From Closterium sp. NIES-65 (taxonomy: Eukaryota; Streptophyta; Zygnematophyceae; Desmidiales; Closteriaceae): DNA of 64,000 bases. Position numbers and translations under genes: made by a program. The notes under the pieces are model-generated. The model searched no databases. It saw only the letters and a list, made by a program, of their open reading frames with translations, and was not told the DNA's origin. Positions 1 to 64,000 of this stretch are shown in pieces; positions within the stretch are counted from its first letter, which is position 1, and every line of letters begins with the position of its first letter. The DNA lies in the NCBI GenBank assembly GCA_948144175.1, contig CANXME010002068.1:3162001-3226000 (forward strand), in the 5' to 3' direction.

Positions 1-2988
1 ACCCTGTGACGACCGCTGCAGAGCCTGGTCGTCAGCCCATGAAGCGTCAGGGTGACCTGTGAGTACCACTCGACGTCGCCCTCCGAGCACTAGCCCCATG
101 CCCGACGTACTGCACACGTAGCGCAACACCCTCTTCGCTGCAGCCATGTGCTCTGGTCGGTGTCTCCCAGGAGCAACATAGCGTGCCAAGATGCTAAGAG
201 GGTATGCAAGGTCAGGTCGTGTGCAGGTCATCAGGTACATGAAGCAGCGAACAAGCTCTGGGTACGGGCCACTCGGCTCTACGGACTCATCCGAAGGCAG
301 AGCTGAGAGCGAGTGGCGAGTAGACAAAGTAGTGGCCTGAGGCGAGGAGTACGTGAAGCCAAAGCGCTGAAGGACCTGCTGCACCATATGTAACAGAGTC
401 AGGGTAATGGTACGCTGTGCTTTGTCCCAGGTGATCTGCAAGCCAAGGTAGCTGCGCAGTTCACCCAGGTCTGTGCACGTGTGTCTCTTGTGCAGCTCGG
501 ACTTCACGTGGGCGAGTCCAGCAGTGGCAAAGACCAAGTCGTCGACGTACACGAGGATGTAGAACGGCGGCAGAGAGGTGTCGGTGCGTAGAAACAGCGA
601 CGGGTCGGCAGTAGAAGGAGCAAACCCAAGAGCCACAAGTGTAGTCCTCAGTGTATCGTGCCACTCACGGGGCACGTGGCGGAGACCGTAGACTGGCCGC
701 GGAAGGCTCCACTGGGTACCAGGAGGAAACGACTCAGTGAAGCCAGGAGGGCGGTGCAGCCAGATCTCCTCGTGCAGGCTGCCCTTCAGGAAAGCTGTGC
801 TGAAGTCAAGAGAGTGAAGCTCGTAGTCGCGCTGAGCAGCTATGTGCAGCAGCACCCGAATAGTGGTCATCTTCAAGGTGGGAGAGAAGGTCTGAAAGTA
901 GTCAACTCCCTGCCGCTGACTGAAGCCTTGAGCCACGTAATGCGCCTTGAAGACAGGCGGAGAACCCGGCGGCCGCTTCACCCTGAAAATCTACATGCCT
1001 CTGACCATGTTCGCCCCAGGTGGGGGAACCTCGTCGACGTAGGTGCCTATGGACTTCCAAGAAGCCATCTCTGCGTCCATGGCCGAGTGCCAGTGAGAGG
1101 AGTACGGACCCTCGATCGCCTCAGCATACGATCGAGGAGTCGGGATGTCTGGTGCATCCGGGTCTCCCTCAGGGGCAATCAGCGTGGACACGAGATGGGG
1201 CAAAGCAGCAGCAAAGCACTGGAACTCCTCCTGCCTGTCCTCAAAGACGTCCGTGCTAAGAGCACACTCACCCCCGACGGACAGAGGAAAGACATACTCA
1301 GACTCAACAGCCAGACTAGCATCGTAGTCTAGACGACAGCGAGCAGCAAAGTCGACAAGCTCAGCAACCAAGGCAGATGTAGTAGTGGAATCAACGGAAG
1401 GGTCACTGACAACAGTAGCAAGAAGGCGTATGACCAAAGGACTAGTAGTCGAAGGGAGTCAGACTGTGGTTCCGTAAGGACAGGAAGAGAGGACTCTGGA
1501 GGAGACGGCTACGGGACACGAAGAGGAGCAGTGGAAGGACGCTGTGCCATCTGGTGTGTGGCGGGGACCGCAGGAGGAAGCGGACGCGCAGTACAACCAC
1601 TAGTGCGAGCAGCACAAACATGCAATGCAGGACGAGACGCAGGCTTACGACGCTCAGTAAGACCACCAGTAGGACCAGGGTAGGGAGAAGGAGCAAGGAG
1701 AGGGGAGGCGGGCTGTAACTGTGACTGCGACTGGACAAGCTGAGGACACTCTAAGGGAGGAGCAGGACCAGTAGAGGGCGGGAGACCAAGAACCTGCTCC
1801 AGGAGCGGAACGAAGTACGGCCTCCACCGCGCAGCGCCTCCAGAACCAGCAGGGACAACACCAGTACCCCCAGCGGCAGCACCAGCGCAAGCAACACCTC
1901 TAGCTCCACCAGCGCCAACTCCAGCACCCTCAGAAGCACCAGCGCCAACTCCGGTAAGACCGTCAGCTCCAGTAGCCTCAGCAGCACCCCCAGACGTACC
2001 GGCGCTAGGAGAAACACCAGCGCCTGCACCCCTAGCAGCTCCAGCTCCAGTAGCACCAGTACCGCCAGCAACTCCAGTAGGACCAACTCTAGTAGCCTCA
2101 GCAGCACCCCAAGTCTCAGCAGCACGTCTCCAGCGGCGGGCGAACCACTCGCGCAGCTCCTGTGGAGAGTGCGGCTCCCGCCTCGACGAAGCACCGCCGG
2201 CGGCCACACGAGCAGACCTAGCGCCCCCTGGCTCACACCCCCTGACTCAACACCCCCAGGCTCAGCACCCCCAGACCCAGCACCCCCAGGCTAAGCACCC
2301 CCAGTCTAAGCACCCCCAGACTCAGCACCCCCAGACCCGTCACTTGGAGGCTCAGCACCTCTAGCAGCACTAGAGTCAGGAGCTACCTCGATAGACTCGA
2401 CTGCGTGTACCTGGGACACCCCTGACGAGGCGGGACCCTGAGGGGGGAAAGATCTACCGGGGGAGGACCTGGTGCAAGGAAGAGCGGCGGCGGGGGGAGA
2501 GGCGCAGTGCGGTAGGGGAAGAGACGGTAGTAAGGCACCAACTCGTCAAAGGTGACGTTCTAGGAGGACAGAACATGGCGCGAGGTGGGGTGGTAGAACT
2601 GCCACCCAGGCGCGTCAGGGGGGAAGCCAAGGAAGATGCAGGGAACAGCACGGGGGGATAGCTTGTCCGCAGACAAGTCGCGGACAAACGCCTGAGATCC
2701 CTAGACCCGAAACGCAGACGCATCGCCAACCTTCCCCGTCCACTGCAAGGCGGGGAAGGTCTATGGCAAGGAGACCCGGGGCTGAAGGTTGAGCTGATGC
2801 GCGGATTACTGAACCGCAAACGGCCACATAAAATGGGGGGCAGCCGCATGCATCATGGATGTACGAGCGACGTCCATGACCATGCCAATGCGGCGCTCAG
2901 CAATCCCATTTTGCTGTGGAGAGGCCGGAAGCGTGAAGGTCTGGCGGATGCCCTGTGCATGACAGAAGGCTTCCAGACGAGCAGAGGA
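1..2988 (-). mobile_element. Copia element X, 3' part, cut by window edge
   Basis: Minus-strand remnant of a short-LTR Ty1/Copia retrotransposon. From high to low coordinates it carries the end of the integrase (about 2988-2450, with the block after integrase that reads GWQFYHPTSR-like in sister copies), a Gly/Ala/Glu/Pro low-complexity linker (about 2400-1500), the reverse transcriptase (RT) fingers and palm (about 1440-450) and the start of RNase H (450-1). Order integrase before RT makes it Copia. Near-identical blocks occur in C, E, F and G. The 3' LTR lies beyond position 1. At its right end the bases GAGGA (2984-2988) touch an inserted LTR. The copy is broken, with several breaks. Family assignment is firm; only exact domain edges are uncertain. 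Confidence 0.9.
2226..2345 (-). repeat. 15-bp minisatellite in the integrase-RT linker of X
   Basis: Degenerate tandem 15-mers of the type CCCCCAGGCTCAGCA. Read on the minus strand they code for Glu-Pro-Gly-Gly-Ala-like pentapeptides. The same minisatellite sits at the same place of the polyprotein in C, E, F and G with differing copy number. Confidence 0.8.
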
Positions 2989-3109
2989 TGTCAAATTATA
3001 ATGTTGTGTAGGCTATAGTGGGGTAGCCTATATGGGGTACACATTTTTAGGGTTGCATATTTGTACCACTTTCATTCCTTAGTCAATCCTTCTCGTTTCA
3101 GTTTTCTCA
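2989..3109 (+). repeat. 121-bp LTR (subfamily a), plus orientation
   Basis: Begins TGTCAAATTATAATG and ends TTTTCTCA, followed at once by a PBS. It differs at three positions from the oppositely oriented 121-bp LTR at 6519-6639. The five bases before it (GAGGA) are the reverse complement of the five bases before that other LTR (TCCTC, 6514-6518), which looks like a target-site duplication (TSD) whose two halves now face each other. Confidence 0.9.
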
Positions 3110-3155
3110 TGGTATAAAGCAGGTTCCCTAGTGGGAACTGTGCATAGGGCCCACC
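3110..3155 (+). other. Primer binding site and adjoining hairpin of block B
   Basis: TGGTATAAAGCAGG directly follows the LTR and resembles the plant initiator-Met tRNA PBS (TGGTATCAGAGC). It runs into a small hairpin, GTTCCC (3123-3128) pairing with GGGAAC (3133-3138), and then a GGGCCCACC motif. The same PBS-hairpin-GGGCCCACC layout is present in C, E, F and G. Confidence 0.75.
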
Positions 3156-3199
3156 AAGTCGATTTTTTTTTTTCCTGGCCGGAGCGCGCTCCGCCCGAG

Positions 3200-3960
3200 T
3201 CGCGCTCCTCTCTTTCATCTCGTCGAGCCGCCCTAGCGACTGAGTCGCGCCGCCCTAGCGGCCGCGTCGCCCTAGCGGCCCCGTCGCCCTAGCGGCCCCA
3301 TCGCCCTAGCGTCCCCGTCGCCTAGCCCTACGGCCCCGTCGCCTAGCCCTACGGCCCAGGCGACGCCCTGTCCCGGCCCCGCCGCCCTTCGCTGCGGCCC
3401 CGCCGCCCTTCGCTGCGGCCCCGCCGCCCTTCGCTGCGGCCCCGCCGCCCTTCGCTGCGGCCCCGCCGCCCTTCGATGCGGCCCCGCCGCCTGTTGCTGC
3501 GGCCCCGCCGCTCTTCGCTGCGGCACCAACGCCCTTATCTGCGGCCCCGCCGCCCTTCGCTGCGGCCCCTCCGCCCCTCTCGCTGCGGCCCCGCCGCCTA
3601 CCTTGCGGCCCCGCCGCCCTTTGCTACAGCCCCGCCGCCCCTCTCGCTGCGGCCCCGCTGCCTACCTTGCGGCCCCGCCGCCATTTGTTGCGGCCCTGCC
3701 GCCCCTCTCACTGCAGCCTTGCCACCTACCTTACGGCCCCACCGCCCTACCAGCGGCCGTGCCGCCCTACGCAACCGAGCCACCCGCACCGCTAAGCAGC
3801 CCGAGCCGCCCGTTCCACCCGAGCCGCCCGAGCCGCACGAGCCGCCCGAGCCGCCCGAACCGCCCGAGCCGCCCGAGCCGCCCGAACCGCCCGAGCCGCC
3901 CGAGCCGCCTGAGCCGCCTGAGCCGCTGAGGAGCCGAGCCGCTAGTGCCGCAGAGCCGTA
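3200..3960 (+). repeat. GC-rich minisatellite leader of block B
   Basis: Tandem GC-rich units of about 21 bp built on CGGCCCCGCCGCCCTTCGCT, then Pro-Pro-Glu-coding CCGCCCGAG units (about 3800-3930). It lies between PBS and gag. Similar simple repeats of differing unit occupy this slot in C, E, F and G. Reading frames here are low complexity and are not genes. Confidence 0.75.
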
Positions 3961-4111
3961 GTTGCTGCTGAGCCATCCGAGTCTCCCGAGCCGCCGTGTT
4001 GCCGAGCTGCTGTACTGCCGAGCTGCCCGAACCGCCCTGTCTTGTGAGAGCAGCGCTTCTGTCTTTGCACTGCCCCTGTCCTACAGTTAGCGCTGCTAGT
4101 CTACTGCTGTC

Positions 4112-5330
4112 ATGGCTACCCCCAGTGTTCTCACTTTTGACGCTGAGGGTCGGGCCATTGACTTTGACGTCTGGGTAGATGACCTGCAGCTTTTCCTACA
4201 GTGCGATAGGACAGACGGTCTCTCTCTCTTTGACCTCACCTCTGGCGCCTCTCCTGCCCCTGTTGCTGATGCTGACACCACTGTTCGCTCCAAGTGGGCT
4301 ACGCGCGATGCTGCTACACGTCTTGCTGTGCGTCGCCACCTGCCTACCACTGAGCACGTGCACTTTAGTCAGTACAAGAGTGCTCAGACCTTGTACGACG
4401 CTATAGTTGCGCGCTACTCTTCCCCTGCCACTGCTGCACTGAGCCGCCTCATGCTACCGTACCTCTTCCCCGACCTTGCTGCCTTTCCCACAGTCGCTGA
4501 CCTCATTACGCACCTCCGCACTAGTGACACTCGCTACCGCGCTGCGCTTCCTGCTGAGTTGTGCGCCAAGAACCCCCCCCATGTACATCACCCTCTACTA
4601 CATAGTCACCCGGCTCCCGGACTCTCTTCGCGTAGTCAGGGACCACTTCCTCTCAGTTTGCCCCACCACTCTCACCGTTGACCTCCTCGAGAAGGCCCTC
4701 CTAGCAGCGGAGAAGAGCATAGTCGCTGTAGGAGCCTCTCGTGGTGACCCTCGCACCCCCATCTTTGAGGGGTGTTCCCCTTCCCCCCTTTTTCCCTCTG
4801 TCGCCTCTGCTGCTGCGGCCGACCTCGTTGGTCTTGAGTCGGTCGGTGCGGCGTCTGCCCCTAGCGGGAGACGCCGCTGTGGCAAGGGCAAAGGGGGCAA
4901 GGACGCGGGTGGAGCTAGCGGGGATGGTGGAGGTGGCCGTGGAGGCGGCGGAGGGAGTGGGGGTGGCGGTGGGAGTGGTGGCGGGGGTGGAGGTGTCGGT
5001 GGCAGCAGTGGAGGCGGCGGCGGCGGAGGCGGTAGCGGTGGGAGCGAAGGCGGCGGTGGTGGCGGCGGTGGAGGAGGCGGTGGTGGCGGAGGTGGAGCTG
5101 GTCGGGGTGGCGCTTCGCAGCGGAGCGGCTGTGGTGGTGGTCAGCGCCAGCAGCAGCAGCAGCAGCAGCAGCATTCTCGGGACATCCCCCCACCTCAGTG
5201 GCTACGTGAGTGGTACGCGCAGCGTCAGCGTGGTGGGCGTTTTGGTCCGTGCACCTACGTCCTTCGCACCGGTGACCGCGCGGGTGAGCAGTGTGGAGGT
5301 GCCCACCCCACCTAGCTCTGCTTTGGCCGT
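4112..5330 (+). pseudogene. Copia gag remnant (block B)
   Basis: Start ATG at 4112 opens MATPSVLTFDAEGRAIDFDV, the N-terminus shared with C, E, F and G. Gag would form the virus-like particle and bind element RNA. The N-terminal part is the usual alpha-helical copia gag (VARYSSPATAALSRLMLPYL-type motif). The C-terminal part is a long poly-Gly/Ser run (about 4920-5110), a Gln run, then a Cys-His cluster of the form C-x13-C-x3-H (about 5250-5310). A run of eight C (4573-4580) lies inside gag. Fossil copy, broken. Confidence 0.85.
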
Positions 5331-5447
5331 CTGACGGACGCTTGGCGTCGGCAGTTCCCGGAGGCCACTGAGATCCCCCGCTGGGGAGAGCTGTCTAGGG
5401 CAGGTGTAGCTATCTATGATCTTGACTTTGATGCTATTCTTGCTACC

Positions 5448-6518
5448 ATGTATGCTGTGACAATTAGTGATGAGGGTGACTGTTACCGGTGTTTCTCGCC
5501 CGACCCGGGCATTGAGACTGCTGCTCTATGTAGTGGTGAGGCTGCTGCTCTAGGTGCCAGTGCGTCTGCGTCCTCAGGTGCTGGTGAGTCTGCGCTCTCA
5601 TGTACCGCGTCGGCTTCGGCCTCCCTCACCTTCACACTTGACTCAGGGGCTTCTCGCTCCTTTCGAGACCGCACCACACTCACGCCGCTTGGTCGGCCGG
5701 TTGCAATCTCCCTTGCAGACCCTTCTGGGGGTCCTGTCCTCTCTCACTTTTCTACTGTCCTCCTGTGTCCGCCTGCCCCCTCTGGCACCTTGTCTGGTCT
5801 TTACCTCCTCTCCTTCTCTACGAACTTGGTGTGTGGTGCTGACCTACAGGATGCGGGGGTTCACCAGTTTACTCCTGCGCGTCAGCGGGTGACCCACTGC
5901 TCGGACGCTCGCACAGGCCGGCACCTGGCCACGTTTTCGCGTCGGCCGGGGTCGAGCCTCTACACCTGTCCCTGCGTCTGGTCAGGTAGCTGCGTCGGGT
6001 CAGGTGTTTGCTGCACCGTCCAGGTCTGGTCCTGAGTCTGCCCCCTGCTCGTGTCGCCTCCTGTCTCACGAGACTCTCCTGTGGCACCACCGCCTTGGTC
6101 ACCCCTCCTTGCCTCGTCTCCGAGGCATGGCTTCCCGTGTCCTTGTCTCTGGTCTTCCCCGGTCTCTCCCTCCCCTTCCTCCGGGGCCTGGTCCTTCCTG
6201 TGTCCCCTGTGTCGAGGGGCGGCTACGGGCTGCCCCTCACTCCTCTCAGTCTCCCCCGACAGAGGCCCCACTGCAGACGCTTCACATGGACGTGTGGGGC
6301 CCGGCCCGCGTCCGTGGACAGGGTCACGAGCGCTACTTTCTGCTGGTGGTTGACGACTACTCGCGTTACACCACAGTCTTCCCCTTGCGCAGCAAGGGTG
6401 ACGTCACTGAGGTGTTGATCGACTGGATCCGCACAGCTCGTCTCCTGCTCTGAGAGAGTCTCGGCTCCGCCTTTCTTGTTCTGCGTCTGCACTCGGACAG
6501 AGGCGGGGAGTTTTCCTC
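5448..6518 (+). pseudogene. Copia protease and integrase remnant (block B)
   Basis: Holds the aspartic protease signature LDSGAS (about 5635-5655), the integrase zinc-binding His-His...Cys-Cys module (LWHHRLGHPS to CVPCVEG, about 6080-6215) and the first integrase core Asp (HMDVWGP, about 6283-6303), plus VVDDYSRYTT. Integrase would insert the cDNA into chromosomes. The domain order matches sister copies F and G. Fossil, broken in a few places. Confidence 0.85.
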
Positions 6519-6639
6519 TGAGAAAACTGAAACGATAAGGATTGACTAAGGAATGAAAGTGGTACAAATATGCAACCCTAGAAATGTGTACCCCATATAG
6601 GCTACCCCACTACAGCCTACACAACATTATAATTTGACA
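6519..6639 (-). repeat. 121-bp LTR (subfamily a), minus orientation, shared by B/X and C
   Basis: Begins TGAGAAAACTG and ends TTTGACA on the plus strand, the reverse complement of the 2989-3109 LTR with three differences. On its left are TCCTC and the end of block B. On its right is the polypurine side of element C (CACCCCCATAGG, minus-strand reading ATGGGGGTG). It thus serves as 3' LTR of C and also abuts B. Confidence 0.9.
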
Positions 6640-6850
6640 CACCCCCATAGGCAAAGTGGGAGAGAACAAGGGGTCACAAGACCAGTCAAGCAAAGCAAAG
6701 CAAAGCTCAGGGTGGATCACTTAGTCACCACACAATCCGAGCACAAGTTCAAGGCCAGAAGGCCAGTTCACATGCAGGAGCACATATATATATATATAAA
6801 GGCTAAACACGTAAGAGCGAGAGTATATATATGTGACAGTACAAGCAAGG

Positions 6851-7720
6851 TCAAGAAGTGAGCAAGTGAGGCAAGGTAGGCACAAGACCAAGCTGAGTAC
6901 AGAAGCGCTGATGATCACAAGGCGCAAGTGCCTTAGTGAAGATATCAGCAGTGTTGGCCTTAGAGGCCACGTACGCAAGTCGCAACTGACCACGCTGCTG
7001 CAGCTCACGAGCAAGAAAGTAGCGGAGAGCAATGTGCTTCGTTCTGTGCTCTTGGCACTGCTCCCGACACAAGGCCAGCATGGCCTTGTTGTCTACGTAC
7101 AGCACTGGAGGAGAACGAGGCGGCTCTCCGAGGTCAGTCAGCAGGTAGGTGAGCCAGCGAAGCTCCCGTGCAGCCATGGCCCCGGCGTAGATCTCAGCCT
7201 CACAACTGGAGCCGAGAACAGAAGACGAGCGAGTAGCCCGTCACGAAAGAGAGCCGGAACCAAGGTTGAAGGTGAAACCCTGTGACGACCGCTGCGTAGT
7301 CTGGTCGTCAGCCCAAGAAGCGTTTGCGTGCCCAGTGAGGACCACTGGACTCTGCCCTCCAAGCACTAGCCCCATGCCCGACGTATTGCACAAGTAGCGC
7401 AACACCCTCCTCGCTGCAGCCATGTGCTCTGGTCTGTGTCTCCTAGGAGCAACATAGCGTGCAAGAATGCTAAGAGGGTATGCAAGGTCAGGTCGTGTGC
7501 AGGTCATCAGGTACATGAGGCAGCCAACAAGCTCTGGGTACGGGCCACTCGACTCTACGGACTCATCCGAAGGCAGAGCTGAGAGCAAGTGGCGAGTAGG
7601 CAGAGGAGTGGCCTGAGGCGAGGAGTACGTGAAGCCGAAGCGCTGAAGGACCTGCTGCATCATGTGTGACTGAGTCAGGGTAATGGTGCGGCGTGCTCTG
7701 TCCCGGGTGATTAGCAAGCC
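6851..7720 (-). pseudogene. RT tail and RNase H remnant of C
   Basis: Contains the block around LTQSHMMQQVLQRFGFTYSS, TRPDLAYPLSILARYV and LYVDNKAMLALCREQ, followed by the C-terminal HIALRYFLARELQQRGQL and ADIFTKAL motifs typical of copia RNase H. RNase H would remove the RNA strand during cDNA synthesis. Closely matched by E, F and G. Fossil. Confidence 0.85.
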
Positions 7721-9851
7721 AAGGTAGCTGCTCCAGGAGCGGAACGAAGTACGGCCTCGGCCGCTCAGCGCCTCCAAAACTAGCAAGGACGGCGCCAGTA
7801 CCCCCAGCGGCAGCACCAGCGCCAGTAGCACCGCCAGCGCCAACACCCCCAGCAGCTCCAGTTCGAGCAGCACCAACTCCAGTAGGACCATCAGCACCAG
7901 CAACCTCACTAGCACTAGTAGAAACACCAGCGCCAACACCCCCAGCAGCTCCACCTCCAGTAGCACCGGCACCACCAGCATCTCCAGCAGGACCCCTAGT
8001 CTCAGCAGCAAGTCTCCAGCGGCAGGCAAACCACTCGCGCAGCTCCTGTGGAGAGAGCGGCTCCCGCCTCGACGAAGCATTGCCAGTGGCCATACGAGCA
8101 GACCCAGCACCCCCAGGCTCCGCACCCTCAGGCTCAACACCCCCAGGCTTAGCACCCCCAGACACAGCACCCCCAGGCTCAGCACCCCCAGTCTCAGCAC
8201 CCCCAGACTTAGCACCCCCAGACCCGGCACCCGCAGGCTCAGCACCTCTAGCAGCACCAGAGTCAACAGCTACCTCTACAGGCTCGACTGCGTCTACCTG
8301 GGACACACCGCACGGGGTAGGACCCTGAGGGGGGAGGGGGTCTACCTGGGGAGGACCTGACGCAAGGAAGAGCGGCGGCGAGGGGAGGGGCGCAGTGCGG
8401 TAGGGGAAGAGACGGTAGTAAGGCACCGACTCGTCAAAGGTGACATCCTGGGAGGACAGAATACGGCGCGAGGTGGGGTGGTAAAACTGCCACCCAGTCG
8501 CGTTAGGGGGGAAGCCAAGGAAGATGCAGGGAACAGCACGGGGGGACAGCTTGTCCGCAGACAAGTCGCGGACAAACGCCCGAGATCCCCAGACCCGAAA
8601 CACAGACGCATCGCCAACCTTCCCGATCCACTGCAAGGCGGCGGAGGTCTCTGGCAAGGAGACCTGGGGCTGAAGGTTGAGCTGATGCGCGGCGTACTGA
8701 ACCGCAAACGGCCACAGAAAATGGGGGGCAGCCGCATGCATCATGGACGTACGAGCGACGTCCATGACCATGCCAATGCGGCGCTCAGCAATCCCATTTT
8801 GCGGTGGAGAGGCCGGAAGCGTGAAGGTCTGGCGGATGACCTGTGCACGACAGAAGGCTCCCAGACGGGCAGAGGAAAACTCCCCGCCTCTGTCCGGGTG
8901 TAGACGTAGGACAGGAAAGTCCGAGCCGAAACTCTCTCTGAGCTGGAGAGGAGCCGCGCGGATCCAGTCGATCAACACCTCAGTGACGTCACCCTTGCTG
9001 CGCAAGGGGAAAACTGTGGTGTAACGCGAGTAGTCGTCAACCACCAGCAGGAAGTACCGCTCGCGACCCTGCCCACTGACGCGGGCTGGGCCCCACACGT
9101 CCATGTGGAGAGTCTGCTGCGGAGCCTCTGTCGGAGGAAACTCGGAGGAGTGAGGGGCGGCGCGCTGTCGCCCCTCAACGCAGGGGACGCACGTAGGGCC
9201 AGGCCCCGGAGGAAGGGCAGGGAGAGACCGAGGGAGACCAGAGACAAGGACACGGGAGGCCATGCCTCGGAGGCGAGGCAAGGAGGGGTGACCAAGGCGG
9301 TGGTGCCAAAGGAATGTCTGGTGGGACAGCGGACGACACGAGCAAGGAGCAGACTCAGGACCGGACCTGGACGCCGCAGCAAACACCTGACTCAACGCAG
9401 CTATCTGGGCAGACTCAACAGTAGAAGGAGACTCAGAAGTAAGGGTGTACAGGCTCGACCCTGGCCGACGGGTGAACGTGGCCAAGTGTCGGCCTGTCCG
9501 AGCACACGTGCAGTGGGTCACTCGCTGACTCGCAGGAGTGAACTGGTCAACCCCCCTATCCTGTAGGTCCACTCCACTCACCAAGTTTATAGAGACCGAG
9601 GGGAGGTAGAGACCTGACAGGGTGCCAGAGGGGGCTGCAGGGCACGGTAGGACAGTGTAGAAGCTAGCAAGGACAGGACCCCCAGAGGGGTCTGCAAGAG
9701 AGGCTGCAACCGGCCGACTGAGAGGCGTAAGAGTGGTGCGGTCTCGAAAGAAGGAGCGGGACGCACCCGAGTCCAGGGTGAAGGTGTAAGGCCTGAGCCG
9801 ATGTAGTACGTGAGAGAGCAGACTCACCAGCACTTGGGTCAGCAGACGCAC
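7563..9851 (-). CDS. Protease-integrase-linker reading frame of C (762 codons open)
   Basis: A long open frame inside element C. Near its N-terminus is the protease signature LDSGAS (about residues 26-31). Then come the integrase zinc module (HHRLGHPS...CVPCVEG), the catalytic core with HMDVWGP, PDRGGEF and NGIAERR (the D-D-E Asp, Asp and Glu), and the post-integrase block GWQFYHPTSRRILSSQDVTF. The remainder is a Gly-Gly-Ala-Glu-Pro linker. The integrase would act in the nucleus within the cDNA complex. The frame covers only part of the polyprotein, so it is a fossil segment and not a complete gene. Confidence 0.85.
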   Translation of the reverse strand: MRLLTQVLVSLLSHVLHRLRPYTFTLDSGASRSFFRDRTTLTPLSRPVAASLADPSGGPVLASFYTVLPCPAAPSGTLSGLYLPSVSINLVSGVDLQDRGVDQFTPASQRVTHCTCARTGRHLATFTRRPGSSLYTLTSESPSTVESAQIAALSQVFAAASRSGPESAPCSCRPLSHQTFLWHHRLGHPSLPRLRGMASRVLVSGLPRSLPALPPGPGPTCVPCVEGRQRAAPHSSEFPPTEAPQQTLHMDVWGPARVSGQGRERYFLLVVDDYSRYTTVFPLRSKGDVTEVLIDWIRAAPLQLRESFGSDFPVLRLHPDRGGEFSSARLGAFCRAQVIRQTFTLPASPPQNGIAERRIGMVMDVARTSMMHAAAPHFLWPFAVQYAAHQLNLQPQVSLPETSAALQWIGKVGDASVFRVWGSRAFVRDLSADKLSPRAVPCIFLGFPPNATGWQFYHPTSRRILSSQDVTFDESVPYYRLFPYRTAPLPSPPLFLASGPPQVDPLPPQGPTPCGVSQVDAVEPVEVAVDSGAARGAEPAGAGSGGAKSGGAETGGAEPGGAVSGGAKPGGVEPEGAEPGGAGSARMATGNASSRREPLSPQELREWFACRWRLAAETRGPAGDAGGAGATGGGAAGGVGAGVSTSASEVAGADGPTGVGAARTGAAGGVGAGGATGAGAAAGGTGAVLASFGGAERPRPYFVPLLEQLPWLANHPGQSTPHHYPDSVTHDAAGPSALRLHVLLASGHSSAYSPLALSSAFG
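8090..8260 (-). repeat. 15-bp minisatellite in linker of C
   Basis: Tandem CCCCCAGGCTCAGCA-like 15-mers in the segment between integrase and RT, the same element-wide feature as in X, E, F and G. Confidence 0.8.
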
Positions 9852-10029
9852 TAGTACCTAGAGCAACATCCTCACCAGCACCTAGAGCAGCGGTCTCAAT
9901 GCCCGGGTCAGGCGGTACACACAAGTAACAGGCACCCTGAACACTATCAGCAACAGCATACATGGCAGCAAGAATAGCATCAAAATCAAGATCAAAGATA
10001 GCAACCCCGGCCTTAGTCAGATCTCCCCA

Positions 10030-11321
10030 GTGAGGGATCTCTTACGCCTCAGGGAACTGGCAACGCCACGCGTCCGTGAGGCGACCAAAGCAACGCTGGG
10101 TGGAGTGCGGGCCTCCGCACTGCTCACCAGCGCGGTCGCCGGTACGGAGGACGTAAGCGTAGGGACCAAAACCCCCACCGCGCTGACGTGCAGTGTACCA
10201 CTCACGAAGCTGCTGAGGGGACAGGGTCACACCACTCCGCTGCTACTGCTGGCGCTGACCACCACCGATGCCACTCCTCGGCGCAGAGTCGCGACCCGCT
10301 ACACCACTGCCGCCTCCGCCGCCGCCGCCGCCTCCGCCGCCTCCTCCACCTCCTCCTCCTCCACTACCTCCGCCACCTCCGCTCCCTCCGCCACCTCCAC
10401 CGCCTCCGCCGCCTCCACTGCCGCCGCCGCCGCCACCACCCCGCGCACCACTCCCACCACCACCCCCACTCCCTCCACTGCCTCCACCACCACCTCTACC
10501 GCCCCCTCCAGCCCCTCTAGCGCCCTTGCCCCCCTTGCCCTTGCCGATGCGGCGTCTCCCGCTCGGGGGAGACGCAGCACCGACCGACTCGAAACCAACA
10601 AGGTCGGCCGCAGCAGTAGAGGCAACAGAGGGCAAGAGGGGGGAGGGAGAACACCCCTCAAAGACGGGGGTGCGAGGGTCACCACGAGAGGCTCCTACAG
10701 CGACTATGCTCTTCTCTATCGCTAGGAGTGCCTTCTCGAGGAGGTCAACGGTGAGAGTGGTGGGGCAGACTGGGAGGAAGTGGTCCCTGACTACGCAGAG
10801 AGAGTCAGGGAGACGGGTGACTATGTAGTAGAGGGTGATGTTCATGGGGGGGGGGGGGGGTTCTTGGCGCAGAACTCAGCACGAAGCGCAGCGCGGTAGC
10901 AAGTGTCACTAGTGCGGAGGTGCGTTATGAGGTCAGCGACAGTGCGAAAGGCAGCAAGGTCAGGGAAGAGGTACGGTAGCATGAGGCGGCTCAGTGCAGC
11001 AGTGGCAGGGGAAGAGTAGCGTGCAACTATAGCATCGTACAAGGTCTGAGCACTCTTGTACAGGCTAAAGTGTGCACGCTCAGTGGTCGGTACGTGGCGG
11101 CGCACAGCAAGGCGATCAGCAGCATCGCGCGTGGCCCACTGTGAGCGAACAGTGGCGTCAGCATCAGCAGCAGGGGCAGGGGAGGCACCAGAAGTGAGTT
11201 CAAACAAGGATAGGCCGTCGACCCTATCACACTGCAGGAAAAGCTGTAGATCATCTACCAAGACCTCAAAGTCCATTGCCCGACCCTCAGCGTCAAAGGT
11301 GAGAACGCTAGGGGAGGCCAT
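10030..11321 (-). pseudogene. Copia gag remnant of C
   Basis: Starts at 11321 with MASPSVLTFDAEGRAMDFEV and runs through the helical gag domain, a run of 15 G on the plus strand (10846-10860), MNITLYYIVTRLPDSL, a long Gly/Ser-coding tract (about 10270-10530) and a C-terminal Cys-His cluster (QCGGPHSTQRC, about 10080-10110). Gag would package element RNA. The opposite strand shows Pro-rich and Thr/Ala-rich frames that are only the shadow of the Gly repeats. Fossil. Confidence 0.85.
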
Positions 11322-11399
11322 AACAGCAGTAGACAGGCAGTGAGTACAGTGGGGCAGGGCAGCGCAGTGGCAGAAACTATGCTCTAACCACGCAAGTGG

Positions 11400-12400
11400 G
11401 GCGGCCGGGCAGCTCGGCGCGGCGGTCGGGCGGCTCGGGTGTCAGGCGGTTCGGCTGCTGGGCAGCTCGGCGGTTGGGCGGCTCGGCTGCTCGGTGCTGG
11501 GCGGCTCGGCGGTCGGGCGGCTTGGCTGCTCAGTGCTGTGCGGCTCGGCGGTCGGGCGGCTCGGCTGCTGGGCGGCTCGGCGGTCGGGCGGCTCGTCTGC
11601 TGGGCGGCTCGCCGGTCGGGCGGCTCAGCTGCTCGGCGGTTCGGCTGCTCGGCGGTGTGGGCGCTGGGCGGCGGGGCCGCAGGTGGCGGCGAGGTTGCAG
11701 GTGGCTACGGGGCCGCAGGTGGCGGCGGGGCCGCAGGTGGCGACGGGGCCGAAGGTGGCGGCGGAGCCGTAGGTGGCGGTGGGGCCGCAAGTTGCGACGG
11801 GGCCGCACATGTGCCGAAACGGGGCAGTAAAGTGGCCAGACGGGTCCGTAGCGGGGCCAGATGGGGCCGTAGCAGGGCCAGACGGGGCCGTAGCGGGGCC
11901 AGACGAAACCATAGCGGGGCTAGAAGAGGCTGTAGCGAGGCCAGAAGGGGCCATAGCGGGGCCAGACGAGGCCGCGGAGGGGCCTATATGGGGCTGCACG
12001 AGGGGCCAGACGGGGCCGTGAAGGGGGTAAGGGGCCAGACGGGGTCGCGGAGGGGGCCTAGGCGAGGCCGCGAAGGGGCTTAGGCGGGGCCATAAGGGGC
12101 CAGGCGGGGCCGCAGAAGGGCCTAGGCGAGGCCGCGACGGGTCCGTAAGGGGCCTAAGCGGGGCCGTAAGGGTCCAGACGGGGCTGCGGAGGGGCCTAGG
12201 CGGGGCCGGGACGGGGCCGTAAGGGGCCTAAGCGGGGCTGTAAGGGGTCAGACGGGGCCGCAGAGGGGCCTAGGCGAGGTCGCGACGGGGCCTAAAGGGG
12301 CCTAAGCGGGGCCGCGACGAGGCCATAAGGGGCCAGACGGGGCCGTAAGGGGCCTTAAGGGTGGCGTGAGGGATCGTAGAAGGCGGAGCGAGGGGTCGTA
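11400..12400 (-). repeat. GC-rich minisatellite leader of C
   Basis: Between gag and PBS. The left part (11400-11690) has CGGTCGGGCGGCTCGG-type units, the middle (11680-11810) GCAGGTGGCGGCGGGGCC-type units, the right (11820-12360) units of about 20-40 bp built on GGGGCCGTAAGGGGCC. No conserved protein is seen; open frames here are translated simple repeat. Confidence 0.75.
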
Positions 12401-12514
12401 AGGGCTGCCAAAGGTGGCCACTAACGGCGGCTCGAGGCGCTACTCGGGTAGGAGCGAAGCGCGTTCGGGCAGGGAAGAAAAAAATCGTGGTGGGCCCTAG
12501 GCACCATTCCCACT

Positions 12515-12535
12515 CGGGAACCTGCTCTGATACCA
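12515..12535 (-). other. Primer binding site of C
   Basis: Minus-strand TGGTATCAGAGCAGGTTCCC directly inside the LTR at 12536. It matches the plant initiator-Met tRNA PBS over its first 12 bases and continues into the conserved GTTCCC/GGGAA hairpin. Confidence 0.85.
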
Positions 12536-12666
12536 TGACGAGAAATGAGAATGGATGAATGAACTATGAAACAGTTGGGTACAAGTACTAACCCTAATTG
12601 GGTTGTACCCCTTATGGGCTACCCCACTACAGCCTACACAAATGTATAAGCTATAATGTTCCGACA
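12536..12666 (-). repeat. 131-bp LTR (subfamily b), 5' LTR of C
   Basis: Plus strand TGACGAGAAATGAG to TGTTCCGACA. Read on the minus strand it starts TGTCGGAACATTATAGC, resembling the LTRs of E rather than the 121-bp LTR at the other end of C. It keeps the core TAGTGGGGTA ... GGGGTACA found in all LTRs of the group. Confidence 0.85.
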
Positions 12667-12928
12667 TTTTATCTAGCGCGGAAGTGTACTGTTTCGTTTG
12701 GCTAACTATACTGTAGGAAGGCAGACAATATAGGGGTACAATTTAGGTGAAGGTTGTATTTTGTTTTTCTGTATCAGTATGCTATAGGGACAGGGGAAAC
12801 CAGCGGAACCAGCATTTGGCTAGTTGGGCAGAGACAAAGTAGGTTCTGTTTTTAGGACCTAAACCTGGTTGTTGTTTTCCCAGGTTGGAAAAACGGAACC
12901 AGAGGTGGTTTACCAACCTACCACCTGC
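12667..12928. other. Unassigned sequence between C and D
   Basis: About 260 bp of ordinary composition with GGAACCAG-type short repeats. No open frame, RNA gene or end motif could be assigned. It may hold the diverged start of the 5' LTR of D, whose left edge I could not fix. Confidence 0.5.
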
Positions 12929-13492
12929 TGTTTTGTCCAGCCAAATTGGTTCTGTTGCTTGGAGTTATTTGTGATCATCCCTGGTTGTTCCCACGTTGAT
13001 TCCCAAGGTCCTTGCTAGCTAAAACTATCTATTCCTTCTCTGTTGGTACCTAGATACAGTAAATTTGATTCAAGCAAACTCAATCCTTGCCGGATTTTCG
13101 TTACTGCGCGGTTCAATGGCGGAATGCTATAGAGTCAACTCTAGTACGCTAGCACTACGACGCTAGTTAAACGCTGTCCGAGCCATAACTTCATAATGGC
13201 ATATTTTTTCGCGAGGCAACTTGGTTCATATAGAAGCTCTTGGGGCGTGCTTCGATATGGAAAATTCTCAGCTTAATCCGATTGACGATCTGCACGGCAC
13301 GCTTTGCAATGTACAATGTACTCTTGATATTTGGCTAAGATATTGTTGACTCCTTTCTCTACAAACTCGGACTCGTAGATAGGGGATAGTCTTGTACCAC
13401 GCACCCAAGGACCCTTGGAGGTGACCCCGAAGAGAGGTTTCATGTTTAATTAAGTTTTTCTAACCTGAGTTTATTAGACCCTTACACCAACA
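12929..13492 (+). repeat. 5' LTR of D (left edge approximate)
   Basis: Aligns with 17355-17949 from TGATCATCCCTGG (12972) to the end at CTTACACCAACA (13492). The first 40-75 bases do not align clearly, so the left edge is an estimate. Confidence 0.7.
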
Positions 13493-13495
13493 AGC

Positions 13496-13507
13496 TGGTA
13501 TCAGAGC
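13496..13507 (+). other. Primer binding site of D
   Basis: TGGTATCAGAGC, the standard plant copia PBS complementary to the 3' end of initiator-Met tRNA, three bases after the LTR end. Confidence 0.9.
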
Positions 13508-13516
13508 TTCGTTCTA

Positions 13517-14143
13517 GTGATCCTCGTTATATGTAGATATGGCGGCAATACCTTGCCAGAAGCTGATGAATATTCGGCCCAAGATCATAGCGGCAGCCAA
13601 GATTCTGGTGTTTCGGTGCCAAGGGGAGCGCGAACAAACCAGGGCTCGCTGATCAAGGAGGTGCTGAAGAACTTCACTGTTGAGAAGTTCAATGGTAAGG
13701 TCTATGATGATTGGGTTGCGAAAATGCAACTCTATTTCCGCAAGATCGGTTTTCTGAAACTAATGATTGGGGAGGAACCTAGATTGAGTGACCCCGCACT
13801 GCAGGAAGATTGGGACGAGCGCGTCTCGGCTGGCTACTATATGATGTCGCAGAGTTTGGAGCTGAACCAGTGTCACCACGTCATGCGCGTGCTGCCGGAG
13901 GTTGAGTGCGGACCGAAGGCGTGGACTGTGCTGATGGAGCTGCACGCCCTGACCTCCATTGTCGCAATATTGATGCTGGGGAGGGAGATGTCCGGGCTGC
14001 GCCCGAGCGAGGGAGAGCCAGTGCAACCTGTCCTGGACAAGATGCACAACCTCTACGCGATGTTGGCCACTACAGGGATCACCTACTTAGAGCAGACCAA
14101 GTGCTTGATGATGCTATCGCTGCAACCTGAATGGTTGCTTTAA
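13517..14143 (+). pseudogene. gag remnant of D
   Basis: Reads NFTVEKFNGKVYDDWVAKMQ and VLDKMHNLYAMLATTGITYL, the pattern of plant copia gag (UBN2/retrotran_gag type). The N-terminus resembles gag of K (LDKIKDTYVRMAAAGSKL) more than that of the short-LTR group. The start is approximate. Fossil. Confidence 0.75.
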
Positions 14144-14250
14144 TTCACGATCGGATCAAGTCTGTCGCAGAACCAGAGCTCGTGGACGCTTGAGGAGACA
14201 AGGGGGAGCAAGGAGATCATTCTGCTAAGGTTGGAGCAGAGCTACACCCC

Positions 14251-14637
14251 TTGAACTTTTGGTTGTTGCACACAGGCGCTTCGTGGACGATGACGCCACG
14301 CAAGGACCTGCTTGACAACCTACTTGCTGCACCGATCAATGAGGTGTGCTCTGCCTGTGGACACGCGTTGAAGGTGGCTGGTGCGGGACGAGCTGCATTT
14401 AAAGGAGCAGATGGCAAGCTTGTGGTGCTGCACGATGTTCTCCTAGTCCGCGACCTCAAGGCCGACCTAATTTCCCTCTGTAAGCTTGCCAAGGCTGGGG
14501 TGAGCACTAGCACGGATGGGGCACGCACTTACAAGGTGAAGTTGGGCAATCGGGTGCTTTGGGATGCGCATGAGAGTAAGGATGTGTACGGATCCATGTG
14601 GCAGCTGCCGGCGTTGGCGTGGCACAGTGGGGGGTAG
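14251..14637 (+). pseudogene. Protease region remnant of D
   Basis: FWLLHTGASWTMTPRKDLL is the diverged copia protease active-site block (usual form LDSGAS-HMT), followed by VVLHDVLLVRDLKADLISL, matching the VLYVPGLRANLLS block downstream of copia protease. Fossil. Confidence 0.7.
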
Positions 14638-14723
14638 GCTAGAGAGGGGCCTACAACCCGCAGGGAGTGTGACGCCGTTGGAGAGGTTGGTGTGAGAGTG
14701 TCGGCCGCGGCTAGAGAGACAGA

Positions 14724-15776
14724 TTGGGCAAAGGCACACCGACGTTAGGGGCATGTGGCAATGCCCTTGCTAGAGAAGGATGGAGCCGTCAAGGGTTTGA
14801 AGCTGAACAGATGGTGCAAGGGCTCAAGGGGGAGTGGTATTTCTCAACCTTAGTTCATGACTGGTGCAAGCTGATGTGGGCGTATCTACTGACGCAGAAG
14901 GATCACGCCGCCTCTATGATACAGGACGACTGGCTGCCGTTCGTGGAGAAGCAAGCGGAGTGTGTGGTGAAGCAGATTAGGACAGACCGGGATGGTGAGT
15001 TTCTTGGAGCTGAGATAACAGCTTGGCTTAAGAAGCAGGGCATCTGGAGGGAGCTGACCACGGCTTGCACCTCACAGTCCAACGGTGTAGCGGAACGGGC
15101 GAACCTGACAATATGGGAGACAGCTAGGGCACTGCTCAAAGAATCAGGGCTGGGCAACTCGATGTGGCCCCATGCTGTTCGGCACGCTACCGTTGCTAGG
15201 AACAGGGTGCTCATTAAGGTTGGTGATGACTCGTGGGTGCCGTTGGAGAGGTGGCTTGGGAGGAAGCTGCCTGTGGACATGCTGAGGGTGTTCGGTTGCA
15301 TGGTAGTCGCCCACGTTCCCAAAAAGCACCGAAGTAAGTTGGAGGCGAGTGCAATCTGGTCTGTGCATTTTGGGCTGGCTGCCGAGAGCAAGGGATGGCT
15401 GCTGTGGGAACCACGGAAGGGTGCGTTGTTTGACAGCATGGATGTGAAGTTTGTTCAGGGCCTGATATATGGGGGCTACAAGAATCAGGCGGAGGCCAAA
15501 GTCTCACAGAAGATTGAGCAGATTACCATGCAGCTGGACCTGACTCATAGTGTGTGGAAGGAGGGAGAGGAGGCGGCTGCAGAGGGTGGTGATGGAGAGA
15601 AGGTACACCAGGCACCTGCTGGTGGCGGAGATGGTATGGAGCCTAGCGGTAGCATTAGTAGAGCTGCTGGATCTGAGGGTGAGCAGCAGCAGGGCAATGC
15701 AAATGGCTTCTACACTACCACTAAGGTGGAAGCCGAGAGGTGTCGTTATGAAATGGTGGGAGACACCCGTCTCTAG
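14724..15776 (+). pseudogene. Integrase remnant of D
   Basis: Contains the integrase core blocks IRTDRDGEFLGAEI, SNGVAERANLTIWE and LPVDMLRVFGCMVVAHVPKK and the chromosome-facing C-terminal region WSVHFGLAAESKGWLLWEP. Catalytic Asp and Glu blocks are visible. The tail (about 15540-15776) is low-complexity linker before RT. Fossil. Confidence 0.8.
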
Positions 15777-15839
15777 GCCAAGACGTACCCGTATGGCTAC
15801 TATGAAGCTATCTGCAGGAGTTGAGCAGCAGCTGGGGAA

Positions 15840-17330
15840 CGAAGAGGCATTGCTGATTTTGCCTCAAGGCTATGACCCGGATGCGGAGGATGAGCCTACC
15901 TACTGTTTTCTTGCCCCTGCCCCAGAGGAACGAGCTAGCATGGAGGAGGCATTAGCAGGTTGAGATAGGGACAAGTGGCAGGCTTCTAGGGATGCTGAGT
16001 ACCAGAGTCTGCAAGAGCATAGGACATGGGAACTGGTGGTGCTGCTTGAGGGGAAGAAAGAAGTACAATGCAAGTGGGTGCTAAGGATCAAGACCAACGA
16101 CAAGGGGCAGGTCACCATCTACAAGAGTAGGCTGGTGGCTAAGGGGTTTATGCAGAAGGAGAAGCAGGAATTCAATGAGCTCTTTGCTCGCACTACCAAA
16201 CCCCCTTCCCTCCGTGTCTTGTTGGCAGATTCAGCCATTAGTGGGAAATACATCATTCAGATGGATATATCAACGGCATTCCTCAATGGGATTCTAGAGG
16301 AGGAGGTGTACATGACGCAGCCGCCTGGGTCTGAGGATGGTACGGGCAGGGTGTGCAAGCTCTACAAGTCAATCTACGACTTGAAGCAAGCACCATGCTG
16401 CTAGTACCGGAGGTTGGCAGCTACATTAGAGGAGATGGGATTCAGGACCAGCAGCTGTGATGAGAGCCTCTTTCTTAAGGGCGAGGGGGGGAAGCTGGTG
16501 ATGGTTCTAGTCTACGTGGACGACATTGTTCTCTTCACGAGTAGCATGAAGGAGATCTAGAAAGTGCAGCAGCAGCTTTTGAAGAACTTCAAGTGCAAGA
16601 CCCTTGGGATGCACGTGGAGAGGGATCCAGATCACAGGTGGTTGAAGCTACACCAGGGGAAGTTTATCAAGGAGCTGGGGGAAAAATATGGGATTGAGAA
16701 TGAGCGAAAGGTTGAGGCTGGCAAGGGTGGTGCAGAATCCGTCTGAGGAGTAGGTGGATGCAGCTGAACGTATGGTGAAGTACATGAACTCACACCTAAG
16801 CATTGGAGCTCAATACTCTGCATTTGCACAGGTGAAGTTGAAGGGGGTTTAGGTGCTAAAAGAGAAAGGGGATAGGCTTGGGGAAGGCTAGGTGTTTCTC
16901 ACTTGCTTTACTGATGCTGCTTGAGCAACTGAGAAGGAGGATTCCTCATTTGTGGGAGGATACATCTGCCTGGTTGGGGGAGGACCCGTTAGTGGGAGGT
17001 CCAAGAACAAGACGGAGACAACCCTTTCCTCGGTGGAGTCAGAGTACATAGGAATGTTTCACGGGGTGAAGGAGGTGATTTGGTGGAGGAGGCTGTTAGA
17101 GGAGATTGGCCACGAGCGGAAGCTTGCTACGCCGCTGTTTTGTGACCAAGTGGGCTCTTGAGATGGCCAGGAACGCTGTACTTCATGGGCTCAACCAGCA
17201 CATGCGAATCAAGTGGTAGTGGCTGCGTAAGGAGGTGAAGAGGGGGACAGTGAATCCGATGTATATCAAGACTCACTAGGAGCCAGCAGACATCCTCATA
17301 AGCATGAACTAGCATGGGATGATGTGGATG
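15840..17330 (+). pseudogene. RT and RNase H remnant of D
   Basis: Shows KSRLVAKGFMQKEKQEFNEL, QMDISTAFLNGILEEEVYMT, KLYKSIYDLKQAP and the VYVDD palm block near 16515 for RT, then TETTLSSVESEYIGMFHGVK and VIWWRRLLEEIGH for RNase H. Spread over several frames in a decayed copy. Confidence 0.8.
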
Positions 17331-17354
17331 AAGCCGGCAGGCGGAGGGGGATTG

Positions 17355-17949
17355 TGTTGGGTGCAAATTCACATTGCACGACATCTTGCCGTCTGTTTGT
17401 ACGAGTATGCGTGTGCGAATGCATTTGCGTGTTCATCCCTGGTTTATCCCAGGTCAATTCCCAAGGTCCTTTCTAGGTATAACTATATATTTCTTCATTG
17501 TTTGTACCTGGATATAGTTAATTGATTCAAGCAAGTTCCTTCCTCGCTGGAATTTTGTTTCTACGCAGTTCGACGGCGGAATGCTACCAAATCAAAGCTA
17601 GTACGCTAGCACTCCAACGCTAGGCAGACATTGTTCAAGCCATAACTTCGTAATGGCAGAACATTTTCCAAGGCAACTTGGCTTATTTGAAAGCTCTTGG
17701 AGAGAGCTTCGATATAGGAAGTTCTCAGGTTAATCTGATCAACGGTCTGCATGATACGATGCGCGATGTACAAGGTACTCTTGTTATTTGGCTACATTAT
17801 TCTTGGTTCCTTTCTCTACAAACTCGGACCCAAGGATAGGGGCTAGTCTTGTACCAGGCACCCAAGGACCCTTGGAGGTGACCCCGAGAAGAGGTATTAA
17901 GTCCAATGAAGTCTTAATAGCTTGAGTCTTTAAGGCCCTTATACCAACA
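17355..17949 (+). repeat. 3' LTR of D
   Basis: Starts TGTTGGGTGC after a polypurine stretch and ends TTATACCAACA. The next bases, CCAACCACATGG, are already satellite, so no clear target-site duplication can be read. Confidence 0.85.
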
Positions 17950-19315
17950 CCAACCACATGGTAAGTAAGGCACTTACTCTTGGTACCAACCACATTCGTA
18001 GGTAACGCACATACTCTTGGAACACACCATATGGGTAAGTAACGCACTGACTCTTGGTACCAACCATATGGGTAAGTAATGCACTTACTCTTGGTTCCAA
18101 TCATATAGGTAAGTAACGCGCTTATCGTTGGTATCAACGATATGCATAAATAACACACTTACTCTTGTACCAACCATGTATTTATGTAACGCGCTTACTC
18201 TTGGTACAACCCGTATTTGTAAGTAAGGCATTCACTCTTGGTACCAACCATATGGGTAAGTAGCGCACCTACATTTAGTACCAACCATATAGGTAAGTCG
18301 TGCGTACTCTTAGTACCAGCCATATGGGTAAGTAACGAACTTACTCTTCAAACCAACCATATGAGTAATAATGTGCCACTCTTGGTACCAACCATATGGG
18401 TAAGTAACGCACTTACTCTTGGAACCAACCATATGGGTAAGTAACGCACCTACTCTTGGTACCAACCATGTGGGTAAGTAACACACTTACTCTTGGTACC
18501 AACCATATGGGTAAGTAACGCACTTACTCTTGGTACCAACCACATTGATAAGTAGCGCACTTTCTCTTGGATACAACCATATGTGTAAGTAAGGCGCTAA
18601 CTCTTTGTACCTACCATACCAGTAAGTAACGCGCTTACTCTTGTTACCAACCATAGGGGTTGGTAACCCACTTACTCTTTGAACCAACCATATGAGAAAG
18701 TAACGCACTTACTCTTGGTTCCAACCATACAGGTAAGTAACGCCCTAACTGTTGGTATCAGCGATATCCACATATAATATGCTTACTCATGTACCAACCA
18801 TACATGAAAATAACGCGCTTACGCTTGGTACTAACTCTACTGGTAAGTAACGTATTCACTCTTTGTACCAACCATATGGGTCAATAACGCACGTACTCTT
18901 AATACCAACCACATGGGTAAGTAATGCATTTACTCTTGGTACAAAGCATATGGGTATAAAACGCGATTACCCTTTGTGCCAACCTTATAGGTAAGTAACG
19001 CACTTACTCTCGGTACCAACCATAAGGGTAAGAACGTGCTTACTCTTGGTACCAACCACATGGATAAGTAACTCACTTACTCTTTGTGCCAACCATATGG
19101 GTAAGTAACGTGGTTACACTTGGTACCAACTATGTGGGTAGTAACGCTCTTACACTTGGTACCAACCACATTGGTAATTAACGCACTTCTCCTTGGTACC
19201 AACCACATGGGTAAGTAACGCACTTAGTCTAGGTATCAACCACATTGGTAAATAACATGCTTATCGTTGGTACCAACGATATGCAGAAGTATGACGTTTA
19301 CTCTCGTACCAACTA
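17950..19315 (+). repeat. 37-bp satellite, stretch 1
   Basis: Head-to-tail monomers of 37 bp (about 37 copies), each normally with GGTACC, CATATG or CACATG, GTAAGTAACG and CGCTTACTCTT. GTAAG and CTTAC form a hyphenated inverted repeat inside each monomer. Monomers diverge by several substitutions and occasional small indels. Short minus-strand frames repeating GTKSKCVTYPYGWYQ are simply translated satellite. Confidence 0.95.
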
Positions 19316-20169
19316 TACAGTTATTCAACGACCTTACTGTTATAGTCACAGTAGGCACCAATGTGCCTAAGACGAAAGATAGAGTGCACAGTCGGATTTG
19401 TGCACAGCGGCTTTAAACGTTCATAGCGATCTTCTCGCAACTTCAAATGACCTGACTCAACTTGGATCTGGAGCGTCTTAATGTTGCCTACACTAGGCAA
19501 TTTAGATCGCACGATTTGACCAAGTATTGACGATACAGCATTGGTTTGAACGAACGGCACTATGGCAGCCACTTTAGTCTTAGAACACACAATAGGATGA
19601 GTTAGCAAGAGTTACGAGTTGGGAATGACTCCCAGCTCCTACAAACCCCACGAGCTGAATTACAGTAATGTGGAACAGTGCCACACTGTCCCAAACCAAG
19701 AAGGGGCTCGAAACTACCCTCCTCAAGGGCCTACACCAATAGGAATGTTACACTACATTGTAATGTAACTATCTTCAATATCTTGAGGTGTACCCTTTTG
19801 ATGAGCTTCGAAATCACTTGAAGCTTGAACAAAGGCTCTGGTTCTTCATCACAAAACTCATCCTTGAGTTCTTGATGGGTCTGCTGCACACACCTGCGAC
19901 ACGCCGAACGTTGGACAAACGACAAGATAGAAACCGCGCACGATAAAATGGAAACCGCGCGGGACACACAAAATGACCGAGTAATACGCGGCTAGCAATA
20001 ACTCGCTATTGACTCGACACACACACTCGACATCATGACCCATCATTCACACACCATTATGAGCATGAAATATATGTTTATTTCATGCACTCATACCACT
20101 TCATGCACACACGCATGCACGCACATGCACACGGACAACAAGCCGAGTGCAAACCGTAGGGTTGCACCA
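19316..20169 (-). repeat. Non-satellite spacer, copy 1
   Basis: About 850 bp interrupting the satellite. Read on the minus strand it matches the plus-strand spacer copy 2, which is split by insertions (20909-20976, 26020-26451, 33360-33464). The two spacers are in opposite orientation although the flanking satellite keeps one orientation. It holds the intact counterpart (ACTCCCAGC, around 19630-19640) of the site where element G is inserted in copy 2. A minus-strand frame (about 19731-19967) matches a frame in copy 2. Its ends are rich in CA/TG repeats (20095-20145). Function unknown. Confidence 0.85.
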
Positions 20170-20908
20170 ACACTTACCTTTTGGTACCAACTGTATAGGT
20201 AAGTAACGTATTCACTATTGGTACCAACCATATGAGCAAATAGCGCATATACGTTTAGTACCAACCATATGAGTAAGTAACGTGCTTACTCTTTGTACCA
20301 GCCATATGGGTAAGTAACGCACTTTCTCTTGTTACCAACCTTATGGCTAAGTAACGCACTTTCTTTTGGTATCAACCATATAAGTAAGTAACGCGCTTAT
20401 CGTTGGTACCAACGATTTGCATAAGTAACACGTTTTCTCTTGTACCAACCATACAGGTAAGTAACCCCCTTCCTCTTGGTACCAACCGGATGGGTAAGTA
20501 ACGCATTCACTCTTGGTACCAACCATATGAGTAAGTAGCGCACTTACGTTTAGTACCAGCCATATGAGTAATTAATGTGCTTACGCTTGGTACCAGCCAT
20601 ATCGGTAAGTAACGCGCTTACTCTTGGTACCAAGCTGATGGGTACGTAACGCAATTACTCTTGTTACCAACCAAATAGGTAAGTAACGCACTTGGTCTTG
20701 GTACCAACGACACGGGTATGTATTGCACATGGGTAAGTAACGTGCTTACTCGTGAAAACAACCATATGTGTAAGTAACGCACTTACTTTTGGTACCGACC
20801 ATATAAGTATGTAACGAGCTTATTCTAGGTGCCAAAGACATGCCTAAGTAACACGCTTACTATTGTACCAACCATATAGGTAAGTTACGCACATACTTTT
20901 GTACCGAC
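20170..20908 (+). repeat. 37-bp satellite, stretch 2
   Basis: About 20 monomers in the same orientation as stretch 1, somewhat more diverged, between the two spacer copies. Confidence 0.95.
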
Positions 20909-20976
20909 CTACGGTTTGCACTCGGCTTGTTGTCCGTGTGTGCGTTTGTGCATGGAATGGTATGGGAGCAATAGAT
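20909..20976 (+). repeat. Spacer copy 2, left part
   Basis: CTACGGTTTGCACTCGGCTT and following bases are the reverse complement of 20133-20165 in spacer copy 1. It ends with TAGAT (20972-20976), the target-site duplication of element E. Confidence 0.85.
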
Positions 20977-21108
20977 TGAGAAGAAGTGAACGAGAATGAA
21001 ATGACTATGAATGAAGTGAGTACAAATAGGAAACCCTAATGGGATTGTACCCCCTATGGGATACCCCACTATAGCCTACACAAATGAGTAAGCTATAAAG
21101 TTCTGACA
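20977..21108 (-). repeat. 3' LTR of E (132 bp)
   Basis: Plus strand TGAGAAGAAGTGAACG to AAGTTCTGACA. It differs from 25888-26019 at one base (CACAAATG against CAAAAATG). Next to it on the right is CACCCCCATTGG, the polypurine tract on the minus strand. Confidence 0.95.
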
Positions 21109-21217
21109 CACCCCCATTGGCAAAGTGGGGGAGAACAAGGGGTCACAAGACCAGTCAAGCAAAGCAAAGCAAAGCTCAGGGTGGATCACAAAGTCACCAC
21201 ACATTCCGAGCACAAGT

Positions 21218-22132
21218 TCATAGGCCAGAAGGCCAGCTCACATGCAAGATGACATATAGAGATATACAAGAGTCAAGCAAGCAAGAGCAAGAGTATATAT
21301 AGGTAAAGGTACAAGCAAGGTCAAGAAGTGAGCAAGTGAGGCAAGAGAGGCACAAGACCCAGCTGCGTGCAGCATCGCTGATGATCACAAGGCGCAAGTG
21401 CCTTGGTGAAGACATCAGCAGTGTTGGCCTCAGAGGCCACGTACGCAAGTCGCAACTATCCACGCTGCTATAGCTCCATGCAAGGAAGAAGCGGAGAGCA
21501 ATGTGCTTTGTCCTGTGCTCCAGTCGCTGCTCTCGACACAAGGCCAGCATGGCCTTGTTGTCTACGTACAGGACTGGAGGAGAACGAGGCGGCTCTCCTA
21601 GGTCGGTCAGCAGGTAGGTGAGCCAGCGAAGCTCCTGGGCCGCCATAGCCCCGGCGTAGATCTCAGACTCACAACTGGAGCCGAGAACAGAAGACGAGCA
21701 GGTAGCCCGCCACGAAACAGAGCCGGAACCAAGGCTGAAGGTGTAACCCTGTGACGACCGCTGCGTAGCCTCGTCGTCAGCCCAAGAAGCGTCCGCGTGC
21801 TCAGTGAGGACCACTGGACTGCGCCCTCCAAGCACTAGCCCCATGCCTGGCGTACTGCAAAAGTAGCGCAACACCCTCTTCGCTGCAGCCATGTGCTCTG
21901 GTCGGTGTCTCCCAGGAGCAACATAGCGTGCGAGAATACTAAGAGGGTATGCAAGGTCAGGTCGTGTGCAGGTCATCAGGTACATGAGGTAGCCAAGAAG
22001 CTCTGCATACGGGCCACTCAACTCTACGGACTCATCCGAAGGCAGAGCTGAGAGCGAGTGGCGAGTAGGCAGAGGAGTGGCCTGAGGCGAGGAGTACGTG
22101 AAGCCGAAGCGCTGAAGGACCTGCTGCACCAT
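21218..22132 (-). pseudogene. RT tail and RNase H of E
   Basis: Open for 304 codons. Contains VQQVLQRFGFTYSSPQ, TRPDLAYPLSILARYVAPG, HADASWADDEATQRSSQGYT (RNase H first Asp block), CESEIYAGAMAAQELRW (Glu block) and YVDNKAMLALCREQRLEHRT. The C-terminal end departs from sister copies. Fossil segment. Confidence 0.85.
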
Positions 22133-22138
22133 GTGTGA

Positions 22139-24253
22139 CTAAGTCAGGGTAATGGTGCGCTGTGCTCTGTCTCGGGTGATCTGCAAGCCAAGGTAGCTGC
22201 GCAGTTCACCCAGGTCTGTGCACGTGTGTCTCTTCTGCAGCTTGGACTTCACGTAGGCGAGTCCAGCAGTGTCAGCTGTGGCAAAGACCAAGTCGTCGAC
22301 GTACACGAGGATGTAGAACGGCGGCAGAGAGGTGTCGGTGCGCAGAAACAGCGACGGGTCTGCAGTGGAAGGAGCAAACCCAAGTGCCGCCAGCGTAGTC
22401 CTCAGTGTGTCGTGCCACTCACGCGGCGCCTGGCGGAGACCGTAGACTGGACGCCGGAGACTCCACTGGGTACGAGGAGGGAAAGACCCAGTGAAACCAG
22501 GTGGGCGACGCAGCCAGATCTCCTCGTGCAGGCTGCCCTGCAAGAAAGCAGTGCTGAAGTCGAGAGAGTGCAACTCGTAGTCACGGTGAGCAGCAACGTG
22601 CAGCAGTACCTGAAGAGTGGTCATCTTCGGGGTGGGGGAGAAGGTCTGAAAGTAGTCAACTCCCTGCCGCTGACTGAAGCCACGAGCCACGTAACGCGCC
22701 TTGAAGACAGGCGGAGAACCCGGTGGCCGCTTCACCCTGAAAATCCACATGCCACTGACGATGTTCGCCCCAGGAGGGGGGACAGCGTCAACGTAGGTGC
22801 CTGTGGACTTCCAGGACGCCATCTTTGCATCCATAGCTGCCTGCCTTTGAGAGGAGTAGGGACCCTCTATCGCCTCCGCGTAAGAGCGCGGAGTCGGGAT
22901 GTCTAGTGCATCCGGGTCTCCCTCAGGGGTAAGCAGTACAGACGCGAGATGAGGTGAAGCGGCGGCCAGACACTGGAACTCCTCCTGCCTGTCCTCAAGG
23001 ACGTCCGTGCCAAGGGCACACTCACCCCCGACGGACGGAGGACAGGCAGACTCAGACTCAGCGACAAGACTAGCAGCGAAGTCTAGACGACAGCGCGCAG
23101 CAAAGTCGACGAGCTCAGTAACAAGGGCAGACGCAGCAGAAGACTCGAAAGAAGGGTCTGTGACGGCAGTAGCAAGGAGACGCGTGACAGTAGGACTGGC
23201 AGCACGAAGAGAGTCCGACTCCGGGTCGGCAAGAGCAAGAAGAGAGGACCCAGGAGGAGAAGGCAAAGGGGCACGCAAAGGAGCAGTGGACGGACGCAGA
23301 GAGATCCGGTGCGTGCCAGGGACAGGAGGAGGACGCTGACGCGAACCGCGACCACTAGTGCGCGCAGCACGAACAGGCGACGTAGGACGTGACGCAGGCT
23401 TACGACGCTCAGTAAGACCTCCAGTCGGACCAGTGTAGGGAGAAGGAGCAGACAAAGGGGAGGCAGGCTGTAGCTGTGACTGTGACTGGACAGGCTGTGG
23501 ACCCTCTAAGGGAGAAGGAGGAGGACCAGGAGGAGGTGTAAGACCAAGAACCTGCTGCAGGAGTGGAACGAAGTACGGTCGGGGCCGCGTGGCGACGCTA
23601 GAAACAGCAGGGACAGCACCAGTACCCCCAGCAGGAGTACCCGCTCCAGCAGCACCTCCAGTAGCTCTAGAACCCCCAGCTGCACCTCCAGCAGCCCTAG
23701 AACCTCCAGCAGCACCAGGAGCACTGCCAGGCGAACCGCCAGCGGTAGTCTCAGCGCCAACACGCTCAGCAGCACCAGCTCCAGGAGAACCCGCAGGCCC
23801 AGCAGCTCCAGTACTCCCAGTACGAGCACCTCCGGGACGCGCGGCAGCAGCACCCTCAGCAGCCGAAGAACCTCCAGCACCAGCAGCACGCCTCCAGCGC
23901 CGGGCAAACCACTCACGCAGCTCCTGTGGGGAGAGTGGCTCTCGGCGAGATGAAGCACCCGGAGAACCTCCAGGCGAAGAACCTCCAGTCTCAGCACCCC
24001 CAGGCTCAGCACCCCCAGGCGCAGCACCTCCAGTCTCAGCAACCCCAGGCTCACCACCCCCAGGCTCAGCACCCCCAGGCTCAGCACCCCCAGGCTCAGC
24101 ACCCCCAGGCTCAGCACCCCCAGACTCCGCACCCCCAGGCTCAGCACCCCTAGGCACAGCACCCCCAGTCACAGCACCCCTAGGCTCAGCACCCACAGCA
24201 GCACCAGAGTCACCAGTGACCTCGACAGGCTCGACCGCGTCTACCTGGGACAC
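22139..24253 (-). CDS. Linker and reverse transcriptase frame of E (704 codons open)
   Basis: Begins in the integrase-RT linker (MSQVDAVEPVEVTGDS, then Gly-Gly-Ala-Glu-Pro repeats to about residue 115 and a Gly/Ala-rich stretch), then RT. RT blocks seen: YAEAIEGPYSSQRQAAMDAK, VKRPPGSPPVFKARYVARGF, DYFQTFSPTPKMTTLQVLL, SLDFSTAFLQGSLHEEIWLR and the catalytic palm YVDDLVFATAD (YVDD about residues 651-654). RT would copy element RNA to cDNA in cytoplasmic particles. Part of a shortened copy, so not a complete polyprotein. Confidence 0.88.
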   Translation of the reverse strand: MSQVDAVEPVEVTGDSGAAVGAEPRGAVTGGAVPRGAEPGGAESGGAEPGGAEPGGAEPGGAEPGGGEPGVAETGGAAPGGAEPGGAETGGSSPGGSPGASSRREPLSPQELREWFARRWRRAAGAGGSSAAEGAAAARPGGARTGSTGAAGPAGSPGAGAAERVGAETTAGGSPGSAPGAAGGSRAAGGAAGGSRATGGAAGAGTPAGGTGAVPAVSSVATRPRPYFVPLLQQVLGLTPPPGPPPSPLEGPQPVQSQSQLQPASPLSAPSPYTGPTGGLTERRKPASRPTSPVRAARTSGRGSRQRPPPVPGTHRISLRPSTAPLRAPLPSPPGSSLLALADPESDSLRAASPTVTRLLATAVTDPSFESSAASALVTELVDFAARCRLDFAASLVAESESACPPSVGGECALGTDVLEDRQEEFQCLAAASPHLASVLLTPEGDPDALDIPTPRSYAEAIEGPYSSQRQAAMDAKMASWKSTGTYVDAVPPPGANIVSGMWIFRVKRPPGSPPVFKARYVARGFSQRQGVDYFQTFSPTPKMTTLQVLLHVAAHRDYELHSLDFSTAFLQGSLHEEIWLRRPPGFTGSFPPRTQWSLRRPVYGLRQAPREWHDTLRTTLAALGFAPSTADPSLFLRTDTSLPPFYILVYVDDLVFATADTAGLAYVKSKLQKRHTCTDLGELRSYLGLQITRDRAQRTITLT
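23985..24195 (-). repeat. 15-bp minisatellite in linker of E
   Basis: The clearest array of this kind in the window: about 14 near-perfect copies of CAGGCTCAGCACCCC. On the coding strand they give Gly-Ala-Glu-Pro-Gly pentapeptides. The unit is a multiple of three, so copy number can change without shifting the frame. Confidence 0.92.
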
Positions 24254-24440
24254 ACCTGAAGTGGCAGGACCCTAAGGGGGAAGGGGGTCTACCGGGGGGG
24301 GACCTGGTACCAAGAAGAGCGGGGGTGGGGGGAGGGATGGAGTGCGGTAGGGGAAGAGGCGGTAGTAGGGTACCGACTCGTCGAACGTGACGTCCTGGGA
24401 GGACAGAACACAGCGAGAGGTGGGGTGGTAGAACTGCCAC

Positions 24441-24767
24441 CTAGAACTGCCACCCAGGGGAGTAGCGCGCAACTACAGCGTCGTACAAGGTCTGAGCACT
24501 CTTGTACTGGCTAAAGTGCGCGCGCTCAGCGGTAGGGAGGTGGCGACGCACAGCAAGACGTGCAGCAGCATCGCGCGTGGCCCACTGTGAGCGAACAGTG
24601 GCGTCAGCATCAGCAGCAGGGGCAGGGACGGCACCAGAGGTGAGGTCAAAGAGAGAAAGACCGTCTGCCCTATCGCACTGTAAGAACAGCTGCAGGTCGT
24701 CGACCCAGACCTCAAAGTCAATGGCGCGACCCTCAGCGTCAAAAGCTAGGACACTAGGGGTAGCCAT
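24441..24767 (-). pseudogene. gag N-terminal part of E
   Basis: MATPSVLAFDAEGRAIDFEV to SAQTLYDAVVARYSPGWQF. This is the family gag N-terminus, passing straight into the post-integrase block. The Gly-rich and Cys-His parts of gag are not present. Fossil. Confidence 0.85.
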
Positions 24768-24929
24768 GACGACAGACTAGCAGTGCAAGCAGTGCGGGGA
24801 GGGGCACGCAGTAGCAGTGGAGTTGTGCTCACTAGACAGGACAGGTCGAGCAGCTCAGCAGCACAGGAACACGGTAACACAGAAGCTGCCGGCCTTGTAG
24901 CAACAGCAGCCCCACAGGACCAGCAGCTC

Positions 24930-25640
24930 GGCTCCCCAGGTGGCTCGGGCGGGTCGGGCGGCTTGGGCGGCTCGGGCGGCTCGGGCGGCCCGGGCGGCTC
25001 GGGCGGCTCGGGCGGCTCGGGCGGCTCGGGCGGCTCGGGCACGCAGCGGCACGGGCGACTCGGGCGGCTCCGCTGCTTGGGTGGCTCGCGCGGCTCGGGT
25101 GACGCGGGGGCTCACGGGCGACGCGGGCGTCGTGGCGGGCGGCTCACGGGCGGCTCGTGGGCGGCTCACGGGCGGCTGCACGAGTGGCTGGGGTGGCTCA
25201 CGGGCGGCACGTTGGGCGGCTGCACGGGCGGCTGCACGGGCGGCTGCACGGGCGGTTGCACGGGCGGCTGCACGGGCGGCTGCACGGGCGGCTCACTGGC
25301 GGCTGCACGGGTGGCACGTCGGGCGGCAGCACGGGCGGCTGCACGAGCGGCTCACGGGCGGCTGCACGGGCGGTACGTCGGGTGGCGCACGGGCAGCTCA
25401 CGGGCGGTTGCACGGGCGGCTGCACGGGCGGCTGCACGGGCGGCGCGTCGGGCTGCTGAGGGCGACGCACGGGCGGCCGACAGGCGGCTAGCGGGCGTCG
25501 GGCGGCGCGCGGGCGTCGGGTGGCTAGCGGGCGCCGGGCGGCTAGCGGGCGTCGGGCAGCTAGCGGGCGTCGGGCGGCTAGCGGGCGTCAGGCGGCTGGC
25601 GCGTCGGGCGGCTAGCGCACGGGCAGGCAGCTGACGGGCA
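24930..25640 (-). repeat. GC-rich minisatellite leader of E
   Basis: Plus-strand GGCGGCTCGG and GGGCGGCTGCAC units (9-12 bp) and GCTAGCGGGCGTCGGGCG units (about 18 bp, 25490-25600). It lies between gag and PBS. Frames of up to 283 codons here are translated simple repeat. Confidence 0.8.
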
Positions 25641-25867
25641 GCTCTGGGCGGCGCACGGGCGGCTCACGCGAGCCGCTCACACTCTGCGTAGGGCAGCGCG
25701 CGGAGCGCTAGGGCGCTAGGGCGGGCAACGCGCGGGCGCTAGGGCGGGCAGCGGGGCGCGGGCGCTAAGGTGGCGCTCAGGCTGCTAGGGCGGGCGGCGC
25801 GCTAGCTGCTAGGGCAGAAAAAAAAAATTCAAGGTAGTGGTGGTGGGCCCTAAGCACAGTTCCCACA

Positions 25868-25887
25868 GGGGAACCTGCTCGATACCA
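25868..25887 (-). other. Primer binding site of E
   Basis: Minus-strand TGGTATCGAGCAGGTTCCCC adjoining the LTR at 25888, continuing into the family hairpin and the GGGCCCACC motif (25840-25850). Confidence 0.85.
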
Positions 25888-26019
25888 TGAGAAGAAGTGA
25901 ACGAGAATGAAATGACTATGAATGAAGTGAGTACAAATAGGAAACCCTAATGGGATTGTACCCCCTATGGGATACCCCACTATAGCCTACAAAAATGAGT
26001 AAGCTATAAAGTTCTGACA
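25888..26019 (-). repeat. 5' LTR of E (132 bp)
   Basis: Pairs with 20977-21108 with one difference. It is followed by TAGAT (26020-26024), the right copy of the target-site duplication. Confidence 0.95.
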
Positions 26020-26451
26020 TAGATAATATATATTTCATGCTTATTATAGTGTATGAATGATGATTCATGATTTCCAATGTGTGTGCGTCGAGTCAATAGC
26101 GAGTTATCGCTAGTCGCGTGTCTACGTCGCCGTTTGTGTGTCTCGAGCGGTTTCTATCTCGTCGTTTGTGTATCTCGGGCAGTTTTATTTTGTCATGTGT
26201 AGAACGTCTGGCGTGTCGCAAGTGTGTGCAGCACGCCCTTCAAGAACTGAAGGATGCGTTTATGATGAAGATCCAGAGCCTTGGTCTTAAGATTCAAGTG
26301 ATCGCGAAGTCCGCAAAAAGGGTACACTTCAAGATTTAGCAGATCTCGTCGTTTTACATTACTTTGTGTTGTGCAACATTTCATTTGGCAGAGGCCCTTG
26401 TGAAGTGTAGTTTCGAGACCCTCGGCTCTTGGGGTTTGTAGGAGCTGGGAG
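26020..26451 (+). repeat. Spacer copy 2, middle part
   Basis: Continues the spacer between elements E and G and matches the minus strand of about 19635-20090. Landmarks include TCGAGTCAATAGCGAG and GGTTTGTAGGAGCTGGGAG. A frame (26118-26339) with CRKCVQHALQELKDAF and VIAKSAKRVHFKI parallels CRRCVQQTHQELKDEF and VISKLIKRVHLKI in copy 1. The product is not recognised. It ends with GGGAG (26447-26451), the TSD of G. Confidence 0.85.
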
Positions 26452-26576
26452 TGTCAAACTTATAGGCTATAGTCTGTGTAGGCTGTAGTGGGGTAGACTA
26501 TATGGGGTACAACATTTCTAGGTTTTCCTACTTGTACCCACCTGCTTGCTAGTTTATTCATTCCTCATTCTTCACA
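26452..26576 (+). repeat. 5' LTR of G (125 bp)
   Basis: TGTCAAACTTATAGG to CATTCTTCACA. Seven substitutions and no indel relative to 33235-33359. Confidence 0.95.
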
Positions 26577-26620
26577 TGGTATAGAGCAGGTTCCCTAGTG
26601 GGAACGCTTCCTTGGGCCCA
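26577..26620 (+). other. Primer binding site and hairpin of G
   Basis: TGGTATAGAGCAGGTTCCC follows the LTR. GTTCCC (26590-26595) can pair with GGGAAC (26600-26605), and GGGCCCACC follows at about 26615. Confidence 0.8.
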
Positions 26621-26699
26621 CCACTGAAATTATCCTTTCTGGCCGGAGCGCCAGTTGCTCCTGCCCGAGGCGCGCCTTTTTCGCCGCACTTTCCACGCC

Positions 26700-27140
26700 C
26701 CTAGTGGTCCCTAGTGGCCTCATCGCCACCCCCCCACGCGGCCCCGTTGCCGCTCCTAGCGACCCCGTCGCCGCCTCTCACCCTACACGGCCCCGTCGCC
26801 GCCCCTAGCGGCCCCGTCGCCACCTCTTACCCTACGCGGCCGCGTCCCCGCCCCTGCGCGGCCCCGTCGCCGCCCCTAGCGGCCCCGTTGCCGCTCCTAT
26901 TGGCCCCGTCGCTGCCTCTCACCCTACGCGGCCCCGTCGCCGCCCCTACGTGGCCCAGTCGCCGCCCCTAGCGGCCCCGTCGCCGCCCCTAGCGGCCCCG
27001 TCGCCGCTTCTCACCCTACGCGGCCACGTCGCCGCCCCTAAGCGGCCCCGCTGCCGCTCCTAAGCGGCTCCATCGCCGCCCCTAAGCGGCCCCGACGCCG
27101 CCTCTACGGGGCCCTGTCGCCGCCCCTAGCGGCCCCTTCG

Positions 27141-27174
<34 letters not shown>

Positions 27175-27600
27175 CTTCCTACGCAGCCCCATCGCCGCCA
27201 CTACACGGCCCCGTCACCGCTCCCCTCCCTACGCGGCCCCGTCACTGCCCCTAGCGGCTCCAACGCCACCTCTCTACTGAGCAGCCCAGCAGCTGAGCCG
27301 CCCAACAGCAGAGCCGCCGAGCCGCCTAGAAGCCGAGCCACCGAGCCGCCAAGCCGCCCAGCAACCGAGCCGCCGAGCCGCCCGACAGCCGAGCCGCCCA
27401 GCAGCCGAGCCGCCGAGCCGCCCAGCAGCCGAACCGCCAAGCCGTCCGACAGTCGAGCCGCCAAGCACCCGAGCTGCCGAGCCGCCCGACAGCCGATCCG
27501 CCCAGCAGCCGAGCCGCTGAGTCGCCGAGCCGCCCTGCCGTTGAGCCGCTACTAGTCCTACCGGCGCGCCCCGGCCCTACTTACTCGGACTAGTGAGCTC
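26700..27600 (+). repeat. GC-rich minisatellite leader of G with a 33-C run
   Basis: Units built on GCGGCCCCGTCGCCGCCCCTA (about 20-45 bp) from 26720 to 27260, then GAGCCGCC units (27285-27540). An uninterrupted run of 33 C lies at 27141-27173; its true length may not be reliable in an assembly. No protein is recognised. Confidence 0.8.
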
Positions 27601-27624
27601 ACTCCTTGCTAGGCCACTGCAGTC

Positions 27625-28430
27625 ATGGCTACCCCCAGTTTTCTTACCTTTGATGCTGAGGGTCGTGCTGTTGACTTTGAGGTCTGGGTCGATGACCTCC
27701 TCGAGGAGCGCCTCCTAGCAGCATAGTGGTTGTAGGAGCCTCTCAAGGTGACCCTCGCACCCCCGTCTTTGAGGGGTGTTCCCCCTCCCCCCTCTTGCCC
27801 TTTGTTGCTTCTGCTGCTGCTCCTGCCGACCTCGTTGGTTTCTACGGGGTCGGCGCTGCATCTGCCCCTAGCGGGAGACGCCGCACCGGCAAGGGCAAGG
27901 GGCGCAAGGGAGCTGGAGGGGCTAGCGGGGGCGGTGGAGGTGGTGGTGGAGGAAGTGGAGGAGGTGGGGTGGTGGTGGGAGTGGTGGCGGGGGTGGCGGC
28001 GGCGGTGGCAGCAGTGGAGGCGGAGGAGGCAGCGGTGGTGGCGGAGGGAGCGGAGGTAGCGGAGGTGGCGGAGGCGGCGGAGGTGGCGGAGGCGGCGGCG
28101 GCGGAGGCGGTGGAGCTGGTCGCGACTTTGCGCAGAGGAGTGGGTCCGCTGGTGGTCAGCGCCAGCAGCAGCAGCGCAGTCGTGAGACCCTGTCCCCTCA
28201 GCAGCTTCGTGAGTGGTACGCTGCGCGTTAGCGCGGTGGGGGTACTGGTCCCTGCACTTACGTCCTCCGTACCAGGGACCACACTAGAGAGCAGTGCGGG
28301 GGCCCGCACTCCACCCAGCGCTGCTTCGGCCGCCTGACAGACGCGTGGCTTCACCAGTTCCCTGAGGCGTCAGAGATCCCTCGCTGGGGAGATCTGTCTA
28401 GGGCGGGGGTTCCCATCTTTGATCTTGACT
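27625..28430 (+). pseudogene. gag remnant of G
   Basis: Opens with the family start MATPSFLTFDAEGRAVDFEV, then passes to the Gly-rich part (about 27920-28110) and the C-terminal Cys-His cluster (CTYVLRT... to QCGGPHSTQRC, about 28250-28325). Shorter than gag of F. Fossil. Confidence 0.85.
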
Positions 28431-28450
28431 ATGATGCTATTCTTGCTGCC

Positions 28451-30000
28451 ATGTATGCTGTGTCTGATAGTGTTGAGGGTGATTGTTATCTATGTGTTCC
28501 GCCTAACCCGGGCATTGAGGCTGCTGCTCTAGGTGCTGGTGAGGCTACTGTCCCAGGTGCTAGAGCGTTTGCTTCCCCAAGTGCTGGTGAGTCTGCTCTC
28601 TTGGGTACTACGTCGACGCGGGCCTTACACACCTTCACCCTTGACTCGGGTGCTTCCCGCTCCTCCTTTCGAGGCTGCACCACGCTTACACCGCTTAGTC
28701 GGCCGGTTGCAGTCTCCCTGGCGGACCCCTCTGGGGGTCCTGTCCTTGCTAGCTTCTCCACTGTCTTACCGTGGCCGGCAGCCCCCTCTGGCACCCTATC
28801 AGGTCTCTACCTCCCCTCGTTCTCTACGAACTTGGTGAGTGGAGCTGACCTACAGGATAGGGGGGTTGACCAGTTCACTCCTGCGAGTCAGCAGGTGACC
28901 CATTGCACGTATGCTCGTACAGGCCGACACTTGGCCACGTTCCCCCATCTGCCAAGGTCGAGCCTGTACACACATAGTACTGAGTCTCCTCCGGCTGCTG
29001 AGTCTCGCTAGGTACCTGCGTTGAGTCAGGTGTTTGCTGCAGCGTCCAGGTCAGGTCCTGAGTCTACTCCCTGCTCGTGTCGTCTCCTGTCCCACCAGAC
29101 TCTCCTTTGGCACCACCATCTTCGTCACCCCTCCCTGCCTCGTCTCCGAGGCATGGCCTCCCGTGTCCTCGTCTCAGGTCTCCCCCGGTCTCTCCCTCCC
29201 CTACCTCCGGAGCCTGCCCCTACCTGCGTCCCTTGCGTCGAGGGGCGACAGCGCGCCGCCCCTCACTCCTCCAAGTTTCCTCCCACAGAGGCTCCGCTGC
29301 AGACTCTCCACATGGATGTGTGGGGCCCCGCTCGCGTCCGTGGACAGGGGCATGAGCGTTACTTCCTGTTGGTGGTTGACGACTACTCGCGTTACACTGC
29401 AGTCTTCCCCTTGCGCAGCAAGGGTGACGTCACTGAGGTGTTGATCGACTGGATCCGCGCAGCTCGTCTCCAGCTCAGAGAGAGTTTCGGCTCGGACTTT
29501 CCTGTTCCGCGTCTGCACTCTGACAGAGGCGGGGAGTTTTCCTCTGCCTGTCAGGGAGCCTTCTGTCGTGCACAGGGCATCCGCCAGATCTTCATGCTTC
29601 CGGCCTCTCCACAGCAAAATGGGATTGCTGAGTGCCGCATTTGCATGGTCATGGACGTCGCTCGTACGTCCATGATCCATGCGGCTGCCCCCCATTTTCT
29701 TTGGCCCTATGCGGTTCAGTACGCAGCGCATCAGCTCAACCTTCAGCCCCGGGTATCCTAGCCAGGGACCTCCCCCACCTTGCGGTGGACGGGGAAGGTT
29801 GGCGATGCGTCTGCGTTTCGGGTCTGGGGATCTCGGGCGTTTGTCCACGACTTGTCTGCGAACAAGCTGTCCCCCCGTGCTCTGCCCTGTGTCTTCCTTG
29901 GCTTCCCCATTGACGCGCTTGGTTGGCAATTTTACCACCCCACCTCAAGTCGTGTTCTATCCTCATTGGACGTCACCTTTGACGAGTCGGTGCCTTACTA
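28451..30000 (+). pseudogene. Protease and integrase remnant of G
   Basis: Protease signature LDSGAS near 28645. The zinc module with CVPCVEG lies at about 29100-29245, HMDVWGP near 29310, SDRGGEFSS near 29520 and QQNGIAE near 29610, then the post-integrase block HPTSSRVLSSLDVTFDESVP (about 29935-30000). All integrase core blocks can be located. Fossil. Confidence 0.88.
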
Positions 30001-30149
30001 CCATCTCTTCCCCTACCGCACTGCGCCCCTCCCCCCGCCGCCGCTCTTCCTTGCGCCAGGTCCTCCCCCGGTAGACCCCCTCCCCCCTCAAGGTCTTGCC
30101 TCGTCAGGTGTGTCCCAGGTAGACGCAGTCGAGCCTGTCGAGGTAGCTG

Positions 30150-30360
30150 TTGACTCTGGTGCTGCTAGAGGTGCTGAGCCTGCGGGTGCCGGGTCAGGAG
30201 GTGCTGAGTCTGGGGGTGCTGAGCCTGGGGGTGCTGAGTCTGGGGGTACGGAGCCTGGGGGTGCTGCGTCTGAGGTTGCTGAGCCTGGGGGTGCCGAGTC
30301 TGGAGGTGCGGAGCCTGGAGGTGCGGAGCCTGGGTGTGCTGGGCCTTCTCGTGTGGCCGT
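30150..30360 (+). repeat. 15-bp minisatellite in linker of G
   Basis: Repeated GGTGCTGAGCCTGGG units, the plus-strand form of the linker repeat in E, with somewhat more substitutions. Confidence 0.85.
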
Positions 30361-31049
30361 CGGTAGTGTTTTGTCCAGGTGGGAGCCACTCTCTCCACAA
30401 GAGCTGCGCGAGTAGTTTGCCCAGCGCTGGAGCCGTGCTGCTGGATCTGGAGGTACTACTGTTGCTGCTGGTCCTGGAGGTGCTCATACTGGCGGTACTG
30501 GAGCGGCTGGGACTAGGGGTTCTGCTGGGGCTACTGGAGTTAGTCCTGCTGGAGGTACTGCTAAAGGTGCTGGCAGTACTAGAGCTGACGGTCCTACTAG
30601 AGTTGAAGCTGCTGGAGCTGGAGCTGGTGGGGGTGTTGGCGCTGGTGGTTCTGCTGGCGCTGGTGCTTCTGAGGGTGCTAGAGTTGGCGCTAATGGAGCT
30701 GGAGGTACTGCTGGCGCTGGTGCTGCCACTGGGAGTACTGGTGCTGTCCCTGCTTTTTCTGGAGTCACTGCTCGTCCGCGACGGTACTTTGTTCCGCTCC
30801 TCGAGCAGGTTCTTGGTCTCCCACCCTCTACTGGTCCTGCTCCTCCCCTAGAGAGTTCGCAGCCTGTCCAGTCGCAGTCACAGTTACAGCCCGCCTCCCC
30901 CCTTTCTGCTCCTTCTCCCTACACTGGTCCTATTGGAGGTCTTGTTGAGCGTCGTGAGCCTGCGTCTCGTCCTGCGTCCCCTGTTTGTGCTGCTCGCACT
31001 AGTAGTCGTGTTCTGCATACCCGCCCTCCTACAGTCATAGGCACACACT

Positions 31050-33037
31050 AGATGGCACTGCGTCCTTCCACTGCTCCTATGCATGTCCCGTTGGCGTCTC
31101 CTCCAGAGTCCTCTCTTCCTGTTCTTGCTGACCCTGAGTCTGACTCTCTTCGTGTTGCCAGTCCTACTATTACGCATCTCCTGGCTACTGTTGTCACTGA
31201 CCCTTCCTTTGAGTCCATTGCTGCGTCTGCCTTAGTGGCTGAGCTTGTTGACTTTGCTGCTCGCTGTCGTCTCGACTACGCCGCTAGTCTTGTTGCTAAG
31301 TCTGAGTCTATCTGTCCTCCGTCCGTCGAGCGTGAGTGTGCTCTGAGCACGGACGTCCTTGAGGACAGGTAGGAGGAGTTCCAGTGTTTTGCTGCTGCTT
31401 TGCCTCATCTCGTGTCCACGCTGATTGCCCCTGAGGGAGACCCGGATGCACCAGACATCCTGACTCCTCGATTGTACGCTGAGGTGATCGAGGGTCCCTA
31501 CTCCTCTCAGTGGCAGTCAGCCATGGACGCAGAGATGGCTTCCTGGAAGTCCACAGGCACCTACGTCGACGAGGTTCCCCCACCTGGGGCGAACATCGTC
31601 AGTGGCATGTTGATTTTCAGGGTGAAGCGGCCGCCGGGTTCTCCGCCTGTCTTCAAGGCGTGTTATGTGGCTCGAGGCTTCAGTCAGCGGCAGGGAGTTG
31701 ACTACTTTCAGACCTTCTCTCCCACCCCGAAGATGACCAATCTTCGGGTGCTGTTGCACATAGCCACTCAGCGCGACTACGAGCTTCACTCTCTTGACTT
31801 CAGCACAGCTTTCCTGCAGGGCAGCCTGCACGAGGAGATCTGGCTACGCCGCCCACCTGGCTTGATTGGGTCATTTCCTCTTCGTACCCAGTGGAGCCTC
31901 TGGCGGCCAGTCTAAGGTCTCCGCCAGGCGCCCCGTAAGTGGCACGACACGCTGAGGACTACACTTACGGCTCTTGGGTTTGCTCCTTCTACAGCCGACC
32001 CGTCGCTGTTTTTGCGCACCGACACCTCTTTGCCGCCGTTCTACATCCTCGTGTACGTCGACGACTTGGTCTTTGCTACTGCTGACACTGCTGGACTCGC
32101 CCATGTGAAGTCTGAACTGCAGAAGAGACACACGTGCATAGACCTGGGTGAACTGCGCAGCTACCTTGGCTTGCAAATCACCCGGGACAGAGCACAGCCC
32201 ACCATTACCCTGACTCAGTCACACATGGTTCAGGAGGTCCTTCAGCACTTTGGCTTCACGCACTCCTCGCCTCAGGCCACTCCTCTGTCTACTCGCCACT
32301 CGCTCTCAGCTCTGCCTTCGGATGAGTCCGTAGAGCCGAGTTGCCCGTACCCAGAGCTTGTTGGCTGCCTCATGTACCTAATGACCTGCACACGACCTGA
32401 CCTAGCATACCCTCTTAGCATCTTGGCACACTATGTTGCTCCTCGGAGACACCGACCAGAGCACATGGCTGCAGCGAAGAGGGTGTTGCGCTACTTGTGC
32501 AGTATGTCGGGCATGGGGCTAGTGCTTGGAGGGCGACGTCGAGTGGTCCTCACCGGTCACGCTGACGCTTCTTGGGCTGACGACCACGCTACGCGGCGGT
32601 CGTCACAGGGCTACACTTTCAGCCTTGGCTCCGGCTTTGTTTTGTGGTGGTCTACCCGCTCGTCTTCTGTTCTCGGCTCCAGCTGGGAGGCAAAGATCTA
32701 CGCGGGGGCCATGTCTGCACAGGAGCTACGCTGGCTCATCTACCTGCTGACTGACCTAGGAGAGCCGCCTTGTTCTCCTCCAAATCTGTACTTAGACAAC
32801 AAGGCCATGCTGGCCTTGTGTCGAGAGCGTAGACTGGAGCACAGAACGAAGCACATTGCTCTTCGCTACTTCCTTGCTCGTGAGCTGCAGCAGCGTGGTC
32901 AGCTGCGCCTTGCTTACGTGGCTTTCGAGGCCAACACTGCTGATATCTTTTCCAAGGCACTTCCGCCTTGTGATCATCAGCACTTCTGTACGATGCTAGA
33001 TCTTGTGCCTACTTGGCCTCACTTGCTCACTTCTTGA
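31050..33037 (+). pseudogene. RT and RNase H of G
   Basis: RT blocks HRDYELHSLDFSTAFLQGS-like (about 31760-31820) and VYVDDLVFATADTAG (32052-32096). From 32012 a frame of 341 codons covers the RT thumb and RNase H, with HADASWADDHATRRSSQGYT, EAKIYAGAMSAQELRWLIYL, NKAMLALCRERRLEHRTKHI and ending WPHLLTS. The last part is the best preserved of this copy. Fossil. Confidence 0.9.
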
Positions 33038-33234
33038 TCTTGCTTGTACTGTGATCCTTCTATACCTGCACTTGCTTGTTTACCTTTATATATGATCTTG
33101 CATGTGAACTGGCCTTTTGGCCTTGCTCTTGTGCTCAGATTGTGTGGTGACATTGTGATCCACCCTGAGCTTGCTTTGCTTTGCTTGACTGGTCCTGTGA
33201 CCTCTTGTTCTCCCCCACTTTGCCTATGGGGGTG

Positions 33235-33359
33235 TGTCAAACTTATATGCTATAGATTGTGTAGGCTGTAGTGGGGTAGACTATATGGGATACAACATTT
33301 CTAGGTTTTCCTACTTGTACCCACCTACTTGTTAGTTCATTCATTCCTCATTCTTCACA
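33235..33359 (+). repeat. 3' LTR of G (125 bp)
   Basis: TGTCAAACTTATATGC to TTCTTCACA, followed by TSD GGGAG and spacer. Confidence 0.95.
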
Positions 33360-33464
33360 GGGAGTCATTCCCAACTCGTAACTCTTCCTAATTTGTGTTC
33401 TAAGACTTTAGTGGCTGCCATAGTGCGGTTTGTTCAAACAAACACTGTCCCGTTCATTCCATCT
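33360..33464 (+). repeat. Spacer copy 2, right part
   Basis: GGGAGTCATTCCCAACTCGT onward matches the minus strand of about 19530-19638. It runs into satellite at about 33465, some 200 bp sooner than copy 1 would, so copy 2 is the shorter. Confidence 0.85.
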
Positions 33465-36400
33465 AAACCATATGGTTAAGTAACGCGTTTACTATTGGTA
33501 CCAACCACATGGGTAAGCAACTCACTTACTCTTGGTACCAACCATATGGGTAAGTAATGTGCTTACTAATGGAACCACCCATATGATAAAGTAACGCACT
33601 TACTCTTGGTACCAGCCACATGGATAAGAAAAGCACTTGCCCATGGTACCCACGATATGGGTAAGTAACATATTCACCCTTGGAAACAACTACACGAGTA
33701 AGTAACAACTCACTTAGTACCAACCATATAGGTAAGAATCGCATTTACTCTTGGAACAAAGCATAGGAGTAAGTAACGAACATATTGTTGGTACCAACCA
33801 CATTGGTAAGTGACGCACTTACTTTTCGTACCAACCATATGGGCAAAAAGGGATGTTACTCTTGGTATCAATCACATGGATAAGTAACGCACTTACATTT
33901 GGTACCAACCATATGGGTAAGTAACGTGCTTACATTTGGTACCAACCATATGGGCAAGTAACGTGCTTACTTTTGGTACCAACCATATGGTTAGAAAACG
34001 CTGTGTCACATGGGTAAGTAACGCATCTACTCTTGGTACCAACCACATTGGTAAGAAAAACACTTATTCTGGAAACCAACCATATGAACTATCGTTTGGT
34101 ATCAACCATATGGGTAAGTAATGCATTTTTTCTTGGTACCAATCATATGGGTAAGTAACGCGCTTACTCTTGGTACCAACCACATGGATAAGTAACGCAT
34201 TTACATAGGTACATTAATCATATTTGTAAGTAACACATTTACTCTTGGAACCAACCTTATGAGAAAGTAGCGCGCTTATTCTTTGTACTAACCATATGGT
34301 TAAGTGACGCAATTACTCTTAGTACCGACCACATTTGTAAATAACCCACTTACTCGGTACCAATCATATGAGTAAGTAACGCGCTTACTTTTGGTAGCAA
34401 CCATACGGTTAGGTAACTCATTTAATCTTGGTACCAATTATGTTGATAAGCAACGCACTTACTCTTGGAACCAACCATATGAGTAAATAACACGCTAACT
34501 CTAAGTACCAACCTTATGGATAAGTAACGCATTTACTCTTGGTACCGACCATATGAGTAAGCGACGCTCTGACTCTTGGTACCAACCATAATTGTAAGTA
34601 GCGCACTTACTCTTGGTACCGACCACATGGGTAAGTAACGCGCTTACTCTTGTTACCAACCATATGAGTAAGTGACGCGCTTACTCTTGGTACCAACCAT
34701 ATGGGTAAGTAACACGCTTACTCTTGGTACGAACCACATGTTTAAGTAAAGCATTTACTCTTGGTACCAGCAATATATGTATGTAACGCACATATTTCTG
34801 GTACGAACCACATATGTAACTAACACGCTTACTCTTGTTACCAACCATAAGTAATGCGCTTACTCTTAGTACTAATCACATGGATAAGTAAAGCACTTAC
34901 TCTTAGTACCAACCATATGGGTAAGTAACATGCATGCATTTGGTACCAACCATATGGGTAAAAAACGCCGTTACTCTTTGTACCAACCATATGGGTAAAA
35001 AAACGCCGTTACAATTGGTACCAATCACATTGGTAAGTAAGTTACTTTCTCCTGGAACCAACCATTTGAGTAAATAACACGCTTATTCTTGGAACCAACC
35101 ATATCAGGTAAGTGACGCACTTACTCTTGGAACCAACCATATGAGTAAGTAACGCGCTTCCTCTTGCTACCAACCATATTGGTAAGTAACGTGCTTACTC
35201 TTGGTACCAACCCCATGTGTAACTGACGCGCTTACTCTTGGTACAAACCATATGGGTAGGTAACGCACGTACCCCTGGTACCAACCACATTGGTACGAAA
35301 CGCACTTACTCTTGGAACCAACCATATGAGTAAGTAACGCGCTTACTCTTAGTACCAACCATATAGGTAAGTAACGCACTTTCTCTTGGTACCTACCATC
35401 CTGGTACCAACTACATTTGTAAGTAACGTGCTTACATTTGGTACCAACCAAATGGGTAAATAACGTACTAACTCTTGGTACCAACCACATGGGTAAGCAA
35501 TGCATTTACTCTTGGTACCAACCATATGGGTAAGCAACACACTCACTTTTGGTAACAACCACATGTGTAAGTAACACGCGTTTTCTTAGTACCAATAATA
35601 TGAATAAGCAACGTACTTACTCTTGGTACCAAACACATTGGTAAGTAACTCACTTACTCTAGATACCAACCACATTGGTAACTAACGCGCTTAGTCCTGG
35701 TACCAACCATATGAGTAAGTATCGAGATTATTCTTGGAACCAACCATATCAGATAAACGACACACTTACTCTTGGAACCAACAATATGGTTAAGTAACGC
35801 AGTTACTATTGGAACCAACCATATGAGTAAGTAACACGTTTACCCTTGGTACCAACCATATGGGTAAGTAACATGCTTACTCTTGGTACCATCCACATGG
35901 GTAAGTAACGCGCTTACCCTTGGTATCAACCATATGGGTAAGTAACGTGCTTATTCCTGGTACCAGCCATATTGGTAAGTAGCGCACTTACTCTTGGGAC
36001 CAACCATATCAGGTAATTGACGCACTTACTCTTGGTACCAACCACATTGATGACTAATGCGCTTAGTCTTGGTACCAACCATATAGGTAAGTAACCTGCT
36101 TACTCTAGGTACCAACCATATAGGTAAGTAACGCGCTTACTCTTGGTACCAACCACATAGGTAAGTAACGCGCTTACTCTTGCTATCAACCATAAGGGTA
36201 AGTAACGCAGTCACTCTTGGTACCAATTAAATGGGTAAAAAACGCACATATTCTCGGTACCAACCACATGGGTAAGTAACGCACTTACTCTTGGAGCCAA
36301 CTATATGAGTAAGTAATGCGCGTACTCTTGGTACCAACCATATGGGTAAGTAACCCTCTTACTTTTGGTACCAACCACATGGGTAAGTAATTGACTACCA

Positions 36401-37914
36401 ACCATATGAGTAAGTAACGCGCATATTCTTGGGACCAATCATATCAAGTAAGTGACGCACTTAATCTTGGTACCAACCATACCAATACGTAACGCGCTTA
36501 CTCTTGGTACCAACCATATGGGTAAGTAACTCGCTTACTCTTGAAACCAACCACAAGGGTAAGTAACGCGCTTACTCTTGGCACATATGGGAAGGTAATG
36601 CATTTAGTCTTGGTACCAACCATATCAGTAAGTAACATACTCACTCTTGTTACTAACGATATGGGTATGTAACGTACATATTCTTGGAACCAACCATGTG
36701 AGTAAGTAACGCAGTTACTCTTGGTACCAACCATATGAGTAAGTATCGTGCTTACTCTTAGTACCAACCACATGGGAAAGGGTTTGCTAATTCAGGTAAC
36801 ATCCACGTTGGTAAGTAATGAACTTACTGTTGGAACCAACCATATGAGTAAGTCACCTACTTACTCTTGTTAATAATGATATGGGTAAGTAACGCCTTTA
36901 CTCTTGGAACCAACCATGTGAGTGAGTAACCCTCTTACTTTTGGTACCAACCATATTGGCTATGTAGCGCACTTACTCTTGGTTCTAACCACATGGATAA
37001 GTAACGCGCTTACTCTTGGTACCAACCATATGGTTAGGTCACGCGCTTACTCTTGGTACCAACCATATGGGTAAGTAACGCACTTACTCCTAGTACCAAC
37101 AACATTGATAAGTAATGCACTTACTGTTGGAACCAACCATATGAGCAAGTAACGCTCCTACTCTTGGTACCAACCACATGGGTAAGTAACGCGCTTACTT
37201 TTAGTGCCAACCAGTAACGCCTTACTCTTGGTACCAACCATATGGGTAAGTAACGTGCTTACTCCTAGTACCAACCATATGGGTAAGTAACGCAATTACT
37301 CTTAGTACCAACTATATGGGTAAGTAACGCACTTACTATTGGTGCCAACCATATGAGCAAATAACGCGCTTACTCCTAGTATGAACCAGATGGGAAAGTA
37401 ACGCGCTTACTCTTGGTACCAACCACATTGGATGCACTTACTGTTGGAACCAACTGTATACGTAAGTAACGCGCTTAGTGTTGGTACCAACCATATCGGT
37501 AGGAAACGCACTTTTTCTTGGTACCAACCATATAGGTAAGTAATGCGCTTATTCTTGGTACCGACCACATTGGTAAGTAACGCACTTACTTTTGGGACCA
37601 CTGATCTGGGTTAGTTATGTACTTTTCCTTGGTACCCACTATATAGGCAAGTAATGCACTTACCCGTGGTACCAACCATATAGGTAAGTAACGTGCGTAC
37701 ACGTGGTACCAACCATTTGAATATGTAACGCGCTTACTCAAGGTACCAACCACATGGGTAAGTAACGCGCTTACTCTTGGTAGAAACCACTTGTGTATGT
37801 AACGCGCTTACTCTTGGTACGAGCCATATGGGTAAGTAACGCACTTAATCTTGGTACCAACCATATGGGTAAGTAGCACACTTTCTCTTAGTACCGACCA
37901 TATAAATACGTAAT
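33465..37914 (+). repeat. 37-bp satellite, stretch 3 (longest)
   Basis: About 120 monomers, same orientation. Variants alternate between CATATG and CACATG cores, GGTACC and GGAACC starts, and TAACGCGC, TAACGCAC and TAACGTGC middles. It ends with GTAAT (37910-37914), the TSD of element F. No gene is present; frames here are translated repeat. Confidence 0.97.
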
Positions 37915-38035
37915 TGTCAAATTATAATGTTGTGTAGGCTATAGTGGGGTAGCCCATATGGGGTACACATTTCTAGGGTTGCATATTTGTATCACTTTCA
38001 TTCCATAGTCATTCATTCTCGTCCTAATTTCCTCA
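37915..38035 (+). repeat. 5' LTR of F (121 bp)
   Basis: TGTCAAATTATAATG to ATTTCCTCA. Subfamily a, like the LTRs at 2989 and 6519. Confidence 0.95.
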
Positions 38036-38085
38036 TGGTATCGAGCAGGTTCCCCCGTGGGAACTGTGCCTAGGGCCCACCACAT
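38036..38085 (+). other. Primer binding site and hairpin of F
   Basis: TGGTATCGAGCAGGTTCCCC, then GTGGGAACTG able to pair with the GTTCCC part, then GGGCCCACC. Confidence 0.82.
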
Positions 38086-38159
38086 CGAGTTTTTTTTTTT
38101 TTTTTCCTGCCCGAAGCGCGCTCCGCCCGAGTCGCGCTCCGGGCTCTCACCTTGTCGAG

Positions 38160-38900
38160 CCGCCCTAGCGGCCCCCTACGCCCTAGCGGCCCCTCCGCCC
38201 TAGCGGCCCCTACGCCCTAGCGGCCCCTATGCCCTAGCGGCCCCTACGCCCTAGCGGCCCCGCCGCCCGTCCATTCAGCCCCGCCGCCCTTTGCTACGGC
38301 CCCGCCGCCCGTCTCAGCGGCCCCGCCGCCCTTCGTTGCGGCCCCACCCTCCTCAGCGGCCCCGCCGCCCTTCGCTGCGGCCCCACCGTCCCACATTGCG
38401 GCCTCGCCGCCCTTCTCAGCGGCCCCGCCGCCCTTCGCTGCGGCCCCGCCGCCTCACATTGCGGCCCCGCCGCCCTTCACTGCGGCTCCGCCGCCCCTCT
38501 CAGCGGCCCCGCCGCCCTTCGCTACGGCCCCGCCGCCCGTCTCAGCAGCCCCGCCGCCCTTCACTACGGCCCCGCCGCCCCACATTGCGGCCCCGCCGCC
38601 CGTCGCTGCGGCCCCCCCGCCTCACACTAAGGCCCCGCCGCCCTTCGCTGCGGCCCCGCCGCCCGTCTCAGCGGCCCCGCCGCCCTTCGCTGCGGCCCCT
38701 CCGCCTCTCTCGCTGCAGCCCCGCCGCCCTTCTCAGCGGCCCCGCCGCCCTTCTCTGCGGCCCCGCCGCCTCTCTCACTGCGGCCCCGCCGCCCTCCTCA
38801 GCGGCCCCGCCGCTCTTCACTGCGGCCCTGCCGCCCTTCACTGCGGCCCCGCCGCCCCTTTCACTGCGGCCCTGCCACCCTACACCGCCCGCGCCGCCCG
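38160..38900 (+). repeat. GC-rich minisatellite leader of F
   Basis: About 35 units of roughly 21 bp (CGGCCCCGCCGCCCTTCGCT and variants with TCTCAGCGG or CACATTGCGG). The 310-codon frame here (38291-39223) reads RPRRPSLRPRRPS and is translated minisatellite. Confidence 0.88.
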
Positions 38901-39156
38901 AGCCGCCCGAGACGCCCGACCGCCCGAGCCGCCCGAGCCGCCCGCGCCGCCCGACCCGCCCAAGCAGCCCGAGCCGCCCGAGCCGCCCGAGCCGCTGGTG
39001 CCGCAGAGCCGCAGTTGCTGCTGAGCCGTCTGAGTCGCTCGAGCCGCCGTGTTGCTGTGCTGCTGAGCTGCCCGAACCGCCCTGTCAGGTGAGAGCAGCG
39101 CTTCTGTCACTGCACTGCCCCTGTCCTACAGTTGGTATTGCTAGTCTACTGCTGTC

Positions 39157-40440
39157 ATGGCTACCCCCAGTGTTCTCGCTTTTGACGCTGAGGGTCGGGC
39201 CATTGACTTTGAGGTTTGGGTAGATGACCTGCAGCATTTCCTACAGTGCGATAGGGCAGACGGTCTCTCCCTCTTTGACCTCACCTCTGGCGCCTCCCCT
39301 GCCCCTGCTGCTCACGCTGACGCCACTGTTCGCTCCCAGTGAGCCACGCGCAATGCTGCTGCACGTCTTGCTATGCGTCGCCACCTGCCTACCTCTAAGC
39401 GCGCGCACTTTAGTCAGTACAAGAGTGCTCAGACCTTGTACGACGCATAAGTTGCGCGCTACTCTTCCCCTGCCACTGCTGCACTGAGCCGCCTCATGCT
39501 ACCGTACCTCTTTCCTGACCTTGCTGCCTTTCCCACAGTCGCTGACCTTGTTACGCACCTCCGCACTAGTGACACTCGCTACCGCGCCGCGCTTCCTGCT
39601 GAGTTCTGCGCCAAGAACCCCCCCCCCCCCCATGTACATCACTCTCTATAATATAGTCACCCGCCTCCCTGACTCCCTTCGTGTAGTCAGAGACCACTTC
39701 CTCTCAGTCTGTCCCACCACCCTCACTGTTGACCTCCTAGAGAAGGCCCTCCTAGCAGCGGAGAAGAGCATAGTCGCTGTAGGAGCCTCTCGTGGTGACC
39801 CTCGCACCCCCATCTTTGAGGGGTGTTCCCCTTCCCCCTTGTTGCCCTCTGTCGCCTCTGCTGCTGCGGCCGACCTCGTTGGTCTTGAGTCGGTCGGTGC
39901 GGCGTCTGCCCCTAGCGGGAGACGCGGCTCTGGCAAGGGCAAGGGGGGCAAGGGCGCGGGTGGGGCTAGCGGGGGTGGTGGAGGTGGCGGTGGGGGCGGC
40001 GGGGGGAGTGGGGGTGGCGGTGGGAGTGGTGGCGGGGGTGGAGGTGGCGGTGGCAGCGGCGGAGGCGGAGGCGGCGGTGGCGGTAGCGGTGGGAGCGGAG
40101 GCGGCGGTGGCGGCGGAGGTGGAGGCGGCGGTGGTGGAGGAGGTGGAGCTGGTCGGGGTGGTGCTTCTCAGCGGAGCGGCTCCGGGAGTGGTCAGCGCCA
40201 GCAGCAGCAGCAGCGTTCTCGAGACATCCCCCCTCCTCAGCAGCTCCGTGAGTGGAACACGTAGCGTCAGCGTGGTGGGGGTTTTGGCCCGTGCACCTAC
40301 GTCCTTCGCTCCGGCGACCGCGCGGGTGAGCAGTGTGGGGGTGCTCACCCCACCTAGCACTGCTTTGGCCGCCGGACGAAGGCTTGGCGTCTGCAGTTCC
40401 CGGAGGCTAGTGAGATCCCCCGCTGGGGAGAGCTGTCTAG
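39157..40440 (+). pseudogene. gag remnant of F
   Basis: Family start MATPSVLAFDAEGRAIDFEV, helical part, a run of 14 C (39618-39631), YITLYNIVTRLPDSLRVVRD, ILLEKALLAAEKS-type helix, the Gly/Ser tract (about 39960-40160), a Gln run, and the Cys-His end CTYVLRSGDRAGEQCGGAH (about 40290-40350). Gag would form the particle. Fossil. Confidence 0.87.
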
Positions 40441-40489
40441 GGCAGGCGTAGCTATCTTTGATCTTGACTTTGATGCTATCCTTGCTGCC

Positions 40490-42007
40490 ATGTATGCTGT
40501 GACTATTAGTGATGAGGGTGACTGTTACCGGTGTTTCCCGCCCGACCCGGGCATTGGTAGTGCTGCGCTAGGTGCTAGTGAGGCTGCTGCTCTAGGTGCC
40601 AGTGCGTCTGCGCCCTCAGGTGCTGGTGAGTCTGCGCTCTCAGGTACCACGTCGGCTTCGGCCTCCCTCACCTTCACACTTGACTCCGGGGCTTCTCGCT
40701 CCTTCTTTCGAGACCGCACCACACTCACGCCACTTGGTCGGCCGGTTGCGGTCTCCCTGGCAGACCCCTCTAGGGGTCTTGTCCTCTCTCACTTCTCCAC
40801 TGTCCTCCCGTGTCCGGCTGCCCCCTCTGGCACCTTGTCTGGTCTTTACCTCCCCTCGTTCTCTACAAACTTGGTGAGTGGTGCTGACCTGCAGGATGCG
40901 GGGGTTCACCAGTTTACTCCTGCGAGTCAGCGGGTGACCCACTGCTCGGACGCTCGCACAGGCCGGCACCTGGCCACGTTTACGCGTCGGCCGGGGTCGA
41001 GCCTCTACACCCTGACCACTGGGTCTCCTCCTGTCACTGCGTCTAGCCAGGTAGCTGCGTCGGGTCAGGTGTTTGCTGCAGCGTCCAGGTCTGGTCCTGA
41101 GTCTGCCCCCTGCTCGTGTCGCCTCCTGTCTCACGAGACTCTCCTGTGGCACCACCGTCTTGGGCACCCCTCCCTGCCTCGTCTCCGAGGCATGGCTTCC
41201 CGTGTCCTTGTCTCTGGTCTCCCCCGGTCCCTCCCTCCCCTTCCTCAAGGGCCTGGTCCTTCCTGTGTTCCCTGTGTCGAGGGGCGGCTCCGAGCTGCCC
41301 CTCACTCCTCTCAGTTTCCCCCGACAGAGGCCCTGCTGCAGACGCTTCACATGGACGTGTGGGGCCCGGCCCGCGTCCGTGGACAGGGTCACGAGCGCTA
41401 CTTCCTGCTGGTGGTTGACGACTACTCGCGTTACACCTCAGTCTTCCCCTTGCGCAGCAAGGGTAATGTCACTGAGGTGTTGATCGACTGGATCCGCGCA
41501 GCTCGTCTCCAGCTCAGGAGGAGCTTCGGCTCGGACTTTCCTGTTCTGCGTCTGCACTCTGACCGAGGCGGAGAGTTCTCCTCCGGCCTTCTGCGAGCCT
41601 ACTGCCATGCGCGAGGCATACGCCACACCTTTACGCTTCCGAACTCCCCACAGCAAAATGGGATTGCTGAGCGCCGCATTGGCATGGTCATGGACGTCGC
41701 TCGTACGTCCATGATGCATGCGGCTGCCCCCCATTTTATGTGGCCGTTTGCGGTTTGGTACACGGCGCATCAAATCAACCTTCACCCCAGGGTCTCCATG
41801 CCGGAGACCTCCCCAGCTCTGCTGTGGACGGGGAAGGTAGGCGATGCGTCTGCGTTCCGTGTCTGGGGATCTCGGCCGTTTGTCCGCGACTTGTCTGCGG
41901 ACAAGCTGTCCCCTCGTGCTGCTCCTTGTGTCTTCCTTGGCTTCCCCCCTGACGCACCAGGGTGGCAGTTCTACCACCCCTCCTCTCGTCGTGTTCTGTC
42001 CTCTTAG
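40490..42007 (+). CDS. Protease-integrase frame of F (505 codons open)
   Basis: Protease LDSGAS (about residues 64-69), the integrase zinc module LWHHRLGHPS...CVPCVEG (about 220-270), and the core with HMDVWGP (about 285), SDRGGEFSS (about 355) and QQNGIAERR (about 387), giving the D, D and E catalytic residues, then FLGFPPDAPGWQFYHPSSRR. Integrase would join the cDNA ends to target DNA with a 5-bp stagger, in line with the 5-bp TSDs seen here. The frame is only part of the polyprotein of a broken copy. Confidence 0.9.
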   Translation: MYAVTISDEGDCYRCFPPDPGIGSAALGASEAAALGASASAPSGAGESALSGTTSASASLTFTLDSGASRSFFRDRTTLTPLGRPVAVSLADPSRGLVLSHFSTVLPCPAAPSGTLSGLYLPSFSTNLVSGADLQDAGVHQFTPASQRVTHCSDARTGRHLATFTRRPGSSLYTLTTGSPPVTASSQVAASGQVFAAASRSGPESAPCSCRLLSHETLLWHHRLGHPSLPRLRGMASRVLVSGLPRSLPPLPQGPGPSCVPCVEGRLRAAPHSSQFPPTEALLQTLHMDVWGPARVRGQGHERYFLLVVDDYSRYTSVFPLRSKGNVTEVLIDWIRAARLQLRRSFGSDFPVLRLHSDRGGEFSSGLLRAYCHARGIRHTFTLPNSPQQNGIAERRIGMVMDVARTSMMHAAAPHFMWPFAVWYTAHQINLHPRVSMPETSPALLWTGKVGDASAFRVWGSRPFVRDLSADKLSPRAAPCVFLGFPPDAPGWQFYHPSSRRVLSS

Positions 42008-42189
42008 GACGTCATGTTTGACGAGTCGGTCCCCTACTACCGTCTCTTCCCCTACCGCACTCCTTCCCTACCCCCACCGCCGCACTTCCTTGTGCCAGGT
42101 CCCCCCCAGGTAGACCCCCTCCCCCCTTCAGGTGTGTCCCAGGTAGACGCAGTCGAGCCGGTCAAGGTTGCTGGTGACTCTAGTACTGC

Positions 42190-42460
42190 TGCGGGTGCTG
42201 AGCCTGGGGGTGCTGACTTTGGGGGTGCTGCGCGAGGGGGTGCTGGGCCTGGGGGTGCTGCGTATGGGGGTGCTGAGCCTACGGGTGCTACGACTGGGGG
42301 TGCTGACCCTGGGGGTCCTTCGCCTAAGGGTGCTGCGTGTGGAGCTGCTGAGCTTGGGCGTGCTGCGTCTCGAGCTGCTGAGCCTGAGGGTGCTGAGTCT
42401 TGAGCTGCTGAGCCTGGGGGTGCGGAGCCCGCGGCCGCTGGACCTGCTCGTGTGGCGTCT
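42190..42460 (+). repeat. 15-bp minisatellite in linker of F
   Basis: Units GGTGCTGAGCCTGGG and variants (GGTGCTGCG, GAGCTGCTGAG). More varied than in E. Confidence 0.82.
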
Positions 42461-42999
42461 GGCGGTGCTGGGCCTGGCAGTTCTCTGGGTGCTTCGTCTC
42501 GGCGGGAGCCACTCTCTCCACAGGAGCAGCGCGAGTGGTTTGCCCGGCGCTGGAGGCGTACTGCTGGAGCTGGTGCTTCTTCGGCTGGTGAGGGTGCTGG
42601 TGCCGCCGGTCTCGGAGGTGCTAGTCCTGGGAGTGCTGGAGCTGCTGGGCTTGCGAGTGCACCTGGAGTCGGAGCTGCTGCGGGTGTTGGCGCTGAGGCT
42701 ACTGCTGTCAGTCCTGGCGGCGGTCCTGCTGCGGGTGCTGCTGGTGCTGCTGGAGGTTCTAGAGCTGGAGGTGCTCTTGGCGCTGGTGCTGCCGCTGGGG
42801 CTGCTGGTGCTGTTCCTGCTGTGTTTGAAGTCGCCGCGCGGCCTCGGCCGTACTTTGTTCTGCTCCTTCAGCAGGTTCTTGGTCTTCCTCCTCCCTTAGA
42901 GTGTCCACCGCCTGTCCAGTCACAGTCACAGTTACCGCCGGCCTCCCCACTGCCTGCTCCTACTCCCTACACTGGTCCTACTGGAGGTCTTGCTGAGCG

Positions 43000-45085
43000 T
43001 CGTGAGCCTGCGTCTCGTCCTGCGTCGCCTGTTCGTGCTGCTCGCGCTAGTGGTCGCGGTTCGCGTCAGCGTCCTCCCCCTGTCCCTGGCACGCACCAGA
43101 TGTCTCTGCGTCCGTCCACTGCTCCTCTGAGTGCCCCTTTGCCTTCTCCTCCTGAGTCCTCTCTTCCTGCCCTTGCCGACACGGAGTCGGACTCTCTTCG
43201 TGCTGCCAGTCCTACTGTCACGCGTCTCCTTGCTACTGTTGTCGCTGACCCCTCTTTTGAGTCCACTGCTGCCTCTGCTCTTGTTGCTGAGCTCGTCGAC
43301 TTTGCTGCTCGCTGTCGTCTAGACTACGCTGCTAGTCTCGTTGTTGAGTCTGCGTCTGTCTGTCCTCCGTCCGTCGGGGGTGAGTGTGCTCTTGGCACAG
43401 ACGTCCTTGAGGACAGGCAGGAGGAGTTCCAGTGTCTGGCTGCTGCTTCACCTCATCTCGTGTCCGTACTGCTTACCCCTGAGGGAGACCCGGATGCACT
43501 TGACATCCCGACTCCGCGCTCTTACGCGGAGGCCGTAGAGGGTCCCTACTCCTCTCAGTGGCAGGCAGCTATGGATGCATAGATGGCTTCCTAGAAGTCC
43601 ACAGGCACCTACGTTGACGCAGTTCCCCCTCCTGGGGCGAACATCGTCAGTGGCATGTGGATCTTCAGGGTGAAGCGGCCGCCGGGCTCTCCGCCTGTCT
43701 TCAAGGCGCGGTACGTGGCTCGTGGCTTCAGTCAGCGGCAGGGAGTTGACTACTTTCAGACCTTCTCTCCCACCCTGAAGATGACCACTCTTCCGGTGCT
43801 GCTAAACATAGCCGCTCAGCGTGACTACGAGCTTCACTCCCTTGACTTCAGCACTGCTTTCCTGCAGGGTAGCCTGCACGAGGAGATCTGGCTGCGCCGT
43901 CCACCTGGCTTCACTGGGACTTTCCCTCCTGGCACCCAGTGGAGCCTCCGACGGCCAGTCTACGGTCTCCGCTAGGCACTGCGCGAGTGGCACGACACAC
44001 TGAGGACTACGCTTGCAGCTCTTGGGTTTGCTCCCTCTACTGCTGACCCGTCGCTGTTTCTACGCACCGACACCTCTCTGCCGCCGTTCTACATCCTCGT
44101 GTACGTCGACGACTTAGTCTTTGCCACTGCTGACACTGCTGGACTCGCCCACGTGAAGTCCGAGCTGCAGAAGAGACACACGTGCACAGACCTGGGTGAA
44201 CTGCGCAGCTACCTTGGCTTGCAGATCACCTGGGACAGAGCACGCCGCACCATTACCCTGACTCAGTCACACATGGTGCAGCAGGTCCTTCAGCGCTTCG
44301 GCTTCACGTACTCCTCGCCTCAGGCCACTCCTCTGCCTACTCGCCACTCGCTCTCAGCTCTGCCTTCGGATGAGTCCGTAGAGTCGAGTGGCCCGTACCC
44401 AGAGCTTGTTGGCTGCCTCATGTACCTGATGACCTGCACACGACCTGACCTTGCATACCCTCTTAGCATTCTTGCATGCTATGTTGCTCCTGGGAGACAC
44501 AGACTAGAGCACATGGCTGCAGCGAAGAGGGTGTTGCGCTACTTGTGCAGTACGTCGGGCATGGGGCTAGTGCTTGGAGGGCAGAGTCTAGTGGTCCTCA
44601 CTGGGCACGCGGACGCTTCTTGGGCTGACGACCAGGCTATGCAGCGGTCGTCAAAGGGTTACACCTTCAGCCTTGGTTCCGTCTGTGTTTCGTGGCGGGC
44701 TACTCGCTCGTCTTCTGTTCTCGGCTGCAGTTGTGAGGCCGAGATCTACGCCGGGGCCATGGCTGCACAGGAGCTTCGCTGGCTCACCTATTTGCTGACC
44801 GACCTTGGAGAGCCGCCTCGTTCTCCTCCAGTCCTGTACGTAGACAACAAGGCCATGCTGGCCTTGTGTCGAGAGCAGAGACTGGAGCACAGAACAAAGC
44901 ACATTGCTCTTCGCTACTTCCTTGCTCGTGTGCTACAGCAGCGTGGTGAGTTGCGGCTTGCGCATGTGGCCTCTGAGGCCAACAGTGCTGATGTTTTCAC
45001 CAAGGCACTTGCGCCTTGTGATCATCAGCGCTTTTGTACTCAGCTTGGTCTTGTGCCTGTCTTGCCTCACTTGCTCACTTCTTGA
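43000..45085 (+). pseudogene. RT and RNase H of F
   Basis: RT blocks KRPPGSPPVFKARYVARGFS and SLDFSTAFLQGSLHEEIWLR (43655-43975), then an open frame from 44099 with YVDDLVFATADTAGLAHVKS, SYLGLQITWDRARRTITLT, HADASWADDQAMQRSSKGYT, EAEIYAGAMAAQELRWLTYL and the end LPHLLTS. Domain order confirms Copia. Fossil. Confidence 0.9.
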
Positions 45086-45293
45086 CCTTGCTTGTACTGT
45101 CACATATATATACTCCTGCTCTTGCTTGCTTAGCCTCATATATATATGTGTGCTCCTGCATGTGAACTGGCCTTCTGGCCTTGAACTTGTGCTCGGAATG
45201 TGTGGTGACTTTGTGATCCACCCTGAGCTTTGCTTTGCTCTGCTTGGCTGGTCTTTTGACCCCTTGTTCTCCCCAAGTGTGCATATGGGGGTG

Positions 45294-45414
45294 TGTCAAA
45301 TTATGATGTTGTGTAGGCTATAGTGGGGTAGCCCATATGGGGTACACATTTCTAGGGTTGCATATTTGTATCACTTTCATTCAATAGTCATTCATTCTCG
45401 TTCTAATTTCCTCA
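45294..45414 (+). repeat. 3' LTR of F (121 bp)
   Basis: TGTCAAATTATGATG to ATTTCCTCA, followed by GTAAT and continuing satellite. Confidence 0.95.
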
Positions 45415-47793
45415 GTAATGCGCTTACTCAAGGTACCAACCATATGGGGAAGTAACGCGCTTACTCTTGGTACTAACCATATGAGTAAGTAACATGCTTA
45501 CTCTTAGTACCAACCGTTTACGTAAGTAATGCACATACTCTTTGTATCAACCATATGGGTAAGTAACGTACTTACCCTTGGTACCAATGATAGGGTATGT
45601 AATGCCCTAATTCTTTCTTGCCAAACATATCGGTATGTAACGCACTTATTCTTGGATTCAACTATATGGGTAAGTAATGCCCTTATTCCTGGCACCAACC
45701 TCATAGGAAAGTAATGCGCTTATTTGCGGTACCAACCATCTGGGTAAATAATGCATTTATCCTTCATACCAACTATATGGGTAAGTAACACCCTTTTTCC
45801 TCGTACGAACCACTTGGGAAAGTAATGCGCTTACATGTGGTACCAACCATCCGGGTAAGTAACACGCTTACTCTTGGTACCAACCATATGGATAAGTAAT
45901 GTACTTACCATTGGTACCAACCATATGACTAATTAACGTGCTTATTGTTGGTACCAACCATATGGGTAAGTAATGGTACCAAGTAACCAACGATATATGT
46001 GTGCAACGCCTTTACTCTTGGTACCAACCATATGGGTAAGTAGCACACTTACTCTTGGTACCAACGATATGGATATATAACGCCCTTGCCCTTGGTGCCA
46101 ACCATATCGATATGAAACGCCCTTACTCTTGGTGCCCACCATATCGGTATGTAACGCCCTTTCTCTTGGTACCAACCACATGGGTATGTAACGCGCTTAT
46201 TTGTGGTACGAACCATCTGGGTAAATGATGCACTTATCCTTGGTACCAACTATATGGGTAAGTAATGCACTTCCCCGTAGTACTATCCATAGAGGTAAGT
46301 AACGCTCTTACGCATGGTACCAACCATTTGGGTAATCAAAGCCCTTACTATTGGTACCAAACATATGCATATGTAACGCACTTACTCTAGGTACCAACCA
46401 TATGTGTAAATTATGCACTTACTCTTGGTACCAACCATGTGGGTAAGTAGCGCACTTCCACTTGGAACCAACCATATAGGTATGTAACGCCCTTACTCTT
46501 GGTACCAACCATATGGATAAGTAACGCACTTACTCTCGGTACCAACGATATAGGTAAGCGACTCCCTTTATCTTGGCGTGAACCATATCGGTGTGTAACA
46601 AGCTTACTCTTGGTACAAACCATATGGGTAAGTAACTCGCTTACTCTTGGTACCAACCACATGGAAAGTAACGCCCTTACTCTTGGTACCAACCATATGG
46701 ATAAGTAACGCACTTACCCATAATACCAATTATAAGGGTTAGTCAAGCGCTTACTCTTGGTACCAACCATATGAGTAAGAAACGTGCTTATTGTTGGTAC
46801 CGACCATATAGGTAAGTAACGCACTTCCATTTGGAACCAACTATAGAGGTATGTAACGCCTATACATGTGTTACCAATCATCTGCGTAAGTAACGCACTT
46901 ACCTGTGGTACCAACCAGATGGGTAAGTAACGTGCTTACTCGTAGTACCAACCATTAGTGTATTTGACGCGCTTAATTTTGGTACCAACCATATGGATAA
47001 GTAAAACACGTTCTCTTGGAACCAACAATATGAGTAAGTAACGTGCTTATCGATGGTACCGACCATATGGGTAAGTAAAGCACTTCCTCTTCGTACCAAC
47101 CATTTGGGTAAGTAACGTACTTCTACTTGGAACTAGCCATATAGGTGTGTAATGCCCTTACTCTTGGTACCAACCATATGGGTAAGTAACGTACTTACTC
47201 TTTGTACCAACTATATGGGTAAGAGACGCCCTTACTTTTGGTACCAACCATATGGGTAAGTAACATATTTACTATTGGTACCAACCATATGGGTAATTAA
47301 CGTACCAACTCTTGGTACCAACCGTATAGGTATGTAGCGCGCTTACTCCTGATATCAATAATATGGGTAAGTAGCGTCATTACTCTTGGTACAAACCACA
47401 TAGAAAAGTAACTTGCTTACATGTGGTACCAACCATCTGGGTATGTAATGCGCATATCCTTGGTACCAAGTATATCAGTAAGAAACGCAGTTACGCAAGA
47501 TACCAACCATAAGGGTAAGTAGCGCTCTTACTTGTGGTACCAACCATTTGGGTATTTTGTGCGCTTGCTCTTGGTACCAACCTTGTATGGTAAGTAACGT
47601 ACTTCCACATGGCACCAACCATATAGGTAGTAACGTACCAACCATTTGGATAAGAACCCCACTTACTCCAGGTACCAACCATATGGGTAAGTAACACACT
47701 CACTGTAGCTAACAACCATGTGGATAAGTAACGCGCTTTTTCTTAGTACCAACCATATGGGTACGTAACGCCCTTACTCTTGGTGCTAACCAT
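45415..47793 (+). repeat. 37-bp satellite, stretch 4
   Basis: About 64 monomers in the same orientation, continuing the phase broken by F. More diverged than stretch 3 (more ATGTAACGCCCTTAC and CATCTGGG variants), suggesting nearness to the array edge. Confidence 0.95.
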
Positions 47794-48080
47794 TGTTATG
47801 TGATGCTATCACTTGCATTCACGTCTGTCTGCCTCCCATCACATGTTCGTGCGTTGCATGCGTGGTGTGAGCGTGTGCAAGAGTTTGTGTTTGATGTGGT
47901 TTGGTTTTTCTGAGTGTGTGTGAATGTTGTTTGGCTTGAGCAGATATATGAAGTGACTCCTGTGCTCGATTGCTTTCCGACGAGCCAAGGATCGCTTCAA
48001 TCGGAGCACGAACGAGAAAGTTACGAACGTTCGAAGTTCGTATGCCTTTCATGTTTGGTTGTGGCGACTATGGGAAGTTC
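47794..48080. other. GT-rich unassigned sequence at satellite edge
   Basis: About 290 bp with GTGTGTGTGAATG-like stretches (47850-47935) and no recognisable protein. Different from the spacer copies, though both are TG/CA rich. It may be original flanking DNA or the start of element K. Confidence 0.45.
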
Positions 48081-49383
48081 TGGGAATGACTCTATATAGG
48101 GTACAGAATTTTGGGGTTTGGGAAATTTGTACCCATCACTGTAGATGCTGCCAAGTGGTTGGGTGAAGCCAAACCAGGTTGGCAAGTGTGGCCAACTTGG
48201 GTGAGGTGGATTGTGGAGGTTGGGAAAGTGACAAAGGTGAAAGTTGGGTTGCCTATTGAGAAGGAAACTGTGTGGCATGGGGTTTCCTCGGTTGGGGACT
48301 CGAATGGGACCTTCTCTCTCGTCCTCCTCTTCCCTCCTATCTGGTTTCTAGCCACTCTAACACTTTTGTATGGAACTTGTGAGATAACTTGTGATTGAGT
48401 TAAGTTCTATGGCAGCTTACCCCTAGTGCGCCGAAATCTATAACTCAAGATTTACATCACCTTTATGTACGATTCAAATTGGATATTGTAGCCACAAAAT
48501 AGAGCTATAACATATTCAAAATTAGTGAAGTTTCCACATGCGTTTTCTCGTCGACGGCTTTTCTTGTGAGCGCGACATTTCTGTCCAGGATTCTAAGCCA
48601 ACGATTATGAGAAATTTAGGCACCTAATCTTCATAGACTCCGTCCTTAGTCTCTAAAAAGTGGTATCAGAGCTGATTAAGTACCTTGTGGGGAGTCTACT
48701 GAAGTGTGAAGACCCTCCTAGATCCACCATGGCCTGTGGGCATGCCTTAGTGGAGTTCTAGAGGTTGGATGTGACTTCTGCTAAGGGGAAACTCTGCCGA
48801 AATTTCGTTGGCGCCGACATTTGTGAAAATTTTGTGGCACTTCAGTGTGGACAGCAAAGGGGGGAGCTGAAACCTGTGATTGGGAGCAGAGGAGATGAGT
48901 CAAGAGAGTGGGGAAGCAGCTGAGAAGAGGAGTGAGCCGCCTCCATCAAAGATTGAGGCGTTGCATTGCTCCAACTACGAAGAATGGAGTGGGTGAATTA
49001 GGAGCGTCTTCAAGCGCTACAAGCTGCTGAAACTCGCGATGGGAGATGAGAAAATGCCCAAGGAAGGAGATGCTCAAGATCGGTCGATTGAGCGGAGCGC
49101 GGTGCTGTTCGACCTCATCTTGCAATCGGTCAACAACGACATGTTCCATCACATCAAGGACTTGGTTGAGTTGGACGACTCCGGTCCAAAGGCGTAGAAG
49201 CTACTACGCGACGTGATTCAGCCCAACACGCTGCCCATGGTGATCATGCTCGAGAAAGAGCTGGCAGCCATCTCCATGCGATCGGGTGATGATGTGAATC
49301 CGGTCCTTGACAAGATCAAGGACACATATGTGAGGATGGCAGCGGCGGGCAGCAAACTGTCGCAGATGCAGCAGTGCACCAAG
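48081..49383 (+). mobile_element. Copia element K, 5' part
   Basis: Outermost element of the nest. A probable LTR (about 48081-48660, start uncertain; CTATATAGGGTACAGA resembles the LTR core of the short-LTR group) is followed by PBS 48661-48672 and gag (from 48895: MSQESGEAAEKRSEPPPSKI, then LHCSNYEEW, VLDKIKDTYVRMAAAGSKLS and QMQQCTK). It is interrupted at CCAAG (49379-49383) by element H and resumes at 54982. Broken; its age must exceed that of H, I and J inserted in it. Confidence 0.8.
48661..48672 (+). other. Primer binding site of K
   Basis: TGGTATCAGAGC, the standard plant copia PBS complementary to initiator-Met tRNA. Confidence 0.88.
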
Positions 49384-49891
49384 TGTCAACGGGAGCGTTG
49401 TAAGGCCCCGTCCTCGCTTGGGCGGAGCCAACCTTGTGGTCGGATGTGCGGGGGTTGCAGCCGACCTGCAGCAGTGGGCTCGGGGACCACTGCAAGAGCG
49501 CCAAGCTGGAGGGCGCCTGGCTGGAGGGCGCCGAGCAAGAGGACGTCGACTTGGGCGTCCCGGGGGGCCCATAAACCGACCTGGGCGTCTGGTCGGCGTC
49601 CTGGGAGGAGGGACGCCGCTCTGGAGGTTTGGAAGGCGTCCTGGGCGCCTCGACGCCATACTGGGGACGCTGGGCATGCGCGGCCGGCTACGGACTGCGC
49701 TGGTCGGCCAGGCGTGGTTGCCCGGTCGACCGGGATACCCGGGCAATGTATGCAAGTGTCGCTAGGGTGGAGTCTGCGAGGCCGGCCTAGGGGGTGGTAT
49801 CCCGAGGTCGACGTCGCTGGTGGGCGCAGTCGCTGGCGTGGAGTCTGCCAGGCGTCTGCGCTATGGTCGTGACAAGATGTGGAGCACCAAC
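49384..49891 (+). repeat. 5' LTR-like copy of H
   Basis: Matches the first 490 or so bases of the 3' LTR at 54102 with about 6 percent difference by eye, from TGTCAACG to the GTGACA region. Rich in GGCGTCC/GACGCC repeats. Confidence 0.85.
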
Positions 49892-50105
49892 CAGGGACGC
49901 CGACAAGAAGTCGGCCAAAGACAATGGTCGAGGAGGAGGAGGTCGACGACGAGAGTGCTCGATGTGCGGCGACCCTGACCACCTCTCCTACGAGTGCCCC
50001 GACCGCAGTGACTCCGACAACGACGACGCCAAGGGAGGCCGCGGAAGGTCGGGCATTCGTTGCCCTTGTCGAGGAGGAAACAAGCCGCGCAAGGAGAAGC
50101 AGTAG

Positions 50106-50999
50106 ATGACATCGACCTCCGCGAAGGACGTCGACTCCTCTGCAGGTGGCAAGGGGCGGGACGACAAGACGGCGTCGTGCTCGCTGGTCGGCGTCGTGGA
50201 GCCGACCGTCTCGCTGGCACCAGAAGCCGGGGAGGACTTCCAGGCGGTAGCGGCAGCTGTGCAGGCAAACCCGGCGGTGGTACTGCTCGACAGCGGTTGC
50301 TCCCAACACCTGATGGGGACGAAGGAAGTCTTCGTCGACCTGCAGCCGAGCAGCTCCATCAAGCACGCGCGCGGCTTTAATGGGGCACTGCAGGACGTTC
50401 AGGGCCGCAGCACCGTCGCTCTGCAAGGGGAGGCCGGGAAGCAGGTGCTCATCCCCAACGTGCTTTACGTCCCGGGTGTTCGGGCAAACCTGCTTTCAGC
50501 CGGCCAGCTGAAGGAGCACGGCGTGAAGCTGCAGGAGGACGGCGACGAGATGCTGCTCGTCTCGGCAGCAAGGGAGGTGCTCGGTCGGGCGACGTACACC
50601 GGGCGTGTCCTCTGCACCGACCTGCACCCCTGCTCGGCCACGTCGATAACGCCTACCACGGAGGTAGTGGCCCTGCGCGCGATTGTCTCGGCGACAAAGG
50701 CATTGCCGGACAGGATGCACGCAAGGCTTGCGCACGTCGGCATAGACACCATCAGGAACTCGGCAAAGAACGAGGTCGCCATTGGGCTGGACCTCAAGTC
50801 GGCGACCGGCGCCGACTCACCGTGTGTCTCGTGCGTCGGCGGGAAGCTGACGCGGCACACCTTCCCTGACCAAGGCTCCGACGACGACGACGTGCTTGCC
50901 GTCGTGCACATCGACCTGTGCGGGCCGTTCCGCGTGGCTGCCAAGGATGGCAGCCTGTACTTCTTGCTGCTGAAGGACGGCAAGACCCGCTACGTGTAG
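50106..50999 (+). pseudogene. Protease and integrase N-terminal part of H
   Basis: Frame of 297 codons with the protease active site VVLLDSGCSQHLMGTKEVF, VLYVPGVRANLLSAGQL, then the integrase zinc module (MHARLAHVGIDTIRNSA ... CVSCVGGKLTRHTF) and the first core Asp in VVHIDLCGPF. The integrase core continues to about 51660 (LRSDRGGEFLWKQF, MAEREMRTVVESVRTMLL, LAQVWGCMAQFLAPE). Fossil. Confidence 0.88.
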
Positions 51000-52065
51000 G
51001 TGAAGCCGGTCATCAAGAAGTCAGATGCGTTGCCGGTGTTCGTGCAATGGCTGGCGGTGGCTGAGCGGCAGGGTTTAGGGTGCTGCTGGAGTTCTAGAAG
51101 TGGCTGGTGTTGGTGGAGAGGCACACGAAGAAGTCGGTGTTGATGCTGCGCTCTGACCGGGGAGGGGAGTTCCTCTGGAAGCAGTTCACCGACTTCGTGA
51201 ACGGCAAGGGGATTGTCCACGACCTGACCTGCCCATACACCCCATAGCAGAACGGCATGGCGGAGCGGGAGATGAGGACGGTGGTGGAGTCGGTGCGGAC
51301 AATGCTGCTGCACATGGGCGTGCAGCACCACTGGTGGCACCTCGCTCTCCGGCAGGCGGTTTGGGTTTGCAACTGCCTTGAGAGGTTGGCGCTGCCGCCG
51401 GGGACGACGCTGTACTAGCAGCTGACCAGGAAGAAGCCCGACTTGTCGCTGGCGCAGGTGTGGGGCTGCATGGCGCAGTTCTTAGCCCCCGAGCAGCAGC
51501 GTGGTCGGAAGCTGCAGCCGAAGGCCCGGTGGGGCCTTCACCTCGGCGTGTCGGAGGAGAGTAAGGGCTGGGAGCTCCTCAAGATCTCCGACAACCGGGT
51601 TGTCACCACGTTGGACGTGGTGTTCTACGAGAGCATGTCGCTGGAGGTGTGGAAGTCAGCGCACGGGCCGGCATCAGGGCGGATGCCGGCTCCCCCGCCA
51701 ACGGACACCTCGACGGCGATGCCGCCTCTACTTGCCGAGATCGATGACGTTGCTGGTGAGGACGCCGAGGACATCCCCGCTCCTTGCACTCCACCTGCCC
51801 CTCCCCTTGTTGCCGACTTACATGGGCTGACCTTGATGTCGGCCTCCTGCAATGAAGGGAAAAGTGGTGCGTCACCTGTGGCGCCGGTCCCAAGCATCGC
51901 CGGTGGTCGACGTGCTGCTGTGCAAGGCGGCATGGGAGCGAGGTTGACGCCGACTGGGAGGCAGCAGGTGGTGCAGACGCCTTTGGTGAAACCGGTAAAG
52001 GAGGCGGCTGCAGGAAACAGCAGCTGACAGGGGAGCAGGCAGCAGCGACGCCGACCAAGGAGCCG

Positions 52066-53259
52066 TTGGCGACCGGGCTGTCGTCAGGGGAGGCGACCAC
52101 AGGGGAGCAGTTGACTAGGACGCCGGCTGAGGAGCAGCAGGACGCCAAGGGCAGCGACGACGGCGAAGATGGAGGGGACGCCGAGGAGGTCCAGGCGGCA
52201 CCACGGCGTTCAGGCCGACTTCGGAGGCCGCCTGACTTCTTCGTCCCCGCTGCCTTCACCACGGTTTATGGCGTCGACGATGATGACCTGCTGTACGACG
52301 ACGCCGAGGAGGATGAGGAGTTTCCAGAGCTCGACCCCGACATGCTAGCCGACCCCGAGCACCGTTGGGACATCTCGACGATGACGATGAAGGAGGCGTT
52401 GGCGAGCTGGAAGGGCCCGGCAGTGAAGGCCGCCATGGAGGAGGAGATTCGCAGCCTCCTCAACATGGGAACGTGGGAGCTGGTCAAACGCGCGCCGCGA
52501 GTGAACATCATGAAGAACCGGTGGGTGATGTCGACGAAGTACCACATCGACGACACCGTCGAGCGAGAAAAGGCGAGGCTGGTCGTGAAGGGCTTCACGC
52601 AGGTGTACGGCGCCGACTACGACAAGACGTTCGCGCTGGTGGGCAGCTGCGTCACGCTGAGGATCTTCCTCAGCATCGTCGCCGTCGGCAACCTCAAGCT
52701 GATGCAGCTCGACATGAAGAAAGCCTTCCTGCAGAGCAAGCTTGACCGGGTGCTGTACATGCACCAGCCGGACTACTTCAATGACGGATCCGGCCGGGTG
52801 TGCAAGCTGCTGAAGAGCCTGTATGGGCTGAAGCAGTCGCCGCTGCTATGGTTCTTGGCGCTCAACGATGTGCTGGTCGGCGCCGGGTGGAAGAAGAGCC
52901 TGGTCGACGAGGCTCTTTACTTCACGGTCAGCAAGGACGGAGTGGCCTGCTGGGTGCTGGTCTACGTTGACGACCTGATTGCTGCCAGCCGCAGCGCCGC
53001 GATGCTGATAGAGCTGAAGGAGCTGCTGGAAGCCGCCTTCAAGCTGCGCGAGATCTTGCCGGTGCAAAAGTACCTTGGGCTGGAGATCGTGCGCGATAGG
53101 TCAGCGGGGAAGCTGTGGCTACACCAACAGGGCTACGCCGACAAGCTACGTAGGCGCTTCATCGACGAGGAGCAGATCGGGCTCAACCCGAAGACGCCGG
53201 TCTCGGTCGACGCCTACGCCGAGCTCACCTTCGACGACGAGGAGGCGCAGGAACGGTAG
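52066..53259 (+). pseudogene. Reverse transcriptase frame of H (397 codons open)
   Basis: After an acidic linker come RT blocks ALASWKGPAVKAAMEEEIRS, REKARLVVKGFTQVYGADYD, LMQLDMKKAFLQSKLDRVLY, KLLKSLYGLKQSPLLWF and the palm VYVDDLIAASRSA, then VQKYLGLEIVRDRS. Conserved RT order is intact across the frame. It belongs to a broken element, so it is listed as a fossil. Confidence 0.9.
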
Positions 53260-53286
53260 GAGGAGGATCACCGACAGAAGGTCGGC

Positions 53287-53973
53287 TTGTTGCAGTTCGC
53301 GGCGACGACGACGAGGCCGGACATCCCCTTTGCCTGCAGCAAGCTGGGGAGCGGCCTCACGGTGAGGAGTGACCAGCACTGGCGCGAGGTCGACCGTTGC
53401 CTTGCCTACCTTGCCAACACACGTGACACCGCCCTAGAGTTCGGCGGTGGACCTGAGTTGCTCGAGTTGGTCGGCTACGTGGATGTCGACGACGCCGGTG
53501 ACAAGCAGAATAGGACAAGCACGGATGGCTACTCGTTCGTCTACGTTGGGGCCGCAGTCTCCTGGTCAAGCTAGCGCATCAAGTGCGCGAGGCTGTCGTC
53601 AACCCAGTAGGAGTACGTGGCGGCGACTGAAGCTGGCAAGGAGGGACGCCGCCTTCGCTTCCTCCTTGCCGAGTTCCGGCAGCTGGACGCCGGGAAGCCG
53701 GCTGTCCTGCGCGTGGACAACAAGTCGGCCATCACGGTCGCCAAGGGCATGGGGTTGACAGGCAACCTCAAGCACATGGAGCGGCCACAGGCCTGGTCGC
53801 AGCACATGGTGAAGCGCGGGAAGTTCTCGCTGCAGTACATCCCGACTGCTGAGCAGCCAGCCGACTTCCTGACGAAGGCGCTGCACTATCTAGCCTTCAA
53901 CCGGTGCTCCGTCGCAATCGGCCAGGTGCACTTGGCTGACGTGGGCGACGGCAACAACGACGTGCAGCAGTAG
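53287..53973 (+). pseudogene. RNase H of H
   Basis: TRPDIPFACSKLGSGLTVRS, LELVGYVDVDDAGDKQNRTS, SFVYVGAAVSWSS, then LRVDNKSAITVAKGMGLTGN, FSLQYIPTAEQPADFLTKAL, ending NNDVQQ. Typical copia RNase H. The tail matches that of J (VDDVQQ). Fossil. Confidence 0.88.
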
Positions 53974-54101
53974 GTGCCATGCCCTCTTGCATGGCTGGTG
54001 TGGTGACCGGCGTGCTGTGTGTTGGGTGAACGCTGACGGGCTATTCTCAGAGCTGTACTGCCGTGTGGGCTAGGGGCCCAAGCGCGAACGCGGCAGGGGA
54101 G

Positions 54102-54981
54102 TGTCAACGAGAGTGTTGTAAGACCCCGTCCTCGCTTGGGCAGAGCCAACCTTGTGGTCGGATGTGCGGGGATTGCAGCCGACCTGCAGCAGTGGGCACG
54201 GGGGCCACTGCAAGGGCGCCAAGATGGAGGGCGCCTGGCTGGAAGGCGCCGAGCAAGAGGACGCCGACCCGGGCGTCCCGGGGGGCCCAGACACCGACCT
54301 GGGCATCTGGTCGGCGTCCTGGGAGGAGGGACACCGCTCTGGAGGTTTGGAAGGCGTCCTGGGCGCCTCGACGCCAGACTGGGGATGCCGGGCATGCGCG
54401 GCCGGCTACGGACTGCGCTGGTCGGCCAGGCGTGGTTGCCCGGTCGACCGGGATATCCGGGCAATGTGTGCGAGTGTCGCCAGGGTGGAGTCTGCGAGGC
54501 CGACCTCGGGGGTGGTATCCCGAGGTCGACGTGGCTGGTGGGCGCAGTCGCTGGCGTGGAGTCTGCCAGGCGTCTGCGCTGTACACGTGACAGGGAAGTG
54601 CGCACCAAACAGATGCGCACACCTGCGAAGCAGGTGCACCGTTGTCCTGCGGGTGCAACGCTGTGCAGCCAACTTGCTGCTGCGCTGGCACACCGTGGAC
54701 AAGCAACGTTGGCGAACTACTACTCTGCAACGCTGGAACGGTTCGAGCGCTGCTGCGCTGGAGGTTGACTAGTAGCCTAGCTAGCACTGACGTAGTCTAT
54801 GATGCCAATGTTGTTACTATTATTGTTGTCATGTTTTGCTAGTGAAACCCTTGCCATTTCTCCCCGTCAACTAGCAAGCAGAGTAAACACAAGGAAACGA
54901 CTAAGTGAACAAATGCAGAGATCACACGAGCACACGTGCCTAGCCGATAGTCTAGCTCCCGTTGCAGCAGTTATCTCCGCA
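54102..54981 (+). repeat. 3' LTR of H (880 bp)
   Basis: TGTCAACGAGAGTG after a polypurine stretch to GTTATCTCCGCA before TSD CCAAG. It contains GC-rich GACGCC/GGCGTC units (about 54220-54390) and an AT-richer end. Homologous to the J LTR at 61505-62521 except near the 3' end. Confidence 0.9.
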
Positions 54982-55219
54982 CCAAGATCATCTCAATGCT
55001 CGACAACTTGTGGGATAACCTCATCCCCACCATCAATGTTCAGCACGACAAGTGGACGTCTGAGTGGCTACGGCAGCAGATCCTGCAAGAGGACTTCCGC
55101 AGGTGCCACACGAGAGGTGGTGCTGCCAAGAAATCTGCTGAGGGGTATGGAGCTGCAGAAGGCAGCACAGAGGGGGAGGGAGAGGCCGAGGCTGTGGGAG
55201 AAGCTGTGGCAGAGGGAGA
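54982..55219 (+). mobile_element. Copia element K, gag continuation
   Basis: Gag sequence of K resumes after the H insertion: IISMLDNLWDNLIPTINVQH and LRQQILQEDFRRCHTRGG, followed by an acidic Gly/Glu tail. It begins with TSD CCAAG and ends with GGAGA (55215-55219), the TSD of element I. Confidence 0.85.
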
Positions 55220-55855
55220 TGTAGAATTCCACTACTATAGCAACTTGATAGAGCTTAGAAGCACGATTCCAACGCACCGAAGAGTGCAGGAAACGGTCCA
55301 CTATAGCCAAAGATACACACAAACATAGCAGTGATAATGACTTGGTGGATTTCTGGTTTGTGCTCTCTGGTTTTATACTAGGACGCAATACAAAATAAAA
55401 GCACACAAGATAGTGTCGACCCGGGTCGCACGTTGAATTTTGTCGACGCGAAATTTGGAGCCTTGAATTTCGCCGAGCGAATTCCATTGACTGGAATTCC
55501 GTAGACAAGAATTTCCGCGACAAGAATTCCATCGACCACCGACTGTAACTCCCGTGCGAATTCTGTTGACTTCGACACTTCGTTGCCGAGTTTCAAACCG
55601 AACGCGACCCGAGATCGATTTCGCCAAATTGTCCCCAATCTGTCCCCAAAGTGTCCCCAATCTGTCCTGACAAGACACTTTCGGGACACTTGAATCGAAA
55701 GGTCTCCAGTTCGAAACTCGTGTGCACCATAACCAGCACCTTAGCAGAAACTGTCCTGAATCTGTCCTGAGACACTTTCAGGACAGATTTGAAGGTCACG
55801 AGTACGAATCCCAGCGCAGACATTTTGTTGCTCATGGCAGCATTTCCTTCTAACA
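55220..55855 (-). repeat. 3' LTR of I (636 bp)
   Basis: Plus strand TGTAGAATTCCACTAC to TCCTTCTAACA. Contains repeated CTGTCCCCAATCTGTCC-type short motifs (55625-55680, 55750-55790) and several GAATTCC-like boxes. Confidence 0.95.
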
Positions 55856-56760
55856 CACCCCCTTGCTGTTAGGAGCATTCTGGACTAGCCCGGCTGCTGC
55901 ACAGCATCGGTTGAAGGCTGCCTTCTTGAGCCGCTTCGTGAAGAAGTCCGCGGGCTGCGCCGTTGTAGGGATGTGCTGCACCTCCAACTTCTTCATGCGC
56001 ACCATGTCCTGTAGCCACATGTGGCGACGGTCCACATGCTTCATGTGCCCCTGCAGCCCGCCCGCCTGGCTGAGCTGCATCGCAGACATGTTGTCGACGT
56101 ACAGGGTAGTGGGGACACCCTTCTTGAGCGGTTGAAACTCCCACAGCAGGAACCTTAGCTTGCGCCCCTTCTTTCCCGCTTCCACCGCAGCCACAAGCTC
56201 GCTCTCGGTGGAGGAAAGTTTGGTTGCACCCTGTAGCTTCTTGGCCTGCCATGAAAGGGCAGCTCTGCCAAGCTTGAAGAGGTAGCCTCCCGTGGACGAC
56301 CGGTTCTCCTAGTCGCCTGCATCATCCGCATCTGCATACCCTACGAGAGTCAAACTCTCTGGTCCTCCCTTGAACAGCAGCCCCTTGTCCGGTGAGGCAG
56401 CCCACTAGGAGAGTGTGCGGAAGAGCTCATGCCAATGCGCATCGGTCCTGAGGTGTGCACCTGCTGCAAGGCGACTGCATGCAAAAGAGAGGTCAGGACG
56501 GGTTGAGATGGCTGCAAACTACACCATGCCAAGAATTGACAAGTACTCGGTCATGGTACAATTGGCAAACTGGCCGGCATCCTGCTTAGCAAAGCTGGCA
56601 GAGGAGAGAGGAGTAATAGGCTGCTTCTTTGGTGGCGCCCCCTTGAAGAACCGCTGCTGCACCTTCGCCAGATACGCATTCTGGTGCAGGAAGAGTGTCC
56701 TGTTGGGGCGATCTCGCTCAATCTGCAGTCCCAGGTAGCGCTCCACTGGCTCCACCTCAC
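55856..56760 (-). pseudogene. RT tail and RNase H of I
   Basis: VERYLGLQIERDRPNRTLFL and ITPLSSASFAKQDAGQF (RT tail), then RNase H blocks VAAVEAGKKGRKLRFLLWEF-like, LYVDNMSAMQLSQAGGLQGH, RRHMWLQDMVRMKKLEVQHI and PADFFTKRLKKAAFNRC. The end reaches the LTR. Fossil segment of I. Confidence 0.85.
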
Positions 56761-56806
56761 GGAGCTGAAACGCCTTGGCCAGCAGCCCCTTCAGGTCCTG
56801 CAGAAG

Positions 56807-59800
56807 CTACTGGTCTTCACTTGCCGCAAGCAGGTCATCCACGTAGATTAGCAGCCACACGCGCTTCCCGCTTTCCCCATCCTTGTAGTATAGGGCCTGG
56901 TCCACAAGGCTCTTCTTGTACCCCTCCACAAGGAGCACCTTGTCCAGCTCCTTGTACCACAGAAGGGGACTCTGCTTTAGCCCGTAAAGGCTTTTCTGCA
57001 AGAGGCACACCTTGCTGCTACCGTCGGTGAAGTAAGGCGGCTGCTGCATGTAGATCTCGTGGTCGATGGTGCCGTGAAGAAATGCATTCTTCACATCAAG
57101 CTGCAGCAAATCCAGGTCCATAGCTGCTGCGATTGAGAGGAGCACGCGAACGGTGGTGTAGCTGCCAACAGGAGCGTAAGTGTCGTTGTAGTCGATGCCG
57201 AATCGCTGGCTAAAGCCCTTAGCCACTAGCCTGGCCTTGTACTTCTCCACGGTGCCATCAGGCCGCAGCTTCTTCTTCAGCAGCCACTTGACGCTGACGG
57301 TTTTGCGACCTTCAGGTAGGTCAGCCAACGTCCAAGTGCCTTGCTCATCAAGGCTCTCCATCTCCTCCTTCATAGCAGCCCACCATTCCTTGCCTTCAGT
57401 CCCGGTCAACGCAGCTGCTAGGTCGAGGATGACACCTCCCCAAGCGCCTTCCTCCTCCTCATCCTTGTCCGGGTATTCCACGTCGTCATCGCTGCCCGTG
57501 TCGCACTCGTCCCCAGCAAGGTATGCCACGTCGTACGGGTTGTCCTCATCATCCGCATCCAGGGCCGTCATGGCTGATGGCTGAAACCGTACGGGTGGCA
57601 CCCCCTTGTTAGGCCTGCTGGAGCGACGTGGGGGTGGTGGAATGGGCTGGAAGGGGGGAACTGCAGGTGAAGGCTCATGCTCATGGGCCATAGGTGACTG
57701 CTCATCCACTGCTACTTCTTCTTCTTCTTCCTTCTCGTGATCAGCCTTGCTGGTGTCAACCTCCACAGGACCATCCGCCGGTCCTACGGGCGCCGAATCA
57801 GCAACGGAGGGTGGACCAAAAGGAGGAGGTGCAGTAGGTGCCTTGCTGCCCAAAGGGCCCACCGAGCGTTCAAGGGGTTTCTCGCCCCCTTGTACAGACG
57901 GTACCGGGGCCACGATGACGGTACGTGGTGGCGGCGGATTCTGCTCGGGGTCGTGGGGCTCAGAGAAGAGAGGTGGGACTGAAGCAAAGGGTGGTGTGGG
58001 CTGGTCGTTCCCGTCACCCACGCGTGCACGCCACTTCTGCCACCGTTCAAGTGACATGTCCTCATGAAAACGTGCATCCCGGGTGATGACCATGCGCTTT
58101 GACTCAACATCCACCGCACGCCATCCCTTACTTTCCATGCTCATGCCCAAATGAATGCCCCAACGAGTCTTGCTTGCAAGCTTCCCCTCACGCTCATGCT
58201 CAGGAACGAGGTACTGCACCATGCACCCGAACACACGGACCATGGATACACCGGGCTTGACTTTGAACACCACCAAATGAGGGGTCACACCATGGGGCAG
58301 GGTGGATTGGTGCACACGGTTTACCACCCACAAGAATTGCTGGAAAGCGAAGTGCCACCAGTGTGCTTTCACCCCCATGTGCGCCAACATCACACGCATG
58401 CCCTCGGTTACCGTACGATTGCGGCGTTCAGCCACACCGTTCTGCTGGGGGGTCGAGGGGCAGGAGAGTTGACGTAAAATTCCTCGTTGCTTCAGCAGCA
58501 ACAGAAACTCATGCGACATAAACTCCCCTCCCCGGTCCGACCGCAACACCTTCACCGTCATGCCGGTTTGGCGTTCAGCTTCGGGAAGCCATTCCTTGAA
58601 GGCAGTAAGCGCGTCGCTTTTCAGCTTCAACGTCTTCCCCCAGGTGTAATGTGAGGCGTGGTCGACAAAAAGAATGTAGTACCTGCTTCCATCCATGGCT
58701 AGGGTCTGAAATGGACCGCACACGTCAGTATGGACCAGCCCAAGTACCTGCTCCTCTCGCTCGTCGTGCAGCGGAAATGATTCACGAGTGAGTTTGGCTT
58801 CATGGCAGGAGGTGCACGGCATATCCTCACCTCCTTTCTCCAGATCCATACCGAACACGCCACCGCTCGTGGCTGTCCGCTTCACCGCATCGAAGTGGAC
58901 GTGTCCAAGGCGAGCGTGCCACAGGTTGGGCATTGCCTTGGAGCCCACCGCGTACGTCTTGAGGCTGGCCGCTCCATCTTTAGCTTCCGGCTTGCTTGAC
59001 GCCACATCAGCAATCTCCTTCGCCGTGCCGTTGCTTGCCGTTGCAACCGCCGTGCCGTTGCACGCCGATGCAGCCCCTGTGCCGTTGCTCGCCGCTCCAC
59101 CCACCATATCGGTGCATGCCGCTGCAGCCGCCATGCCGTTGCATGCCACTACTGCCGTTGCACCGTTCCTTGCTGGCCCCGGTTTCAGGTCAAGGTAGTG
59201 AAGGCGATGACGGTATCGTGCCGTTGCAGCCACTTGACCTCCTGATGCGATGATGCGAGTGACACCTTCCTCGGTTTGCAGATTTGCTCCCTTGTCCAAG
59301 AGCTGCCCAGGGGAGACCAAGTTGGCCTTCATTCCTGGCACAAAGAGGACATCATATAGGGTCACACGCAAGCTGTTAGTGCCCTCCAGCAAAACCTCAC
59401 CAACACCGGCAACTTCCTGCATAGAACCATCAAACCCTTTGACTGATTTCGTTGCAGATGGGTCACGGATCACCGTAAACCACTCCTTGCGGCCGGTCAT
59501 GTGTTGAGAGCATCCTGAGTCAAGGAACCATAAGTCCTTGTCGTCGGCCAGCAACTTTGCAGCCGAACACGCGACGCTGAGCGCCACGCCCTTCCCGTCT
59601 CCTTCGGCTACGTTCGCGGCTGCCGCGGGCGTTGTATCTTTCTTCTTGTTGGGGCACTTGGCAGCCATGTGCCCCTCCTCATTGCAATTGTAGCAGCGCC
59701 CCTTGAAGGGGGCTCGCTTCTTCTCCCGCTTGCCATCCTTCTTCTTGTCTGTGTGCTCCCTTCCCTCTTTTCCTTCCTTCCCGTTGACCCCCGTTGTAGC

Positions 59801-60010
59801 CACGATGGTGTTGACAGCGCCCGAGAAAGCAGATGCATCGCTGGTGATCTGCTTGTAACTCTGTTCCATGGAGAGAGTCTGCTCCTCCATCAACACCTCG
59901 CTGCACACGCGTTCCACCGTCATGTCAGGGCTGGAAATTTCGAGCTTGCGGCGAAGAAATCCGTACTCCGGTGGTAGGCCCTTCAGCACGTGGGCGGCAA
60001 ACGTGGCCAT
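56807..60010 (-). CDS. gag-pol frame of I (1067 codons open)
   Basis: Gag C-terminal half: VLKGLPPEYGFLRRKLEISS (about residue 8-27), zinc knuckle C106-x2-C109-x4-H114-x4-C119 (CYNCNEEGHMAAKC). Protease: WFLDSGCSQHMTG with Asp 164. A linker repeats (A/S)CNG(T/M)A-like units (about 285-335). Integrase: HARLGHVHFDAV...CTSCH, HTDVCGPF, RSDRGGEFMSHEF and NGVAERRNRTV (His-His-Cys-Cys and D-D-E residues). Pro/acidic linker about 680-850. RT: WAAMKEEMESLDEQGTW, KYKARLVAKGFSQRFGIDYN, LLQLDVKNAFLHGTIDHEIY, LYGLKQSPLLWY and palm YVDD at 1056-1059. The first ATG is an arbitrary start, since gag begins upstream. The best preserved copia frame in the window; the element as a whole is broken. Confidence 0.93.
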   Translation of the reverse strand: MATFAAHVLKGLPPEYGFLRRKLEISSPDMTVERVCSEVLMEEQTLSMEQSYKQITSDASAFSGAVNTIVATTGVNGKEGKEGREHTDKKKDGKREKKRAPFKGRCYNCNEEGHMAAKCPNKKKDTTPAAAANVAEGDGKGVALSVACSAAKLLADDKDLWFLDSGCSQHMTGRKEWFTVIRDPSATKSVKGFDGSMQEVAGVGEVLLEGTNSLRVTLYDVLFVPGMKANLVSPGQLLDKGANLQTEEGVTRIIASGGQVAATARYRHRLHYLDLKPGPARNGATAVVACNGMAAAAACTDMVGGAASNGTGAASACNGTAVATASNGTAKEIADVASSKPEAKDGAASLKTYAVGSKAMPNLWHARLGHVHFDAVKRTATSGGVFGMDLEKGGEDMPCTSCHEAKLTRESFPLHDEREEQVLGLVHTDVCGPFQTLAMDGSRYYILFVDHASHYTWGKTLKLKSDALTAFKEWLPEAERQTGMTVKVLRSDRGGEFMSHEFLLLLKQRGILRQLSCPSTPQQNGVAERRNRTVTEGMRVMLAHMGVKAHWWHFAFQQFLWVVNRVHQSTLPHGVTPHLVVFKVKPGVSMVRVFGCMVQYLVPEHEREGKLASKTRWGIHLGMSMESKGWRAVDVESKRMVITRDARFHEDMSLERWQKWRARVGDGNDQPTPPFASVPPLFSEPHDPEQNPPPPRTVIVAPVPSVQGGEKPLERSVGPLGSKAPTAPPPFGPPSVADSAPVGPADGPVEVDTSKADHEKEEEEEVAVDEQSPMAHEHEPSPAVPPFQPIPPPPRRSSRPNKGVPPVRFQPSAMTALDADDEDNPYDVAYLAGDECDTGSDDDVEYPDKDEEEEGAWGGVILDLAAALTGTEGKEWWAAMKEEMESLDEQGTWTLADLPEGRKTVSVKWLLKKKLRPDGTVEKYKARLVAKGFSQRFGIDYNDTYAPVGSYTTVRVLLSIAAAMDLDLLQLDVKNAFLHGTIDHEIYMQQPPYFTDGSSKVCLLQKSLYGLKQSPLLWYKELDKVLLVEGYKKSLVDQALYYKDGESGKRVWLLIYVDDLLAASEDQ
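59010..59180 (-). repeat. Short tandem repeat in the protease-integrase linker of I
   Basis: Plus-strand units around GCCGTGCCGTTGCACGCC and GATGCAGCC (about 39-45 bp period), coding for repeated Ala/Cys-Asn-Gly-Thr/Met-Ala segments. Not present in H, which belongs to another family. Confidence 0.7.
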
Positions 60011-60347
60011 GTGGACCTCCTGTCCAATGGTCAGCAGCTCCGCTCGGATGGTGCGGGCCCTATTGCAGTAGGATTCCGCTGTCTCATCGTCTCCCTTCCT
60101 GAGTTGGGCTAACTGGGTCTGAAGTAGGGAAGCGTGGAGGGCATCACGAACATGAATAAATAGACAAGATATATGCCCATGCTAGCTGTCCGGCTTTCTC
60201 TTGCTGAGAGAAACCAGAGATGGACATTCGGATGGGTGGAGAAACACATCGGTTCAGCACCATGAATGCAAGCATTTGGCCCTTTGCGTACTCCCTTCGT
60301 TGCAAGGGGTTGTTTGGGGCCGGGCTTGGTGCTGTCGCGTTGCAAAA

Positions 60348-60749
60348 CTACCACAAATCAGCACACTGGAGCTGAGGTCGGATGGCGCTGACCCACGCGG
60401 TAAGGTCGTGCCTTCCCTCCAGCAGCGGCGTCACTGAGATATGCTCAACTCCAAACTTGAATTGGCCATAGCTCGTGCAAATCATTCCCGTGTCAATGGT
60501 CGGTGCAAGAGCTCCTCCACCAATGCCCACAGCACTAGGAGCCTCATGCACAGCTCCTCCTTTACCAGTTCCTCCTTGCTGGCTGCTCGCAGTTGCTTGC
60601 TCCGCCGCGCGCTCCCGAACCATGCGTAGTAGACGACCATCCACAATGAGGTCGACCTCCTCATCACGCAAGTGAGGGTGGTGCTCACGAACGGACGCCT
60701 CCAGCTCCTGACGGGCATTCAGACCTTCAGCGCTCGTTAACCACTCCAT
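60348..60749 (-). pseudogene. gag N-terminal part of I
   Basis: 134-codon frame starting MEWLTSAEGLNARQELEASV, with DEEVDLIVDGRLLRMVRERA, a Gly/Ala linker and QFKFGVEHISVTPLLEGRHD followed by LTAWVSAIRPQL, the start of the copia gag fold (ISVTPLLEGRHDLTAW corresponds to the L-x-G-x-NY-x-W block). Fossil segment. Confidence 0.75.
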
Positions 60750-60843
60750 GCGCAGTCAAAACGTGCGTCGGCCACACCAACGTGGGAACGAAGTGATGGG
60801 AGGACAACATCAAGCCGCTAGTTGGATCGACGCAGATAACGCA

Positions 60844-60855
60844 GCTCTGATACCA
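60844..60855 (-). other. Primer binding site of I
   Basis: Minus-strand TGGTATCAGAGC immediately inside the LTR. Standard initiator-Met tRNA PBS. Confidence 0.9.
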
Positions 60856-61491
60856 TGTAGAATTCCACTACTATAGCAGCTGGATAGAGCTCAGAAGCAC
60901 GATTCCAACGCACTAAAGAGTGCAGGAAACGGTCCACTATAGCCAGAGATACACACAAACATAGCAGTGATAATGACTTGGTTGATTTCTGGTTTGTGCT
61001 CTCTGGTTTTATACTAGGACGCAATACAAAATAAAAGCACACAAGATAGTGTCGACAAGGGTCGCACGTTGAATTTTGTTGACGCAAAATTTGGAGCCTT
61101 GAATTTCGCCGAGCGAATTTCATTGACTGGAATTCCGTAGACAAGAATTTCCGCGACAAGAATTCCGTCGACCACCAACTGTAACTCCCGTGCGAATTCT
61201 GTTGACTTCGACACTTCGCTGCCGAGTTTCAAACCGAACGCGACCCGAGATCGATTTCGCCAAACTGTCCCCAATCTGTCCCCAAACTGTCCCAAATCTG
61301 TCCTGACAAGACACTTTCGGGACACTTGAATCGAAAGGTCTCCAGTTCAAAACTCGTGTGCACCATAACCAGCGCCTTAGCAGAAACTATCCTGAATCTG
61401 TCCTGAGACACTTTCAGGACAGATTTGAAGGTCACGAGTACGAATCCCAGCGCAGACATTTTGTTGCTCATGGCAGCATTTCCTTCTAACA
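60856..61491 (-). repeat. 5' LTR of I (636 bp)
   Basis: Pair of 55220-55855 (about 3.3 percent different). Followed by TSD GGAGA (61492-61496). Confidence 0.95.
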
Positions 61492-61504
61492 GGAGAGGTA
61501 GAGA
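61492..61504 (+). mobile_element. Copia element K, short remainder between I and J
   Basis: Thirteen bases, GGAGAGGTAGAGA, continuing the Gly/Glu-coding gag tail of K after the I insertion. The last five (AGAGA) are the expected left target-site duplication of J; its partner lies outside the window. Confidence 0.6.
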
Positions 61505-62521
61505 TGACTACAGTCGTTCTCCTAGTGCACACACTGCATGCTAGGTCACGGGGCAATTTGGCAAGAGTTTCACTAGGGAAAATTGACAACAATTGTTGCA
61601 GCAACATTGGCAAGACAGACTACATCAAAGCTAGCTAGGCTGCTGGTCGACCTCCAGCGCAGCACGGTCGACCACGCTCCAGCGTAGCAGCGCTCGCACC
61701 GCTCCAGCATTGCAGAGTAACAATTCACCAACGTTGCAAGTCCACGGTGTGCCAACGCTGCAGCAGGTCGGCTGCACAGCGTTGCACCCGCAGGACAATG
61801 GTGCATCTTCTTCGCAGGTGCGCGCAGCTGGTTGGTGCTCCACATCTTGTCATGACCATAGCGCAGGCGCCTGGCAGACTCCACGCCAGCAACTGCGTCC
61901 ACCAGCCACGTCGACCTTGGGATACCACCCCCGAGGTCGGCCTCGCAGACTCCACCCCGGCGACACTCGCGCATGTCGCGCGGGTATCCCGGTCGGTTGG
62001 GCAACCACGACTAATCGACTAGCACAGTCCGTAGCCGGCCATACATGCCTAGCGTCCTCAGCCCGGTGTCCAGGCACCCAGGACACCATCCGAACCCCCA
62101 TATCGGCGTCCAGACGGCTAGGACGCCTTGGAAACGTCCAGGGCAGCACCCAGCTTCCCAGGACGCCAACCAGACGCCCACGTCGGTGCCCGGGCCATCA
62201 GGATGCCGTGCAGACGCCTAGGGCGGCGTCTCAGGCTCCTAGGATGCCGTGCAGATGCCTAGGTCGGCGTCCAGCCTTCCATAACGCCGTGCAGACGCCC
62301 AGGTCGGCGTCTGACCTCCCAAGACGCCAACCAGGCGTCAAAGACGCTGACCAAGCGGGCGTCCTCCTGCCCGCCGCCCTCCAGCCAGGTGCCCTCCAGC
62401 TCGGCGCCCCTACAGTGGCCCTCGTGCCCACTGCTGCACGTCGGCTGCAACCCCCGCACATCCGACCACGAGGTCGGCTCCGCCCAAGCGAGGACGAGGC
62501 GAAACAACACTCCCGTTGACA
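61505..62521 (-). repeat. 3' LTR of J (1017 bp) with internal tandem repeats
   Basis: Homologous to the H LTR but longer, because of extra repeats of about 45-50 bp with GCCGTGCAGACGCC and CGGCGTC (about 62120-62345). The plus-strand left end TGACTACAGTCG is inferred as the LTR tip, and the right end is CGTTGACA. The last 60-80 bases differ from H. Confidence 0.82.
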
Positions 62522-62649
62522 CTCCCTTGCCGCGTTCACGCTTGGACCCCCAGCCCACACGGCAGTAGAGCTCCGAGAATAGTCCGTTGGCGTGCACCCA
62601 ACACACTGCACACCGGTCGCCACACCAGCCATGCAAGAGGGCATGGCAC

Positions 62650-63873
62650 CTACTGCTGCACGTCGTCAACACCCTCGCCCTCGCCGACCAAGCATACCTG
62701 ACCGATTGCGATGGAGCACCGGTTGAAGGCCGGGTAGTGCAGCGCCTTCGTCAGGAAGTCGGCTGGCTGCTCAGCCATCGGGATGTACTTCAGCGAGAAC
62801 TTCCCGTGCTTCACCATGTGCTGCAGCCAGGCCTGTCGCCGCTCCATGTGCTTGAGGTTGCCCGTCAGCCCCATGCCCTCGGTGACTATGATGGCAGACT
62901 TGTTGTCCATTCTCAGGAAAGTCGGCTTCCCGGGGTCCAGCTGCCGGAACTGTGCAAGGACGAAACGAAGTCGGCGTCCCTCCATGTCGGCTTCGGTGGC
63001 CGCCACGTACTCCGACTCGGTCAACGACAACGTCGCGCACTTGATGAACTGGCTCGACCAGGAGACTGCGGCCCCTCCGTGGACGAACACGTTGCCACCC
63101 GTGCTCGTCCTGTTCTGCTTGTCACTAGCCTCGTCGGCGTCTACGTAGCCGACCAGCTCCAGCGACTCTGGTCCACCACCGTACTCCAGGGCGGTGTCAC
63201 GTGTGTTGGCGAGGTAGGCGAGGCAGCGGTCGACCTCGCGCCAGTGCTGGTCTCTCCTCACCGTGAGGCCGCTCCCCAGCTTGCTACAGGCCAAGACAAT
63301 GTCCGGCCTCGTCGTTGTTGCCGCGAACTGCAGCAAGCCAACTTTCTGCCGGTATTCCTCCTCCTTGCGTTCATGCGCCTCTTCGTCGTCGAAGGTAAGC
63401 TCGGCGTAGGCGTCGACTAAGACCGGCATCTTTGGGGTGCGCCCGGTCTGCTCCTCGTCGATGAAGCACGTGCACAGCTTGTCGACGTAGCCCTGCTGGT
63501 GCAGCCATAGCTTCCCCGCTGACATGTCGCGCACGATCTCCAGCCGGAGGTACTTCTGCACCGGCGAGATCTCGCGCAGCTCGAAGGCGGCTTCCAGCAG
63601 CTCCTTCAGCTCCTCTAGCATTGCGGCGCTGCTGCTGGCGGTGAGCAGGTGGTCGACGTAGACCAGCACCCAGCAAGCCACTCCGTCGTTGCTGACCTTG
63701 AAGTAACGAGCCTCGTCGACCTGGCTCTTCTTCCACCCGGCGCCGACCAGCACATCGTTGAGCGCCAAGTACCACAGCAGAGGCGAATGCTTCAGCCCGT
63801 ACAGGCTCTTCAGCAGCTTGCAGACCGGGCCGGTTCTGTCGTTGAAGTAGTCCGGCTGGGACATGTAGAGCAC
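62650..63873 (-). CDS. RT and RNase H frame of J (407 codons open)
   Basis: LYMSQPDYFNDRTGPVCKLL, LYGLKHSPLLWYLALNDVLV, VYVDHLLTASSSAAMLEELK (palm region), VQKYLRLEIVRDMSAGKLWL, TRPDIVLACSKLGSGLTVRR, VGYVDADEASDKQNRTSTGG, AAVSWSSQFIKCATLSLTES, YVAATEADMEGRRLRFVLAQ, MDNKSAIIVTEGMGLTGNLK and PADFLTKALHYPAFNRCSIA. RT thumb to RNase H are continuous, and RNase H would degrade the RNA strand of the hybrid. It is the 3' part of a larger polyprotein from a broken element. Confidence 0.88.
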   Translation of the reverse strand: MLYMSQPDYFNDRTGPVCKLLKSLYGLKHSPLLWYLALNDVLVGAGWKKSQVDEARYFKVSNDGVACWVLVYVDHLLTASSSAAMLEELKELLEAAFELREISPVQKYLRLEIVRDMSAGKLWLHQQGYVDKLCTCFIDEEQTGRTPKMPVLVDAYAELTFDDEEAHERKEEEYRQKVGLLQFAATTTRPDIVLACSKLGSGLTVRRDQHWREVDRCLAYLANTRDTALEYGGGPESLELVGYVDADEASDKQNRTSTGGNVFVHGGAAVSWSSQFIKCATLSLTESEYVAATEADMEGRRLRFVLAQFRQLDPGKPTFLRMDNKSAIIVTEGMGLTGNLKHMERRQAWLQHMVKHGKFSLKYIPMAEQPADFLTKALHYPAFNRCSIAIGQVCLVGEGEGVDDVQQ

Positions 63874-64000
63874 CTGGTCGAGCTTGCTCTACAGGAAGGC
63901 ATTCTTCATGTCGAGGTGCATCACGTTGAGGTCGAGGACAACAACGATGCTGAGGAAGATCCTCAGCATGAGGTAGCTGCCCACCGGCGCAAACGTCTCG

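Follow-up and report, generated by a model that had tools for sequence, protein, structure and literature searches.

The inverted LTR pair near the left end of the window (the whole 64,000-nucleotide stretch of DNA that was analysed) is probably best explained by the nested insertion of one Ty1/copia element into a relative of the same family, followed by an in-register inversion and a microhomology-mediated deletion. On their sequence, the LTRs at 2989-3109 and 6519-6639 are the 5′ and 3′ LTRs of one copia element, here called N. The likely target was an older relative on the minus strand, E1, whose integrase would have received N in plus orientation with duplication of the pentamer GAGGA. 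The gag-integrase halves of N and E1 would then have stood opposed as inverted repeats on the scale of kilobases. Homologous exchange between these halves at junction J1 (6334-6401), presumably within one chromosome, would next have inverted everything from the 3′ part of N through the N 3′ LTR and target duplication to the tail of the E1 integrase. Later or at the same time, a microhomology-mediated deletion, perhaps a single one, would have joined the reverse transcriptase region of N to that of a neighbouring minus-strand E-type copy, E2, at junction J2 (GCAG), taking out the remaining 5′ half of E1, the 3′ half of E2 and both inner flanks. We therefore read the inverted piece as approximately 6402-7730, comprising the E1 tail, TCCTC, the N 3′ LTR and the N 3′ end. 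The features are collected in Table 1.

Table 1. Features of the locus, with positions in the window.
Feature	Position	Strand	Basis
X: 3′ part of host E1 (remaining integrase, reverse transcriptase), E subfamily	1..2983	-	diagnostic sites
GAGGA, left copy of N target-site duplication	2984..2988	+	abuts 5′ LTR
5′ LTR of N, TGTCAAATT...TTTTCTCA	2989..3109	+	LTR alignment, then PBS
N: PBS, leader, gag-like region, integrase start; N subfamily, original orientation	3110..6333	+	subfamily typing
J1, interval with N/E1 crossover	6334..6401	+	last N site 6333, first E site 6402
Inverted tail of E1's interrupted integrase	6402..6513	+	5/5 diagnostic sites E-type
TCCTC, right copy of N target-site duplication (GAGGA in N orientation)	6514..6518	+	abuts 3′ LTR
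3′ LTR of N	6519..6639	-	LTR alignment, PPT before LTR
Polypurine tract of N, TATGGGGGTG, adjoining 3′ LTR	6640..6649	-	comparison with N references
N 3′ end (reverse transcriptase end and RNase H, both by position)	6640..7727	-	50/59 sites N-type
J2, microhomology junction N/E2, GCAG on minus strand	7728..7731	-	El2 comparison
E2 5′ part, second E-type copy	7732..12535	-	typing
E2 5′ LTR, TGTCGGAAC...TCTCGTCA	12536..12666	-	LTR comparison

The two 121-bp LTRs align in inverted orientation with 118 matches, three mismatches and no gaps, and no other inverted repeat in the 74 kb compared reaches both 60 nt and 95% identity. The left pentamer, GAGGA, ends at 2988 and the right one, TCCTC, at 6518, each abutting an LTR end without a gap; in the orientation of N the latter is the same GAGGA (6518-6514), and both copies are flanked by E-type integrase. 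The minus-strand block that ends at GAGGA (X) picks up the integrase at the position where the plus-strand block that ends at TCCTC (B) stops. In these respects an earlier note on this DNA was accurate: it had placed nearly identical, inverted LTRs at exactly 2989 (+) and 6519 (-), with complementary pentamers abutting them and B stopping where X begins. Equal short duplications lie at both LTR ends, in a single target site, as for a nested insertion of N in E1. Agreement of the pentamers by chance is unlikely, because an exact 5-bp duplication is present in four of the five distinct N insertions having both LTRs and four of the five bases match in the fifth (L025). These five are represented by seven N-type references, with L018, L026 and L027 counted once. 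Three of the four distinct E references with both LTRs also have the exact duplication; that of L028 does not match.

N has a PBS behind its 5′ LTR and a PPT ahead of its 3′ LTR. Directly after the 5′ LTR, at 3110, stands TGGTATAAAGCAGG, where nine of ten N references have TGGTATCGAGCAGG, and the tract before the 3′ LTR appears as CCTATGGGGGTG in six of the seven N references having a 3′ LTR and as CCTATGGGGGTA in L020. The earlier proposal of a solo LTR, or of an element reduced to one LTR, is thus replaced by the two ends of N, with PBS and PPT present. That note had overlooked three features: the PBS and leader at the left LTR, the PPT and element 3′ end at the right LTR, and the subfamily difference between B and X. 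The TG...CA LTRs, PBS, PPT and 5-bp target duplication are those of Ty1/copia, as is the order of domains, with integrase (gag_pre-integrs, rve) upstream of the RVT_2 reverse transcriptase. RVT_2 was found in X (window positions 1-990, minus strand), 3′ of the integrase region in X coordinates, and in two further copies in the window (5/5 of the frames given). Block B contains gag_pre-integrs at 38.3 bits, above its cut-off, and a truncated rve at 23.8 bits, below its cut-off; in the E2 part gag_pre-integrs, rve and SH3_retrovirus all score above cut-off. The gag-like region of N is named by position, its open frame being without a Pfam match, and a Pfam search with the open frame at 6851-7240 in the N 3′ end gave no match. 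Among the N LTR matches listed, a 5′ and a 3′ LTR could be paired at a distance below 15 kb in 15 cases: 12 have the normal orientation (three of these, on C454, C2243 and C2155, probably represent a single insertion), two are same-direction neighbours and one, the present locus, is inverted.

Each piece was assigned to one of two subfamilies, N or E, by diagnostic sites in comparison with other genomic copies (20 references). From 3110 onward most 150-bp windows are nearer to N references, and 60 of the 63 diagnostic sites at 5616-6333 are N-type (one E, two gaps). The N 3′ end at 6640-7727 is likewise largely N-type (besides the N-type sites of Table 1, six E, two other and one gap). X is E-type at 38 of 41 sites at 1-700 in X coordinates (one N, two other) and at 18 of 19 at its window end (one N). 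E1 runs on to the left of the window as far as its own E-type 3′ LTR (L011 2768-2894), and its two pieces in L011 are E-type at 12/13 and 28/31 sites. Another element, M, is nested in this part of E1. E2 is E-type at 108 of 109 sites in the part compared; E is nearer in each of the windows starting at El2 1-4726, and beside J2 the copy is 93% identical to E and 81% to N.

The change of subfamily in B does not fall at an LTR. B is N-type up to 6333, and from 6402 it has an E-type tail of 117 bp with five diagnostic sites that ends at 6518, in which 102-110 of the 117 positions match the E references against 91-101 for the N references. This succession, N-type (60/63) and then E-type (5/5) on the TCCTC side, is what nesting followed by inversion requires. 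Around the switch, the E-type El2 and four of the six N copies compared share a 38-nt identical tract (6340-6377). The ungapped N-then-E pattern of B occurs in none of the 20 references; runs of more than two opposite-type sites are absent from eight of the nine N references and all ten E references aligned there, L019 being mixed throughout and L021, which does not span the region, being left out. In the two further copies in the window, opposite-type sites are single or paired only. A genome search across J1 gave 40 matches, of which the 39 others were at 93-94% identity, a result that does not separate plain N from E-tailed N, so that J1 need not be unique in the genome. The chimeric breakpoint is in register in both copies, and we read B as the unflipped 5′ half of N itself, with the final ~117 bp of E1 apparently attached in register.

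At J2, about 1.34 kb of the reverse transcriptase region is absent relative to X, and El2 changes from E to N at this gap, where the GCAG microhomology lies. When the 874-Mb assembly was searched with both LTR junctions and with J2, each gave one full-length match among the 40 scored, at the present locus, the other 39 ending at or near the junction. One point against this history is the absence of the reciprocal J1 product, in which the E1 5′ half would be joined to N at that integrase position, the other end being J2 to E2; a deletion has to be invoked, and we assume that the product was lost in this way. A simple reciprocal inversion between N and E1 with no further event was rejected, the E2 part of El2 being still E-type about 1.1 kb beyond the integrase site at which N cut E1. 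The flank of the E2 5′ LTR, TAAAA, does not match that of the E1 3′ LTR, TCCAT, which is what two separate insertions on the left and on the right would predict for the E pieces. A single E element with its own two outer LTRs is disfavoured by these flanks and by the two LTRs in question, which differ at six positions plus four gap positions against 3-4 mismatches within E reference pairs (five pairs, four of them distinct; L028 has one extra gap).

The inverted LTR pair with GAGGA and TCCTC had led the earlier note to propose recombination between inverted LTRs. On that model a solo LTR in a single copia would have recombined with the copia's own inverted LTR, and the intervening 3.4 kb would have been flipped. 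An insertion that duplicated GAGGA and a subsequent inversion through inverted repeats are both retained here, but the repeats used would not be the 121-bp LTRs. B is N-type for 3.2 kb and X is E-type, so the two are not one element; the subfamily switch lies inside B; the E1 3′ LTR is E-type, not N-type; and what adjoins the right LTR from 6640 onward is the N PPT and an N-type 3′ end, where host flank would be expected. Recombination between the LTRs is thus highly improbable, and B, within the supposed flipped block at 2989-6639, would have kept its original orientation. A misjoin of diverged same-family copies during assembly is unlikely. The assembly does contain a perfect palindrome of 2944 nt around rbcL on C40 that resembles a fold-back artefact, and other rbcL contigs carry copies on alternating strands, but fold-backs give near-perfect palindromes, whereas the long inverted arms here are 79-88% alike and of different subfamilies, and no inverted repeat but the LTR pair reaches 95% in the 74 kb, so that a fold-back artefact at the locus appears unlikely. 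A target duplication is not expected from a misjoin, and the contig is 6.7 Mb long. C40, which bears the palindrome, is a plastid-like contig.

In an inversion circle, the LTR ends are joined to the two halves of one internal site, with complementary 5-bp repeats. The meeting of U3 and U5 LTR ends with GAGGA and TCCTC has this form, and such a circle could have arisen if a recombinant N/E cDNA used its ends to attack its own integrase site, to be recombined later into an E-type element. Autointegration is described as yielding deletion or inversion circles (PMC2644782). This route is quite improbable: it presupposes a recombinant cDNA of N/E/N composition, formation of a circle and yet another recombination step to enter the genome, clear mosaics of N and E are absent from 18 of the 19 references aligned across the integrase, and the mismatched outer flanks favour two E insertions over one. 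If true, it would make a normally dead-end by-product a genomic fossil in a chromosomal relative. Slightly more doubtful again is a single complex event, such as template switching in break repair, that made J1 and J2 together. The junctions do lie on both sides of the inverted piece, as in inversions with flanking deletions, but J1 is homologous and in register and J2 has microhomology, so that two mechanisms fit slightly better, with nothing decisive.

Nested insertion followed by inversion and deletion would make the locus a well-resolved case of an already known genome scar, and it opens no new mechanism. It illustrates how a retrotransposon becomes open to local inversion when elements of one family are nested in opposite directions, and the duplicated target, the interval of the crossover and the microhomology of the repair are all legible at one locus. 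Annotation could take nests of this kind for partial or solo elements with no relation to each other, and in genomes rich in copia this might distort LTR-based dating and counts of solo LTRs.

The locus resembles an autointegration circle, as such circles are usually pictured, in that LTR ends are joined to both halves of one internal site, but the present case involves copies from two subfamilies together with a genomic nest and needs no circle. Nested LTR retrotransposons were reportedly described in maize by SanMiguel et al. in 1996. As in the nests of plant genomes such as maize (PMC2774510), a younger LTR element lies within an older one; the present nest differs in having been scrambled by inversion and deletion, its pieces reading as head-to-head partial elements. 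The titles and abstract openings covered by a literature search described no LTR element that is nested in one of its own family and inverted within that nest. A comparable process is the retrotransposon recombination-mediated inversion (RRMI) described for L1 and Alu between human and chimpanzee (PMC2603318), in which recombination of retrotransposon copies likewise flips the intervening DNA; here, by contrast, one LTR element is nested in an element of its own family, and the flipped piece is itself element sequence, with one LTR and the target duplication in it.

Near the left end of the window, which covers positions 3162001-3226000 of a 6.7-Mb contig in an assembly of 874 Mb and 2400 contigs, lies an inverted LTR pair; the 74 kb examined contain no other inverted repeat that reaches 60 nt at 95% identity or more. 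The earlier note had placed two inverted 121-bp LTRs at 2989 and 6519, abutting GAGGA and TCCTC, and these positions are exact: the two sequences are identical at 118 of 121 positions, both start with TG and end with CA, and each adjoins its pentamer without a gap. The tract TGGTATAAAGCAGG lies directly 3' of the left LTR, where TGGTATCGAGCAGG is found in 9 of 10 references of the N subfamily. Directly before the right LTR, read in that LTR's own direction, stands CCTATGGGGGTG, which precedes the 3' LTR in six of the seven N references having one and differs by one base in the seventh. From their position and from the usual copia anatomy, TGGTATAAAGCAGG is presumably the primer-binding site and CCTATGGGGGTG the polypurine tract. 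Read in the direction of N, GAGGA occurs at both ends, and an exact 5-bp duplication is seen in 4/5 distinct N references with both LTRs (the fifth, L025, agrees at four of five bases) and in 3/4 such E references (L028 has none). Because of these terminal contexts, the shared GAGGA and the duplications in the references, both LTRs terminate a single element, N, whose insertion into the integrase of an older relative, E1, duplicated GAGGA, and neither is a lone inserted LTR as had been proposed.

Features of the N/E complex and its surroundings (L011 is the sequence left of the window)
Feature	Sequence	Positions	Strand
X, 3' part of E1	window	1-2983	-
GAGGA	window	2984-2988	
N 5' LTR	window	2989-3109	+
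B, block between the LTRs	window	3110-6518	+
J1, N/E1 crossover interval	window	6334-6401	
TCCTC	window	6514-6518	
N 3' LTR	window	6519-6639	-
El2, right-hand element	window	6519-12666	-
J2, N/E2 junction	window	7728-7731	
E2, second E-type copy	window	7732-12666	-
Another copia, LTR and start	window	12667-13795	
Inverted copy of the same	L011	22-2320	
N/E-family remnant within it	L011	about 626-1788	
Element nested in E1	L011	3282-9757	
N/E-family element	window	20977-26019	-
N-type copy	window	37915-45414	

The references were ten genomic copies whose 5' end is of the N type and ten whose 5' end is of the same type as in the right-hand element (E), all taken from higher up in the two lists of 40; near-identical groups (L018/L026/L027, L029-L032 and L033-L035) bring the independent numbers below 10 + 10. 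In 150-bp windows compared with both sets, B is nearer N for most of its extent, with ties or slight reversals in those that begin at B 1276-1501 and 3226; X is nearer E in most windows, the ties or slight reversals being at X 976, 1576 and 2401-2626; and the right-hand element is nearer E in every window to El2 4726 and nearer N from 4801 on. Typing at 109 diagnostic sites separating N from E assigned X to E at 38/41 sites (1 N, 2 other) and the right-hand element at 108/109 (1 other). Within B, 60 of the 63 sites over 5616-6333 are N (1 E, 2 gaps) and all 5 over 6402-6513 are E. Identities follow this switch: 5616-6333 matches N copies at about 91-96% (L019 set aside) and E copies at 83-85%, and, of the 117 positions in 6402-6518, 102-110 agree with E copies and 91-101 with N copies. 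In a leave-one-out control, from which L021 was left out as not spanning the region, 8/9 N and 10/10 E references contained no opposite-type run of more than two sites, with mixed typing in L019. The N-type copy at window 37915-45414, whose two LTRs (97.5% alike) face the normal way, served as an out-of-sample control. The N-then-E pattern of B was found in 0/20 references by an ungapped three-block test. Given the typing, identities, controls and references, B is, as judged from its sequence, the unflipped 5' half of N joined in register to the integrase tail of E1 that ends in the TCCTC duplication; on this reading the 3.5-kb block does not have the flipped orientation previously assigned to it. 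Such an arrangement is what N (+) crossing over with E1 (-) would produce. Counted against J1 as a crossover is that its uniqueness was not established by a genome search, which returned 39 other matches at 93-94% identity and did not separate plain N from N with an E-type tail.

On the right, the stretch between the 3' LTR and J2 is N-type (of 59 diagnostic sites, 50 are N, 6 E, 2 other and 1 a gap). At J2 a GCAG microhomology links it to E-type sequence, and about 1.34 kb that X has is absent. J2 is spanned by this locus only among the best 40 scored genome matches, the other 39 ending at or near it. The E-type part on the right passes the integrase site where N cut E1, and X is also E-type across that part, so that two E elements, E1 and E2, are present. 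The outer E LTRs show 6 differing positions and, in addition, 4 gap positions, and their flanks do not agree: TAAAA precedes the right LTR and TCCAT follows the left. A deletion would fuse N to E2 and would jointly account for the absent 5' half of E1, the absent 3' half of E2 and the unmatched flanks.

The 5' LTR of E2 adjoins the LTR-like start of another copia, inverted copies of which (89-91%) flank the whole complex; the left copy contains an N/E-family remnant. The element in L011 is younger than E1, since it is nested in the 3' part of E1, has 864-bp terminal repeats 99.2% identical and is bordered by TGTTC at either side. A further N/E-family element (132-bp LTRs 99.2% identical), neither clearly N nor E, is apparently a recent insertion, and part of its gag-integrase region has no match to B or X.

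A misjoin in the assembly could also bring these sequences together. A perfect palindrome of 2944 nt (100%) does occur in this assembly, around a pair of rbcL matches on the plastid-like contig C40; no near-perfect one was found at the N/E locus. Each of the two LTR junctions has one full-length match, this locus, among the best 40 scored, counts that rest on the best-scoring candidates only. A misjoin is unlikely. The plastid-like Rubisco large-subunit gene (rbcL) has Rubisco large chains as its best solved-structure matches, several of them from green plants and green algae; the host is probably a green plant or alga. The gene has 24 matches in the assembly, 20 of them full-length with equal score (contigs C40, C75, C97, C162, C824, C1848 and C2174); on contigs with several, full-length copies alternate in strand at irregular spacing. 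The likely explanation is fold-back or chimerism in the plastid contigs, or else a plastid genome of unusual structure. Among the matches listed, 15 N LTR pairs lie less than 15 kb apart: 12 normal, two same-direction neighbours and one inverted, at this locus.

Autointegration is able to give inversion circles (PMC2644782), but such a circle is an improbable source of the locus; it needs more steps here and a recombinant source. For crossover between N and E1, the literature describes maize nests of LTR elements and ectopic rearrangement between retroelements (PMC2774510), as well as retrotransposon recombination-mediated inversion (PMC2603318), the latter being the same mechanism, placed here inside a nest of LTR elements. 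We judge the N/E locus to be a well-resolved case of an already known kind of rearrangement.
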